A DNA stretch of 64,000 nt from Panaeolus papilionaceus (taxonomy: Eukaryota > Basidiomycota > Agaricomycetes > Agaricales). The notes beneath the pieces are model-generated. The model ran no database searches. It saw only the letters and a program-made list of their open reading frames with translations, and was not told the DNA's origin. Position numbers and translations under genes: made by a program. The DNA lies in assembly GCA_015501605.1 (NCBI GenBank), contig JADNRZ010000019.1:868001-932000 (forward strand), written 5' to 3'. Shown here piece after piece: positions 1-64,000 of this stretch (position 1 is its first letter; each line of letters starts with the position of its first letter).

Positions 1-720
1 TGTGAGCATGATGCTGATGCCATGCATAAGTGCATGAGTGGCAAGTGTCCAAAAACATATGAAGGTGCGAAAACGGAGTTAGATGGGTGCACAGCTCATC
101 ATTGAGGTTGAATAAAAGGATTCACATTCAGAATTGTACTAAGATGTTGCAAATTTCGCACAGCCGTTACAGCGCGTCACGACGGCTTGTAACAGCGTCC
201 AACACTGGGAGCACAAATTGCCAGTTGTAACGCATCCGAATAGGGTGTTCTAGTGTGCTAACAGTGCCGGTAACGGTCAAAAACGGTCACCAACAAACGG
301 CTGGGTGTCATTTCAACCCGAAATGGCAAATAGCAGGCTGTTACAATGGCATTCAACGGCGCTGTCTGTTACAACGCCGATGGGAAATCTGCGACAGAGT
401 GCTACTTTGAGAGTCACTCAATGGTATTGTCTTAGTAGAGAGCAAGCAGGTTAAGGTCCAGTAGAAGTTATCATTCTATTGTAGTTAAGGCTGATGCCAA
501 TGCCAGCTCATCAATTAAATAGCTGTTTCACCTGGGTTTGATCCTTTACCTCTTTCTCTTTGGATCTCCTCCAGGTGAGCCTACTTCCTGTATTTATGTA
601 GAGCTGATATATATCTTTGGATCTCCCCCAGGACTTGTGTGTGTCTGAGGTGCCCTTACGCTTTTCTGAATATGAAATGGGCTTTTATGGCACTCACTGT
701 GAGACTCCTAAGGGTGGAAA
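1..720 (+). mobile_element. Copia-like retroelement fragment (LTR-like part plus 5' leader and start of coding exon)
   Basis: The stretch 397-500 matches 23920-24015, and 503-700 matches 24340-24515 and, inverted, 23469-23660. The leader contains what looks like an intron (GT at 575, AG at 631) followed by a short coding exon that ends at a breakpoint near 700, where the sequence stops matching the other copies. In the copy at 23168-23545 this exon runs into a region resembling a Copia protease. The piece has no full reading frame and is a truncated relic. A separate small insertion interrupts it at 145-396. The family assignment rests on the downstream protein in the other copy and is moderate. 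Confidence 0.55.
145..396. repeat. MITE-like insertion with imperfect terminal inverted repeats
   Basis: The related uninterrupted copy near 23925 reads actaag directly followed by tgtgctactt. Here about 255 extra bases lie between those two halves. The insert begins TGTTGCAAATTTC and its other end, read on the minus strand, begins TGTCGCAGATTTC, so the ends are imperfect inverted repeats of about 30 bp. Several GTTACA/GTTGTAAC motifs recur inside. There is no coding capacity. A target duplication is not clear. Confidence 0.45.
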
Positions 721-1173
721 TTTTAACACCATTTCCTCCTGATTAATGACAATATTTCACTCAATACGGACGAAAATTATGACTTCTGAGATAAAATAAG
801 GTCATAATTCAATACACTAAATGTAAAGGAATCATTCAAGCAAAGGTTGAATTTTTACCTGTCCATGGCTGAATCAATGAGATAATTTATTGCATTTCAG
901 TAAAAATTACCCATCTAATAGCAAAATTCTTATCGAAATATGAGCACTTTCAGCCTTTTAAGGATTAAATGAAAAAACGGCAAAATTTTTGATTTTGTCT
1001 ACGTGACAAGAACGACAAGAAAGGGTATAATATGTAACAGATAATAACAAAATTAAGGGCGGTAATTAAGCGTTATTGATGAACGAAAAACAGCCTCGGA
1101 AAGAGTGAAAAAAATAATGAAATACGAAATGATATGTAACATATTGAAAAAGGAATAGCGCTGGTGTTGACGC
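721..1173. other. AT-rich intergenic stretch, nothing recognised
   Basis: AT-rich DNA between the retroelement fragment and the 3' end of the minus-strand gene that stops at 1174. It should hold the 3' untranslated region of that gene. No ORF, repeat or RNA gene is visible. Confidence 0.5.
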
Positions 1174-2647
1174 TCACTTGGAGGTCTTCTTTGCCTTCTT
1201 GGCTTTGACAGCCTTGCCCGGGTTTCCGTTGGTCTTCGTTGCCTTCTTTACCTTCTTTACGTTGATGGGCGCTTGTTCCTCGTCCGGATCACCAGTAGAC
1301 TCAGCATCAGATGTGCTGTCCTCACCGCTCCACTCAGCAACTCGAGCCCGCTTCCTCCCCCTCCCCTTTCGCTTCTTGGCCACATTCTCCTCGTCCTCAT
1401 CCTCATCCTCGTCCTCCTCACTGCTCAACACAGCCTTCTTCCTCACTCTCCTCTTTCGCTTTTCTGCTACTTCCTCCTCCTCCTCCTCCTCCTCCTCCTC
1501 TTCTTCTTCTTCATCCCCAACCACCACTGCAGCCTTCTTTGTCTTCTTCAACGCCCCCACCCTTTTCACTCTAGGAGCGTCACTGCTATCCTCCAAATCC
1601 GAATCTGGAACAACAGGAACTGGTTGCATCGCTGCTGACAAATTGATGCCCCCAAAGATCTGTTCAGCGGCAGCATAGTGCTGTTGCCGGAGCTTGGCGA
1701 GAAGTGTCATATATCCCCGCTTCCCTTTCATGTGGGTCCTCATCATCTCGAGTGTTGCCCATCCCCGTTCATAATTCTTGAGAACAGGTTGACGTTTTTC
1801 AATCTAAATTATTTCTAAATCAGTTATTGTAAATGTAGAGTAATATAAACGATCACATACCAAGGCTCGTGCGCTTGAAATAAAATCCGGATCCTGCTTC
1901 CTCCAGTCGTGTTTGTATACCTCGTACCTTGCCTTGACAGTCTCGCGAACAGTGGCCTAGATTATGTGAGCAACAGTGATCAAGTGAGAATATAAGCATT
2001 ACATACCCGACAGGCGTTATACAGGAACCTGTCACCCTCGAGTCCCATTTCCGCAATAAGACAGTAGGGCTTTACTTTTGGCGCTGGGATGAGCGCTTCC
2101 GAACGAGGCTTTGCATCTTCCATTGCCTGAAGGCGCATAAGTGTAGCTGAAGAATTGGTAAGTCAAGTAGATAGAACTGGGAGCATAAACTCATACCATT
2201 TACCGCCTCAAGTTGGGCTGTAAAGTGGCGTAATGTTAAAATATTGAATTGCGATCACAGAAAAATCGACTGACCATCACTTTTTCGCAGCTGCTCCTTG
2301 AGGGCTGCATTTGTTGCGGCAAGGTCTTCAGAAGCAAGAGTTCGAGAGTTGGTTTGATTGTTGCTGACGTCGCTGGTATTAGCGAGAGCTTCATCCTCAC
2401 TGACATTCGTGTCCACGGGTTGAAGGACAAGCGCCGAACCAGCAGTGGTCTTCTTGGTAGCACGACGACCTCTGGGTGCAGGTGCAACGTCCTTGGCAGT
2501 GCCATTGGCAGGAGGCTTGTCATTGGCGTTGGCATCCTTCTTGCTAGTGAGTGGTTTCCCGGTCGACCTTCGGGCCTTGCTGACATTGGGGGTGGAAGTC
2601 TTCTTGTTTTCCTTGGTGGCTTTTGAAGATGCTTTGGTGCGGGCCAT
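1174..2647 (-). CDS. Basic/acidic nuclear-type protein with a histone H3-like N-terminus (MARTK)
   Basis: Five exons on the minus strand: 2647-2275, 2217-2197, 2146-2007, 1956-1861 and 1803-1174. All introns are GT-AG with compatible phases, giving 419 residues. The N-terminal 90 residues are rich in Lys, Thr, Ser and Pro and begin MARTKASSKAT, matching the first residues of histone H3 (ARTK). A short Asn/Leu-rich linker follows. The central part (about 130-240) looks globular (RFLYNACRAT, VYKHDWRKQDPDF). The C-terminal 150 residues alternate Lys/Arg-rich patches with runs of Glu and Asp. The composition suggests a nuclear, chromatin- or RNA-associated protein, but I recognise no domain and assign no function. 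The second exon is only 21 nt, so transcript support would be welcome. Confidence 0.75.
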
Positions 2648-3381
2648 TAGAATAGACGATGCTGGGGGATGGAGTCAATGTTATCATTGCGGGGGGCTTA
2701 TATACGTACAGAAAATTATATTTTCTTCCATTTTCTTATTTCCGTTCCTCCTTCGAGTTGCTTAATCTGCAGTTTAACATTACTGTCTTCACTCCGAAAA
2801 AATGACAATAAAATCAAAGATAAAAATGCAGATAAATTAGTGTCGACGTCTCAGCCACCTCCTCAGGGAAGAAGACTCACCCTGCTACAAGCATAACCAA
2901 TTGCGCTTGAAAAAGTTTTTTTCCTTGAAAGCGGTTGATATTTGACCGGATTGCAGGGAACATTGAGATGTCAGCACGACACAGAGCGGGTAACCTGTGA
3001 TTTCTTTTCGTAAATCCATCAAACGAGCTCTTTTTAAAAAGAACTATACCATATAAATGCAGTGCGGAGAGGGCGAAAATGGTCGGGGATGCGCTTGAGC
3101 ATATTCGCCGGTGATGGCAATGAAAAACGAGGAGACCCCTATTTCAGGGTTGTAAAGAGGTGCATTTGCCTATTTTAGGTATCAGCGCGCATGAAAAATA
3201 TAAGAAGCAGGCTTACCAAGTGGATATTGTTGCATCTATGACTTCGCCCTGCTCTCGCTGTTATCCTTCTTCTCCTTTTACACATTGCATTGACACGTCG
3301 CAGTTGCTGGATCCCAACGAGTGTTGGTGCTACAATCAACTTTGTCGCCATCAATCCCAAGTTTACACACCTCAAGTTCCA
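2648..3381. other. Divergent intergenic region between two host genes
   Basis: This region should contain the promoters of the minus-strand gene starting at 2647 and the plus-strand gene starting at 3382. The frame of the plus gene is open upstream to 3160, so its true start could be earlier. No clear TATA box or known motif can be assigned. Confidence 0.4.
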
Positions 3382-4420
3382 ATGTCGGGTCGACGTCCAC
3401 TGCAGCGTAGACTTAATAAATATGGTTAGTCAAGGCATAAATTATACAGAATTAGCTAATCATCTCACTAGATTCCTGGTCTGAAGTTGAAGACAGTCAG
3501 GACGAGGAGAGTCTAGAGGACAAGCGGCACAAATATCACATCGGAGAAAGCGAGACTGATGTCAGCACACAGAACGGAAGCAAGACTGAAACCGAAACCG
3601 AAACCGAAACCGATAGTGAGATGGGGAGCAATGCTCAAAGTGGTGTGGAACTTGAAAGTGATGACGCTGAAGTGAAGGGCAGCGATGGTGAGGAGTCTTT
3701 GGGAGACAAGAACCATACCCCAGACCCTGAATGGCATGGTAAGTCAATTGCGATATAGAATAAAGAAAAAAACGGGCTCACCATCATCATATATAGTAAT
3801 CATGAAGAGGCGACGACAAAAGGCAGAAGCAAGGGCTCTTGCCGCCGCAGTTGTGATCAGCAATCCTCCTGGAGACGACAACACAGATACACTCCTGGCC
3901 AACGAACTCCTATCTGGAAATAGAGCGGACAATGGGGAGGAGGAAGGAGCAGACCGTACAAGTGGAGAACCGGAGGTTGAAACGGTAGCAACTGCAACCG
4001 CGATTGTCGAGAATGGTGATATGAGCAGTTGTGAAGAAGTAAGGGTGGAAATAGCAGCTATTGGTGCCGCTGGTGACAAGAATGCGAGTTGCAAAGCACT
4101 GATGATCGAAGGTAAAGCAATTGATGATGGTGAGGAGTCCGCGCTGGACAATGAGGGCAGAGGATCGAAGAAAGTGGTTGGTGTAGTTGGTGCACCTTGT
4201 GATAGCCAGCAGACGAGCTTAGCACCGTCTACCACAAAAACCAAGAAACGTAGGCAAGCTGTTGAGACAAGTCAAAGCTGTAGCGAGGAAATGGTAAGTT
4301 TTCAGAGCTACGAGAAAGAAATAAATTGACTGACGTGTCAAAAAGGATGATATTATAAGTATTAAAATACGACGTTCGGGCTCCCTTGACATATCTGTTA
4401 AGCGTCGTCGTACTCGTTAG
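3382..4420 (+). CDS. Low-complexity Ser/Glu/Asp-rich protein, unknown function
   Basis: Four exons: 3382-3424, 3472-3738, 3797-4293 and 4346-4420, all with GT-AG introns and matching phases, for 293 residues. The chosen start gives a short basic N-terminus (MSGRRPLQRRLNKYG); an in-frame ATG at 3160 would add 74 residues. Exon 2 encodes an acidic stretch with four Glu-Thr repeats made by the hexamer gaaacc. Exon 3 is rich in Ala, Gly, Glu and Asp. Basic clusters KTKKRRQ, KIRRSG and KRRRTR near the C-terminus resemble nuclear localisation signals. No conserved domain is visible. The gene is convergent with the next one, with only 65 nt between the stop codons. Existence is supported by splice continuity; function is unknown. 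Confidence 0.6.
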
Positions 4421-4485
4421 TGTTCTTCCTCCTACTATGTCTAGAAAAACGTACAAAAGAAATAAATATAGTGAACATGTCAAGT

Positions 4486-6665
4486 TCACTGCACAAAGAA
4501 AAGGCGGTGTGGAATTTGCGCTGCACGTCCAAAGTAATTGTAGAAAGTTTGGCAGTAGAAGCGTGCAACTGCCCGCTCTAATTCAGCTGCGTGCTGCCGC
4601 GAAATGCTGTCCGGGGATTTGCGTTCATGGAGTTTAAAGATGTCAGGCTTCTCTCCACTCCAAGAGCTCATCAACTTGCAAAGTTGAAGAGTGTAAGTCA
4701 ATCGTTCTGATGGGTCGTTAGAAGCGAGCCCTTGATTTGTGGTCGGCATGGGTTGGGTAGGTTGTTTGTACGTGAGGAAAGGGAAACAGCGCATAATGAT
4801 AACCTCCCGCTTGTAAACAGCATTGAGATCGCCGAGATCAAGATCAATACAGGCACGGCGATCTAACGCCTGTAGCTCGTACATGAAATTGAGCAGATAG
4901 AGCTCCCAGGTAATTTCTCGGACAATATTTGGGGGTGGAAGGTGACCGGGGGTATAAGATGCACCATTCCACGACAGGGATTGACCAGTAGCGTATTGTG
5001 GGTCATTACGAAAAGCCTCCAGCGTTTCTGGCTTGAACATCTGAAGGGCCTCTGCTCGACGGGCACCTGCCTTGGTAGCAGTGAGCGAGGGAGTGGCAGT
5101 GAAGTCCATGAAGAGAATGTCGCGCCATCCTTGAGTAGGAAGAGCTAAGTTGTCGCGAGTGGCAACACATGCCAACCACGCCTCACGACAGAGAAGCCAT
5201 GTTGTGAGCAGGAGGGCCTTCTTCCCGTCCGAAGCTGGGGTGACGAGATGAGCAGGATCTGGAAACGCGTAGTGACCAAAGTGTGACGATGTTTTCGTTT
5301 GCTCGACCAAATTAGAGAAGGACGTGTCGACTGCTGCAAGACCTTCAGCCCAAGCTGGAATAGAATAGGGAGCGAGGTTGCTTTCGAGAGGCGCATATTT
5401 ATCTCGTCCTGCAATTTTTGGTTTTCCTGCAATAAAACATGAGCGCCCATATTTCGCTAGTATATTGCGAAAACATACCAGCTAGAGGTTTTGTTGTTGA
5501 CTTTGGCTTTGGTCCCTTGGTCGGAGCAAGGGACGAAGACGGTGAAGACGCTGACAACGATGAATCTAACACAAACAGATTAGTAGATATGCTTTTCCAT
5601 TCGTCATAAAATTTACCAGGGGGGTTAATCCGAATACCATTGCTTTGGAAGGGGTCCTTAGAAGACAACCAGGTGCGCGAGAACTGGTGGATGGCATCAA
5701 GGACTTCACGTCCACCTAATAGGCCAGTATAGACAGTTGGAAAGGGAGGGTCGTGGTCGTCCATTCTCGCATTGGACTGGGTGGCTGATACAAGCTGAAG
5801 GACATTTCTGTCAAATGGTCCGCCCTTCCAAGGATGAAGGTACCACACAGGCAAGCCAGCGCGATAAAAGTCCTGGGCCACTATTTCGCTTATGGCAAAG
5901 ACACCAACACGATCGTCAACGCTCGACGCGGGGGGCTGCAATCCCCGCATTCGTGGTTGATAGATCTCCATATAATCCAATAATCCAACCAGCTCCAGAT
6001 AATAGCGCTGGAACTCCGTCACTGTAAAACGCATTTGTGTATACCGCGTCTTGAGAGAAGATAATCGTATGAGGGCATTGGACAGGGCTGTGGCGATGAC
6101 GGCGATGAGATCCAGGGCGTGTTTTGGGGCTGTTGGGACGGTCGATTCGCAATATTTTACCACACGGGCTTGAATTTGCTGTTCCATTTCCTGGAAAATC
6201 GCGACGGTTGCTGGTGTCAACGAGCCTGTACCAAGAAGGATACCACCACTTGACGCAATGAAGGAATCAGGGGTGGGATTCCACCACATGATAGCCAGTC
6301 GGTGACTGGGATCGCTCGGCTTTCTGGGGATGGCTCCCAGATGCGAGTAAAATCCGATGTAGGGTTGCGGAAATAAAGTATGGTCGTGATTACCATAGCG
6401 AAGGTCGGCACGAATACGAAGACTATGGATAGTTGTGTAAGGGGGATGGGGTACGTAGTTCTGGTTAGGCGTTGTGCAGATGTAGTGTGCGTCGGGGTTA
6501 GTAGCAATATGAGCTGCGACTTTGCCATCGAAAGGACCCAGTTGCTCTATAAATATCGATAATATATCGGTCAGAAGCTGGCAACATGGATTACCAAGGT
6601 CAAAACTCACTCTGAGGATCACGCGAGGACAGTATGAGACTATCAGAAAATAGGCTTGAAGACAT
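4486..6665 (-). CDS. 670-residue protein of unknown function (Trp/Pro-rich basidiomycete-type protein)
   Basis: Four minus-strand exons: 6665-6611, 6546-5617, 5565-5479 and 5426-4486. Phases are consistent and the product is 670 residues. The start ATG opens MSSSLFSDSLILSSRDPQ. The long second exon carries conserved-looking aromatic segments (HLAIMWWNPTP-like, YLHPWKGGPFDRN, IHQFSRTWLSSKDPF). A short Ser/Pro/Lys-rich linker follows at about 330-365, then an all-globular C-terminal half that includes GHYAFPDPAHL and WRDILFMDF. I know of no named domain. This kind of long Trp/Pro-rich protein recurs in mushroom genomes as hypothetical proteins. No signal peptide or membrane segment is seen. An upstream in-frame extension through 6793 would read through an intron-like region and was not used. 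Confidence 0.75.
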
Positions 6666-8238
6666 GTTGAGGGGCTAAGAGTAATGAGTATGCAAGAACC
6701 CCCGGCACAAAAGAATATAGAAGAACATACTTGACGACCTATGATGCAGATAGTATTAGTCGAAATTTGAGCATTTCTCTGCCGGGCAATCAACGGTGCT
6801 AGAACCGTTCAGAGCAGAGTTTGTGCGTGCCTTGGGCACAAAAGAGGATCTCTGGGAGGATGAGCGGAGAAACAGTGGCGAGATTAGAGGAAAATCAGGA
6901 CGACGTCAACGTCTTATCCTGACCTCTAGGTTGAGCGACGTCGACGTCTTACTCAAACCATAGAGGAAGGGGGATAGTGGGGGAGCAGCGGCCATGTCGA
7001 CGGCGGTGGATGATAGAAGCATGAACGCCTCACCGTTTGTTGGGCGTCTTGAAGTGGGCTTGCAAGAGGTGGTTGGTTGGTGCGGCGGTGATGGGAGTGG
7101 ATAGTGGATGAGAATAAGGCAGGGAGTGATTACCGCGTTTGGATTGAACCAAGAGCACGTGATGTGCTCAGCATCGATCTCCATGATGATGATCCCAAAT
7201 GTTGTTCTCAAGCCTCATGATGGCGTCGTTGATGTTGTTGTTGTCGCCTCTCTCTCTCGTCATCGCCTCTCTGTCGTCGTCGCCGCTCTCTCTCTTGCTC
7301 GTCGCCTCTCTCTCATCGTCGCTCTCATCTCGCTCTCATCGTCGCTCTCATCTCAGCTTGCTCAACTTCGTTACACATTGTTACCTCTCTCATCTCTCCA
7401 ACCTCCAACTCCTCTCTCGCCCCCCCCCCCCCCCAACTTCTCGTTCCCCCTTCTTTTTTCTCCCATTCTTCTGTGCTTGGTGACTAAGACGTCGAAGTCG
7501 GTCATCAACTCAGTCAGATCATGCAGACCAAGACGTTGACGTCGGTCTGCTTTTTCCTGTCTTTCCAACACCCATCTGTCGACGTCTGCTCTCTCTCTCT
7601 CTCTCTCTCCCTGTTCTGTTTCCACTCGCTCTTCGCACCATCGCTGCTTGCAGGTCGATACCTTGATGTCAATCTGGCATTCCCTCTCGCTCCCGCGAAA
7701 GTCTGAAACCTCCACTTAGAGGATTTCGTTGCTGCGGTGATACTCAGACCACAAGTACGTCCCCTGTTACACTCTGATTTCATTGACTCACTCTAAAGTT
7801 AGCAGGAACTGGAATGAAACAATTGTGGTATAATATACACTACAGCTGGAAAGGGACGGAAGAGATCAATCCACCAGACCTGCCACCTGTGTGTACCACT
7901 GCTGGTACACTTTTACGACTTCTCCGCTACACGTATGTTGTTCAATCGTTTGATACATTTATGACGCGCTAACACCCATTCTCTTGCACGCAGTTCGGAG
8001 AATTTATTTTTACTTCAGGGCAACTGCACTCGGAACTTGAATCCAACCGCTAACCATGCGCCACGAGCACCGAGTCTGATCCCTCTCTCCATTTTCCGAT
8101 ATCCATCGGCCTAGAGGTTGTGTCTATCACAGCCAAAAACGAGAACTTGGCTGAGGTACACTTGCATGCGAGCATTTATACCCCTCCCTGTTTCTTTGGG
8201 ACACCAACACTCCCCATCACTTCTTCTCGCCAGCGTCC
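6666..8238. other. Low-complexity intergenic DNA with simple repeats
   Basis: About 1.6 kb without a credible gene. It contains CT-rich stretches (7240-7480), a run of 15 C at 7420-7434, a (TC)n microsatellite near 7588-7610, and the GACGTC motif cluster listed separately. It lies between divergent genes, so it includes the promoter of the 670-residue protein and the 5' side of the transposon. Confidence 0.5.
6900..7585. repeat. Cluster of palindromic GACGT(C/T)GACGTC motifs
   Basis: Copies of a motif of the form GACGTCNACGTC occur at about 6902, 6936, 7488, 7530 and 7579, some in opposite orientation. The copy at 7523-7550 is embedded in a longer imperfect palindrome, GCAGACC-aa-GACGT-tg-ACGTC-GGTCTGC. 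They could be subterminal repeats of the downstream CACTA-type element or binding sites for a bZIP factor. Nothing comparable is seen 3' of the transposase gene. Confidence 0.4.
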
Positions 8239-11200
8239 ATGCCTAGGAACAGCAAGAAACCACAACAATCCACTTGGGTCCCTTGCACCTGCGGTTGTGG
8301 CAAGCCAAAAGTATCTCCAGCTACGCGGTCTCGTCATTTGCGGGGCAAGGGTACGACAAGTGTACGGGTTAATAGGATTCATGATTGTCGCGACGAATTA
8401 CAGCGATATCTGGGATCGTTTCCCCGACAGTCGTCTGACCAGATTAACGCTTCATCAAGAACACATCGAGTCCAAGAACGACAGAGCCGTGCAAGTAATC
8501 ACGATGGTCCATTCGCCGAGCCACTGCCACCTTCTGTCAAATCTAACATGGAAGCATTTTCCACGAAAACCGACACGTATGCGCTGAGGTCTAGGGCTGC
8601 TCACCGAGGGGCGCATCAGGAGGCTGAAAGCGAGTATCTTGGGACAGAGGATGTCATAGGTGAAGACAAGGGCAAAGGTGACGGAGAGGAGGACGCGGAG
8701 GAGGACGGCAAGGGTGACGCGGAGGAGGACGCGGAGGAGGACGGAGACGATGACAAAGTGCGAAGGGAAGAGGACACTGGGACTGGCGAAGATAATGGAG
8801 ACTGGGACACACAGAGCGTAGAGTCGGATGCAGTATCAGTGGTCAATCAATCTGGGGATGTAGACGATCAAATGTTCCGCGAGGCGTTTCAACGTGAAGC
8901 TGCAGCTGCAACGACAGGTATGTTATCTATTTATTTATTGTAACAAAGAATGCTAAGAAAGGAGTAGCTTCACAGGCTTTGGACGATACGGAGATTAGTT
9001 TACTCAAGATATATACCTTGAAGGTCGAAGACCACCTCACTGAAAGCACATTCGACAAACTTTTGAATGTATTCCCAGATACTAGGCAGCAGAGCCTGGC
9101 AATGACGAAGAAACATGTCAAACTTCTGTCTGGTCTACAACCCGTTCGTTTCAGCTGTTGCATCAATAGCTGTGTTTGCTATGTGGGACAGTATAACGAC
9201 CTGGATGTCTGCCCAAATCCGAAATGCATGCAGCCTCGCTTCAAGCCCAACGGGCAGTCCCGAAAATTCTTCGACTATATCCCTCTCATCCCCCGCCTAA
9301 AAGCTATGCTTGCAGATAAGAAAACGGCAAAGACTATGCTCTACCGCTCCGACTACAAGCACACACCTGGATTAATCAAGGATGTCTTCGACGGTCAACA
9401 TTACCAATCACTCCTCAACAAAACAGTACCTGATTCTAACCCTCCCATTCCCTATTTCCTCGACCATCGCGACATCGCCTTAGGACTCTCAACTGATGGC
9501 TTCGGCCCCTTCAAAGCTCGTGACAAAACTTGTTGGCCTATTGTTGTTTTCAATTACAACATTCCTCCTGAAGATCGTTTCAAGGAGGAAAATTGCATCA
9601 ACGTTGGCACCGTTCCAGGCCCCAAAAAGCCATGGGACATGGATTCGTTTGCACATCCTTTAACCGAGGAGCTAGTCGAACTCGAAATCGGTGTTGAGGC
9701 TTATGATGCATTGGCAGCTGTCCTTTTTCAATTACACGCCTACACGATCCTGGGTTTTGGTGACATCCCTGCCCTTTCCATGCTCTTGCATATGAAAGGA
9801 CAAAATGGTCGTCGCCCCTGCCGATTATGTGACATCATAGCGATCGCTGTCGACCGCACACTCTATGTTCCCCTTAGCCGCACAAATATTGCAGGTGCCA
9901 ATCCAACGCGCTATGATGCAAGCAAATTACCTCTTCGCACCCATCAACGCTTTGTGGAGCAGGCGAAAAAAGTCGACATGGCCCCAACTGCAGCAGCGAG
10001 TGAACGCCTGGCCAAGGAGTATGGAATCAAGGGTCTCCCTATCCTCACTAACCTTTCCTCGCTCTCCTTCCCTAAGTCATTTCCCTATGATTTCATGCAT
10101 CTTGTTTGGGAGAACTTGATGAAAAATCTTATCTCATTCTGGACTGGTACCTTTAAGGACTTGGATCATATTGGACGACAATATGTTATCGCCCCTCACA
10201 TCTGGGAGCAAATCGGCACCGAAACAGCAGAATCTCGTTCAACTATCCCTTCTGCATTTGGAGCAGCAGTCCCCAATATTGCGACGAAGCAGTCTCAAAT
10301 GACCGCCGAGATGTATGCCAATTGGACGCTATTTATTGCGCCTGTTGTGCTTCGTGGTCGATTCCCTCACAAGAAATTTTACGAGCACTTCATGAACCTT
10401 GTTGATCTCCTCAAACTCTGCCTCGCATATGAAATCACAGACGAAATGGTGGATCAGATCAAGATAGGTTTTCAAGAATGGGTCCATCGGTATGAAGTGT
10501 ATGTAGTTTTACTATGTGTGCATAACATATTTGACATTCTATCTTCAGACTCTATTATGAGAACAACCCAGATCGTGTCTCCGCTTGTCCATTAACTATC
10601 CATGCGCTTCTCCACATTGGAGACAGCATCCGTGAGAATGGTCCCCCATGGGTTTATTGGGCCTTTCCCATGGAGAGACACTGTGGATTTATCCTTCGCG
10701 CAATCCGGAACCGTCGAAACCCATATGTGTCCATAGGCGCGTATGTCGCTGCAATGGCGCAAATCAAACAAATCCGCTACAAGTACAACCTCAGTGAAGT
10801 GTTGAAACTGCAATGCAAAAAAATCGACAACAAGATTACCTACCCTGCATGTAAGTCATACAGATTTATAATCTTTTAAGTGTTTTACATGTTTTACTCA
10901 TTTTTTACAGATCCGTTGTACAAGTTTTCTAATCCAAGCGAGGCTACAATTCTCTCTAAACCCCTTCGTAAACGAATATGGGCAGCTCTAGCAACACGTT
11001 TTGATGTGGCTGATAAGGTTGTGGAAACAATTGTGAAGTTGGATCAACCCATCGTGCAGCATGGACGAGTCATACGCTTGGATGGAGGTGATGTTGTTCG
11101 TGCTTCTGACATGGTTAAAGAAGCAGAGGATAGTCGTGATGCTTCATATGTTCGGGTGAGTTATCATTTGCTATGATAGTGATTCTAATGTGATTAAAAA

Positions 11201-11551
11201 CTTATTTTCTTTCAGTATACACTTCTTGTGGATAAATACGCACACCAGAAGCGACGAAAGCCCATGTTCGTATCAGAAGAATTTTATGGCCAACTTACAC
11301 GCACGTTTGTGATCCCTATACCACATTCAAAGCGTCTTCACGTCAAGACACCGACAGTCATTGTCTTGGTGTTTATGCAGAAACTCAAGATTTATCTGCG
11401 CACTAATGGCCGAGTTTACTATCAACATCGCGGAGGCAAAGAACTTGTTGACATCAACACAGTCAAGTGTCTTGTAGGGAGAATCCCGTGCGCGAAGGGT
11501 GAATGGGCAATTGTTGACAGGTCTGATATTGCAGGGGCTCGAGTTGATTGA
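8239..11551 (+). CDS. CACTA/EnSpm-like (Plavaka-type) transposase, apparently intact
   Basis: Five exons: 8239-8917, 8968-10498, 10549-10850, 10911-11155 and 11216-11551. Phases join without a stop, giving 1030 residues. The N-terminus has a Cys/His cluster (PCTCGCGKPK, then RHLRG). An acidic repeat region (about 130-190) follows, and then the transposase core. Recognisable family blocks are CCINSCVCYVGQYNDLDVCP, LSTDGFGPFKARDKTCWP, NVGTVPGPKKPWDMDSFAHP, LHAYTILGFGDIPALSMLLH, YDFMHLVWENLMKNL and the terminal HRGGKELVDINTVKCLVGR. These are typical of the tnp2-like transposases of basidiomycete Plavaka elements. I could not place the terminal CACTA repeats with confidence, so element borders are not given. 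An uninterrupted frame suggests recent activity. Confidence 0.85.
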
Positions 11552-11905
11552 ACCAGGTTGGATTTACTGTAGAATGTCCGGGGTAGTAGGGCCAATGTAT
11601 ATGCATTTACTTGATTGATGATTACTGGTTTTCGAGGAATTTATTGTGTGCACGAACACGACTAAATCAAGGTATTTTCATAGGATTAGGAAGGTTACAA
11701 TTTCAGGTAGTAAAACTATATGGTAAAGGGTGTAATTTGTACTACATTTAACTTAGCAACTTCGAAATAACCCCAGGTTAGAATTTTCGCTATCAAATAG
11801 CGCGAAATCGACTTAGCTGTTAAAGGTATTAATTTATACTTGATCAGATTCTGTTTGGATTTTGACTTTCACCTCTCTAATGGCAAAAATTCTTACCCCT
11901 CCCTT

Positions 11906-12088
11906 CTCACAGTGACTGTTTCTATAGCCAGTGGATTCAAAAGAGTCATTGCACAGGGAAGAGTTAACATGATTGTCAAAGTTAAATCAGGAAATGGTAC
12001 TATGGCTAAAAAGCACATATCCCTCCATCCTGTTTTGTACTTTAAGTCCCTTAGACAGTGTTTGCTATCAATGGACCAACAGTGGATC
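11906..12088 (+). mobile_element. Copia-like protease-region fragment
   Basis: An open stretch encodes VSIASGFKRVIAQGRVNMI followed by ISLHPVLYFKSLRQCLLS. This resembles the region around the Copia protease (glycine-rich strand, then an L-x-x-VLY-x-x-x-L-x-x-x-LLS motif). The same sequence lies inverted at 23290-23475. Here it is abruptly joined at 12089 to a solo LTR. It is a relic and not a gene. Confidence 0.5.
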
Positions 12089-12647
12089 TGTTACAGTAGC
12101 CTGACAGGTGCTTGTAGTTAAGGCCTTTGAGCTAGTTGGAGTCAGTTTGGTTGTGCAATAGAGTTTGAGTATTGTTCTAAGAATGCCACTGCATACACAT
12201 GCTACACTGGTATTGTCTTAGAAGAGAGCAAGAAGAGTAAGATTGTCATAGAAGTTGTTGTTCTATTCGAAGTTAAAGAACTAGCTAAAGAACAAGGGTA
12301 TAAACTACAGGGTTTATATAGCTATCTAAGAGGCTGTGCATGTAAACACCAAGTAGATAAGGTGTGAAGTCTGTGAGTCAGAATAGGAGTCATAACAGAG
12401 TGAGCATGAGAATACAATAAGGAATGAGTCATAAGTGTGAGAGAGATGAGTAAGGAGATGAGTCAGAGATAGGAGATAAGAGTAGAGTGACAGCAGAGAT
12501 GGAAGTGGAGTGAGAAGGGAAAGATAAGAGAGATAAGGTGAACTACAAGTACAAAGAGAGATGATAGTACATGATGATAAGATAAGAAAAAGTAATGGTA
12601 CAAGATAAGATAGAGAAAAGAAGAGGAAGGGAAAAGACGATGTAACA
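12089..12647 (+). repeat. Solo LTR of a Copia-like element (family A)
   Basis: Begins TGTTACAGTAGC and ends GATGTAACA, with short inverted ends TGTTA/TAACA. It is about 559 bp and shares long blocks with 24516-24972, 24973-25335, 27266-27690 and (inverted) 33586-34155. No 5-bp duplication is visible at the flanks, and the LTR directly abuts the protease fragment, so it is probably a recombination product. Confidence 0.65.
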
Positions 12648-13050
12648 TATATTGATATGCTGAAAGACTATTTACTGTCTTTGTCATCTAACCTTTTCTC
12701 TTGTGGGTCCCAAGTGCAGTCCTAGCCTCCCGAGCCACTGGCTCTTCACCTAGGGCTCATATAGGCTTGAGCTTGGTCCTGGGGGGATTGACATTGCTCC
12801 TTCTCATTCTCATCAAGTAGGGTTCATGTCAGATTCCCCTTGCCAGCAAGAGAGACCACAGCATCCAAAATCTCACATTTTGCCTGCAACCTTGACAACT
12901 TGTAAACTCACCTTTCCTCAACTTGTCTGTTCCTTTGTTAACTTTCCTCAATCTCTTTCTTCTTCTCACATTTGTGTTTTTGACTCTCTCTCTCTCTCTC
13001 TCTCTTAATTAGAATGATCATAGATTCAGTGCACACTTTAGCTTTAGATA
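12648..13050. other. Intergenic repeat debris
   Basis: No gene is seen. The stretch contains a (TC)n run at about 12981-13003 and CT-rich sequence. It separates the solo LTR from the hAT relic. Confidence 0.4.
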
Positions 13051-14208
13051 TCAGGTAATTGCTTGATAGTGCACTGTCCCACAAGTGATGACAGGGAGGA
13101 TTAATGCCCATGACACACCCTCATAGGTGAGCTCCTGTTCTGCTTTCAACTGTCTCAAGGCAGTTCTGTGATTATTAAACCACTTTATGACGTCCAGACT
13201 ATGATTTACATCCTCCATGATATGTGCTTGGAGACCTAGAAAGTCCCCAACAATGAGGTTGACCTGGTGTGCCCAGCATGGTGTCACAACCATGTACTTG
13301 AAGAGATTTGAGAGCAGCTGTTGCATTTTCTTCCTGTCTGGACCATCATCTGTGCACCATGCAATCACCCTCACCCCATATTTCTCCTCCATCATCTTGA
13401 TATTGCTCAGAACATGCTTGAGAAGCTGATCACTGGTTTTGGGTTCCTTGGTGACATTGTGGGTTTCAATGAGATAGGACTGTTCCAGGTGCATATGATT
13501 CCACTGACCATGACAATTTGTTATTTCATCATGTACTTCATTCTCAACAGTCATCATAGTGGAGACAACTGATGATTTTGCAACATTTTTCCATCTGTTG
13601 CACTGCTCCATAGCAAGTCAGCCCTTGATGCTCCTTTCTACCCTCTTCCCAACTTTCTCCACCTCTTTCCACAATACTGCACCAGAAAGAATCCTCTGGT
13701 CCTGAACCACAACACTAGATCCAACCCATTTATGGACAAATTGTTGGAGGGAGCTGCTGCAACCCAAGGTGTGTTGGTCACAATGAAAAGTTTACACAGA
13801 TCAGCTGAGATTCCTACTGAAGTTTGGCAGGTGTGCTGCTGTTTAACAGGGAATGAATACCAGTGCTTGTCATGCTCCTTGAAGGAACATGCATTGATTT
13901 TGCTCACCTAAGGGGCTGGACACCCTGAGCTAAATGGTGTCAACTTGGAGATGGAAGGATGGGTGGCTGGGGATGGGTTGTAGGAGATGAGGGTTGATGA
14001 GATCTTGGTGCTACCCTTGAAGATGCTGGCTGATGGAACAGGCAAATATGGGTACATTCATCTGAGCTTGTGAATTTGCATTTTTTGATATGGGTTAACA
14101 TCCTCTCAGCTTTTCCACACATGGCCTTGACACTAGCAAGAGCTAAAAACAAGCCAACCTAGCATTCAAGGTCTTCCATCTGGTACTTGATGAACGGAAT
14201 AGTGCTGA
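13051..14208 (-). pseudogene. hAT-like transposase relic, C-terminal part
   Basis: Minus-strand fragments in different frames together resemble a hAT-type transposase of the DUF659 kind. One is a Cys/His segment (CGKAERMLTHIKKCKF, about 14100). The longest piece, 13611-13051, has DDGPDRKKMQQLLSNLF, then CWAHQVNLIVGDFLGL and HSLDVIKWFNNH, which match the second catalytic block and the conserved C-x-H-x-x-N-L-I motif. Frameshifts separate the pieces. The 5' part continues on the other side of the inserted Gypsy element, at 20628-20832. The element is non-functional. Confidence 0.7.
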
Positions 14209-14401
14209 TGTCAGGATCACTACGCTCTCTCGTTTCCTCTCTCCTCATTCCCTCTCTCCCTTTCATTCATCACATTCATTCTTCACCTTCGTCACCTAGT
14301 CACTTAGTCACAGGTATATAGAGGCACACTCGCCATGCTTGTAGATCACCTTCGACCTTGTTATAGACTCATTCCCTTGCATTGTGCGCCCTTCCCTAAC
14401 A
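14209..14401 (+). repeat. 5' LTR of the Gypsy element
   Basis: The 193-bp direct repeat of 20435-20627, starting TGTCAGGATCAC and ending CCCTAACA. A tatata box-like stretch (ggtatatagagg) lies near position 14315, before the presumed transcript start. Confidence 0.9.
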
Positions 14402-14505
14402 TTAGGTCGAAGGTTCCCATTATAACTTTTCTATCTCTACTATTATCCTTTTCTTTTCTTTTTTTTAATACACTGGATTATTCTTGGAATTTTCGTCTCC
14501 CCGGC

Positions 14506-16266
14506 ATGTCTGATAACAAGGACTCCGGACCTACTACCCATGCTTGCTCTCTTTCTCGTCGCGCAGCTGCTAACACTGGACAAAGCAGTCTATTTGTCGA
14601 CTTGGATGACGATCTCTATGTGAACGACCTTACTGAGTCTGGAAACCCTGCTAATTCCGCTCCTCGGGGTCACGTGCATACATCCACTTCCCAGGATGAT
14701 GCCACCCCTAGGCGCGATCCTGCTGTTGACGCTACTTCTCAGGCTGCTTCTTCTCAGGCTACAAACACTGTCAATGTCAACCAGCTGGCTTGAGGTTTGA
14801 CTGACTCCTCAACTGTGAACCCCCAACCTGTACCTTGTGGTTTAGGGAATTGTCAACCTCCTCCGCCCTATGCTCCTGGACAAACACCTCCAGCTAATCG
14901 CACTCAGCATCATGCTACTGTCCCAAATGGCTTTGTGTCCATAGCGGCTTATGAATTCGCTCTGGTGGAACAGTGCTGTGCTGCACATGAAGCCTATCAG
15001 TCAGCTTGGCAGCATATATTGACCCTAATCCCCAGAATCAATCCTGCCGCAGCCTTTGTACAAGGCCCTGGTCCACCACCTGCTGGTCCACCTGCTATGC
15101 CACCTGCTGCGCCTGCACCACCTACCAACCCTGCTGCTGGTCAGCAAACTGTTCCCCAAGCTGCTACACCCACTCAACCTGTTGCATGGGGTCCCAGACA
15201 TAATCAGGCCCCTCCAGTTGCTGCTCAGGCTTCTCCTGTGGGGTGGGCGGCACATCGTGTGAAACTCAATGCACCGAATGTGTTTGATGGAGACAACGCC
15301 AAGGTGGACAGGTTTTTGGCTTCCTGCTACGTTGCGTTTGCAGGAGACCCTAATCTCTATGCCGATGACTGCAACAGAATCCTGTTCGCACTGTCATACA
15401 TGACAGAGGGTCACACTGACATGTTCTGCATTCAGTGTGCTGGCAAGATCGCAGCCAACACCTTTACCACCTTGTGGACAGTTTTCGAGGAGAAGTTCAA
15501 AGCTAAGTTCGTGAAACCTAGCCAAGACTGCGTGGAGGAACAAGCACTCAAGGCTTTACGCCAGGGCTGCAATGAGGAAGCGTCCAAGTTTTTCTTACGC
15601 TTTGACACCTTACACCGACATGTCAATGTTGATGACTGCACGCTTTGCATGTTCCTGGATGATGCCATTGATCCCTGCATCCTCGACATTATTGTGTTGC
15701 ATAGCGATTGTCCTTTGGTGTACAAGACATACAAGGACCTGGTGATTCAAGTGGATGACCGTTTTCGTTGCCGTTTGGACGAGAATCGTGTTCGCTTTGT
15801 GTCATCCCAACCAAACACTTACACCGGTTGGAACCGTGGTCAACAGGTTGCAGGCATTCCCATCAATACAGCTTTTCACACTCGTCCTATACCTCTGCAT
15901 CTCCCTGCAGCAGCTACCCCTACACCTGCAGCATTGCCTGGTTGTGCCCCAATCACTCCTGCTGCAGCACCTGCTCCTCGCGCTGCCACTGCGAATAATG
16001 CACGTCCTGGACCATCTAGTCACCCTTTGCGCAGGAACATAGACATGTCTACAGTCATGTGTCACAACTGTCGAAAATTTGGTCACTACATGCACGATTG
16101 CCACTCACCTCAGCACGGTGGTCATAATATTCGACAGATGATGGAAGAGTTGGAGTATGGGGAGGATGTTGTGGAGGAGGTCAGGGAAGCTGTGGATGTT
16201 AGACAAGAGGAGGAGGTTGCATGGTACGATGTTGAGAACCCGTCTTTTGGAAACTTCGGAGAGTGA
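14506..16266 (+). pseudogene. gag: Gypsy gag, interrupted by one in-frame stop
   Basis: One continuous frame from ATG at 14506 to 16266, broken only by TGA at 14791-14793. The N-terminal part is Ser/Pro/Ala-rich. The middle (about 15260-15780) resembles retrotransposon gag capsid sequence (PNVFDGDNAKVDRFL and FEEKFKAKFVKPSQ). A C2HC zinc knuckle, CHNCRKFGHYMHDC, sits at about 16057-16100. The stop fits a CGA or TGG codon changed to TGA. The pol frame overlaps the last four bases. Confidence 0.85.
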
Positions 16267-19200
16267 ATGACACGCCCTTTCCGACCGTAGAAATGCTTGT
16301 AACTGGGGACACTAAATCAAATGACAAGTTTCTTTCTACTCCAAAGACATGTGCGAGATCGAAGAGTTGTGTGATTGAGGAGGTTGTGGATGAGGAGGAT
16401 CCGTGTTTTTTGAAGTTTCCGCCCTTGCCAAATGGGGAGATTCTTCTAGATGCTACTGATGATGGTGCAGATGTGGAGGTGGATTCGATTGTGGAGGACA
16501 TGGAGAAAGTAGAGGTGGAAAGGGTATCTGTTCCAGCACCAACTGTGGAGGATGATATTGGGGTGCATGTGGAAATGTTGTTGAAGGATAGTGCTTCACG
16601 CTCAAGGAGGATGAAAAAGGTTGATCATGTTTTGGATCAGATTAGGAGTACAAAGGATAGTCAGGGTGTCCAAGTACTGCGGAAATGGGCTAACAGAGGC
16701 AGATGGGATAAAGTGGATGAAGAGATGGTGAGGTCTATCAGGAGGATGTCAGCAGTGGATGCTGAAGTAGTGGTGAAAGAGCTAAAGGAACCCAGGAACG
16801 TAGTGGTCAGAGTGAAGAACAACTCTGTGGTTATTCCGATGCGCATTCAACTGGGGAAGGACGAATCCACCTCTATCCATGCACTTCTTGACAGCAGCAC
16901 TACTGGATGCTATGTCCACGAGGATTTTGTTCAGGCTCACTCCCTCCCTTTGACGAAATTACCTCATCCCATTGCAATCTATAATGCGGATGGATTGAGG
17001 AACATCACACATTCTATCCATTTCAAGTGTACTTTACAGGTTACTATGGAGGACCATATGGAGGACATTACTTGTTCGGTTGCTAATATTGGTAGCTCAC
17101 CTGTCATCTTGCGATATTCCTGGTTATGAATGTGCAATCCACTCGTGGATTGGAGGACGGGGAAGCTATGCTTCAATTTTTTCCCTCCTGTTCTCTCTTC
17201 TACTGAAGACGGACCAGATTGCTTGAAGGAGGAGCATGTGCGTGGAGTGGATGAGGTTACACATGAGTGGTCATTGGAGGAGGAGTCAGACGAGCTGATG
17301 GAAGATTTACGAGCAGTTGTAGAGGAAGAGTTGACAGAGGAAGACGAAGCATTGTTGTATGTGGATTTGCAGAGGATGATGGAGATGAGGGACGATGTGA
17401 GGAGGTTAGTGGAGATGAAGGAATCCTTTGAGGATCGTCGCTCGCAATTGTCAGGCCATGAGCGCTATATGTCTGAATTTGCACCCGTATTCGCAAAAAC
17501 CGAGTTCAATCAACTACCCCCCAACCGCATCTGGGACCATGCAATCGAACTCAAACCAGGTGCTGAACCCTTTAATTCGAAAATTTATCCCTTATCCCGA
17601 GATCAACTGAAGGAACTTGACCGTTTCATCAAGGAGCATATCAAGAGTGGCCGCATTCGCATCTCAAAGTCACCATACACGTCCCCCTTCTTTTTCGTAA
17701 AGAAGAAAGACGGTTCTCTTCGGCCTGTACAAGACTATCGCAAACTCAATGACATTACAATCCACAATTGTTATCCCTTACCTTTGATTTCCGAGCTCAT
17801 GGATAAACTTAAGGGAGCGAAGTACTTCACCAAATTGGACATTTGCTGGGGTTATAACAACATTCGCATTAAGCCAGGCGACGAACACAAAGCAGCATTT
17901 ATCACAAATCGGGGTCTATTCAAGCCTACTGTTATGTTCTTTGGGTTGATAAATTCTCCAGCGACTTTCCAGACAATGATGGACGAATTGTTTAAGGAGT
18001 TGAAGACATGGATGATATCTTGATATTCTCCAAAGATGTCGAGCAACACTGCAAGTTGACATGCCGGGTGCTGCAAACCCTGAAAGACAACAACCTGTAT
18101 CTGAACCTGGAGAAGTGCGTTTTTGAGGTGGAGGAGGTGGAGTACTTAGGGGTGTTGGTGTCAGAAGGGTGTATGAGGATGGATCCAAAGAAAGTGAAAG
18201 CAGTGGAGGAATGGCCGGTACCCAGATCGAGGAAGGAGGTACAACAATTCGTGGGGTTTATCAACTTTTACTGTCAGTTTGTCAAGAATTTCTCACATGT
18301 TGCCAAACCCTTGAACCGTCTGTGCAGCAAGGTCCCCTGGGATTGGTCTTCATCAGCACAGGACACTTTCGAGAGCCTTAAGAAGGCTATTACCACTGGG
18401 TCCGTCCTTGCTCTTCCAGTCGATGATGCCCCCTTTCGTGTTGAAGCTGACTCATCGGGCTATGCCACTGGTGCCGTTCTCAGTCAACTCCAGAACAGCT
18501 CATGGCGACCTGTTGCATTCCTTTCCAAATCACTGAACAAAGCTGAGAGAAATTATGACATTCACAACAGGGAGCTCCTCTCAATCATGCGTTCACTGTA
18601 CGAGTGGAGACGCTACTTATTGAGCTCAACCGAACCCTTTGAGGTCTTCTCAGATCACCTCAACCTGCAATATTTCATGACTGCTCAGAAGTTGAATCGT
18701 CGTCAAGCTCGCTGGTCCCTGGAGCTAGCCGACTTCAATTTCAAACTTGTTCATAAACCTGGTTCATCTATGATCGCTGTGGATGCTCTGTCTCGGCGAC
18801 CAGATTATGACAAAGGCGAATCTGACAATTCTGACATTACACTGCTTCCTTCCAAGCTTTTGCAGGCTGTTCATGTTGACCTTAACGACCCTTTCCTCAA
18901 CGAAGTTTGTGCACAAAGCAACCTTTCTAGAGACATGTTCAATGCACACAAGAACTTGCCTGGTTGGACTTGGGAAACGGCTTGGCATGCTGGTACAATC
19001 AGATTGTGGTTCCCAACTTTGGCAACTTACAGGAGCACATTCTGCGGGCTAACCATGATGCTGCGACTGCTGGCCATCCAGGTTGCGCAAAAATGTTGGA
19101 ACTGATCCATCAGGATTATTGGTGGCCAACATTGACCAAGGATGTACGGAAATATGTTGATGGCTGTCTACTGTGTCAAAAGGCAAAACCTATCCACCAG

Positions 19201-20340
19201 CGTCCACAAGGCCTGCTTTCGCCAAACGAGGTCCCTGTGGAAAACTGGCAGATCATTTCGGCAGATCTTATTGTCGACCTTCCTAAATCGCGCAACTATG
19301 ATAGCATCTTCGTTGTTGTGGACCGATTATCAAAGATGGTTCGTCTCATACCAACAGTGAAGTCGGTTTCCTCTGAAGGCCTTGCTTGCCTGTATCATGA
19401 CCACGTTTGGAAGGACTTTGGACTACCTGCAAGGATTATTTCAGATCGAGGGACAAACTTTGTTTCCAAGTTTGCCAGAGCGCTTAACTTGCTACTTGGT
19501 ATTTCGCAGAATGTATCAACGTCTTTCAGGCCTCAGACAGATGGACAAACAGAGAGGTTGAACCAAGAAGTGGAGTTGCAGTTGTGGATGTTTGTTAATA
19601 AGAGACAGTCAGATTGGGCAGAGTGGTTGGCTTGCACACAGTTCGCTTTGAACAACAAGGTTAATTCTTCAACAGGTTTTTCTCCCTTTTTCTTAAATTA
19701 TGGTCATAATCCTTCTCGCCCTCTTCAACCCCTTCGTATTTCAAATTGTTCTATTCCTAAAGCTCTCGACTTCGCTGTGAAGATGCATGCAGTGGCACAA
19801 GAATCCAATGCCACTATCAAAATCGCCAATGACGCCATGAAGAGGCACTATGACAAGCATTGCCGCCCCACACCCATCTTCCAGCCTGGTGAGAAAGTTC
19901 TTCTCGATGCTTCCAACATTACCTCCTTTCTACCATCTAAAAAATTAGATCCCAATCAACGAATTGGTCCTTTTACAATCATTGAACAAGTTTCTCCTAC
20001 ATCTTATCGCTTGAACATTCCTTCTGATTATAAAATCTTTGACATTTTTAACGTTGAAAAAATTCATAAATTCATTGAACCTACTTTTCCTTCTCAAATT
20101 GCTTTCAATAATTCGGCTACTCTTTCTAATTCTCATTACCTTCCTGAACCTGATCATTTGTGTATTTCAAAACCCATTCTCCAATCTGTTCTCAATCATT
20201 GCTTTTTACGTAGTGGTAACAACTTCCTTGTTGTGTTGGAGGGTGATACTTCCAAGAACGCGGCATGGATGTCAAAATCCAATTTCATCGACCCCAATGA
20301 TGTTCTGAAAAAATATCTTGCTAGCATAAATCCGTCTTAG
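16263..20340 (+). pseudogene. pol: Gypsy pol (protease, RT, RNase H, integrase), multiply broken
   Basis: Segments in order: aspartic protease near 16890, where the usual D-S/T-G reads LLDSSTTG; an in-frame TGA at 17127-17129 just before NPLVDWRTGKL; reverse transcriptase 17500-18020 (VKKKDGSLRPVQDYRKLN); RT and RNase H 18008-18830 (MDDILIFSKD, EADSSGYATGAVLSQL); integrase zinc finger HPGCAK...CLLCQKAK; catalytic core with ISDRGTNF and PQTDGQTERLNQ; and a chromodomain-like C-terminus ending 20340. A short deletion at about 18005 removes the bases before the YMDD box and shifts the frame. A second frameshift lies near 18980. The element cannot make an active polyprotein. Confidence 0.88.
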
Positions 20341-20434
20341 AATCCTCTCTTTATTTTCCTTTATTGTACTTTTTCTTCTTTCTTTTCTTAGTTTCTTTTT
20401 TTTCCTAGGTGACTACACCTTAAGGAGGGGGTGA

Positions 20435-20627
20435 TGTCAGGATCACTACACTCTCTCGTTTCCTCTCTCCTCATTCCCTATCTCCCTTTCATTCATCACA
20501 TTCATTCTTCACTTTCGTCACCTAGTCACTTAGTCACAGGTATATAGAGGTGCACTTGCCATGCTTGTAGATCACCTTCAACCTTGTTATAGACTCATTC
20601 CCTTGCATTGTGCGCCCTTCCCTAACA
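20435..20627 (+). repeat. 3' LTR of the Gypsy element
   Basis: Direct repeat of 14209-14401. The adjacent upstream purine tract at about 20421-20431 is the likely polypurine primer site for plus-strand synthesis. Confidence 0.9.
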
Positions 20628-20832
20628 GCTTACCTGTGCTGTGAAGCTCATCCTGTGCTTGGACTGCTGAGTTTTGCCCTGATTGAGCTCAGGCACGGTC
20701 ACACTCAATTAAAGCTTGAATGTGTCCATTTATGCAAGCTTTGCACCACTCCGCTTTATGTGTTCTGTCAGTTTTGTAATAGGTATCATTTTTGAAGAAA
20801 TATTTCCAGAGCTCTGTAACACTGGTTGACAT
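20628..20832 (-). pseudogene. hAT-like transposase relic, N-terminal part (BED-type zinc finger)
   Basis: Reading the minus strand from ATG at 20832, the frame encodes MSTSVTELWKYFFKND followed by HKAEWCKACINGHIQAL. This resembles the start of a hAT transposase with the first Cys pair of a BED finger. The second half of the finger and the catalytic region continue at 14208-13051 once the Gypsy element is skipped. The Gypsy insertion therefore split this gene. Confidence 0.65.
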
Positions 20833-21712
20833 GATTAGCAGGTGGTTGTGGTAGATTCCAGAGAGGCAGACAAAGAGAAAAAAAATGTGTTCATTACAGG
20901 GGTATCTAAGTTCTTTAGACATGATGTATTGTAGACAAATGCAGAATACAACTGACTGTTGCACATTCATTTTATGTCTGTGAAGCTTGCTACAGTGAGG
21001 GACACTGACACACACACAAACTGCCAAGTTCTCTTGTGAACAAGGTAGTTTGTATACTTAATTACGAATATAGAATATAGATAGAATTATAATTGAAATG
21101 ATATTAAGATGTGTTTGAGTGCTAATATATGGCTTAAGTGAAGTTTCCCATGCAATGCTTCGAGTTCAGTCTCGGAATTGAACTGAGTTTGTTTAATTCG
21201 AGATGGAGGCAGGCACATGCACTTTAATGAACATTCCAACAGATATCCCAATGGTATACGGTACATATTCCGGTGCTTTTTAGAGTTCCAAAAATGTACT
21301 TAATTTTGACTTGGTACACTTATTTTGACTTTGGACTTCACTTCACTTCACTGCAGATGTTTTTAATGGGCTTTTATTGTCTTTGGTTCTACTGGGGGGA
21401 TGTCCTCCAGGGTAGAATGAATCTCCCCATCCTCAGTACATGCTTCCCTTTTCCTGATTCGGGTCTCACCTCATTGCTACCTATTGTACTGCACATGTTC
21501 TCTCTTGGCACATGCATCACTTTTCTTATGGTGCATGGCTTCACAGTCAGCTGTTCTTTACAGCCATGCATTCTACAGCCCCCAGTTGCTATGGTGAGTC
21601 CTGCACTGATCTTCCCATATTGATGCTAATCTGTGGACTGACATTTCGGACCTACAGATTCTCTCTCAGTTTGGGTGCCTGCTTGGACCCATACCAAGCA
21701 TGTTGGCACTTA
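20833..21712. other. No gene recognised; probable hAT element 5' flank
   Basis: Sequence upstream of the hAT start followed by about 600 bp without a credible reading frame. A short ttcacttcacttcac repeat occurs near 21340. It ends at the TA duplication of the Tc1-like element. Confidence 0.4.
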
Positions 21713-22130
21713 CAGTGCAGCACTGTCATGTGATACACCAAATGTGGCAAATTGGCCTTCAAAGCCCAATATTGCAGAATATGATTAAGTGATGTCTAAA
21801 AACAACAGGTTGGGTGGTTATAGTACATAGATACATATTTGAAAATGTTAAGATCATTACAAAATATATATCTGCTGTCTTTCAATCTGCAAAGTCACAG
21901 TGTATAATTGGGTGGTGAGCAACTGCACCAGAAAACACCCTGTTTTCATTGCTCTAGTGTACTAGAAGGAGGGTCTCAAGAATAATAATTTCTTTTCAAA
22001 TCAATTAAGCATATCTACTAGATGCGAATACAAGTTATTTTATAAATATCTGTGAAGAATTGACAAAAATATGAGCAGCACAAAAAGTGTATCATACAGT
22101 GGTGGTGTATCACATGACAGTGCTGCACTG
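21713..22130. mobile_element. Tc1/mariner-type MITE with perfect terminal inverted repeats and TA duplication
   Basis: The left end reads CAGTGCAGCACTGTCATG and continues to TGATACACC (21713-21739). The right end, 22104-22130, is its exact reverse complement (27 bp). Both sides are flanked by TA (21711-21712 and 22131-22132). The 418-bp element has no coding capacity. Its TIR resembles that of the larger element at 26075-27071. Confidence 0.8.
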
Positions 22131-22132
22131 TA

Positions 22133-22857
22133 TTTCAAATTCGTTTTGGTGCTCCAGAGGTTTCTGCATTTGCGAAACAGGTGCGGTTTGGCTTGCTTTT
22201 ATCTGACACCTTTCATGTCGCAGGTTGACACAGCTGACACTGTCATTAATCTTAGCATGTGACCTTGACTGCCGATGACCCAGGACCTGACCCCAGTCTA
22301 GCCAACCTGACCTGTGTTCAAGTGAGACCTTCTTTCCTGGGTCAAAGGGGTCAAGACACCACTGGTAGGAGTTGCTGAGAATAGAGAGCACTTATGGGCT
22401 GGTATTGGTATGTATTATGTTGTGCTGTCACTGTGCTGAACACCCTCTGTAGCTGCCATGTCATCACTTTCACCCATGGTCTCTCCACTTCCTCCTGCTT
22501 TCTTTCTCTCCTTCTCCTTTCCTTCCCTCTCCTTTTAATAGTCTGCTTTTTTTGCCCTTTCAACACCTTCACTGCTCCTCCCACTTACCTATATTCTTTT
22601 GCTTTCCCTCCATTCTGGAACACTATTCTCCCCTTCTATCTGTATTATTCTATTAGTTATATATTCTCTCCTCAGTATTCACTTCTACTGCCATGTCATC
22701 ACCTTTATCTTGACCTGTGCCCCCTCTCCCACTGTAACTGCCTGTCTTTTCACCACTCTTAGTCCGCTTTTTTGCCTCTTTAGCAATCTGGTTGCCTAGC
22801 TCTTACTGTTTCTGTATGTGCTCAGTATCTTTAGTATTTCCAGCCTGTATCAGATAT
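22133..22857. other. CT-rich intergenic repeat debris
   Basis: Contains a CT-rich, LTR-like stretch (22440-22800) in which the phrase tgccatgtcatcac occurs twice (22456 and 22690). There is no coding signal. It may be a decayed LTR, but no boundaries could be set. Confidence 0.35.
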
Positions 22858-23545
22858 TTACTTGCAATATATGATTTTTGATATTTCTTGCACCAGACTT
22901 GTAAATGAATGAAGAAATGAGAAAGTATTTTGAGAAAGATTTAGAATTTCAAAAGATGGTTTGATGACACTCAGAGACTTCTCAAAGATGTTTTGAAGAC
23001 TCCTAGAGACTTTGAAAAGACTTTGACATCTTTGGACCTTTTGGTACTTTGAGAGTCTCTGGGAGTCTTTAAAAGACTTTTGGAGACTTTTGGTCCCAAG
23101 ACCCTTTTCCTGATGAAAATTGTTAACTATCTCTTGTTGTTGAGATATTGTTTGCATTATCTCAAGTTCATCCTGTAGTGTAGCACCAGGAAAAATAGGA
23201 GGAGCAGCTGAAGCAGCAGGAGGAGGATTGATAGAAGGAGGATTGGAACATGGAGAAGTAGGAGCAGTAGTATCCTGTGATTGGGAAGTGGAACCAGATC
23301 CACTGTTGGTCCATTGATAGCAAACACTGTCTAAGGGACTTAAAGTACAAAACAGGATGGAGGGATATGTGCTTTTTAGCCATAGTACCATTTCCTGATT
23401 TAACTTTGACAATCATGTTAACTCTTCCCTGTGCAATGACTCTTTTGAATCCACTGGCTATAGAAACAGTGCCATAAAAGCCCATTTCATATTCAGAAAA
23501 GCGTAAGGGCACCTCAAACACACACAAGTCCTGGGGGAGATCCAA
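22858..23545 (-). pseudogene. Copia-like protease-region coding relic
   Basis: Minus-strand sequence starts with the exon seen at 632 (DLCVFEVPLRFSEYEMGFYG). It then runs into VSIASGFKRVIAQGRVNM and VLYFKSLRQCLLSMDQQWI. After about 23270 the frame becomes a Pro/Ser-rich tail of no clear identity. The strand-, leader- and glycine-rich features fit the protease neighbourhood of Copia gag-pol, but the catalytic DSGA box is absent. It is one arm of the inverted repeat described separately. Confidence 0.5.
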
Positions 23546-24515
23546 AGATATATATCAGCTCTACATAAATACAGGAAGTAGGCTCACCTGGGGGAGATCC
23601 AAAGAGAAAGAGGTAAAGGATCAAACCCAGGTGAAACAGCTATTTAAGTGATGAGCTGGCATTGGCATCAGCCTTGATACCAAACAATGCCTTTGGGAAT
23701 AAACAAAGGAAAACACAAAGGAATGACTATGTAACAGTGGAAACAACTAAATAATGAATGAGTGGCAACTAAAGGAGAGTGTAATATAATATGTAAGATC
23801 CCCTGACAAAAAGTTGCTTAGGTCTCCTGTAAAGTGCTGTGAAGCTGTTACAGTTGGCCATAGAGCTGTTCATTGTCAAAGTCAAAGTTGAATAGAAGGG
23901 TTCAGGTTCAGTATCATACTAAGTGTGCTACTTCAAGAGTCACTTGATAGTATTGTCTTAGTAGTGAGCAAGCAAGTTAAGGTCTAGTAGAAGTTGTCAT
24001 TCTATTGTAGTTAAAGAACTAGTGTTACAATAGCTTGACAGGTGCTTGCAGTTAAGGCCTTTGAGCTTGTTGGGGTCAGTTTGGAAGAAGGTTCATTCAT
24101 GTGGTCAATGTCAGGGGATCTCCTGCTACCTCCTATTGTTTTCCTTATTATTGTCTCTCTGTCTCTCTTTCCCCCTATTTCCCTTTCTCTATTTCATTAT
24201 CTGGACATACCATGGACTCATATATATTATATTACACTCTCCTTTAGTTGCCACTCATTCATTATTTAGTTGTTGCCACTGTTACATAGTCATTCCTTTG
24301 TGTTTCCCTTTGTTTATTCCCAAAGGCATTGTTTGGCATCAAGGCTGATGCCAATGCCAGCTCATCACTTAAATAGCTGTTCCACCTGGGTTTGATCCTT
24401 TACCTCTTTCTCTTTGGATCTCCCCCAGGTGAGTATACTTCCTGTATTTATGTAGAGCTGATATATATCTTTGGATCTCCCCCAGGACTTGTGTGTGTCT
24501 GAGGTGCCCTTACAG
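23500..24515. repeat. Large inverted repeat of the Copia-like leader (two arms facing each other)
   Basis: The block 23515-23810 on the minus strand matches 24112-24515 on the plus strand over roughly 300 bp, including the intron-like segment and the phrase ggcattgtttgg. The spacer contains LTR-like sequence, with a family-A LTR start (TGTTACAATAGC) at 24023. The arrangement suggests two copies inserted or rearranged in opposite orientation. Confidence 0.65.
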
Positions 24516-25335
24516 TCAAGTTCGAGTATCATTCCAAGAATGCCACTGCATACACATGCTATGCTGGTATTGTCTTAGAAGAGAGTGAGAAGAGTAAGAT
24601 TGTCATAGAAGTTTGTTGTTCTATTCGAAGTTAAAGAACTAGCTAAAGAATAATGGTATAAACTACAGTGTTTATATAGATATCTAGCAAGGCTATGCAT
24701 GTAAATGCCAAGTAGATAAGGTATGAAATATGTGAGTTAGAAGTGGAGTCCATAGTAGGAATGAGTCATAGATAGAAGAAAGATGTGGGGCAACAGCAAG
24801 AATGAATGTAGAGTGTGAGTCAGAAATAGGGGATGAATGTGGGGCTCCGGAGATAGGGAATAGACAAAATACAAGTACAAAGAGAGATGATAGTACATGA
24901 TGATAAGATGAAGAGAGATAGCAGTACAGATAAGATAAGGAAAAGATAGGAGAGAAAAGAGACAATGTAACAACTAGCTAAAGAACATGGGTATAATACT
25001 GGGGTTTATATACATAATACAGGCAGTCTGTGCACATAAGAATAAGAGTCAGTAAACAGATGAAGGAGTCAAGAATGAATCATGAGAAGAGTGTGAGTCA
25101 AATGGAGTTATGAGTGGAGTCAGGCAATAGAGATGAATAAGAAAATGAGTCATAGATAGGAGCTAGTAGTGGAGCAACATCAGGAATGATGGTGGAATCT
25201 TGGAGAATAATGTGGATGGAAAAGAAAAAGAGATAAGACAAGATATAAGTACAAAGAGAGTGATGGTACATGTGATAAGATGAGATACTTGAGATAAGAT
25301 GAAAATAAAAGAGAGTAGAGCAAAGACATCATAAC
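24516..25335 (+). repeat. Two tandem decayed LTR fragments of family A
   Basis: The stretch 24516-24972 matches 12150-12647 over most of its length and ends with AATGTAACA. The following segment (24973-25335) restarts with aactagctaaagaac and ends with CATAACAGAAG, repeating the same gagtcataagtg / gataagat pattern. Both are non-coding. Confidence 0.55.
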
Positions 25336-25368
25336 AGAAGCACCAGAGTCCATAAGCCAGTCAACAGT

Positions 25369-26072
25369 CAGAACTTCTCACTCTCCCCTGACTCCCTAGG
25401 GACTCATGAGACTCTCTACAGACTCTCTACAGATTTTTCACATATTTGCTCAAATTTGATTTTCTGACATAATAAGCCAAAGAGAGGTATACAGGCTCCC
25501 TACTGACTCCCTACTGACTCCCTATTGACTTGGTAGGGAGTCTGGTATCCAATCCAAGATTTATGGTGTTATCAGACAAATTACAAAATATATAGTTCTC
25601 AAATATTTGTGTATATATTCATTCCAACAATTAGTTATCCTGTAAGCCAGTCATCTGGGTCAGTATTGTGAGATTTTTGGTTCACAGCATATACTTGATC
25701 CAAAGCTATGTAGATATGTTTTAATTCTTTAGAAATTCTATTAGATAAGCTCTTGTCATTGCTGTTATTAGCCTGGTATAATGGTGATAACAAGCAGATG
25801 ACAAATGCCAATGAAAATGCAAATAATCAACACTAAAGTAATCCCAGGTCTGTCAAGAGCTGCAGACTCCCTAGGGACTCACTATGGACTTTGACTATCT
25901 TGTGTAATATACAAAATTCTGAAGGATCTCTCCCAAATATATGAAAGGATAATATAGGGCATCTACTATCTCTATAGTATGTAGAGATTCAATAAAAATC
26001 TAGGCCATAAATTGAGAAATAAGGTGAAGAGTCCCTAGGGAGTCTCTAGGGTACTCAGGGAAGAGTGTAAAG
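25369..26072. repeat. Foldback/MITE-like repeat rich in GACTCCCTAGGGACTC palindromes
   Basis: Starts CAGAACTTCTCACTC and contains many palindromic gactccctagggactc units near both ends. Its first 150 bp match the reverse complement of 35557-35720 closely. Its right end (ggtactcagggaagagtg) resembles the terminus of the MITE at 28166-28806 and is cut by the Tc1-like element at 26073. No coding capacity is seen. Confidence 0.5.
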
Positions 26073-26074
26073 TA

Positions 26075-27071
26075 CAGTGTCTCACTGTCATGTGACACAC
26101 CCCTACAACTTGACACAGTGAGGCAGAAAGCCTGTGCGCGCGCAGGTATATGGGGACGCGCACTTGGTTTTATGCACGCATCTTCATTAACACGTAGTGG
26201 TGTATGTATATACAGAGTCATGAGGCTAGAAGTTGTTTGTGTCGATTAATATACATGAATCAATGAAATTGGATTGTGTGAAAATGGCCCTTCACAAAAA
26301 TGTATTGGCCTACTGTGCAATAACATGCAAGCACAGGCATATGAAGCATGTACCAGATTTTTGAGGGTAAGTAGGGGTATATGTGACACAAGATTGAGAG
26401 TGAAATAGTCATATTTGCGATGCCTAGAGCTATTATAATACAAATATTCAATGATTAAAATTAGCTATAAAGTGCTACTGTAGTAGCAGCCCATTTCAAC
26501 CCCACAACACACTGCCATGGCTCGACAAACTCATAAACCAAAGTGTTGAATCCCTGCTCCCTGCTGCCGCCTATCAAGAGATGACAACAAAGGAGTATCT
26601 CTACGAAATCGCAGTCGACATGTACCATGATGAACAGGAGCTTGCTTGGGGTCCCAAGACCAGCTATGTGCCCTGCAGCCTTCGAAAGATTGCCATCTGT
26701 GTCTTGGATATTCACTATGAGGAGACTGGTATGCCGAGGATGAGGAGGACAGCAGCAGGGAGGATGAGGATGCTGAGGACGAGGATAGGGGCTTGGAGGA
26801 GGAAGAGACTGAGGATGATTGATGTGATCAATCATCGGTTCCGGCCTTATTTTGGCTGGTGTGTCAAATAGTGGGAATGCCATCAAATCGCATTTCACCA
26901 CCATTTTTTTATTTTCTCCTCATCCTCTTCGCTTTCTGCTTAGATATTTCATACGAACATTTTATGGACTTGTAGCTATACGTAGAATTTTGTTTCATGT
27001 ATTTTCGTTATGTATTCGAACTTTTATTTAATTTATTCATTTTTGGTGTGTCACATGACGGTTACATACTG
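26075..27071. mobile_element. Tc1/mariner-like non-autonomous element with TA duplication
   Basis: The left end is CAGTGTCTCACT followed by GTCATGTGACACACC (26075-26101). The right end, read inverted from 27071, is CAGTATGTAACC followed by the same 15 bases. TA flanks both sides (26073-26074 and 27072-27073). The 997-bp interior has one open stretch (26581-26871 plus) without recognisable transposase motifs, so it is either captured DNA or a decayed transposase. Confidence 0.75.
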
Positions 27072-27265
27072 TACTCTCAACAGTTCTGTTGTCTCTGTAT
27101 TTTCCCTTACATCTTGCACAATTAAGAGGGTGTGCATCAATATATTTCTGTGATCTAGCCACAGAACCTAACAATGTACAAGCAAAATGAACTATATTAC
27201 TTGTACAACTACATTGCACATCTAAAGAAGAGAGCTGTGAACAATAGTTAGCATTGTTAGAGTGC

Positions 27266-27690
27266 TGTTACAACTTCAACTATGGACTGAGACAGTATGC
27301 ATAGAGACAGCTGGTCAGTGATGTCAGGGGTTCAGTCAAGATTCAGAAGTTACTTAAGAGTGCCTTTCAATAAAAGGTATTGTCTTTAGCAATATAGCAT
27401 GGTTTAGAATAAAGCAGTAGGGGTATGATTCTCAAGAACTAGCTGAAGTACAAGAGAGTGGACTACTGGGTTTAAATAGATAAAGCATGAGTTGACAGTC
27501 CCAACTGTTGGAGTCAGAGAGTGAGTCATGAAGAGAGAATGAGTCAGTTGATGACTCAGTGTGAGAGATAAATATACAGTACAAGAGTCATAGTAGGAGC
27601 TGTGAGAGAGGTGAGTCAGAAAGGGAGTTAGGTGTCATACATGAGGATAGTAGATTAGAAAAAAATAAGATGAAAATAGAGTTTGTAACA
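27266..27690 (+). repeat. Solo LTR, divergent member of family A
   Basis: Begins TGTTACAACTTC and ends GTTTGTAACA. It keeps the order seen in the other LTRs: ggtattgtctt, then aagaactagct, then repeated gagtcat units. It is 425 bp and shorter than the others through internal loss. No clear target duplication is seen. Confidence 0.55.
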
Positions 27691-27928
27691 TTGGTGATGC
27701 ACAATCACTGTAACAGTTGTGGCCTGGTAACAACCATCACACCCTCCTCCTCTTGTCACAAAGTTGAATCAGTTGCATATCTCAAGCTCTGCATCGATTC
27801 AAGTCATTTTTTTGGGCCTGGAGAGTGTAATAATATTGTTAAAGTGAATAGAACAACCACCACATATGTATGTAGTGAAATTAAAAACAATTTTGGACAT
27901 TGAAGTTGAAAAATGGGAGAAAACTACA

Positions 27929-30900
27929 CTAGGCATTGGACCCCTCATCTGAGGACTCATCTGAGTTGTCGGAGTTGGTATCTGATTCATCAGATGGTGT
28001 ATTGTCATCTCCTATGATCCATAGCCTCAATTTGTAAAGCCTTATAGCCTTTCAGAGTACCAATCTCTTTTCCTTCGCTATAGTAGGCAGTGCCTTTCCA
28101 ACAAGATTTGGTGCTCCAAGACTCCTAAAAAGCTTGACTTGGTCCTGTAAAGCAACACCTGCAAGTACTTGTCAGTCCCCCCTGAGTACCGTACGGACTC
28201 TGTATGGACTCCCTAGGGACTCCCTAGGGACTCTCTGCCAAAAAACAGCATTGCCACCTAACACAACTGTGGACACCCTCAACTACAACACCAGCATACA
28301 AGGACAGTGCAAACAAACAAAAAAACAAGGCAAAATTACCTTGTATTATGAGAAATTTGTAATATATGTGCTGGAGTCACTTGAGTCCCAAGGGACTCCC
28401 TATGGACTTTTTACATATATTACCTAAATTTGATGTTTTGATAGGTTTCAGACAAATTCATATACACAGAGTCCCTAGGGAGTCCCTACAGACTCTGTGC
28501 AGACTCCCTAGGGACTCCCTGGGACTCCAGCAGTAATACAAGGCGGTTATGGGAAATACTGTGAGTACAATTGTCCATATATTGTAATGACTAATTGTTA
28601 TCTACATCAGAGTCATCTGCATTTGCATTATCCAATTTTCCTGGAGTCCCTGTGGAGTCCCAATGGAGTCCATCAGAGTCCCTAGGGACTCCATAGGGAC
28701 TCTGTATATGGATTTGTCTGAAACCTATCAAAACATCAAATTTAGGTAATATATGTAAAAAGTCCGTAGGGAGTCCCTATGGTACTCCAGGGGGACTGAG
28801 AAGTTCAGACACCTGCAAGCAGTTTTGCCTTCCTATACTTCAACACCAATGGTGTATTTGATAAACGAGCTGCAGCTTGGCACTTTGCTCTTCGTTCAGC
28901 CTTCTGTGCCTGCTTCCGATCCTAGAAATCCACCAACTCTTGATGTCTGATTCGCTCCCGTCCCCAAAGTTCATGTGCAGCACCTTGTATAAACTTGTGA
29001 TCTTCCTCCTCAGTGAGTTTAGCCTTAATGAACTGTGCAGTATCATTTTGGAAGAACATAGCAAGGGAGTTGTGTGTAAGGAGAGATAGCTGGGGTTGAC
29101 AAACCATAACCTTTGAAATGATCCTAAAGCGCCCTCATTTTCATCATTGGTGGCTGGCATAAATGCCAGATCTTTCTCCTCAACCGTTGCTTCATCAATT
29201 AACCCTCCTGGCATAAACTCTGATGTGAATTGCTCCCATGTATCTGCTGTGGCCTCAAAGAATGTATGTAGAAGCTCTGAAAGCTTTGGGAAGGATGGCT
29301 GGTTATTCTGAATATGTTGGATAACAGAGGGGTTTGTCCAGGCATTGCCATTGAGTGTTGCTGTCTTGTGCTGAACATTGGAGCCAAGGAGGATGCTAGG
29401 ATCTGCAATGATCTGCTTGATGTGTTGGTGAACCTTAGTGTGTAGAGGTCCAAGATCAAGCATGTTCTGGGTGTCCCCAGGTGCCCGAATAGATTGCACA
29501 TATGGATAGGAAACTGACTTAGCATAAAGTACAAGTACAGCCATCTCGGATTTGGTGAATGGACAATGCAGTGCATCATAGAGGTTTTGTTCCATATTGT
29601 TGAGTACATCATTTTGCTTGTTGTCTTGAACATGAGTTAGAAATAGGATGAACTTGTCTGTGTGAAGAAGAAGTGCTGCAGCTGCATCACAATATGACTG
29701 GAACCTGTTATTTGCAGTGTCAGGGAAGGTAAAGGGTGTTCGAACATGTACCATCCACCACCACTGGAAGAGATCATGATGACCCTTTTTGTCATCCTTG
29801 TGATTAAAGAGTGCACCTGCAAGCTCTGCTGCTTTAACAGCCCCACCTGTTGTTCAAGCAAAGGCCAGATCTTGAGCAGGAGATGGTTCTTCACCATAGA
29901 TTAATGCTTCATCCTGCTCATCTAGGACCAAGCAATTTTCTCGATTCTTTAACTGTACAGGTTGGTCTTCTCCTGGTTGATTGAATTCATTGTCATCCCA
30001 CCATTGAGACATTGCACAGTAGCCACTTTGAACAGTATTGAGATCCTTGTGACATCCACAGCCAACCCAGATAAATAACCAAAGTGTGCACTGTTCCTTT
30101 TCAGAAAGAAGGCTGTAAGCCTCCTTACCTAATTCAGCAAGAACTCCTTCAATCATCACAACACATTTTGAAGCCTGCTCCTCAGTGGATAGAAGATTCC
30201 ACTTTCATGGACCCCCTGAGCTTTTGATCATTTCCTTTTCAGCATCACTGTATAATGTGTTAACCTCCAGAATCGACAAGTCTAGCATTCCTTCCTCACC
30301 AAGATGTTGGTGAACAGCATTGTCCTTTAACTCTTGAAGTTTCTGAGCATCCTTTTTCTCCTTTGCACAGTGGTCTGAGTTCATCCCTGTGAGCTTGATG
30401 AGCACATCAATAAGGCAAAAGAGATTTGTGCCATTTGAGCGTTTCGCAAATGGGCTTCGATTGTAGAGATCAAGGATATTGGTTAGTGAGGATTGCCAGT
30501 CAGAAATTGCTTCTTCACTAGAGTTGTCAAGTGATGGCATGATACCAAGGAATCGAGTCTTGTGTTGTGTTTCAGGATTGGGTAGTGTTGATGACATTGT
30601 GCCAGGCTCTTTTACAGAGTAGTCTTCTACCCAAAGATGAATGTGTTGTGAGTTGTAGTTAATACTGCAGTGTCCTGTACCATCAGCGCTGAATGTTACA
30701 CCCTTGGCCATTCGCATCTCATGTCCTAGTTGAATCTGAGCTGCAATGAAGCCTTCCTGGACAATTCGAGCAACTGAAGTTCTACTGATGCTGCCCACTG
30801 GCTGGATTCCAGCTGACTTGAGAACTGCAGTGATGACTTCATTGATGTACTGAGCAGAGCATCCTGCTTTAACCAGTAGGTGGACAACATTTCAGGTCTC

Positions 30901-31602
30901 CTCTGTGAATACCCCTTTTTTCATTAGGTGATGCTTTGACATCCAATTGGAGATTGAAGCCTTTGCTGATGCAAGAGCTTGTATGTGAATTGAAGCTGCT
31001 CTTTTGTTCTGCTTCTTCATATGTTTCAACTCCCTTTGAGACTCCTTGAGTGTCTGATTCTTCTTGTGAACATCCCTCTTGAGTGATTCGAGGTTTTCAT
31101 TCCACTTTCTGAGAGACACTGATAGCTGGTTCTGGAGACTGTTATTTGTCTGTCTGAGAAATGTAATGGCATATTGGGAGTCACAAGTGCTATTGATGAG
31201 TAGAGTGCAGTTGCACTCTGCAACATCTTTGAATAGCTTTACTTGAGCTTTGAGGGTGTCCTGCTTCTTGAGCCCACAGCACATAGCCTGATCAGCCATT
31301 TGAAATTTGTGGTATGTAGTCCCATGTTTTGTCTTCCACTCCTTGACTTCAGTTTGAAGCTGAACCTGGCGAGCTTCAAGCCTTTCGATACAACACTCCA
31401 AGGTAGCAATGGTCTTGTCCTTGAGAATAAGTTGAGCTTCTAGGTCCTTGGTACACTTATGTGCCTCATAAAGTTGATTCTTGATGCTATCAAGTGTTGA
31501 GCCTTGCTGAACCAAGTTCTTTTTCTCAGCCGAGGCTGCTCTCCCTTTTGAAAGTGCAGCCTGTAGCTTAGCATTTCGGAGTGCTACTTTTGTTGCTGGC
31601 AT
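27929..31602 (-). pseudogene. Large transposon-type gene of an unrecognised family, decayed and split by a MITE
   Basis: One minus-strand frame can be followed from ATG at 31602 (MPATKVALRNAKLQAALSKG) through in-frame TGA codons at 30894-30892, 30207-30205 and 29856-29854. A frameshift near 29120 and a TAG at 28924-28922 follow. The frame is then cut by the MITE 28166-28806 and resumes to a TAG at 27931-27929, with one more TGA at 28054-28052. The N-terminal 240 residues form a coiled coil. Then come VTFSADGTGHCSINYN, CGCHKDLNTVQSGYC, PATNDENEGALGSF and an acidic Ser/Asp C-terminus. The spaced Asp/Glu blocks suggest an RNase H-like transposase, but I do not recognise the family. Every stop can be derived from a CGA or CAG codon by C-to-T change. 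Confidence 0.7.
28166..28806. mobile_element. MITE with an 11-bp target duplication, inserted in the transposon-type gene
   Basis: The flanks 28155-28165 and 28807-28817 are both ACACCTGCAAG. The termini are inverted: one side reads ACTTGTCAGTCCCCCC and the other, inverted, ACTTCTCAGTCCCCC, both followed by gagtacc. Inside, two inverted blocks of about 65 bp (28396-28460 and 28708-28770) and many gactccctaggg palindromes can fold back on themselves. The target-duplication length would fit a Mutator-like element, but the superfamily is not certain. No coding capacity is seen. Confidence 0.75.
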
Positions 31603-32934
31603 ATGCAACAGTGCAGCAAGAGACACTGTCAGGTAGAAATTAGTTGTAAATGTTTTGTTTTGAAGTACCAAAAAATCAAATAAATTAAATTACCTATCAA
31701 ATTGCAGTCTTAATTTAAGTCAAGTGGGTCTGGATTCAAGTCAGATGGAGTGTCAAGTTGAAATGAAATGTAGCAATGTAACAGGCAGTTAGGTTTCTGG
31801 GATGGTGCAATTCTGTGGTTTATCTCTAACAATTCAACTGGTATTAATTTATTTCTACTTCATTTTTGGGGACATGTGTGCACCGGCTGGATTTAGTTCT
31901 AGCCAAAGGTAGTATACTCCAAGATGCAGACCATGAACATCAGTTCAAGCCCTGTTGCATGAGGTGCACACAATGCAGCGCAATTCACTCAATTTGGAAA
32001 GGTCAGCTGACCAGCTGTGCATACAGAGCATAATTTTGAAGCCTTGTATTTACCTGTGAGTCTAATATTAAGGTCCCTCTTTGCCTCGAGGTGATACATA
32101 TACTTACTAAAAATGCTTCTGTACTATTTTCATGACCTTGGTTGGCAGTGCAAGCTCAGAGGAGCAGCAAACAAAATGCTACTGCTTTGCGCGCTATTGA
32201 TGAATGTATTCCCACACCCCTCAAGGTGCGGCTGCTCCTGTTTTTGGCACCCTATAGCATACCTGAAGAGATCTCAGTCATTCCTCAACCGAATCTCTTG
32301 AAATAAAATGTATATTGGATTGCTTGGGCTAGCAGATGGGCTCTGTAAGATCACAATTTTGAATTAAGACCTGTAATGTAGTAAAACTATCATTCTTGCA
32401 AGGGTAAATTAGGATAGAGTGGCCAAATTAAAAATTTGCTCTTATACAAAGACTTAGGATGCAGAAAAAATATGACCTTAGTAAGAGAAATTAGTGGTGC
32501 AGGCACACCCTAAGGCTACACTCTTCATGACTACATTTTGGCCCATTTTGGTGGGGAAAATAGCTTCATCACACAATATAGGTCTAGACACTGATCTTGC
32601 ACATACACTGTGCATCTATTTAAAATAAAGCATATCAGGTTCCTATATTCCAACATTCATTTAGACCTGTATTGCATTTAGCATGGTGTTATCGAGGTGA
32701 TTCAAGATCCAGGAGGTGTCACATGCTGACTTGACTGTGATGCTGTGTAACGGTGTTGGGGGAATTGTGCACCACCAGTAACATTAGCTCCTCTTCAAGA
32801 CTAAACATCCTTGTTTAGCTCAGTGATGTCTTGATCTCCACTAGTTAAGTGCATAGGTTGTGTTCAGTATCATCACCAAGGTTGTCATTGTAGTAGCCAG
32901 AGTAGAAGTTATTGTCCCATCCATCTGGACTGTC
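31603..32934. other. No gene recognised
   Basis: AT-rich sequence upstream of the decayed transposon-type gene. It may hold its promoter and a lost first exon. Short open frames (for example 32113-32301) have no recognisable features. Confidence 0.4.
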
Positions 32935-33339
32935 CTAGGTTTTGGTGAAGTTCCATTGATTGGATGACAAGGCAGAGGATGAGGAAGGTGTTTTTCTTCC
33001 CTTTTTCTTCTTATTCTTGGACTTGATGACAGCTTTTGGGCAGTTTCTCTGACAGTGTCCAGGAGCATGTTGTTTGCAGTATGAGCATTTGTACTTCTCA
33101 CAATGGATATGGAAGTGGTCATGCTCTGGACAGAGACAACAGAGGTGAATCCCTTGTTTCATGATGGAGATGACATCTGCTTTGACAGAGAATGGAAGAT
33201 TATCAAGGGTTGAGAAAAGAGGGTGTTGGGATAGTTGTTCAAGGTTGGGGGTATAAGGTGTAGTAGCGGAGTAGTTGTACAAGACAGATCTGAGATGTGG
33301 GAAGGAATAGAGGTTGTTGGGTGGTTTCCAGCATACCAC
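32935..33339 (-). CDS. Short protein with Cys/His zinc-binding cluster, probably transposon-derived
   Basis: A 134-residue open frame whose second half has a dense Cys/His pattern (CCLCPEHDHFHIHCEKYKCS, then YCKQHAPGHCQRNCP). It is followed by a basic Lys-rich patch (KSKNKKKKGRK) and a Ser-rich end. Spacing is of the CxxC...HxHC...CxxC...H...C type, suggesting two zinc-binding knuckles that could bind nucleic acid. The N-terminal half has no known domain, and the upstream frame suggests a missing first exon. It sits among transposon remnants, so it is most likely a fragment of an element and not a host gene. Confidence 0.35.
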   Translation of the reverse strand: MVCWKPPNNLYSFPHLRSVLYNYSATTPYTPNLEQLSQHPLFSTLDNLPFSVKADVISIMKQGIHLCCLCPEHDHFHIHCEKYKCSYCKQHAPGHCQRNCPKAVIKSKNKKKKGRKTPSSSSALSSNQWNFTKT

Positions 33340-33585
33340 CTGTACAGGTCACCTGAAACCATCAGAGACTGCAAACTGGCAGTTGGCTCAATTGCATCAG
33401 GACTGCCAGGTTGCAGTCCCAGCTTTTGGTGGGAGAGAATGCTAGGCTGGCATAGCTACAGGCTGAGCAGTTTATGATAAATACCTGCAAACAAGTGTGA
33501 GCAGGACATGGAGCAGGCTGTAGGGCAGGTAGGGGGCGCTGTTGGGGCAGGGTAGGGCATGAAATAAAATGTCAGGGACCGCCTA

Positions 33586-34155
33586 TGTTATGTCATCTCT
33601 TTTCTTCCCTCTCTTTTCTCTATCTTATCAGTACCATCACTCCTTCTTATCTTATCATAATGTACTATCATCTCTCTTTGTACTTGTAGTTCATCTTATC
33701 TCTCTCATCTTTTCCCTCTCACTCCACTTCCATTCCCACTGTCACTCCACTTTTACCTCCTATCTCTGACTCACTTCCTTACTCATCTCTCTCACACTTA
33801 TGACTCATTCCTTATTGTATTCTTGTACTCACTCTATTATGACTCCTACACTGACTCATGGACTTCACACCTTATCTACTTGGCACTTACATGCACAGCC
33901 TCTTAGATAGCTATATAAAACCTGTAGTTTATACCCTTGTTCTTTAGCTAGTTCTTTAACTTCAAATAGAACAACAACCTTCTACAATGATCTTACTCTA
34001 CTTGCTCTCTTCTAAGACAATACCAGCATAGTGTATGTATGCAGTGGCAATCTTAGAATGATACTTGAACTCCAACACATGATGACCTTCTTCTGAACTC
34101 AACCCAGACGAGCTCAAAGGCCTTAACTGCAAGTGCCCATTGAGCTATCATAACA
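33586..34155 (-). repeat. Solo LTR of family A with near-perfect 5-bp target duplication
   Basis: On the minus strand it starts TGTTATGATAGC at 34155 and ends GACATAACA at 33586. It shares the ordered blocks of the LTR at 12089-12647. The flanking pentamers gccta (33581-33585) and accta (34156-34160) differ at one base, supporting an original insertion followed by LTR-LTR recombination. Confidence 0.75.
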
Positions 34156-34602
34156 ACCTATATTTGATATAGGGGTTTGCACAGGATGGGGAGGGTGAGA
34201 ATGGGTGGATACAGTGGGGTGAATTGATGTTCTAAAAATAGATCAGTTAGATTATCTACTCCATCAATTTTCCTATCTACCATCAAAATCAACCATTGAT
34301 CTTAAAATAGAAAAATTTAACTTTGCTAACATCATAGCCAAAAAATGAATAGTATATATTCTTCATCTCAGATATACCACATTCATAACTGCACTCATAA
34401 ATGCACATCTTACAAATTCACAAGTTTTGGCATATTTTTATACCCAGAATTGAATAGACATGACATTATATTGAAATATGGACATGATAAATGAAGCAAG
34501 AACTATGAACAAGTATACCCAAGACTATCAAGTGAAAGGCATGAGGTGATGGGGAGGGGTGGATGGTGCAAAAAAACAATATCACAAACAGGGTGATGGT
34601 AA

Positions 34603-35163
34603 TTAGAGAACAGAAAAAACTGCTGTGCATTTCTTTATAGCATGAGTCCAATGCTTTACATGGGTGGGGCTACCCTTGGCATTTAAACCCCAGTAAAGCA
34701 GTGCAGCCATGACACTGACTATACCATTGATACTGGATATACTCAATGAGGACCAATCTCCATGCAGACTGGAGGTCTCAATTTCCCCATCAACAACTCT
34801 CCACTTCAGCTGCAGGGCTGTCCACCAACTCCAGAAAGAGTCCTTGAAAGAACCCAGGTTGGAGATTTCTGGCTTGTATGAGAAGGATCTTGTCCTGGCT
34901 GTCCAAGCTCCCACCACCTGAGGACAATTCTTCAGTGACAGCTTCATCTTCAAGTCCTTCTTGTCCTCTCCATAGGCTGATCTTGCTTTGAACTCACACC
35001 AAGCACTAATGAGATTGGACCAATCACTTCCCAGTGAAACAACTGTTGTGTTGTTGATGGTTGTTGGACAAATGGTGAACTGATGCATGGCACTCTGGAA
35101 CCAGGAGGGGACAGGGGTGGGGACACTGTTGGAGTTGCAGTGGGAAGTTGAAGTGGTTGTCAT
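34603..35163 (-). CDS. Trp-rich protein of a repeated basidiomycete type, unknown function
   Basis: A single open frame of 186 residues from ATG at 35163. Key blocks are DWSNLISAWCEFKARSAYG, VVGAWTARTRSF, PEISNLGSFKDSFWSWWTAL and LKWRVVDGEIETSSLHGDW, followed by a hydrophobic stretch near 150-165 (GIVSVMAALLYWG). Small Trp-rich proteins with WxxLIxxW and WSWWxxLQ patterns are, as far as I recall, common and repeated in mushroom genomes, often near transposons. No enzyme motif is visible. It lies between the repeat copies at 25369 and 35720. Confidence 0.5.
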   Translation of the reverse strand: MTTTSTSHCNSNSVPTPVPSWFQSAMHQFTICPTTINNTTVVSLGSDWSNLISAWCEFKARSAYGEDKKDLKMKLSLKNCPQVVGAWTARTRSFSYKPEISNLGSFKDSFWSWWTALQLKWRVVDGEIETSSLHGDWSSLSISSINGIVSVMAALLYWGLNAKGSPTHVKHWTHAIKKCTAVFSVL

Positions 35164-35556
35164 TGTAACTGTTAGGGAAGGGTGCCGAGAGTGCACACAA
35201 AAGGGGGAATCTATAACAAGGTTGAAGGTGTCAACTACAAAGGTGAATCCTACTCTATATAGTGTGACAAGAGACAGTGACAAGGGTGACGAGGCACAGA
35301 TAAGGAAAGGGGATTGCTATATAGAGAGGGGTCAAGATAAGGTAGGAAGGGAAGAGGACTGTTGTATCCTAATAGTAACAGAGACAGGGGAGAGAGTAGT
35401 TGATGCAAGATCAAGACCAGAAGGGAGCAATGAAGTTGAGGAACTTGGTTGTGGGATAGAGGGGAGGATAGGAGTAGATGATGTGAATTGCACATTGTCA
35501 GAAGAGTGGGAGGGGGCTAGTGTTGGTTTAACAGCATTGAATACATAAGGGATGGT

Positions 35557-35720
35557 AGATCTGTAGGGAGTCTGTAGAGAGTCTGTATACCCCCCTTTGG
35601 CTTATTATGTCAGAATAGTAAATTTAGGCAAATATGTGAAAAGTCTGTAAAGAGTCTGTAGAGAGTCTTATGAGTCCCTACAGACTCCCTAGAGTAGTCA
35701 GGGGAGAGTGAGAAGTTCTG
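35557..35720. repeat. Inverted partner of the repeat end at 25369
   Basis: Read on the minus strand from 35720 it begins CAGAACTTCTCACTC. It stays closely similar to 25369-25520 for about 150 bp, including the shared block tctgacataataagcc. It could be the other terminus of a 10.4-kb element or an independent truncated copy. Confidence 0.55.
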
Positions 35721-36821
35721 CTCTAATAAGATAGGTGATCTCCCAACCCCTACTTAAACCCCAATCATAACCTCCTCTGGACTGGGGTTTTTCTCCCTTG
35801 CACAACTTAGAGGGGTGAAAAACCCCTGAGTTGGGTTTACAGTGCTTATTCCACTCTTATATTATATATTTCATTCTTGTATTACAGACACTTGACTTGT
35901 CCCTGAAGCTACTGATAATGTTGTTATAAATCTCAGTACATAGTTACTCCAGTACTTGTATAAAAAGCTTAGATACACAAAGGCAAATACATCTATCATT
36001 CTATCCTAATTCCATACCTCTGTTCTGAATAAAGATGGAAAAAATACTAACAAACACAGCTTGAAAAGTGGTAAATCAGATTGAATGGTCTTGTTCATTT
36101 GGAATTCTCATTTTGATGCTAAGCTTCACAAGCCTGTGGTGCAAGCAAGACAACACAACCAAACAGACAACAAAACCTGATTGACATTAGAGGTGAGGGA
36201 GGGGTACAGGGGGGAAAATAATAAAACACATTCAGAAGCAAGTGCCAGTCATGGTCATACAAAGTTGAGGGGGGGAAATGCCCAGATGAGGATGCTGAAA
36301 ATCAAGAAAATGATGAACAAGAGCTATGTGGAGCCAAGGAGCAAAATGAAGCAGATGCAGCACAACAACAAAGATGAGACAGAGAGTGTTGAACAGAGGG
36401 ATTGCAACACAATCAGGGGAGAGGAAATCTGATCCAGGGAAGCAGTTTTGAGGGAAGCAGTGAGGAAAAAAGCCATGGGAAAGGAAGACAAACAAGACAG
36501 AGGATAGTGCTAGGGCAGGATGGACATGAGCATAAAGAGAATGGAGAGAAATTATTATCAGCAGCAAGAGAATGGGCTGATGAACCAGAGAAGAACTAGA
36601 AGGGAAGAAGAGAACAACAAAAACACAAAAGAAAGTGAAAGAAAGTACATCAAAGTGTTTGTACTATCTATATTATACAAGTAGAATTGAATACCAAACT
36701 TGTACATATCATGGGACAAATATGATCAAGAACACGCATTGACTAGGAAAGACAACAGAGATTGACACTGGTGACAATGAGCAAGGGAGTAAAGCAGCGA
36801 TGAAAGAAATGACACAACGTC
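35721..36821. other. No gene recognised
   Basis: Intergenic DNA at the border between the transposon-rich region and the host genes. The open stretches at 36181-36600 are low-complexity (Lys/Glu/Asn-rich) with no second supporting feature. Confidence 0.4.
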
Positions 36822-37778
36822 TCACTCCAAATCAAACACTACAACCCCCGCAACGCCCTCACCCTCATTCTCAATTCTGAACACATTCCCCCTCTCCCCA
36901 ACAAACACATATGTCCCGTCTCCCTCCCATAGTATCGTCTCATTCGCTCCCTTAACCTGCACTTCAACCACCTCCCCCTGCCCTACATCTTGTCCAACCC
37001 TTACATTCGCCCCCTGCGCAGCCCCAACACAATACCCACTCGTCTGAACGAGATGCACATATCCCTTCATTCCCTCCATCTTCACCTCCAGCCCCACCCC
37101 CGGCTCAACCATCGTAGCCCACATCCCCAACTTACTCATCACCGACGCAGGCCCCTCCCCTTCTCGCTCACTACTCACGCCTTCATCATCAACCGGTGTG
37201 ACGACTTTCACAAATGATTAAGCTTGTCGGAGTCGCTGAAAAATAGGGTGTAATGTTTCAGTGCGAGACCGGGAATATGGGGTAAAGACCAGATTTGGAG
37301 GAAGTGAACGAGCGAGGGCCCCTGGGCTTTTTCAGAGTGGGAGATACCGGTGCCTCCGGATGTGAGTTGGACGGCGCCGCGGTTGAGGATATCGGTGTTG
37401 CTTATAGAGTCTTTGCTGTTAGTGAGGTGAGTTGAGTACGACGATGTCAGGGGGTAGGGACGAGAGATGTGACGTACTGTTCTAGTTAACCAGAAACAAC
37501 GTATGAAAAAATTCTTGAATTCGCGATGAGTGAGTACCAAATCCGTTACGTGCTGCGACGCGATCGTCGTTGATGACGCGTAGGGGACCGAAGAGTTCGT
37601 GTTTGTGGTCTTGGTACCTATTAACTTGGTGAGCACCAGCACTGACAGCAGAGAGAACGAGGGAGGAACGAGTGGCAACGCACATAGCAAATCAAAATGT
37701 ATGAAACGTCTTCAACCATCCATGATCAGCATGTCCCCGCTCCTCACTCTTCATGGGTACAAACTGCATAGGTGTCAT
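36822..37778 (-). pseudogene. Pirin / quercetinase-like bicupin pseudogene
   Basis: Minus-strand exons encode, in order, SEERGHADHGWLKTFHTF (from ATG at 37778), ELFGPLRVINDDRVAARNGF, RGAVQLTSGGTGISHSEKAQ, VHFLQIWSLPHIPGLALKHY and a C-terminal cupin part to 36822. These are hallmark blocks of pirin-family proteins (YhhW-type), iron-binding bicupins that in some members cleave quercetin. The gene is broken. There is a TGA at 37694-37692 in exon 1, frame loss in the H-x-E-F metal-ligand region near 37520-37545, a TAA at 37488-37486 and a one-base loss near 37213. Intron borders (37683-37618 and 37477-37416) remain recognisable, so the decay is recent. Confidence 0.75.
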
Positions 37779-38027
37779 TACTTTTGACGTCGAAGGTAAA
37801 CGAATAAATTAGAATGGGGAGACGACGACAAGCGACCTGCAAGAACGGGGCCAGTGTATCAAGAAGTGGTGATTGTAATGGAACGAGATTGTGATAAACA
37901 GCGAGGGTTGAATAGACAGGCAAGAAGGATGACTAGGTGATGACGGTTCGGATTGAGGACGATATCGCTATGTCAGGGACAGCGACACCCAAGAGCTGAC
38001 ATGGTGGTCGTAAGCGCGATTTGTCCG

Positions 38028-38980
38028 TTAACTTGGGCGTTGTCTTGGGTCTTTGACTGTAAAGTCGGCAGAGAGAACCATAGCTCGGATTTCAGAACTG
38101 AACGATTCCTAGAAATCCATCGTTAGATGAGGAATTTAAACCAAGTCAAACCAACTCACGTCTTTCTTAAAGCACTCCACCAATGGCTGAGTCTGTCTCC
38201 ACACCCACCCGAACTCATTCAAATACCTCTCCTGCCTCTGCCTATCCGCAACAAGGTACCTCGCCACCCTAACCTGGACATCCTTGGGTCGTGATTTGAA
38301 ATCGTCAATATCAGCGGGAAACTTCTTCATCCTCTCCTTTTCGTCGTACAACAATTCATTGACGCGATGGAGGTGGTTATATCGCAGGTGGGAGTGATCA
38401 GAAAGCAACCTCTGCATCATGAGTTGTTGGCGCATAGACCCATTGAGAAAGGTCTCCAGGTTCTTCTGCTCCCCCGTCTGTTCCTCCCCGTCCCTCTTTT
38501 TGTACTCCCCATCATCCCTTGACAGATACACGTCCTCCAGCTCGCGTATGTACTCCTTCGCCTGCATATCGTATAGCCTCTCCAAATCCTGGATATGATC
38601 CTGTTCTAACTCTGCGATTTTCTTCTTCACATCCTCCCCCGTAATTGTTTTTTCGACCTCGGCTTTCATCGTTTCAAAACTGACGCGACGTGAAAATTAG
38701 AACACGTTCCTTAACATCACAAAAACAAAACGTGCACTCACTCCGGAACCGGCCTCCCCTTCCACTTCAACACAAACTGCGCATACCGCCATTGATCCAA
38801 CGCTTTATCAAGGTGTGGTCCGTGCACATCCTCCCCTCCCAACTCTGTGGTGTCGGTGAAAGGTGTGTCATCGAAATCGACGAATCCGTTCGCTTTATGT
38901 TCTATGTAACGTGGGTTAGGAAGACGAGGGAGGGTTTGGGGGGTGAGAGAGGAAAATGAGGAGGAGGAGGGGTGGGACAT
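38028..38980 (-). CDS. Coiled-coil protein of unknown function
   Basis: Three exons (38980-38742, 38679-38160 and 38108-38028) with GT-AG introns and consistent phases give 279 residues. The N-terminal 45 residues are Ser/Pro-rich. Then comes HKANGFVDFDDTPFTDTTEL, a block also found in two broken copies at 42270-42400 and 50041-50150. Residues 75-150 are Glu/Lys-rich and predicted helical (KKIAELEQDHIQDLERLYDM). The C-terminal half contains DRQRQERYLNEFGWVWRQTQ. No catalytic motif, signal peptide or membrane segment is visible. The function is unknown. It borders the GTPase island. Confidence 0.7.
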
Positions 38981-39907
38981 GGGTGAGATGAGTGAGAGGG
39001 AGGAGAACCGTGAGGTGGATGTTGAGGTGAGAGTGATTATGTCAAAATCACTGATTGGCAGGTCGTGCCCCCACGCGTCAGCAATGGCCGAAACCCCGAG
39101 TCCGAAGGGAACCTGCGCTTCTTGAACTCATACCACCACCAGACGGCCACCATCACCCTCACGCAATCTCGCACCTCCACTCGCAAAGTTTTCTTGACTT
39201 ATATATACTGGTTGTGGTGCGCGACCCCCTGACACATAGACGTGCTTTCCTTTCCTCTTTTTTTTTGTCGTCTTGCGCATCATTTTCTTCCCTTTGGTGA
39301 CTCGTCCTGATTTGCGACGTCTCACTCTACATCAGTCAAGCATCCTCGCCTCATCAACTCTGTAGAATACGCGACTTTCCGAGGAGATTGTTGTTCTTTT
39401 CTCGCCTGTTTTTCTTTTTTTTTTGTCGTCCTATGAATCTTTATTACCCTGCTGGAACCTCCTCGCTGTTCCCCTTCTCTCCGTCTCAGTCCTAAATACG
39501 CGGCTCTTCTAAAACTCCTTCTGGTTGCTCCCTCCGAATCGGCAGCTTCCTTGCGCCACTCAGACTCTCTTCCTTACCTCGCGTCTTCATTTCGCCCCAC
39601 TCCACAGTCGTTTCAATCCGTTTTCTTTTAGTCCTCATCTGCTAGCACCCCTCCCCCTGTTGAGCTATGTGACACTACCTCAGGATCTAGCTTTGTTCAT
39701 TTCCCGCAGACGGCGGTTTATGACCGTCAAGTGATGAAGAATTATTTTCAGCCGCGGAACGAAGGAACATGTGTTTGCTAATTTTAAACTGAACTCATTC
39801 GTCCACCAGTCATGATTTTCTTCTAATGTCCCACCGAAGAGCTCTTGCAAATATACCTCCCATCGTCGGGTGCGTCTTTGATCGGTGATCAACATAAAAT
39901 AACTACT
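38981..39907. other. Intergenic region between coiled-coil gene and GTPase gene
   Basis: It should hold the promoter of the minus-strand gene at 38980 and the 3' end of the minus-strand GTPase gene. A minus-strand open stretch at 39680-39895 lies directly downstream of the GTPase stop but shows no domain or splice continuity, so it is not called. Confidence 0.4.
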
Positions 39908-42227
39908 TTACGAATAACCTGATTCCTGCTCCGGTCCTACACTTAGATATTTATCTCTGATATAGAACCTTGCCGTCTCCTGTAATGTAAATGCTACCAT
40001 TCCTGCTGCGGTCCGATGCAATGCCTTCCCTTCGTCGACCAATTCCCTCTGTATTCGAAGTCTCAACTTTCCTCCCGTTGAGTTGCGCAAGAGGCCAGAT
40101 ACCACGTTCAATGCACTTGTCCGACCCATATCATCATCCGATGTGTCGAATCGAGCTACAAGCGCTGGGTGTTCCCGGTCGATGAAAGTGGACCATGCAT
40201 TTGCCTTCAACTCACTCTCTTTTTCTCTATATTCATCCATTTTTTCCGGCTGGATATAGTTCCACATGGTGGTAACCAATGCGAGTTTGTCGTACCCACC
40301 GGCACCATATAGCTTTTTGAATATTTTGAGTGCCACAGAAGCGCCTGCATCAAATCGGACATCGGTTATTCGGTGGAAGTAAATAACGCCAGTTAGCAGC
40401 TTTTTCTGTCGATATCTGAGTTTTCGCATAGCGGCACAGATAATAGATGTTTATGTGAGTATTGGCTACTAAGGGATACTTAATAGAACAAGCGACGACT
40501 TACCTCTCCTCAAGGTACTTGGATATTATCCATAATGTATCTGCATCAGACCGAAAGGGATTGTCAAATCCCGGCGTATCGACCAGAACCAGCGTCCGTC
40601 CTTCAAGGATATTTATTTCATAGGTTTGGACAGCTATTGTGTCATCATCAAGGTGGTGATATCCTGTATGCACGTCTAGTGCATGTGTCAATGACCTGAT
40701 GAACTGCTGACAGCTAATTAGTTTCCTCGACGAGTGGAATCGTTGAGTAGTCTCATTCTGACTTACGGTCGTCTTCCCTACACCAGTAACTCCGCAAACG
40801 CTGTGTAATTTGCAACATTCAGAACAATAGGTAATACGAGGAAATATGTAGATCGTCCGTTTAGTGGAGCAAGCACGAGTTGGTGGGCAAATAGAATACA
40901 TACAGAAGGATGATGTCGCTGTCTTCTTTCTGACCACCTTCAACGAGAGTACTGCAACATCGCAATAAAACGTCAGGGCTTATATCAGACAACCCAATAA
41001 AGGACCTACGGCTTCTCTGGTATAATCTCAGGCGGATTGTCGTGATCGCCGAGCGGCACTTCGGGTGATGGTTGGGTCAGCATCTCACTGCACATTTATG
41101 AATGGAACACAAGTCAGCTTAGAAGAAGATTAACGGGGGACTGCGCAGAAAAGATTGCACTCGGATGGGTACCTATGCAGAGGGAACTGGTATACATACT
41201 CGACCATGGCGAGAGCTGATGACCCTTCATCGAACTCAAGTATTTCGCTTCGAAGTCTCTCGAGATCGCCCCGAAGATTTTGTAGTTTATCCTGCTCCGT
41301 CTGCTGGATGGAATGGGTCCATAGGTCTTGTAGGTCATCTTCGGCATTGGAGACCCTTAATGTAATATTTCTGTACCTCTCTTGCAAGAGACAGAAAACT
41401 GGCGGCTGCACAGGTGGTTTTGTTATGCTTTTATTCATGTCCTCCAGAACGAAACGAGCGCGAAAAGTGGGCACAGGGTACAGAATGGCGTTGAGAATCT
41501 CGTTCGCTGAGGCTGTCGTATTTTGAAACTCGAAGAATTGCAATCCTTTTCCCAGGAATTTCTGAATGACGAAGACAGCGAAACTTTTGAAAGGCTAAAA
41601 GAGAGCAAAATTATCGAAAACATACCTCCCAATGAGTGCGTAATTGTCCGCGTTTTTTTTCTGCAGCCAACTGCGTCCTTTTTGCTGTGGCTTCCGATAC
41701 GCCCTCCTGGTGTCCTACAAGATCCCAAGCCGTTGTCACAAGACACGCCCGCTTTGCTTGGCCCTCTCCACAGAGAACGGTGAAAAGGTCCCAACAGGGC
41801 TTGTTGCCACCTTTGAAAGGGTCGGTAATTCGATCAAGATAGAATAGCGCATGTAATGGAGGAGCATTACTGCGAAGAATTTAAAATTAGTCAAGGCCTA
41901 ATACAAACTTTCCCTCACATAACTTATGACACGTACGAAGTTTTGATCCAATCCCTGATAGCTTTGAGCGCGCTGTACTCGGATATGGTGACGTCTTGAA
42001 ATCCGGGTGTGTCTGCTAGCACGATGCGGTTCTTCCAGGTAGGATGGTTGCGGATCCGATACAAGGTGAAATCGTTGGTGCCGCGTTCAAGGCCGAATGA
42101 TGAGATATTGAGTTTGTTATTTGCGAGTCGCTCGATAAACTTTTCACAGCACACATCAGGTAAAGACAAGCCTTTTGCGTTGAGACGACATACATTGCTT
42201 TTACCGACTCCTGTGCGGCCAAGAAGA
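39908..42227 (-). CDS. AIG1/GIMAP-like GTPase with two tandem G domains (5' end not resolved)
   Basis: Nine joined exons on the minus strand: 42227-42194, 42139-41937, 41869-41626, 41561-41200, 41087-41010, 40951-40904, 40800-40767, 40703-40504 and 40415-39908, at least 570 residues. G domain A has LLGRTGVGKSN, LADTPGFQD and LVTTAWD, followed by a coiled-coil region (DDLQDLWTHSIQQTEQDKLQ). A Pro-rich linker leads to G domain B with VCGVTGVGKTT, LVDTPGFDN, VIYFHRITD and LVTTMWN. The DTPG box and the TTxW motif in the G4 position fit fungal members of the AIG1-like group. The first nucleotide of the model completes a codon from an upstream exon that I cannot find. The upstream DNA instead holds a fragment of the neighbouring coiled-coil gene, so the 5' end may be truncated. 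Confidence 0.8.
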
Positions 42228-42269
42228 CTGGTTTTTGGTTTATCATGCAAGATCAGTTAATCATCAAAC

Positions 42270-42400
42270 GACATCTTTACAAAAATGAAATTGACGAATT
42301 CGTTGGCTTTGTGTGCTAGGCAAAGTGCGTTAGGGAGATGAGGGAGGGGTGAGGGAGGGGAGTGATGAGGAGTGTTGGGACATAAGTAAGGCAGAGGGGG
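42270..42400 (-). pseudogene. Duplicated 5' fragment of the coiled-coil gene
   Basis: On the minus strand the sequence can be read as Ser/Pro-rich followed by LPNALCLAHKANEFVNF. This parallels LPNPRYIEHKANGFVDF of the gene at 38028-38980. The similarity stops abruptly, and frames are broken. It lies directly upstream of the double G-domain gene, exactly where its first exons would be expected. Confidence 0.5.
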
Positions 42401-43199
42401 AGAAGGAGCAGGAGTGTGTCAGTGAGTCTTGAGAGGCTGGGTTAACCGAGACTAAGTGAGAGGGCTGTCACTGACAAGGAGGTCAACATTGGTGTTGAGG
42501 GACAGGCCAAGGACGGTGATTATAATTACTTGCTCAGAGGCCGCTGCCAAATGTGGCACGGCAAACGAGGCTTTACATTATAAAACATGAATTTTTGGGC
42601 CTTTTTAAAATAACCAACTGGAATATTTTTAATTTTTGAAGGGTAAAGATAATGTATATTAATTTGTATCCTCTTGTATGAAGAAGTAAATTTGATTGTG
42701 CCATTTGATCCACCTGTCCTTCATAAAAACATATATTTTCAGTCTAAATACCATCATGATAATATACCTTGCCATCTAAAGTCACAACGCATCAAATAAA
42801 ATCAAAGACTTATCTTCTCGACCCCAGCGGATGATCTGGAGAATGTGCTCCCACACCAAGTCCAGACCGATCTAGACTCTCATGGACTTTTGATGGCAAC
42901 ACTACTCGTCACATGAGTACCTTCCTAATGGGCATTGCCAACTTAATTCAGGGTTTTTCAAAAATTGAGGTGGTCTGAAATCGGTGACAATAAACTCACT
43001 TTACTTCGTAAACAAATTACCGTAAAGCCTCGTAATGTCAAGATCACCCATCTCACGCTAAATATGGTCCGAAAGTCCGAACCGACGACTAACCCCAACT
43101 TGAACTCATACCACCACCATCAGACCACCAATTCACAATTCCGTATTTTATTTTCGGTTTATTCAACTTTATCCTTTAATATTTCAATTCCTCTCCTGC

Positions 43200-44330
43200 G
43201 TCCGACTGGTCTGAGCTTGCATGGTATTCGCTGGCCGTCTACGTGCGGTAAGCTCAGGTTGAGGCTTTTTTGTCGCGTTGCAATTCGGGACTCGTCCTCA
43301 CCACCACTTGCCTACGTGCTAGATGGCGTCAATTGCAACCATCTATTACCCGTCTCAACCAGGATGTGTCCTTTATCACCACAGGTCTATGAGCCAGACA
43401 GTGGTGGGTGCAACTATCTTTGGGCGGTCTCCGCGGGATATGTTCTCTATTTTATTCTCTATTATCTCATCCTCACCGCTTCTGGTCTGTAAGCTAGAGG
43501 GGTTTGGCTGTCCATATACAAGTGGTTAGTAGGGGTTGAAACTGCAGTGAAGGTATTTTTCATTTATTTTATTTCTGTTTATTTCCCAACCAACGCTGGT
43601 CTACGAGCCAGATGTTGGAGTGTGGCCGTCTACGTGGTCTACACGGGAAAATGAAGGATCGCTGGCAACTCCTCTCTTCCTCTCTGAGCTAGACGGTGGT
43701 TGGCTGGCCATCTATGAATGGCCGGAAGGCGGAGCGAATAGCTTTCGGTACCGGTCACCCCACCGTTGGTCTATGAGCCAAAGTGTGTAGACCAACCATG
43801 GATGTGCGGTTGCCGTGGGGACTAGGTTTTGTCTCTTTTCTCAACATTCTCTGGTCTAGGAGCAAGGGATGTATGCTTGTCATCTATGAGTGGCGAGCTT
43901 GAGGAAGGCGGTTTTACTTATTTTCGTCCTTTTTCCCACCACCACTGGTCTATGTGCTCGATGGTGGATGCTGCCGGCTGTCTACGAGCAGCTGGTACGG
44001 GGATAATAATTTTCATTCTTCCCTTCGTCCTTACCGCCCTAATCGGTGAGCCAGTGAGTGGGTTCTGGTCATCGATAAGTGACTGTTGCGGGGACGAGAG
44101 GCTTGATAATTTTATAGGTTTGACTTTTTCAACGCTGCTAGCTCATGAGCCATGCGTGCAGACCGAGCGTCTCTGAGCGGTCAGTAATCGCATTTGTTCC
44201 TTTCCTTTCCTTTCTCTTTTTCTCTACTCGTCACTCTCATTCCTATCGTCATCATATTGACCCATCTGGAATCCCTAGAACTTGGGCATCTGTTACCTCG
44301 CTTGGGCATTGTCATGTCTTGCAATAACTC
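43200..44330 (+). repeat. Degenerate ~95-bp tandem repeats (array 1)
   Basis: The phrase ggtctatgagccag or close variants recurs near 43386, 43482, 43597, 43769, 43854, 43948, 44045 and 44140. It usually follows caccaccgct and is followed by ggccatctatgagtgg. Spacing is about 80-115 bp. Units are diverged and non-coding. The same family forms the array at 53030-53830. Confidence 0.65.
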
Positions 44331-46236
44331 ATTTTTTCGCCCTCCTTACTCGGCGACTACTTGTGACGACTGAGTCTACTTGACGCATGCCTCGCTTACT
44401 TTATAGTTGAATCCCGGCAATCTCGCAGTTTACCATGAGGCTTAGTACTCACTGAACCCCTCACCCCCTTGCGGTTTAATTCTTTATGGAAGCGTCACTC
44501 TGGCTATCTTCTCGTTTTACGGCTAGCTGGTGTGTTTCTGAGTGGAACTGCTAATCGTGCACTGGTGTTCAGCTCACGATGCGACTTCTCTCTCTTCAGT
44601 TTCCCGCTTCCGTGACTCGTCTTGATCAGCACCGTTTTATGAGCTAGATGAGTAAAATCGTGATCGCATTTGATAGGTCTGTACAAGAAGGGTCTGCGCC
44701 AATCCGTTTCGTCTTTTTCAAGTTGACGACTCTCTACATATGAGTCAGCACTCTACCCTGACTGGTGTTGGTTCGCATATGGCAAAGATTGTCAGTTTAT
44801 GGCCTCTCTTATTTCCACTCTCCACCACGGCTCAGCGGCCCGTTGGGCGATCATTTTTTATCCCCTTCACACATTGTCCCTTCGCCTGTGGTCTTTGAGC
44901 CACGAGATGCGCGTGCAGAATATATGAACGGATGGCGGAACATTCGATCTGTTTAACTATATGTAGTTGTTCTTTACCCCACCAATGTCATCTGAGAGCA
45001 GTCGTCATCACCTCATCGTAAGACGGTTGCTGGCACACGGTTCTGCCGTTCCCCTGTTTACATGCTTCAACATGCTCCCATTGATTCTGATTTCTGGTCT
45101 GAGATACACCGTTTTACCTGTGTACTGTTCGACTCCATTGGAATCTTGGTGTTAGGTAATTGACCTCCTTACCCCCATTTTAGTGGTCTGAATTATCTCG
45201 TTTATTCTGGGTTATCGAAAATCTGTCTAGTTATCCATCATCTCAATCTGTTGCCTTCGTCCCACATATCTTTGACATCGTTGTGGTCAATCTGACCGAG
45301 TCTGCGGGCTACAGCTGCCTTTACATACACAAAGTGGCGAAATTGTATAAAATATTATGTACTCGATAAAATAGGCCTCGTTGCATAAATCATACACTAC
45401 CTTTCACGATAAAGATGGAGGTTGATGCCTTGAGGTGCAATCTTCCATCTGCATTCGAATGTGCTCCAAGTTCGAGGCAGTGTGGGGCTTGGAATGGTTC
45501 TAGGGAACGAATATATTCTCGAACCTCCGCTGGATGATAACTCACATAAAAGTAAATGTCGTCACATTTCATCACAATTCATTCACGCGATGCTACTGCA
45601 ATGTGCCACCTTCCGGGGTGATGTCCTATTCGAAGCTCGTTCGAGGCAGTAGTGCGGAGCTTCGAATGCCAATGGTGCTATAGAATGCATATATCCTTTG
45701 TCAGTGATTCGATTGTAATCACAAGCTGCGTAATGAGTACCCATTCAACCTACCATAACGACTCGAATGATACACCCTTTGTGGCCATTGGTAAGGCAAG
45801 CGTGTACTCGTAAATACAGAAACAGGATATCACATCGTCATGCTGAATGCTGTACACGTAAAACTGGGTGTGAAAGGGGGCTCATTCTGACGTCGCATGC
45901 ACAACCTGTTACGGCGATGTCCAAGTACCCTCGAATCACGAATCTATTGTAAAAACGAGGCTCAATACAGTCGGGCATTATCGATGAATGTCACATATTC
46001 ATGAAGTAACTCCACCACTGACGGCGACAATGGAAGCCGAAAACTTCAACGGGCTCGATGTGAAAGTTCAATCTTTCCATGTACGCCTACGTACTATCAA
46101 AGCGCACCGTGGTTGATGTCAAATGTTAAAGTCAAATGTTAAACTACGATAAGGCTTGTATATCAAATATAAAAACATCAAGCTTGAAACACCAGAATAT
46201 CCCTTTATTCAATACTCACTCTTCCACTTTACATCC
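44331..46236. other. Duplicated intergenic segment upstream of GTPase 1
   Basis: No gene is called. Blocks in this segment (cttgacgcatgcctcgcttac, acctgtgtactgttc, cgaggctcaatacagtc) recur in the same order at 54000-55700, upstream of the fourth GTPase. A minus-strand open stretch at 45390-45575 may be an exon remnant but could not be extended. The stretch just before 46237 contains aatataaaa, a possible TATA element. Confidence 0.5.
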
Positions 46237-47604
46237 ATGGGCCTTGTCGCGTCAGCCGTGGCTTACGCCACCGTGACTATTGTCGGTGCTGCGTTCGGGA
46301 TTTCTGCAGCTACAAAGGAACGGGAGGCACAGGAAGAAGAGGCTCGACGTAAAGAGGCTGCACGTCTAGCGGAGGAAGCACGAAAGAAGGCGGAGGCTCT
46401 TGCAAAAGCAAAACAGGAGGCAGAAGAAGCCAAACGGCGCGCAGAAGAGGAAAGGAAGGAGGCGCAGAAGAAACTTAAGGAGGCGGAGGCAGAAACGAAG
46501 AGGTTGCAGGACGAGGAAGAGGCCAGAAGGAAGAGGGAGGAGGAGGCGGCGAAAATAAGGAACAAGAAAGCGGCAGAGGCGCAGAAATCCTTGGAGGATG
46601 CGACTCAACGTGAGGAGGAGGCAAAGAAACGGGCAAAAGAGGCAAAGGAACGTGAAGAGGAAGCAAAGAGGAAAGAGAAAGAAGCAGAACAATTGGCAGA
46701 GGAAGCAAAGAAGAGAGAGAAAGAAGCAGAAAAGTTGGCACAGGAAGCAAAGAGGCAGGAAGAGGAGGCACGGAGGCAAGCGGAGGAATCAGTTGGGAAG
46801 GCGCAAGAGGCGCAGCAACGAGCAGAGGAAGCAAGGAGCCAAGCAGAAGAAGCGAAGAGGAAAGCGGAGGAACAATGGATGCGAGGTATTCCTCCAGAGT
46901 TTCAACCAAACGAGGAGACGAAACAGCAATTCCGACAGCGATATAATATCCAGGATACCAAGATCAACATCGGGATCGTAGGCGAGTCGGGCACTGGAAA
47001 GTCGTCTCTTCTTAATGCCCTTCGTGGATTATCACCACGAGACCAAGGAGCTGCCCGGTGTGGGTTCAACGAAACGACAGCATTCGTGCAAGGATATCCC
47101 GATCGTCGTAACCCGAATATTGTCTGGTACGATGTTCCAGGTGCAAACACGCCTACTGTGAGGGGGTGGACCTATTTTGCTGCACAGGGGCTATACGTCT
47201 TCACCATCATCGTTGTCGTCTTTTCGGACCGATTCACAGAGACTGCTGGGACCTTGATCACCAACGCGAATAAATGCTCCATCCCAGCATTTCTCGTTCG
47301 CACCAAAGGCGACCAGCTCGTCCAGGGTGCACAGTACGATTGGGATGATGATGAGCCATTGTCCGACGAAGCTGCCCGTCAGATAGTTGTCAAGGAGACT
47401 CGCAAGATGGTCTCAGACAATTTGGCTCGACTAAAGTTACCGGATCAGACGGTATATATTGTCTCGAGGTTTGCCATGAAGGATTTGGTGACCAAGGGTG
47501 ATAAGCGTGCTGTTATTGACGAACAGAGGGTCCTCGATGATATTCTTCTCCTCGGTTCGACCGGCACTGCTCAACCCAATCTCGACGGACAAGGATCCTC
47601 CTGA
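46237..47604 (+). CDS. IRG-like (interferon-inducible-type) GTPase with coiled-coil N-terminus, copy 1
   Basis: A single exon of 455 residues. The N-terminus MGLVASAVAYATVTIVGAAF fits an N-myristoylation signal (Gly2, Ser6) overlapping a hydrophobic segment (about 3-25). Residues 27-225 are an almost pure heptad coiled coil of Glu, Lys, Arg and Ala. The linker RGIPPEF leads into the GTPase domain: P-loop GESGTGKSS at 249-257, then LRGLSPRDQGAARCGFNETT, DVPG at 299-302, VVVFSDRFTE, and VRTKGDQ with the TKxD guanine-specificity motif at 356-359. The LRGL, GAA, ETT, DxPG and RTKxD order matches the IRG/IIGP family, known in vertebrates for attacking pathogen vacuoles. The start is set by the ATG at 46237; an alternative at 46156 adds 27 residues. 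Membrane association is likely; a biological role in the fungus is inference. Confidence 0.9.
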   Translation: MGLVASAVAYATVTIVGAAFGISAATKEREAQEEEARRKEAARLAEEARKKAEALAKAKQEAEEAKRRAEEERKEAQKKLKEAEAETKRLQDEEEARRKREEEAAKIRNKKAAEAQKSLEDATQREEEAKKRAKEAKEREEEAKRKEKEAEQLAEEAKKREKEAEKLAQEAKRQEEEARRQAEESVGKAQEAQQRAEEARSQAEEAKRKAEEQWMRGIPPEFQPNEETKQQFRQRYNIQDTKINIGIVGESGTGKSSLLNALRGLSPRDQGAARCGFNETTAFVQGYPDRRNPNIVWYDVPGANTPTVRGWTYFAAQGLYVFTIIVVVFSDRFTETAGTLITNANKCSIPAFLVRTKGDQLVQGAQYDWDDDEPLSDEAARQIVVKETRKMVSDNLARLKLPDQTVYIVSRFAMKDLVTKGDKRAVIDEQRVLDDILLLGSTGTAQPNLDGQGSS

Positions 47605-48230
47605 TTAGATTCTACTATTGTTCTTGTGCGATTAGCCTATTGTACCTTGGAAAATTTGTACCTTTTTCTTACTTTCGAATCACAAATACCATGTCGTTCC
47701 AAATAATCAACAAGATTCGTGAGTGTGATAAAGTTAAGTTACAACCAGGGTGTCAATCCCACGGAAGTCCACGTAAAAGAAGACTTGTTCCAGATCTCTT
47801 CCAAACGGGCACACAGCAACTCCACGGCAGCCGAGTACCCTTGAACTAAGATATGCATTGAAAGCATGAGGCTTGAGATGACCATGAGTCATTGAAGTTG
47901 ACGAAAATTTCCAAGTAGCCCCACAAACGCAGAGTACCACGAAAGAAAATTAAGATTCAAGTTGACGTGCTCCATCGAAGACACATATCCTAGTCCCTTC
48001 ATTCACCTGTCAAGATCAGCCCCGTTCACTACACCTCCGCATCAATTTTCAACTCGTGCGAGTCGAATCGTAAATGGTGATGATTGATGATACTTGTATT
48101 GGAGCATACACAGCCTACCTGAGGCGTCTACGATGAGCTTTAAAACATCCACTTTTTTGCAAACTCAATATTCATCTTGTGTGACAATCAAATACCCCCT
48201 CAACCGTCATAGGATCATTTAGCGCTTTTC
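47605..48230. other. Intergenic region between IRG-like copies 1 and 2
   Basis: It holds the 3' end of copy 1, the degenerate minus-strand gene remnant at 47734-47940 and the promoter of copy 2. The layout parallels that upstream of copy 5. Confidence 0.5.
47734..47940 (-). pseudogene. Decayed copy of the 56980-57651 gene
   Basis: The minus-strand sequence around the CG-x-x motif and the T/S-M-T/S-H block (TSMTHGHLKPHAFN) parallels LRCGTSNDTK and FTMSHDCTIGPHV of the gene at 56980-57651. It has the same orientation and position, divergent from the next IRG-like gene. The reading frame is disrupted and the second exon is missing. Similarity is weak and judged by eye. Confidence 0.4.
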
Positions 48231-49535
48231 ATGGGGAATTCATCGTCGTCACATTGGGAAGAGGAGCAAGCTAGATCCCGGCGAGAAGCTGAACATCATG
48301 CCGCCTTACAACGACAACAGGAAGAAGAAAGACGCCGGCGGGAAGAGGAAAACAGACAACGGCAGCAGGAAGAAGCCAGACGCCGGCAGGAGGAGGAAGA
48401 AAGACGCCGGTGTGAAGAGTCACGCATGAGGGAACGAGCAGAGCAAGCAAGAAGACAAGCTGAGCAGGCGAGACGACAAGCTGAGGAGGATATGAGGAGA
48501 CGTGCAGAGGAGGCTAGAAAACAAGAGGAGGAGACGAAAAGACGTGTGGAGGAGGCTAGAAGACGAGAGGAGGAGGCAAGAAGTCGTGAAATGGAAGCCA
48601 GGAAACGAGAGGAGGAGGCGTGCAGATTGGCCGAGGAAGCTCGGAAGCGAGAGGAGGAAGCAAAGAGACAAGAGGAAGAAGCAAAGAGACGAGAGGAGGA
48701 AGCAAGGAGACAGAGGGAGGAGGTAAGAAGGCAAGAGGAGGAAATGCAGAGGCGAGCGGAAGAAGCAGTGAGACAAGCACAGGAGATCCAGAGGCAAGCT
48801 GAGGAAGCGAGGAGGAAAGCAGAGGAGGCAACGAAAGAAGCAGAAGAGCGATTGATGCAAGGCATTCCTCCTGAGTTTAGGCCAACACCGGAGATCAGGC
48901 AGCAGTTCCGTCAGCGCTACGCAATTCAGGATGACAAGATTAACATCGGAATCGTTGGCGAGTCGGGTATGGGGAAATCCTCGCTCCTCAATGCACTTCG
49001 TGGATTATCGCCACGAGATCCAGGTGCGGCACGGTGTGGATTCAACGAAACGACAGGTTCTGTTCAGGGCTATCCCGACCCTTGTCGCCCAAACGTTGTC
49101 TGGTACGACGTTCCAGGTGCAAACACGCCGAGTGTGCAGGGGTGGATGTATTTCGCTGAACAGGGGCTCTTCACCTTCAACATCCTCGTTGTCCTTTTTT
49201 CCGGTCGATTCACTGAAACTGTGAGTACCTTGCTCAGAAACGCGAACAAATGCTCCACCCCATCGTTCCTCGTCCGCACCAAATCCGATCAGCTCATTAA
49301 AAACACACAAGCCGATTATGACGACGAGCCTTTGTCCAACGAGGCTGCTCGGGAAGTGGTCGTCACCGAGACTCGTCAAATGGTTGCGGATAACTTGGCT
49401 CTATCGGAGCTACCAGACCAAACGGTGTATATTATCTCACAGTTTGCGATGAAGAGCTGGGTTAAAAATCAAGATTTATCCGCTGTCATTGACGAGAAGA
49501 GGTTCTTGGAAGATATTTTTCGCTCGGTCGGGTAG
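48231..49535 (+). CDS. IRG-like GTPase with coiled-coil N-terminus, copy 2
   Basis: A single exon of 434 residues. It starts MGNSSSSHWEEEQARSRREA, a strong N-myristoylation consensus (Gly2, Ser6), without the hydrophobic segment of copies 1 and 3. A long Glu/Arg heptad coiled coil extends to about residue 212. The GTPase domain has GESGMGKSS at 243-251, LRGLSPRDPGAARCGFNETT, YDVPG, and VRTKSDQ. Copy 5 is the closest relative, sharing the SHWEEE start, NNQD/KNQD near the C-terminus and the same C-terminal end. The heptad region is longer than in copy 5, so the coiled coil has changed length by repeat gain or loss. All G motifs are intact, so the protein is probably functional. Confidence 0.9.
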   Translation: MGNSSSSHWEEEQARSRREAEHHAALQRQQEEERRRREEENRQRQQEEARRRQEEEERRRCEESRMRERAEQARRQAEQARRQAEEDMRRRAEEARKQEEETKRRVEEARRREEEARSREMEARKREEEACRLAEEARKREEEAKRQEEEAKRREEEARRQREEVRRQEEEMQRRAEEAVRQAQEIQRQAEEARRKAEEATKEAEERLMQGIPPEFRPTPEIRQQFRQRYAIQDDKINIGIVGESGMGKSSLLNALRGLSPRDPGAARCGFNETTGSVQGYPDPCRPNVVWYDVPGANTPSVQGWMYFAEQGLFTFNILVVLFSGRFTETVSTLLRNANKCSTPSFLVRTKSDQLIKNTQADYDDEPLSNEAAREVVVTETRQMVADNLALSELPDQTVYIISQFAMKSWVKNQDLSAVIDEKRFLEDIFRSVG

Positions 49536-51384
49536 ACACATTTAAATTGTACAATTTTACCCTGAGGCGATAGTTCTGCACTACAGCACATTTACATGAA
49601 AATTTCCAATACGATATGTATCCCTAAATACACGTTTTCGACTTTTCCATTCACCGATTGGTGATTCAGAGTAATGAGGCGCGAGAGGCAGGGTACAGCT
49701 AGTAGCCGGCGAGCCCAAGGGAAACTAATGGCACTGCTGAGGCTGAGGAAGTACAATTGAGAGAAGTCCAGGGGATGTACACAGAACCTGAAGAGCGGAG
49801 AGAAGCAGAGGCAGTGCCAGAATGAAGCTTCCCTCTCATAGATGATGAGTGTACATACGGTGACTCAAAGGACGCAGGATGGGAAGCAATTGCAAAGGAA
49901 TGAAAACCATGGACCATTATGCCAATAGATGATGAACGACTACCATTCTGGCTCATATAGTGGGCGAATGTAGAACAACAAGGTAATGGGATACAGGCAT
50001 GAAGAGCGCAGTATGAAGCTAGCGCTGTTGTTGAAAGGTACGGGCCCGGAAGAGGATGCAATATCGGTGAAAGGCGTCTCATCAAACTTGATGAATTTGT
50101 TTGCGTGGCATTTGAGGTAGTGGAGGTTTGGAAGATGAGTGAAGGGACAATGATGAGGCCACGGGGTTGATGAGATGGTTGAAGCGAATGTTGATGAGGA
50201 GGTTGAAGCGACGCGATGGCGATGATGTCAAGATCTTAGATCATGGATCGGTAGATCGCGTCCCCCACGTATATACGTTTGGCCCCTGAACTCATACTTA
50301 GACTGTCCCCATCACCACCCCAATGCAACATGGCGCCTCGAAATTAGTCATCGTTGCACGCACCTTGATACACGTTGGTATTGAAGCCCATTTGTCATGG
50401 AGAGCTTGAAATTATGGCCTCTATCATTTATTCCAAGCGAATTTGAAGTGAGTCGCGCTTCATGTCAAGACTCCTCATCAATAAACTCGAGGTGAATGTG
50501 TTGGTAGAGTGAAAGAAGATAGTGATGACGCACAGAGCAAGCTTCGAGAGAGGAGGGGAATGGCTAAGTGAGTGACAGGTGAACTAAGGTAAAAACGTGA
50601 CGAAGGAGACGATTTGAACAAAATGAAATATAAACGAAGGGTGCACGGGCACTGGATGACGACGAACGATGAAATACGAGAACTGAGGTAGAAAGATCCT
50701 TATATTGCTTGTAGAGTCTCTAGACTACGTACATCTTATGTGGGAGGCTACGGAAAATCGTAAGTAGAAACAACAGCAACGTCCAGATGTAGGACATGAG
50801 TAAAAAACTGAGCTAAGGAAGAATTCAAAACGTTGGAGAGGCAAGATAGGATGGGAGAGGAGAGATACAGCGCTAGCATATATCGGGATGCGGAGAGCCG
50901 ACGATCCGTCATCGTAGTAAGCGCATGTACATGTTCGATTCAGATGCTAGATGGGACCATACAGAACGTCAGACAACTGTCTGCAACCCCCCTGAGTCTT
51001 ACTCAATGGCATGACAGTGATTTAGAGTGTAAATCTCGACGTGGAGGAGGGCCTGCTTTGATATCACAAACATTGTATAGTCGTGACGAACACGTAGATC
51101 AAGATGATCATGAGATATTCACTCAGTTCCCTCAAACAACAAATGTATTGTGAACATGAGGCGACAGTTATGACAGGTGGAAAAACCTTAACGTTGGGTG
51201 TGAAGTAGGGTGTCTTCGTCTTTCTTCTACCCCATAGGTGTATCAAGATAACAAAACACGTGGAGTCTGCGCACCACCGTAATTATAACCACGCGTCAGA
51301 ACTTATGTACAGGATGATAAAACTTTCAAGATCCCAATATTCAATCCACACCTTGAACCAGAACCATTCAATTTAGCTTTCATC
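49536..51384. other. Intergenic region between IRG-like copies 2 and 3
   Basis: About 1.85 kb without a credible gene. It contains the broken coiled-coil gene fragment at 50041-50150. The rest shows no repeat or domain that I can name. Confidence 0.45.
50041..50150 (-). pseudogene. Second duplicated 5' fragment of the coiled-coil gene
   Basis: The minus strand encodes HLPNLHYLKCHANKFIKFDE and then TPFTDIASSSGP. This parallels LPNPRYIEHKANGFVDFDDT and PFTDTTELGG of the gene at 38028-38980. The match covers about 35 residues and then ends. There is no start codon or downstream exon. Confidence 0.6.
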
Positions 51385-52680
51385 ATGGGAGGCTTTGTAT
51401 CCGTCGCTCTACCTATCCTCAATGTCCTTGGAGTCATTGCAGCTTCGGCTGCTAGGAGGGCAGAAAGGGAAGATGATCAACATCGAGTGGCTGAACACCA
51501 AGTCGTCATACGTAGCCGACAGGCAGAACAGCTGACAGCGGCGGCCCGGGGGGCTGAAGAAGAGAGGAGGCAGGCTGAGAGGGCAAGGAGGGACGCAGAA
51601 GAAACAATGAGGAGGGTGGAAGAGGAACGAAGGCGAGCACAGGCGGAAATGAGGGAAGAACAGGCGCGCATGAGAGAGCAAGGGGAGGAGATGAGAAGGC
51701 GAACAGAAGAAGAAACAAGGAGGCGTATGGAGATGGTCAGACGACAAGAGGAAGACGCAAGGAGGCGTGAGCAGGACGCCAGGAGACGTGAAGAAGAAGC
51801 AGAGCGATCTGCAGAGGAAGCGAGGAGGAGAGGGGAAGAAGCCGAGAGACAAGCCGAGGAGGCGGTGAGACAGGCACGGGAGGCGCAGAGACGATCAGAC
51901 GAAGCGAGGCGGGAAGCAGAAGAAGCGAGGAGGAGAGTTGAGGACCAATGGATGCGAGGAATCCCTCCTGATTTTAGGCCTACCGAGGAGATTAAACAGA
52001 GGTTTCGCCAGCGATACAGGATTCAAGATAGCAAGATCAACATCGCTATCGTTGGTGAGGCGGGTATGGGCAAGTCGTCTCTGCTCAACGCGCTTCGTGG
52101 GCTATCCCCAAGAGATCGAGGCGCCGCGCCGACTGGGTTCAACGAGACGACGGCAATTGTGCAGGGGTATCCCGACCTCCGCAACCCAAATATAGTATGG
52201 TACGACGTCCCAGGGGCGAGTACACCAACCGTGCAGGGGTGGATGTATTTCGCTGAACAGGGGCTCTTCGTCTTCAGCCTCATCGTCGTGGTCTTTGCAG
52301 ACCGATTCACGCAAACCACAGGTACCTTGATCAGCAATGCAAACAAGTGCTCCATTCCAGCGTTTCTGGTCCGCACCAAAGCTGATCAGCTCGTTCGGAA
52401 TGTGCTCGACGACTACGAAGACGAGCCATTATCTGACCGGGAGGCTCGAGAGCTGGTCGTTACTGAGACTCGCCAAATGGTCGCAGGTAATTTGGCTCGG
52501 TTGAAGTTGCCGATGCAAAGGGTTTACATCGTCTCGAAATTTGCGATGAAGAGATTGGTGAGCAGTGGAGACACGAGTGCTGTGATTGACGAGCAACGGG
52601 TACTTGATGATATTCGCCATCTTGGATTGTTAGATAACTCCCATTCTGATGTTGGCATGCGACATGAGTTGTCCTACTGA
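51385..52680 (+). CDS. IRG-like GTPase with coiled-coil N-terminus, copy 3
   Basis: A single exon of 431 residues. The start MGGFVSVALPILNVLGVIAA combines a myristoylation consensus (Gly2, Ser6) with a hydrophobic segment at about 4-23, as in copy 1. The heptad coiled coil spans about 27-190. The GTPase domain has GEAGMGKSS at 224-232 (Ala replaces the usual Ser), LRGLSPRDRGAAPTGFNETT, YDVPGASTP, VVVFADRFTQTTG and VRTKADQ. The ADRFTQTTG block groups it with copy 4. It has a C-terminal extension (NSHSDVGMRHELSY) not seen in copies 2 and 5. Nothing suggests inactivation. Confidence 0.9.
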   Translation: MGGFVSVALPILNVLGVIAASAARRAEREDDQHRVAEHQVVIRSRQAEQLTAAARGAEEERRQAERARRDAEETMRRVEEERRRAQAEMREEQARMREQGEEMRRRTEEETRRRMEMVRRQEEDARRREQDARRREEEAERSAEEARRRGEEAERQAEEAVRQAREAQRRSDEARREAEEARRRVEDQWMRGIPPDFRPTEEIKQRFRQRYRIQDSKINIAIVGEAGMGKSSLLNALRGLSPRDRGAAPTGFNETTAIVQGYPDLRNPNIVWYDVPGASTPTVQGWMYFAEQGLFVFSLIVVVFADRFTQTTGTLISNANKCSIPAFLVRTKADQLVRNVLDDYEDEPLSDREARELVVTETRQMVAGNLARLKLPMQRVYIVSKFAMKRLVSSGDTSAVIDEQRVLDDIRHLGLLDNSHSDVGMRHELSY

Positions 52681-55600
52681 TCGACTTGTACCACGAAAAC
52701 CTCAACGCTTGTAGCAGGTGTGTCAGGGTTCTTCAATTATGAATACATTTGGGCATGAAAGGTATTGAAAGGCGGATGTTGTTATTTGGGTGAATGGAGG
52801 TAGGGATGAAGCTTAAGCAGCATGCGGTGATCATGTTGAGTGCACGGTTACCGGTTTGGTCCGGTCGCCGGGCCCAAACAAACACAACACAACGATTTGG
52901 ATTTGGATTTGAACTCAACCCACCATCACCACCTTCCTTGCAGTTTGAGTTTTCACCATTGCTTATTCTTCCATTATGTTCTTTTTTTTTTTTTTCAATT
53001 CCTTCGACTTATGACTTCATCCTGCGTCTGTCTGGTCTGTGAGCGGTCAGCTCAGGATGAGGCCCAATTATCTTTTCGTGGCTCGTCGGACGTCCTCACC
53101 ACCATTGGTCTATATGTCAAAGGTTGTTACGTGCAACAGTCTGTGAGCAGTTGCATGAAGGGGTGTCTTTTATTTTTTTCTCTACTATCTTGTCCTCACC
53201 GGCGCTGGTCTATGAGCCAGAGGATGGACGTCATTGGCCATCTCTAAGTGGTTAACACGGGGAGCAGAATTTCGGAACACTTATTCTCCCCGCTACCTCT
53301 GGTCTATGAGCCAGCGGCGGGTTGGTTGGCCATCTGTGAGTGGTCAGCAGGGTTTAAGAAGGTATTCCGGCTCCTTGATCCTACCTCTCCTGGTCCATGA
53401 GCCAGCGAGTGGCCGCCCGCTATCTATTAGTAGCCCTCGGGGGACAGGATTTTTTTTTTTCGTGCATTTCTTGCTCCCACATACGTTGGTTTATGAGCCA
53501 TATTGACGTACGTCGGCCACTATGAGTGGTTGCGTGAGAGCAATATTTGCTCTTTCCTGGTCACCCCCTGGTCTATGAGCGAGAAGACGTACACTTTCCA
53601 TCTATAAGTGGCAAGCTTGTCGGAGAGGGTTTATGAATATTTTCCCATTTACTCATTTATTCTTCATTTCCCCACAACCGCTCGTCTTGTGAGCGGCTAT
53701 TACGGGGATTTGGATTTTATTTTATTGCTCTGCTTTCACCACCCCTCGTCCATGACTCAATCATTTTATTTGCTCATTCTTTCGACGTCGCTGGTGTATG
53801 AAAATACAGCCAGCCGAGCGTCGCTGAATGGTCAGTCAGTCGCATTTGTTCTTTTTCTCTTCTTTGTTCTGCGTCTCCATCGTCGCCTTCTCTCCTTACC
53901 CCATCTCTGTGTTGTCCGGCACTTTGAGTCCCTTACCTCGCCCGTATATTTTCATGCCCTTGTATCATCTCGTTTTTCACCCTCTTACCCGACATCTACT
54001 TGAGACAACTATGCCCCCAAGGTCGACTTGACCAATGCCAGGGTCGCTTACCCTGTTCATAAATCTCGCAGATACCTCTGATGCTTAGCTCTGGCTCAAT
54101 TTACTACAGTATAGGTGGCTAGTGGCCGCATGACTTTTCTCCGCCTCGCCACCTGCGATCTTTGGGTCATGCGTTTAATGTTGACAATACACAAGTTGTT
54201 GCTAGAGTTCAACCCACTTCACTCCGTATGCTTATTCCTTGTCCCAAAGATGTCACCCGTGAGCTGTTGTCGTTTCGTCGATGATTGGCAACAATGGACG
54301 CATCCTCATTTCGCGATTTTTCATTCTCATCATTTTTCTCCCCCTTCTGATCTCCTCAAATGACACCTCTCTGAACCTGTGCGAGCCTTAGGACTTCGCT
54401 TGAAGCTTCCCTAGGGTTGTCTTATTCCTCTATTACAACATACCTCGCACTCATTTCGATTTCTGATCTGTCCTGTCTCGTGTACTGTTCAATTTGGAAT
54501 CCTGTATCTAGGTTTATTGTATTTCTCAACCAATGCGCTTCTCGCTTCTCGTCCCTCTCCTTGGTGTTGCACAATGTCCACGCTGCTCTTCTCTCCTGTT
54601 TACCCAAATTTATCATGTGCGTTGCCTTGATACATATCCTACCTGCGATCTCTTCACTTCGGTGTCGTTTAAGTTGGATCTAGGAACCTACTCGACGTGT
54701 TGTAGTCAATCTGACTGTCTTTGGTCTCATACAATCGTGTTATCGATGGTGACTAAATTTGGTAGTGGGTACTCATTGTGGAGTATCTGACTCACACCAA
54801 TCACTCCCTCCAACCTCCAGGTCAATTCATATTTCACCCGTCTATCGCAGGGATCATACATTTGTCTTCACAATCTAAGGTTCAGACCTTGGGTGCTATA
54901 TTCCATTCGAACATGTCCAGCCTCGAGTCGAACGTTTTGGGGCTCTGTCCAGTAAGGTTTGATGGACTTGTAACATCAGGCCTGCTGGCGGCGATGTGAT
55001 ATCTTGTTGCTATATTTACGGGCACAATGACTTTGGTAAATGCCCATGTAAGATTTGTGGTACGTTGAATTGGGTTCCGAACAAAGTTGCGATTGGATTT
55101 TCAATCACCAGAAGGATATTGATATTCGCTCTGACGCCGTTGTTCGGACTCGATCCTCTACGTTGCTGCGTGAAACGGGTTTTGAATGTAATGACGCTTC
55201 CCAAACACCTGGTTGGCAGCCATATCGAATGGTCGATCATGGACAAAATGGTGAAGCCATCGTATTTCGTTAAGACATGATGGCATTGTGAATATAAAGT
55301 ATAGCCTTATTGGCAAACAGGGAATGTGAAAGAGGGTTAGTTCTAACTTTATTTACGATGTTCATGATGCACCCTCAGCAACACGAGGTTCAATACAGTC
55401 AGATTTTAGCTATCAATGCACTATGCCGCTGAGCCATGGTGTGGGTCCAGAACTAATATTACCCCATGAAGGGAATAACATTCATGCACTTGATGTGTGA
55501 AGGCGAATCCTATTCAATTCTCATGTACATTTACCCGTTATCTGCCATACATGTCAAGATCAAAGCGGGATGCTTCTCCGCCGTATCGTGATTCCATATT

Positions 55601-55700
55601 AAACAGAACGTATATCACCATATATTAAGCACATCTAAAGGGGTTTTCACCGACATCGCAACACTTGTCTCGAAATCAAACTCTTGATTCCTTCCAATCT
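52681..55700. other. Intergenic segment between IRG-like copies 3 and 4, duplicate of 43-46.2 kb
   Basis: It carries the second 95-bp repeat array (53030-53830), then a segment matching 44331-46236 in block order. Short poly-T runs occur near 52982 and 53450. No intact gene is seen. Confidence 0.5.
53030..53830 (+). repeat. Degenerate ~95-bp tandem repeats (array 2)
   Basis: The units start near ggtctatgagccag at 53208, 53301, 53393, 53490 and 53570, spaced 80-100 bp apart, with variants at 53038 and 53107. Each unit also has ggccatctNtgagtgg, which is partly complementary in shape to the first motif. This is the same repeat as the array at 43200-44330, and both arrays lie about 2-3 kb upstream of an IRG-like gene. 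Confidence 0.65.
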
Positions 55701-56912
55701 ATGGGCAGTTCACAATCTTCGTCTCGGAGGGCAGAAGAAGCAGAGGCTAGGCGTCGAGAGGCCGAACAACAAGCAGCCAATTATAAACAGCATGCGGAAC
55801 AGCTTGCAGCAACAGCTCGAGCAGCGGAAGGAGACAAGCAACGTGCAGAGGAAATAAGGAAGGAGGCCGTGGAGACGATGAGAAGGATGGAGGAAGAAAG
55901 ACGACGCACTGAGTCAGAGATGAGGGAAGCACGAGAGAGCATGCGAGAGCAAGCAGAGGAGATTAGGCGTCAGGCGGAAGAAGATATGAAGAGGCTTACA
56001 GAGGAGGCCAGGGGGCGAGAAGAGGATGCGAAGAGACGCGAGGAAGAAGCCAGGGTGCGTGAAGCAGAAGCACAGCAGTTGGCAAAGGAAGCGATGAGAC
56101 GAGGGGAGGAAGCTCAGAAGCAGGCAGATGAGTTTGTGAGGCTAGCCCAGGAGGCACAGATGCGATCAGACGAAGCAAGGAGGCAGGCTGAAGAGGCGAG
56201 AAAGCGAGCAGAGGACCGATGGATGCGAGGGATTCCTCCCGAGTTTAGGCCCACGGAGGAGATTAAACAGAAGTTTCGAGGACAATACGGGATCCAAGAT
56301 AACAAGATCAACATCGCCGTCGTTGGCGAGTCGGGCATGGGCAAATCCTCTCTTCTCAATGCGCTTCGCGGATTGTCGCCGAAAGATCAAGGGGCCGCAC
56401 GGTGTGGTTTCAACGAAACGACAGCCACTGTGCAAGGCTATCCGGATCTTCGAAACCCAAACATCGTCTGGTACGACGTTCCAGGAGCAAACACGCCAAC
56501 TATCCAGGGCTGGATGTATTTTGCTGAACAGGGACTCTTCGTCTTCAACGTTATGGTCGTTGTATTCGCAGATCGATTCACGCAAACTACAGGCACCTTG
56601 ATCGACAACGCCAACAAATGTTCCATGCCATCATTCCTCGTTCGAACCAAAGCCGATCAACTCGTTCGAAATGCAAAGTACGACTACGATGACGACGAGC
56701 CTTTGTCCGACGATGCCGCCCAGAAGCTGGTCGTCACTGCGACGCGCAAAATGGTCTCGGACAATTTAGCTCGCTTGAGGTTGCCAAGGCAGACGGTGTA
56801 CATCGTCTCAAAGTTCGCCATGAAGAAACTGGTCACCAGTGGGGATATGAGTTCGGTTATTGACGAGAAGCGCATCCTCGATGATATTCTTCTTTCTGGT
56901 TTGACCGACTAG
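55701..56912 (+). CDS. IRG-like GTPase with coiled-coil N-terminus, copy 4
   Basis: A single exon of 403 residues. The ATG at 55701 is chosen because the frame upstream has no ATG; it gives MGSSQSSSRRAEEAEARRRE, a classic myristoylation signal. No hydrophobic N-terminal segment is present. The coiled coil spans about 9-175. The GTPase domain has GESGMGKSS at 209-217, LRGLSPKDQGAARCGFNETT, YDVPGANTP, VVVFADRFTQTTG and VRTKADQ. The C-terminus DDILLSGLTD is like that of copy 1. It is the closest sister of copy 3 by the ADRFTQTTG block. Confidence 0.9.
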   Translation: MGSSQSSSRRAEEAEARRREAEQQAANYKQHAEQLAATARAAEGDKQRAEEIRKEAVETMRRMEEERRRTESEMREARESMREQAEEIRRQAEEDMKRLTEEARGREEDAKRREEEARVREAEAQQLAKEAMRRGEEAQKQADEFVRLAQEAQMRSDEARRQAEEARKRAEDRWMRGIPPEFRPTEEIKQKFRGQYGIQDNKINIAVVGESGMGKSSLLNALRGLSPKDQGAARCGFNETTATVQGYPDLRNPNIVWYDVPGANTPTIQGWMYFAEQGLFVFNVMVVVFADRFTQTTGTLIDNANKCSMPSFLVRTKADQLVRNAKYDYDDDEPLSDDAAQKLVVTATRKMVSDNLARLRLPRQTVYIVSKFAMKKLVTSGDMSSVIDEKRILDDILLSGLTD

Positions 56913-56979
56913 ACCGATCGTAACTTGCGATTTGGACGTCTTTCTCTTGATTATGATGCTATGCTGTGCGTTAATGGAC

Positions 56980-57651
56980 TCATCCCTTCAAATTTCTTAC
57001 CAGCACATTATGCGGATGATGATTGTAGTCAGTTTGAGTACCATCTTGTCGCACTTTGTAAAACATGTACCTAGTCATGTAGTCACCGACTCTGCATCCC
57101 ATGTTCTTTAATTGAGCCAATTTCAAAAATAAATCTCTAGAAACATCGTCTCCCAGACCTAAGAGGGCCTTACATGACTCGTGTTGGTGGGGAGGCCAGA
57201 ATCCATCACATTCCGCTGTTTCCACTTGTTTGAATCCATACCATGGAACGTCGCTCATGATGTCAAAATTCAACGCCTGGTGATTCCGAGAGAATGGGTG
57301 ACGATCGAATTCCACTAGATTTGGCGGTGCGATGAGGATTACAGACAAAACCTAATTACCACGAACTCGATTTGAAAGCAGATGCACTCCTATGCCTTAC
57401 AGATGTGTCATGCCAAGACCACACTTCATCCCCGCAGTCCAACTATGTACCCTCAAACGACGTTATGTATTAAATTCGTAATTTACATGAGGCCCGATAG
57501 TACAGTCATGACTCATAGTAAACTTGTAATGAAGCCTTGACTTGGTGTCATTACTTGTGCCGCAGCGCAAAACCAAGATTCGAGAGTCGATTTTTTCGAT
57601 GTGAATGCAGGTCACCTTGGTGTACCTGTAGAATAAGTTTGTAGGGTGCAT
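56980..57651 (-). CDS. Unknown small protein gene embedded in the GTPase array
   Basis: Two minus-strand exons, 57651-57487 and 57351-56980, join in phase 0 through a GT-AG intron and give 178 residues. Visible blocks are YTKVTCIHIEKIDSRILVLR, SHDCTIGPHVLSVILIAPPN, SDVPWYGFKQVETAECDGFW, PPHQHESCKALLGLGDDVSR and TDYNHHPHNVLVRNLKG. His and Cys residues are frequent, but no zinc-finger spacing is recognised. No signal peptide is seen. It stops 67 nt from the end of IRG-like copy 4 and starts 162 nt from the start of copy 5, in the opposite direction. A decayed copy lies at the equivalent place before copy 2, so it probably duplicates as a unit with its neighbour. Confidence 0.6.
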
Positions 57652-57813
57652 TGCAGTACTGCAGGCCGCGCGGCGTTGTGAGCGGGTGTTGAATCATAAA
57701 TGGGTCCATTGTGCTTATAAGACCAAACCTTCCCCATAATTAAATGAGTCGATCTCGCGCGTACCTTGACTACCGTATTATCGTCAATATCTTGAACCTT
57801 CATTCTCACAATC
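57652..57813. promoter_or_regulatory. Short divergent intergenic region, candidate shared promoter
   Basis: Only 162 nt separate the start of the minus-strand unknown gene (57651) from the start of IRG-like copy 5 (57814). Both genes must be driven from this interval or from inside each other's 5' parts. No TATA box is obvious. The inference is positional only. Confidence 0.35.
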
Positions 57814-59028
57814 ATGGGCAATTCTGGATCTAGTCATTGGGAAGAAGAGGAAGCTAGACGCCGCCGAGAGGCTGAACATCATGCAGCCATGCAACGACAG
57901 CAAGAGGAACAGCGTGCAGAAGAGGCTCGAGCTGCAGCAAAAGCACGAGCAGCGGCTGAAGAGAGGAGACGCGCAGAGGAGATAAGGAGGGAAGCGGAGG
58001 AAGCGATGAGGAGAGCAGAGGAAGAAAGACGGAGGGCAGAGGCGGCAATGAGAAGAGAAGAAGCACGAATGAGAGAACGAGTAGAGCAGGCGAGGAGACA
58101 AGCAGAAGAAAATATGAGGAGACATGCAGAGGAAGTTAGAAGGCAGGAGGAGGAGGCAAGGCGACGCCAGGAAGAAACAAGGAGACGAGAGGAAGAAGCA
58201 CGACGATTGGCAGAGGATGCAAGGATGCGGGAGGAAGAATTACGAAGACAAGCAGAGGAGGCGGTGAGACGAGCAGAGGAGGTCCAGAGACAAGCGGAGA
58301 AAGCAAGGAGAGAAGCAGAGGAGGCGAAGAGACAAGCAGAGGAGCGATTGATGCGAGGCATCCCCCCAGAGTTTCGGCCAACCCCAGAGATCAAGAAGCA
58401 GTTCCGTCAGCGCTACGCAATTCAGGATGACAAGATCAACATCGGAATCGTTGGCGAGTCGGGCATGGGCAAATCATCTCTCCTTAACGCCCTTCGTGGA
58501 TTATCGCCTCGAGATCCAGGTGCTGCTCGGTGTGGATTCAATGAGACGACAGCGTCTGTACAAGGCTATCCCGACCCTCGCAACTCCAACGTCGTTTGGT
58601 ATGACGTTCCAGGTGCAAACACTCCAAGCGTTCAGGGGTGGATGTATTTTGCTGAACAGGGCCTATTCGTCTTCAACATAATGGTCGTTGTCTTTTCGGA
58701 TCGATTCACAGAGACCGCTGGGACCTTGATTGACAATGCGAACAAGTGTTCAATTCCATCCTTTCTCGTACGCACCAAAGCGGACCAGCTGATTCGAAAT
58801 ACTCAAGATGACTGCGACGAGCCCTTGTCCGACCAGGCCGCTCAACAATTGGTTGTCACAGAGACTCGCCAAATGGTCTTGGATAATCTGGCGCGATTGG
58901 ATTTGCCGAGTCAAATGGTATATATAGTCTCACAGTTTGCTATGAAGGGATGGGTGAACAATCAAGATACGGCAAGTATCATTGATGAGAAGAAGCTTTT
59001 AGAAGATGTTCTTCGCTCGATTGCGTAG
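57814..59028 (+). CDS. IRG-like GTPase with coiled-coil N-terminus, copy 5
   Basis: A single exon of 404 residues. The start MGNSGSSHWEEEEARRRREA is almost the same as copy 2, with the myristoylation consensus (Gly2, Ser6) and no hydrophobic segment. The coiled coil runs from about 9 to 180 and includes an Ala-rich stretch (EARAAAKARAAAEERRRAEE). The GTPase domain has GESGMGKSS at 214-222, LRGLSPRDPGAARCGFNETT, YDVPGANTPSVQGWMYFAEQ, VVVFSDRFTETAG and VRTKADQ. It is the last of the tandem array and lies 258 nt from the stop of the convergent single-domain AIG1-like gene. Confidence 0.9.
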   Translation: MGNSGSSHWEEEEARRRREAEHHAAMQRQQEEQRAEEARAAAKARAAAEERRRAEEIRREAEEAMRRAEEERRRAEAAMRREEARMRERVEQARRQAEENMRRHAEEVRRQEEEARRRQEETRRREEEARRLAEDARMREEELRRQAEEAVRRAEEVQRQAEKARREAEEAKRQAEERLMRGIPPEFRPTPEIKKQFRQRYAIQDDKINIGIVGESGMGKSSLLNALRGLSPRDPGAARCGFNETTASVQGYPDPRNSNVVWYDVPGANTPSVQGWMYFAEQGLFVFNIMVVVFSDRFTETAGTLIDNANKCSIPSFLVRTKADQLIRNTQDDCDEPLSDQAAQQLVVTETRQMVLDNLARLDLPSQMVYIVSQFAMKGWVNNQDTASIIDEKKLLEDVLRSIA

Positions 59029-59286
59029 TCACCTTATATATACCTGGGTTGCTTCATCTATATGTTTACAGTTTCCACAATGGACATGATTCGTTTGCAT
59101 AGCTTGTATCGACAAAGCTGACAAATGTGATTATCACCAAGCCGGAGGGAATAGAGTCAATGCCCCAGGATGTCGCGCGTAATGACACCCAGTAGGAAAA
59201 CCAAATACATAGAAGCCTTAATGATGGAGTTATTCAATTGCAAATTTATGGAGCTGGATGTGATATAATGAAAAAATGTCGAAGAT

Positions 59287-60266
59287 TTAACTACTAATTT
59301 GTGCGAGATAAAATCTGGCTGTCGCCGCTAAATTAAATGCTGCCCTACCAGCTTCCGTCCGGGGGAGTGCCACTCCCCGTTCCAATTCCCTTTGAAGCTT
59401 GAGCCTCAGTTTTGGCCCCATGGATTGTTGAAGGAGGTTTAACACAATACTCATAGCACTACCCTGAGCTTTTCCAGGTGACGCGTCAAATCGAGCGAGA
59501 GACGCGGGGTCATTTGGGGGGAAAAGTGTTGCCCAGTGTTCGCTTCTTAGCTCCTTTTCTCTGTTCTCGCATTCTTCCGCATTTTTGGAGGGGGCCTGGA
59601 CGTTATTCCACATCGTTGTGACCATTGCAAGTTTCCCGAGTCCCTCATTACCATATATGCCTTTGAATATCCTCATAACTCTAGAAGCCCCAAGATCGAA
59701 TCGCACTTCGGAAATGGGGTGGAGGAAGACGATCCCGCTGAAGAAATGCTTCTTCTGGTACCTACATGACATTAGGCGGGGGTATAAGATCAAGAACATG
59801 CGTCAACTTACATGGATTGCAGATATTTCGAAATCTCCTCTAAGATGCTGGAATTGCTTCGATCTGCATCCTCAAATCCTGGTGTATCAACCAGAACAAG
59901 TCTACTCCCTGTATCCTCCATCTTTATAAATGTGAATGTGATCTGCTTTGTACCAGAAGTAAGGTCGTGGTGGCCGATATTCTCAAGAGATTCGCCATCT
60001 TGGCAGGACTCGATGAACTGAATCATAATTAGTCTTCTCTCAACGCTGAGAGCATGGTGGAACACAAAGAGGTACTAACGGTTGTCTTTCCAGACCCAGT
60101 AGCGCCCATGACACTGAATTTATAAAAGTTAGTGAGCAAGTTTCTAGCGGGTTCATGGAACATGAATCGTCATACAGTACCAGGATATCATCTTCCTTAG
60201 GTTGAAAACTGCTCGTGGGTGCAGGCAAAAGTCAGAGTCGTGATGCAAGTACTGGTGTCCATACAT
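59287..60266 (-). CDS. AIG1/GIMAP-like GTPase with one G domain
   Basis: Four minus-strand exons: 60266-60181, 60113-60080, 60017-59812 and 59761-59287, 266 residues. Motifs are VMGATGSGKTT (P-loop, alone in the 34-nt second exon), LVDTPGFED, IVFLHPISE and MVTTMWN, closely matching G domain B of the flanking two-domain genes. Its C-terminal half aligns block by block with theirs (KLRLKLQREL, RTEAGRAAFNL). The 5' end is uncertain. In the paralogs the P-loop is preceded by D-I/V-x-L-L, which here appears one base out of frame (GATGATATCCTG). Either the start lies at the ATG used here or a base was inserted at the donor site. Confidence 0.75.
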
Positions 60267-61011
60267 AAACGTGTATATACGCACGTATCTGCAGGGCGGC
60301 TGATGCTGCTAGAGGAGTTGTTGTCCTTCGAGCTAAAAAGCGCCTTCCACTTCTGTAAACAACGTGGACGTCAAATCAGCTTCCAGTCATCGCCGTACAT
60401 CAGCAATGAACTAGACCTTCATATTGCTTTTTTTTAATGACCAATATAGTGATAAAGCCAAGGGCGGATGATGAAGCGAAGAGAGAAGGGGGTGTGGAAG
60501 GTGAGAAAAGGCAGTGCTGAGTACGGACAGCGAGCATCAGTCTTTTGGATAACGATGAACCGGGCGTGAGATGCATCAGTTTCATAATCGAGCGTCGACA
60601 TACAAGGCCCGGCCGTAAATCGGCAGTCCATGAATTCGAGGTTACTTTTTAGGGAACTTACAGAAGTACTACTTCTCCGGCATTGAATCATGTTTGACAG
60701 GCCACGAAGGAAGCATGGGACGTGACGATGCATACTTATGGGAAGCCTATGACGATGATGATGCATGATGTTTAATCAAAGCTTCCTCCGTTAAATCAAC
60801 CTACGTCGATATCAAGTTTCCACTAAAATTAGGAAGTATCACGGAAAGAAACAGGTACGTCGCATAGTGGTTCTAGTCCTCGGCTTCGTGCTTCAATCTC
60901 TTAGCTGATACTGAACCTGATCGTCCATTAATCCATCAACGTTGTAGATTTCTTAGGCTTGGATTCCACAATCAAGTTTTAGAAAGACGTCCTACGAAGC
61001 AGAGGGTTCTA
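60267..61011. other. Divergent intergenic region between two AIG1-like genes
   Basis: It should hold the promoters of the minus-strand single-domain gene and the plus-strand two-domain gene. A minus-strand open stretch at 60434-60766 has no recognisable features and is not called. Confidence 0.45.
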
Positions 61012-63525
61012 ATGAGTAGTACATCTTCCCCACATCCTGCACCCAAGAACGTAGTATGTGTTGGTTCTCTGCAACAGAACTTTTAGTTCAACGTTAACTT
61101 TCCCTTCAGTTTGCAATCGACCCCATTGGGCTCAATGGGTTGCACGAGAGCGATAAAATCATCGTGTACGTAAAAAAATTTCTGCGTGCGTGATGCAGGC
61201 TGATAAGAAGACGCGAGTAGCCTTCTGGGACGCATCGGAGCCGGGAAAAGCAATGTACGCTTCAAGGTTACGCTGAATCATGACCGATGTTTGAGCTGGT
61301 TTCGCAGTTTATAGAGCAACTTGCTAGCAAAGACCTCAAAATCTCGTCCTTCAGTGGTAACCGTGGGACCAACGATCTAACACTATACCGCATCCACGAC
61401 CATCCAGCCTGGAACGATCGCATTGTGCTCGCAGATACACCAGGATTCCAGGACGTCACCATATCCGAGTACGGCTCAATAAAGACAATTAAGCAGTGGA
61501 TTGAGGATTCGTACGCCTCCTCTGAAATATTACGCATGTGAAGCAGCTACTGATTATCTATTTTTATGATAGGAAAGCTCCTCGTTTACATGCCTTGTTT
61601 TATGTCGATCGCATAACCGACGCTGTCAAAGGAAGCGACAAGCAATGTTGGGATCTTTTCATGAGCCTTTGTGGAAAAGATTCAGCAATCAGGGCATGTC
61701 TTATGACGACCGCTTGGGATCTAGTGCACGCAGATTCCATGAGAAATCGTGCAGAAAAACGGCGCGAGATGTTGCAGACACATTGGAATGTATGTGCTTC
61801 ACTCCGAGATTTTCTCAGACCTTTACATTGATAAACGACGTTGACGGACTCGCCTAGCCTTACTTGAAGAAAGGATTGCGACCTTTCGAGTTCCAGAACA
61901 CCTCAGAGTCCGCAAATGACATCCTTGTGGCTGCTCTTGGCCCTGTCAATGACGATCGCTCTATTGGGCCGAAGCACAACAGCGTTCGAGTCATCCAATT
62001 TGTTCTGGAGAACAAGAAAATTACGCTGATAAAGCCACCCGTGAAAAAGTATATCTTCTGCCTCTTGGAAGGTCGATTCAAAAACGTCGTCCTGGAGCTC
62101 TCCGAGGCTGAAAAGCTGCTGCGGAGTGATCTGACTACGAGTCAAACACGGGCTCGTGTGAAAACTCTCCAGGCGGCTAGGCAGCAATTGCAAAGTGAGA
62201 TGCAGGAGTTTACTGCAGCTTCGCCATTTCTCAGCAAGGTCATAAAATGGTTTATGTAAGTAGAAATTGACCTTGAGAGTTTACCAGGCCAATACCTTTG
62301 CTGATCGCGTTCCATTGAGCAGCGCATTTTTGACTGAGCCACCGCCAGAGGTATCTCCGCCAGGTCATGATCAAACAAGCCCTCCAGACGTACCCGACAA
62401 GCCGCAAGATCCACAGACCGGGAATATACCAAAGCCGTAAACCATTTATCATTCTACCTGGTGTCAACTGTTGACGCCTTATTCGTAACCTTACAGTGCT
62501 CCAGCAACAGATGACCAACAGCCAGACACCAGCAACTTCGCAGATGTCCTGAAGTGGTACATCCAGCGTCGCGAAGGGGATACAGGGGTCAACCGTGACA
62601 TCGTGTTGCTGTACGTATTCTGTCCTTTACTGGGCTGTCAAATTCACGCGAGTTTTACACAGTATATTTGGGAGTACTGGTGTAGGGAAGACATCCGTAA
62701 GTCGCGGTGGTACTGGCTATCAGGCACTTCCAATGAATGAACTCATGCGTTATTTGACAGTTCATACAATCATGCGTGAACTCGGATAGCCGCTTGCGTT
62801 TCCAGGACATAGGACATCACGGCCTGGACGCAGGTACAAAGCAAGTCGGGAAAATCACGTTGGTTATTCCAGAAACTGGCGGAAATCTGATACTTGTGGA
62901 TACACCAGGATTTGACGATTCAACGAGGGGTGACGCAGAAGTATTAACAGAAGTCGCCCGTTATCTCGAGGAGAGGCAAGTGACCGCTCGCTGACCGATT
63001 CTGATATCTAACACCCATCATACATATCGGGGACTGCACTGATCATTCAGCTATCGTGCGGGTCAACTCCTAGATGGTGTAATTTTCCTCCACAAAATAA
63101 CCGATATCCGTTTTGATGCGGGGCAAACAGCAACACTCAACTTATTTGGAAAGTTGTATGGCGATGATAGGTACGACAAAGTCGCTTTGGTTAGCACTAT
63201 GTGGAATGATATCCCACTATCGATACGGGCCACCTATGAAGCAAAAGAAGACGAAATCATGAGTACAGCGTGGCGACCATTCCTCGCACGGAGAAATGCG
63301 GCACTTGTTGCTCGATACGATTCATCGGGTGATGACGTAGGCCAGACAAGTGCTCGGAGCGTGATATCTGCTCTCCTACTCAACTCGAGAGAAGAAAAGC
63401 TGCGACTTCGACTGCAGAGGGAATTGGTCGATAAAAAGATGAACTTACCCGGCACGGAGGCAGGAAAGGCGGCATTTACATTACAAGAGTCCGTCAGGTA
63501 CTATTTAACACGGCTCGCATTGTAG
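61012..63525 (+). CDS. AIG1/GIMAP-like GTPase with two tandem G domains, complete
   Basis: Eleven exons: 61012-61053, 61110-61165, 61221-61254, 61308-61510, 61573-61789, 61858-62255, 62323-62436, 62497-62610, 62663-62696, 62761-62975 and 63051-63525, giving 633 residues from MSSTSSPHPAPKNV. G domain A has KIIVLLGRIGAGKSN, LADTPGFQD, LHALFYVDRITD and LMTTAWD. A helical segment and a Pro/Asp-rich linker follow. G domain B has DIVLLIFGSTGVGKTS, LVDTPGFDD, VIFLHKITDIRFD and LVSTMWN. Both P-loops lie in 34-nt exons. The intron after 62975 starts with GC instead of GT. The gene is the mirror image of the minus-strand gene at 39908-42227. The likely role is GTP-dependent self-assembly, by analogy with GIMAPs; this is not shown here. 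Confidence 0.85.
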
Positions 63526-64000
63526 TGTAGTCGTAACGAGCGCGCGAGATTTGATTAAGCGCAAGAAAATTTGTTGACAGACAGAAAGACAAATAGAGAC
63601 GAACAGAAGAGCGAGGTCGTCGAAAGAAACTAATTAGAAGCGCAACAAGAGGAAGAGATAGAAATTGATAGATAGAGGGGGTCAACGAGTGATGAAGTAC
63701 GGAGAGGGTCGAGAAGCGCGAGTGTGGGGAGTAGGCCGTAAAGGGAGGAGGTCACAAGTTCAGAGCCAGAACGAACGACTATGAGAACCAAGCAGGAAAT
63801 CGATGGACTCACAAGCAGCCGCCGAAGAAATCTAGCTTCGAAACATTTCTTCAACCAGCCCTCATCGACAAGGAGCAACTCTTTCAGAAAACCATTTCTG
63901 AGGAGCCGCGTACATAGGACCTATATCAGCCACTAAGGGTGGAGGATATAGAACGCCGAAGTTGCAGAGAGGAGAAAAGACGAAAAAATAAGTAAGGAAA
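63526..64000. other. No gene recognised at window end
   Basis: Purine-rich DNA (repeated gaaag and agagag) downstream of the last GTPase gene. The open stretches on the minus strand at 63494-63878 are uninformative. Confidence 0.4.

Follow-up and report, generated by a model that had tools for sequence, protein, structure and literature searches.

The GBP and GIMAP immunity GTPases are lipid- or tail-anchored proteins that combine a G domain with a helical extension and are expanded in clusters; they place the G domain first and the anchor last. Closer to the proteins described here are the vertebrate IRG (p47) GTPases such as Irga6, Irgb6, and Irgb10, a family with paralogues in tandem clusters and, in part of its mouse members, an MGxxxS start. 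Two Irga6 studies describe a G-domain pairing surface (Glu77, Gly103, Glu106, Ser132, Arg159, Lys161, Lys162, Asp164, Asn191, and Lys196) that is required for assembly and activated hydrolysis, as are Thr102 and Thr108, with Glu106 essential for catalysis and the myristoylation site Gly2 needed for recruitment to the vacuole (PMC3042988, PMC4774019). A 2005 IRG survey named as an IRG feature a large hydrophobic residue where Ras has Q61, called the origin of the family obscure, and reported no unambiguous homologue outside vertebrates (PMC1297648).

We analyzed a window of 64,000 nucleotides (868001-932000 of contig C11) from the genome of Panaeolus papilionaceus (50.85 Mb, 71 contigs), in which five tandem genes were found to encode putative membrane-anchored GTPases, members of a fungal clade whose G domain is of the IRG type. 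These proteins resembled vertebrate IRGs in G-domain profile, predicted fold, most of the pairing-surface residues, the MGxxxS start, and the tandem clustering of paralogues. Unlike vertebrate IRGs, they lacked the C-terminal helical domain and carried a long charged rod ahead of the G domain; moreover, fungal domains had Ala or Ser at the Q61 position, K161 was lost, D164 was lost throughout the P. papilionaceus genome, and interferon is not applicable in a fungus. The order of parts was also opposite to that of GBP and GIMAP proteins. Bacterial IRG-like GTPases (planctomycete, Synechococcales, and others; P0158-P0190) likewise had an IRG-type G domain over the Pfam cut-off. However, their N-terminus was short (median 34 residues before the P-loop) where the fungal proteins have the rod, and a median of 338 residues ran from the P-loop to the end versus 191-210 in the P. 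papilionaceus copies, with the profile match extending to position 256-291 in the three scanned. Most full-length rows of other fungal proteins named "interferon-inducible GTPase-domain-containing" or "IRG-type G domain" (Pisolithus, Suillus, Scleroderma, Mycena, Galerina, and others) had the same layout (an MG start, a charged part at the N-terminus, and the G domain last), and many retained the D164 that is lost in P. papilionaceus. The family thus carries database labels already, and among the openly licensed (CC) PMC papers listed in searches for fungal or evolutionary accounts of IRGs, none dealt with fungal IRG-like proteins. Three observations are new here, as read from the sequences: a predicted myristoylation signal is conserved, the helical domain is missing, and the pairing surface is kept in some positions and lost in others.

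Gene structure and layout of the array

The five genes lie on the forward strand, each as one ORF: g1 at 46237-47604 (455 aa; G domain starting at about 46945 and reaching the end), g2 at 48231-49535 (434 aa; G domain from about 48924), g3 at 51385-52680 (431 aa; from about 52021), g4 at 55701-56912 (403 aa; from about 56292), and g5 at 57814-59028 (404 aa; from about 58417). In every case an in-frame stop lay upstream, the start codon was the first ATG in frame to follow it, and internal stops were absent, which upheld the initial annotation of 46237-59028 as five intact same-strand ORFs. The motifs it had listed (GESGxGKSS, with GEAGMGKSS in the third copy, LRGL, GAA, ETT, DVPG, and VRTKxDQ) were all present in the alignment. 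Since all five products passed the Pfam IIGP cut-off and the G domains had dN/dS values of 0.08-0.19, this motif pattern is not due to chance; the family is real, conserved, and was correctly spotted. From N- to C-terminus, each product consisted of the MGxxxS start, the charged rod, and the IRG-type G domain at the very C-terminus.

Assignment of the G domain

Against Pfam IIGP (PF05049; curated cut-off 24 bits), g1-g5 scored 77.7-82.7 bits over profile positions 30-203 of 375, with matches at residues 237-414 of g1 (77.7 bits), 232-409 of g2 (80.7 bits), 213-388 of g3 (78.7 bits), and 198-375 of g4 (82.7 bits). The alignment of g4 with Irga6 65-193 was free of gaps, and the G domain in the predicted structure of g5, the one copy modelled, adopted the Irga6 G-domain fold. 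Both lines of evidence agreed with the proposed IRG similarity, and none of the profiles scanned placed the domain firmly in another GTPase family. In g5, YsxC scored 26.1 bits against an NCBIfam cut-off of 124.45 and Era 21.7 against 237, and in g1, the other of the two copies scanned, Era scored 15.3 against 116.25; EngB/YsxC and Era identities were therefore rejected. A septin identity was rejected as well, the Pfam scan of the five products giving a septin match in g4 only, at E 0.022. Pfam AIG1 was not listed for g1-g5 at E up to 1, a range in which the HMMER filters drop most matches above 0.1, and the GBP and GIMAP families were absent from the Pfam lists of the five products.

The helical domain that follows the G domain in IRGs was absent. 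The IIGP match stopped at position 203 of 375 in all five products, the C-terminus of g5 was the residue aligned to Irga6 252 in the predicted structure, and the distance from P-loop to C-terminus was 191-210 residues in all 12 copies found in the genome. Because this domain is missing, the products of g1-g5 do not qualify as IRGs in the narrow sense. The membership in the IRG/IIGP family put forward by the initial annotation therefore holds for the G domain, by profile, predicted fold, and pairing-surface residues, and not for the protein as a whole.

Conservation of the pairing surface

The residue counts cover 168 distinct fungal-clade domains, which 149 database proteins and the 12 genome copies supplied. 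Seven database proteins that corresponded, in whole or in part, to copies of this genome were left out before counting, as was P0086, in which the search pattern found no G domain. The pattern demanded a P-loop and DxPG, so those columns were conserved by construction; many database rows were metagenome proteins, for which the fungal-clade label rests on similarity. At the Ras Q61 position the domains had Ala (154), Ser (13), or Gly (1), and the large hydrophobic residue of IRGs was not there.

On the pairing surface, Arg159 and a Thr at position 132 were fully kept (168 each), and Thr108 (167), Gly103 (163), Glu106 (161), and Asn191 (152) were mostly kept. Asp164 (124), Thr102 (95), Glu77 (39), Lys162 (6), and Lys161 (0) were kept in part or lost, and Lys196 fell outside the aligned segment. 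All of g1-g5 had Glu77, Gly103, Glu106, Thr108, Thr132, and Arg159, the Glu106 and Arg159 equivalents in g5 being E244 and R297; four of the five had Asn191 (Gly in g1), and none had Lys161 or Asp164. Thr at position 132 also occurred in two of four animal IRG segments, and Irgb10 itself has Arg and Glu at the Lys161 and Asp164 positions. Several of these counts speak against the mechanism proposed below: K161 was replaced in 168 of 168 domains and K162 in 162; D164, whose change to N alone stopped Irga6 assembly, was found in none of the 12 P. papilionaceus copies; E77 was present in only 39 of 168 domains; and g1 was without N191. By this comparison, the switch core is conserved and part of the rim is not. 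We infer GTP-dependent pairing of the fungal G domains.

Among 150 proteins, seven (P0040-P0046, from Boletales and Mycena kin) had two IRG-type G domains per chain, and these fusions could pair intramolecularly.

The N-terminal start and the charged rod

A conserved MGxxxS start, overlooked in the initial annotation, opened all five products: MGLVAS in g1 and MGGFVS in g3, both with a hydrophobic stretch after it, MGNSSS in g2, MGSSQS in g4, and MGNSGS in g5. Across the window, 14 of 1135 open ATGs, these five among them, had such a start; since tandem copies are not independent, the nominal binomial P was disregarded. It is a predicted N-myristoylation signal, and the proteins may thus be myristoylated. 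Among the 12 genome copies, six had MGxxx[ST], two had MG only, and four had neither, these four showing hydrophobic stretches close to the N-terminus by eye. Of 145 other fungal-clade proteins beginning with M, 66 had MGxxx[ST] and 31 had MG only; for the 79 of them with at least 180 residues before the P-loop, the counts were 47 and 19. By comparison, 34 bacterial IRG-like proteins beginning with M had MGxxx[ST] in no case and MG only in four. The non-MG starts in 4 of 12 genome copies and 48 of 145 other proteins, some of them truncated models, argue against the anchor.

The rod of the window copies spanned 153-193 residues, of which 74-88% were E, R, K, A, or Q, and in g5 helices were predicted at residues 7-127 and 135-180. 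Its coding DNA consisted partly of 21- and 42-base tandem repeats, i.e. heptads. Compared with 500 shuffles, a periodicity of 3.5 was in clear excess in g1 and g2, marginal in g4 (P 0.026) and g5 (P 0.034), and not seen in g3 (0.254). In every copy, Glu/Asp-Arg/Lys pairs from i to i+4 were more numerous than in any of the 500 shuffles. The coiled-coil module suggested earlier is corrected to a long, E/R/K-rich helical N-terminal module, for which a single charged helix is no worse a fit than a coiled coil.

In two metagenome proteins outside the fungal clade, P0192 and P0193 (the latter not in the tree), a long N-terminal part preceded the IRG-type G domain, and P0193 had a charged stretch resembling a helix; the rod and G-domain arrangement may exist elsewhere.

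Copies, relatives, and evolution of the family

Twelve IIGP matches above the cut-off were found genome-wide, all of them uninterrupted ORFs: six on C11 (g1-g5 and c11x, a close copy whose end lies about 16 kb ahead of the window), with three more on C2, two on C70, and one on C3. Near c11x lay charged rod-like ORFs without a G domain (L013 476-1684; L014 3-962 and 2902-3408), and the two of these that were scanned had no Pfam match. On C70, a degraded IRG-like copy (L009 6182-6679, reverse strand), with no intact P-loop by eye and no Pfam match at E 0.01, lay near the two intact ones. A 137-aa ORF (L009 3836-4246, reverse strand) resembled the hydrophobic N-terminus and helix of the neighboring C70 copy without the G domain, and is a stand-alone anchor or a remnant.

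The dN/dS range of 0.08-0.19 covered 15 pairs of G domains from g1-g5 and c11x. In the rod, dN was higher than in the G domain and synonymous sites were saturated in many pairs; pairwise rates among the six genes gave no sign of positive selection. Synonymous sites between array copies were near saturation. Matches between copies had 72-78% identity in ten pieces of at least 800 bases and 67-70% in two shorter ones. Those longer than 100 bases were confined to the ORFs within 7 bases, so a very recent burst or recent gene conversion was rejected. In the flanks (500 bases upstream, 300 downstream), the sole shared piece was 39 bases upstream of g1 and g4. The low G-domain dN/dS and the match of non-coding DNA in this one piece only indicate that the copies are old and maintained, and by these comparisons the array is best described as an old, maintained, lineage-specific expansion.

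In a G-domain tree of 58 rows, g1-g5 and c11x formed one clade (100/99), with g1-g5 alone at 95/75, and five P. cyanescens proteins formed a separate clade (96/94); the latter are probably clustered too, four of the five being on 55,997-base contigs. A second tree with more bacterial relatives (12 of the 36 proteins from a bacterial search) gave 100/99 and 91/59 for the same two P. papilionaceus groups. The 49 fungal rows were one clade in both (87/85 and 98/99). Given very long outgroup branches in both trees and the program's warning about long branches that meet, no root or direction of transfer is drawn from either. Relatives named in the searches (capped lists, with the best 120 of 236 shown in one and 8000 and 7997 candidates scored in two) included Panaeolus, Galerina, Crassisporium, Mycena, Pisolithus, Scleroderma, Suillus, Paxillus, Boletus, Postia, Daedalea, and Geopyxis, the last an ascomycete; among the matches listed, the family was wide in Agaricomycetes. 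The tree and the 12 genome copies thus bear out a local expansion in a basidiomycete, but of a family that is not peculiar to P. papilionaceus. One search of genome contigs gave three loci at 28-39% identity, two of the three genomes being barely over the Pfam cut-off, and among 246 sampled genomes of the phylum of those loci, eight matched at E 0.001, five were above the cut-off, and one matched strongly.

Neighborhood of the array

The array was flanked on both sides by fragments of another GTPase-like family, broken up by introns and resembling AIG1 by eye (39908-40429 and 59290-60074 on the reverse strand, 61284-62256 and 62758-63522 on the forward strand), and one match lay about 2 kb from the C3 copy. 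No Pfam match of these pieces was above cut-off, the best hints, in one piece each, being Dynamin_N (E 0.0072), AIG1 (E 0.011), and MMR_HSR1 (E 0.014). Matches to a 160-aa piece numbered at least 109 genome-wide and were concentrated on C3, C11, and C29 (150 of 226 candidates scored). Two of six IRG places lay within 10 kb of such a match (binomial P 0.005) and three within 50 kb (P 0.004), figures based on 83 of the at least 109 matches. A link between the families was not adopted, since the idea was post hoc, the matches were strongly clustered, and those listed are a minimum.

The left part of the window held transposon genes: a tnp2 family transposase (8979-10595, forward strand), a DUF659 match below cut-off (13051-13611, reverse strand), and a retroelement (14797-20340, forward strand) with reverse transcriptase, RNase H, and integrase over their cut-offs and gag and protease below. 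About 4 kb beyond the window end was a NACHT-type gene (L015 3997-5400, reverse strand; NPHP3_N 83.0 bits and NACHT 36.1 bits, both over cut-off).

Proposed mechanism and function

From these features we propose a molecular mechanism of a putative myristoyl anchor, a rod spacer, and GTP-driven pairing of G domains on membranes, to which we assign a probability of about 0.55. N-myristoyltransferase would acylate Gly2, with the hydrophobic stretch reinforcing the anchor in g1 and g3. The rod would keep the G domain away from the membrane; at 0.15 nm for each of 167 residues, its length would reach at most about 25 nm with the two predicted helices extended. In the GTP state, G domains would pair head-to-head in the manner of Irga6 through the surface of Gly103, Glu106, Ser/Thr132, Arg159, and Asn191, which would place the Glu106 equivalent to trigger hydrolysis. 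Pairing on the same membrane would cluster the proteins, and pairing across two membranes would tether them, the simplest reading of a rod that carries an acyl anchor on one end and a pairing head on the opposite one. The protein would act as a GTP-timed coat, scaffold, or tether rather than a scission machine, since a dynamin-like stalk is absent. Paralogues differing in anchor or rod may pair with one another.

The likeliest use would be to mark or wall off foreign or damaged membranes, i.e. cell-autonomous defense. We hold this role of the array tentatively, at less than even odds, and consider it a good hypothesis, not a result. The sequences show the gene structure, the kinship of the G domain, the loss of the helical domain, the conserved motifs and residues, the predicted fold, and the lineage-specific expansion; myristoylation, pairing, membrane action, and defense are what we infer, and no sequence feature points to defense directly. 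The lineage-specific expansion and the degraded copy fit the earlier suggestion of defense or nonself recognition, but the copies are old and constrained and pairwise rates give no sign of positive selection. The low G-domain dN/dS and the age of the copies, together with the broad presence in Agaricomycetes, speak for the same molecule at work in normal cell biology, in vesicle or organelle tethering or in septal or fruiting-body structure, with ordinary duplication and no defense. This is a serious if somewhat unlikely account, in that lineage-specific expansions and a degraded copy would be unusual for a core function, both points being indirect. Anchor and rod vary among copies and the G domain is conserved, as would be expected of a polymorphic, incompatibility-type locus for hyphal nonself recognition in which variable anchors and rods recognize and the G domain triggers. 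We judge that very unlikely: the Pfam scan of the five products showed no incompatibility domain, and the NACHT-type gene past the window end means little, since NACHT genes are common in agarics. Least probable of all is an EngB/Era- or septin-like TRAFAC GTPase with IRG-like motifs by convergence and no IRG kinship, against which stand the IIGP scores of all five products and the IRG pairing-surface residues R159 (168 of 168) and E106 (161 of 168).

Under the proposed mechanism, the fungal clade would separate GTP-driven membrane pairing from the helical domain, which solved animal IRGs combine. A clade with MGxxxS and most of the pairing surface, and without the helical domain, allows a test of which part is enough for marking or attacking membranes. 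A broader proposal is that mushroom-forming fungi run cell-autonomous immunity on IRG-type GTPases, with a shared myristoyl signal, a similar pairing surface, and a rod replacing the stalk. We regard it as unlikely at present; if true, IRG-type defense would be older than animals, or would have been built on the same G domain on two occasions, and clusters such as this one would be an arsenal. The fungal clade makes GTPase-based innate immunity in fungi a testable question.
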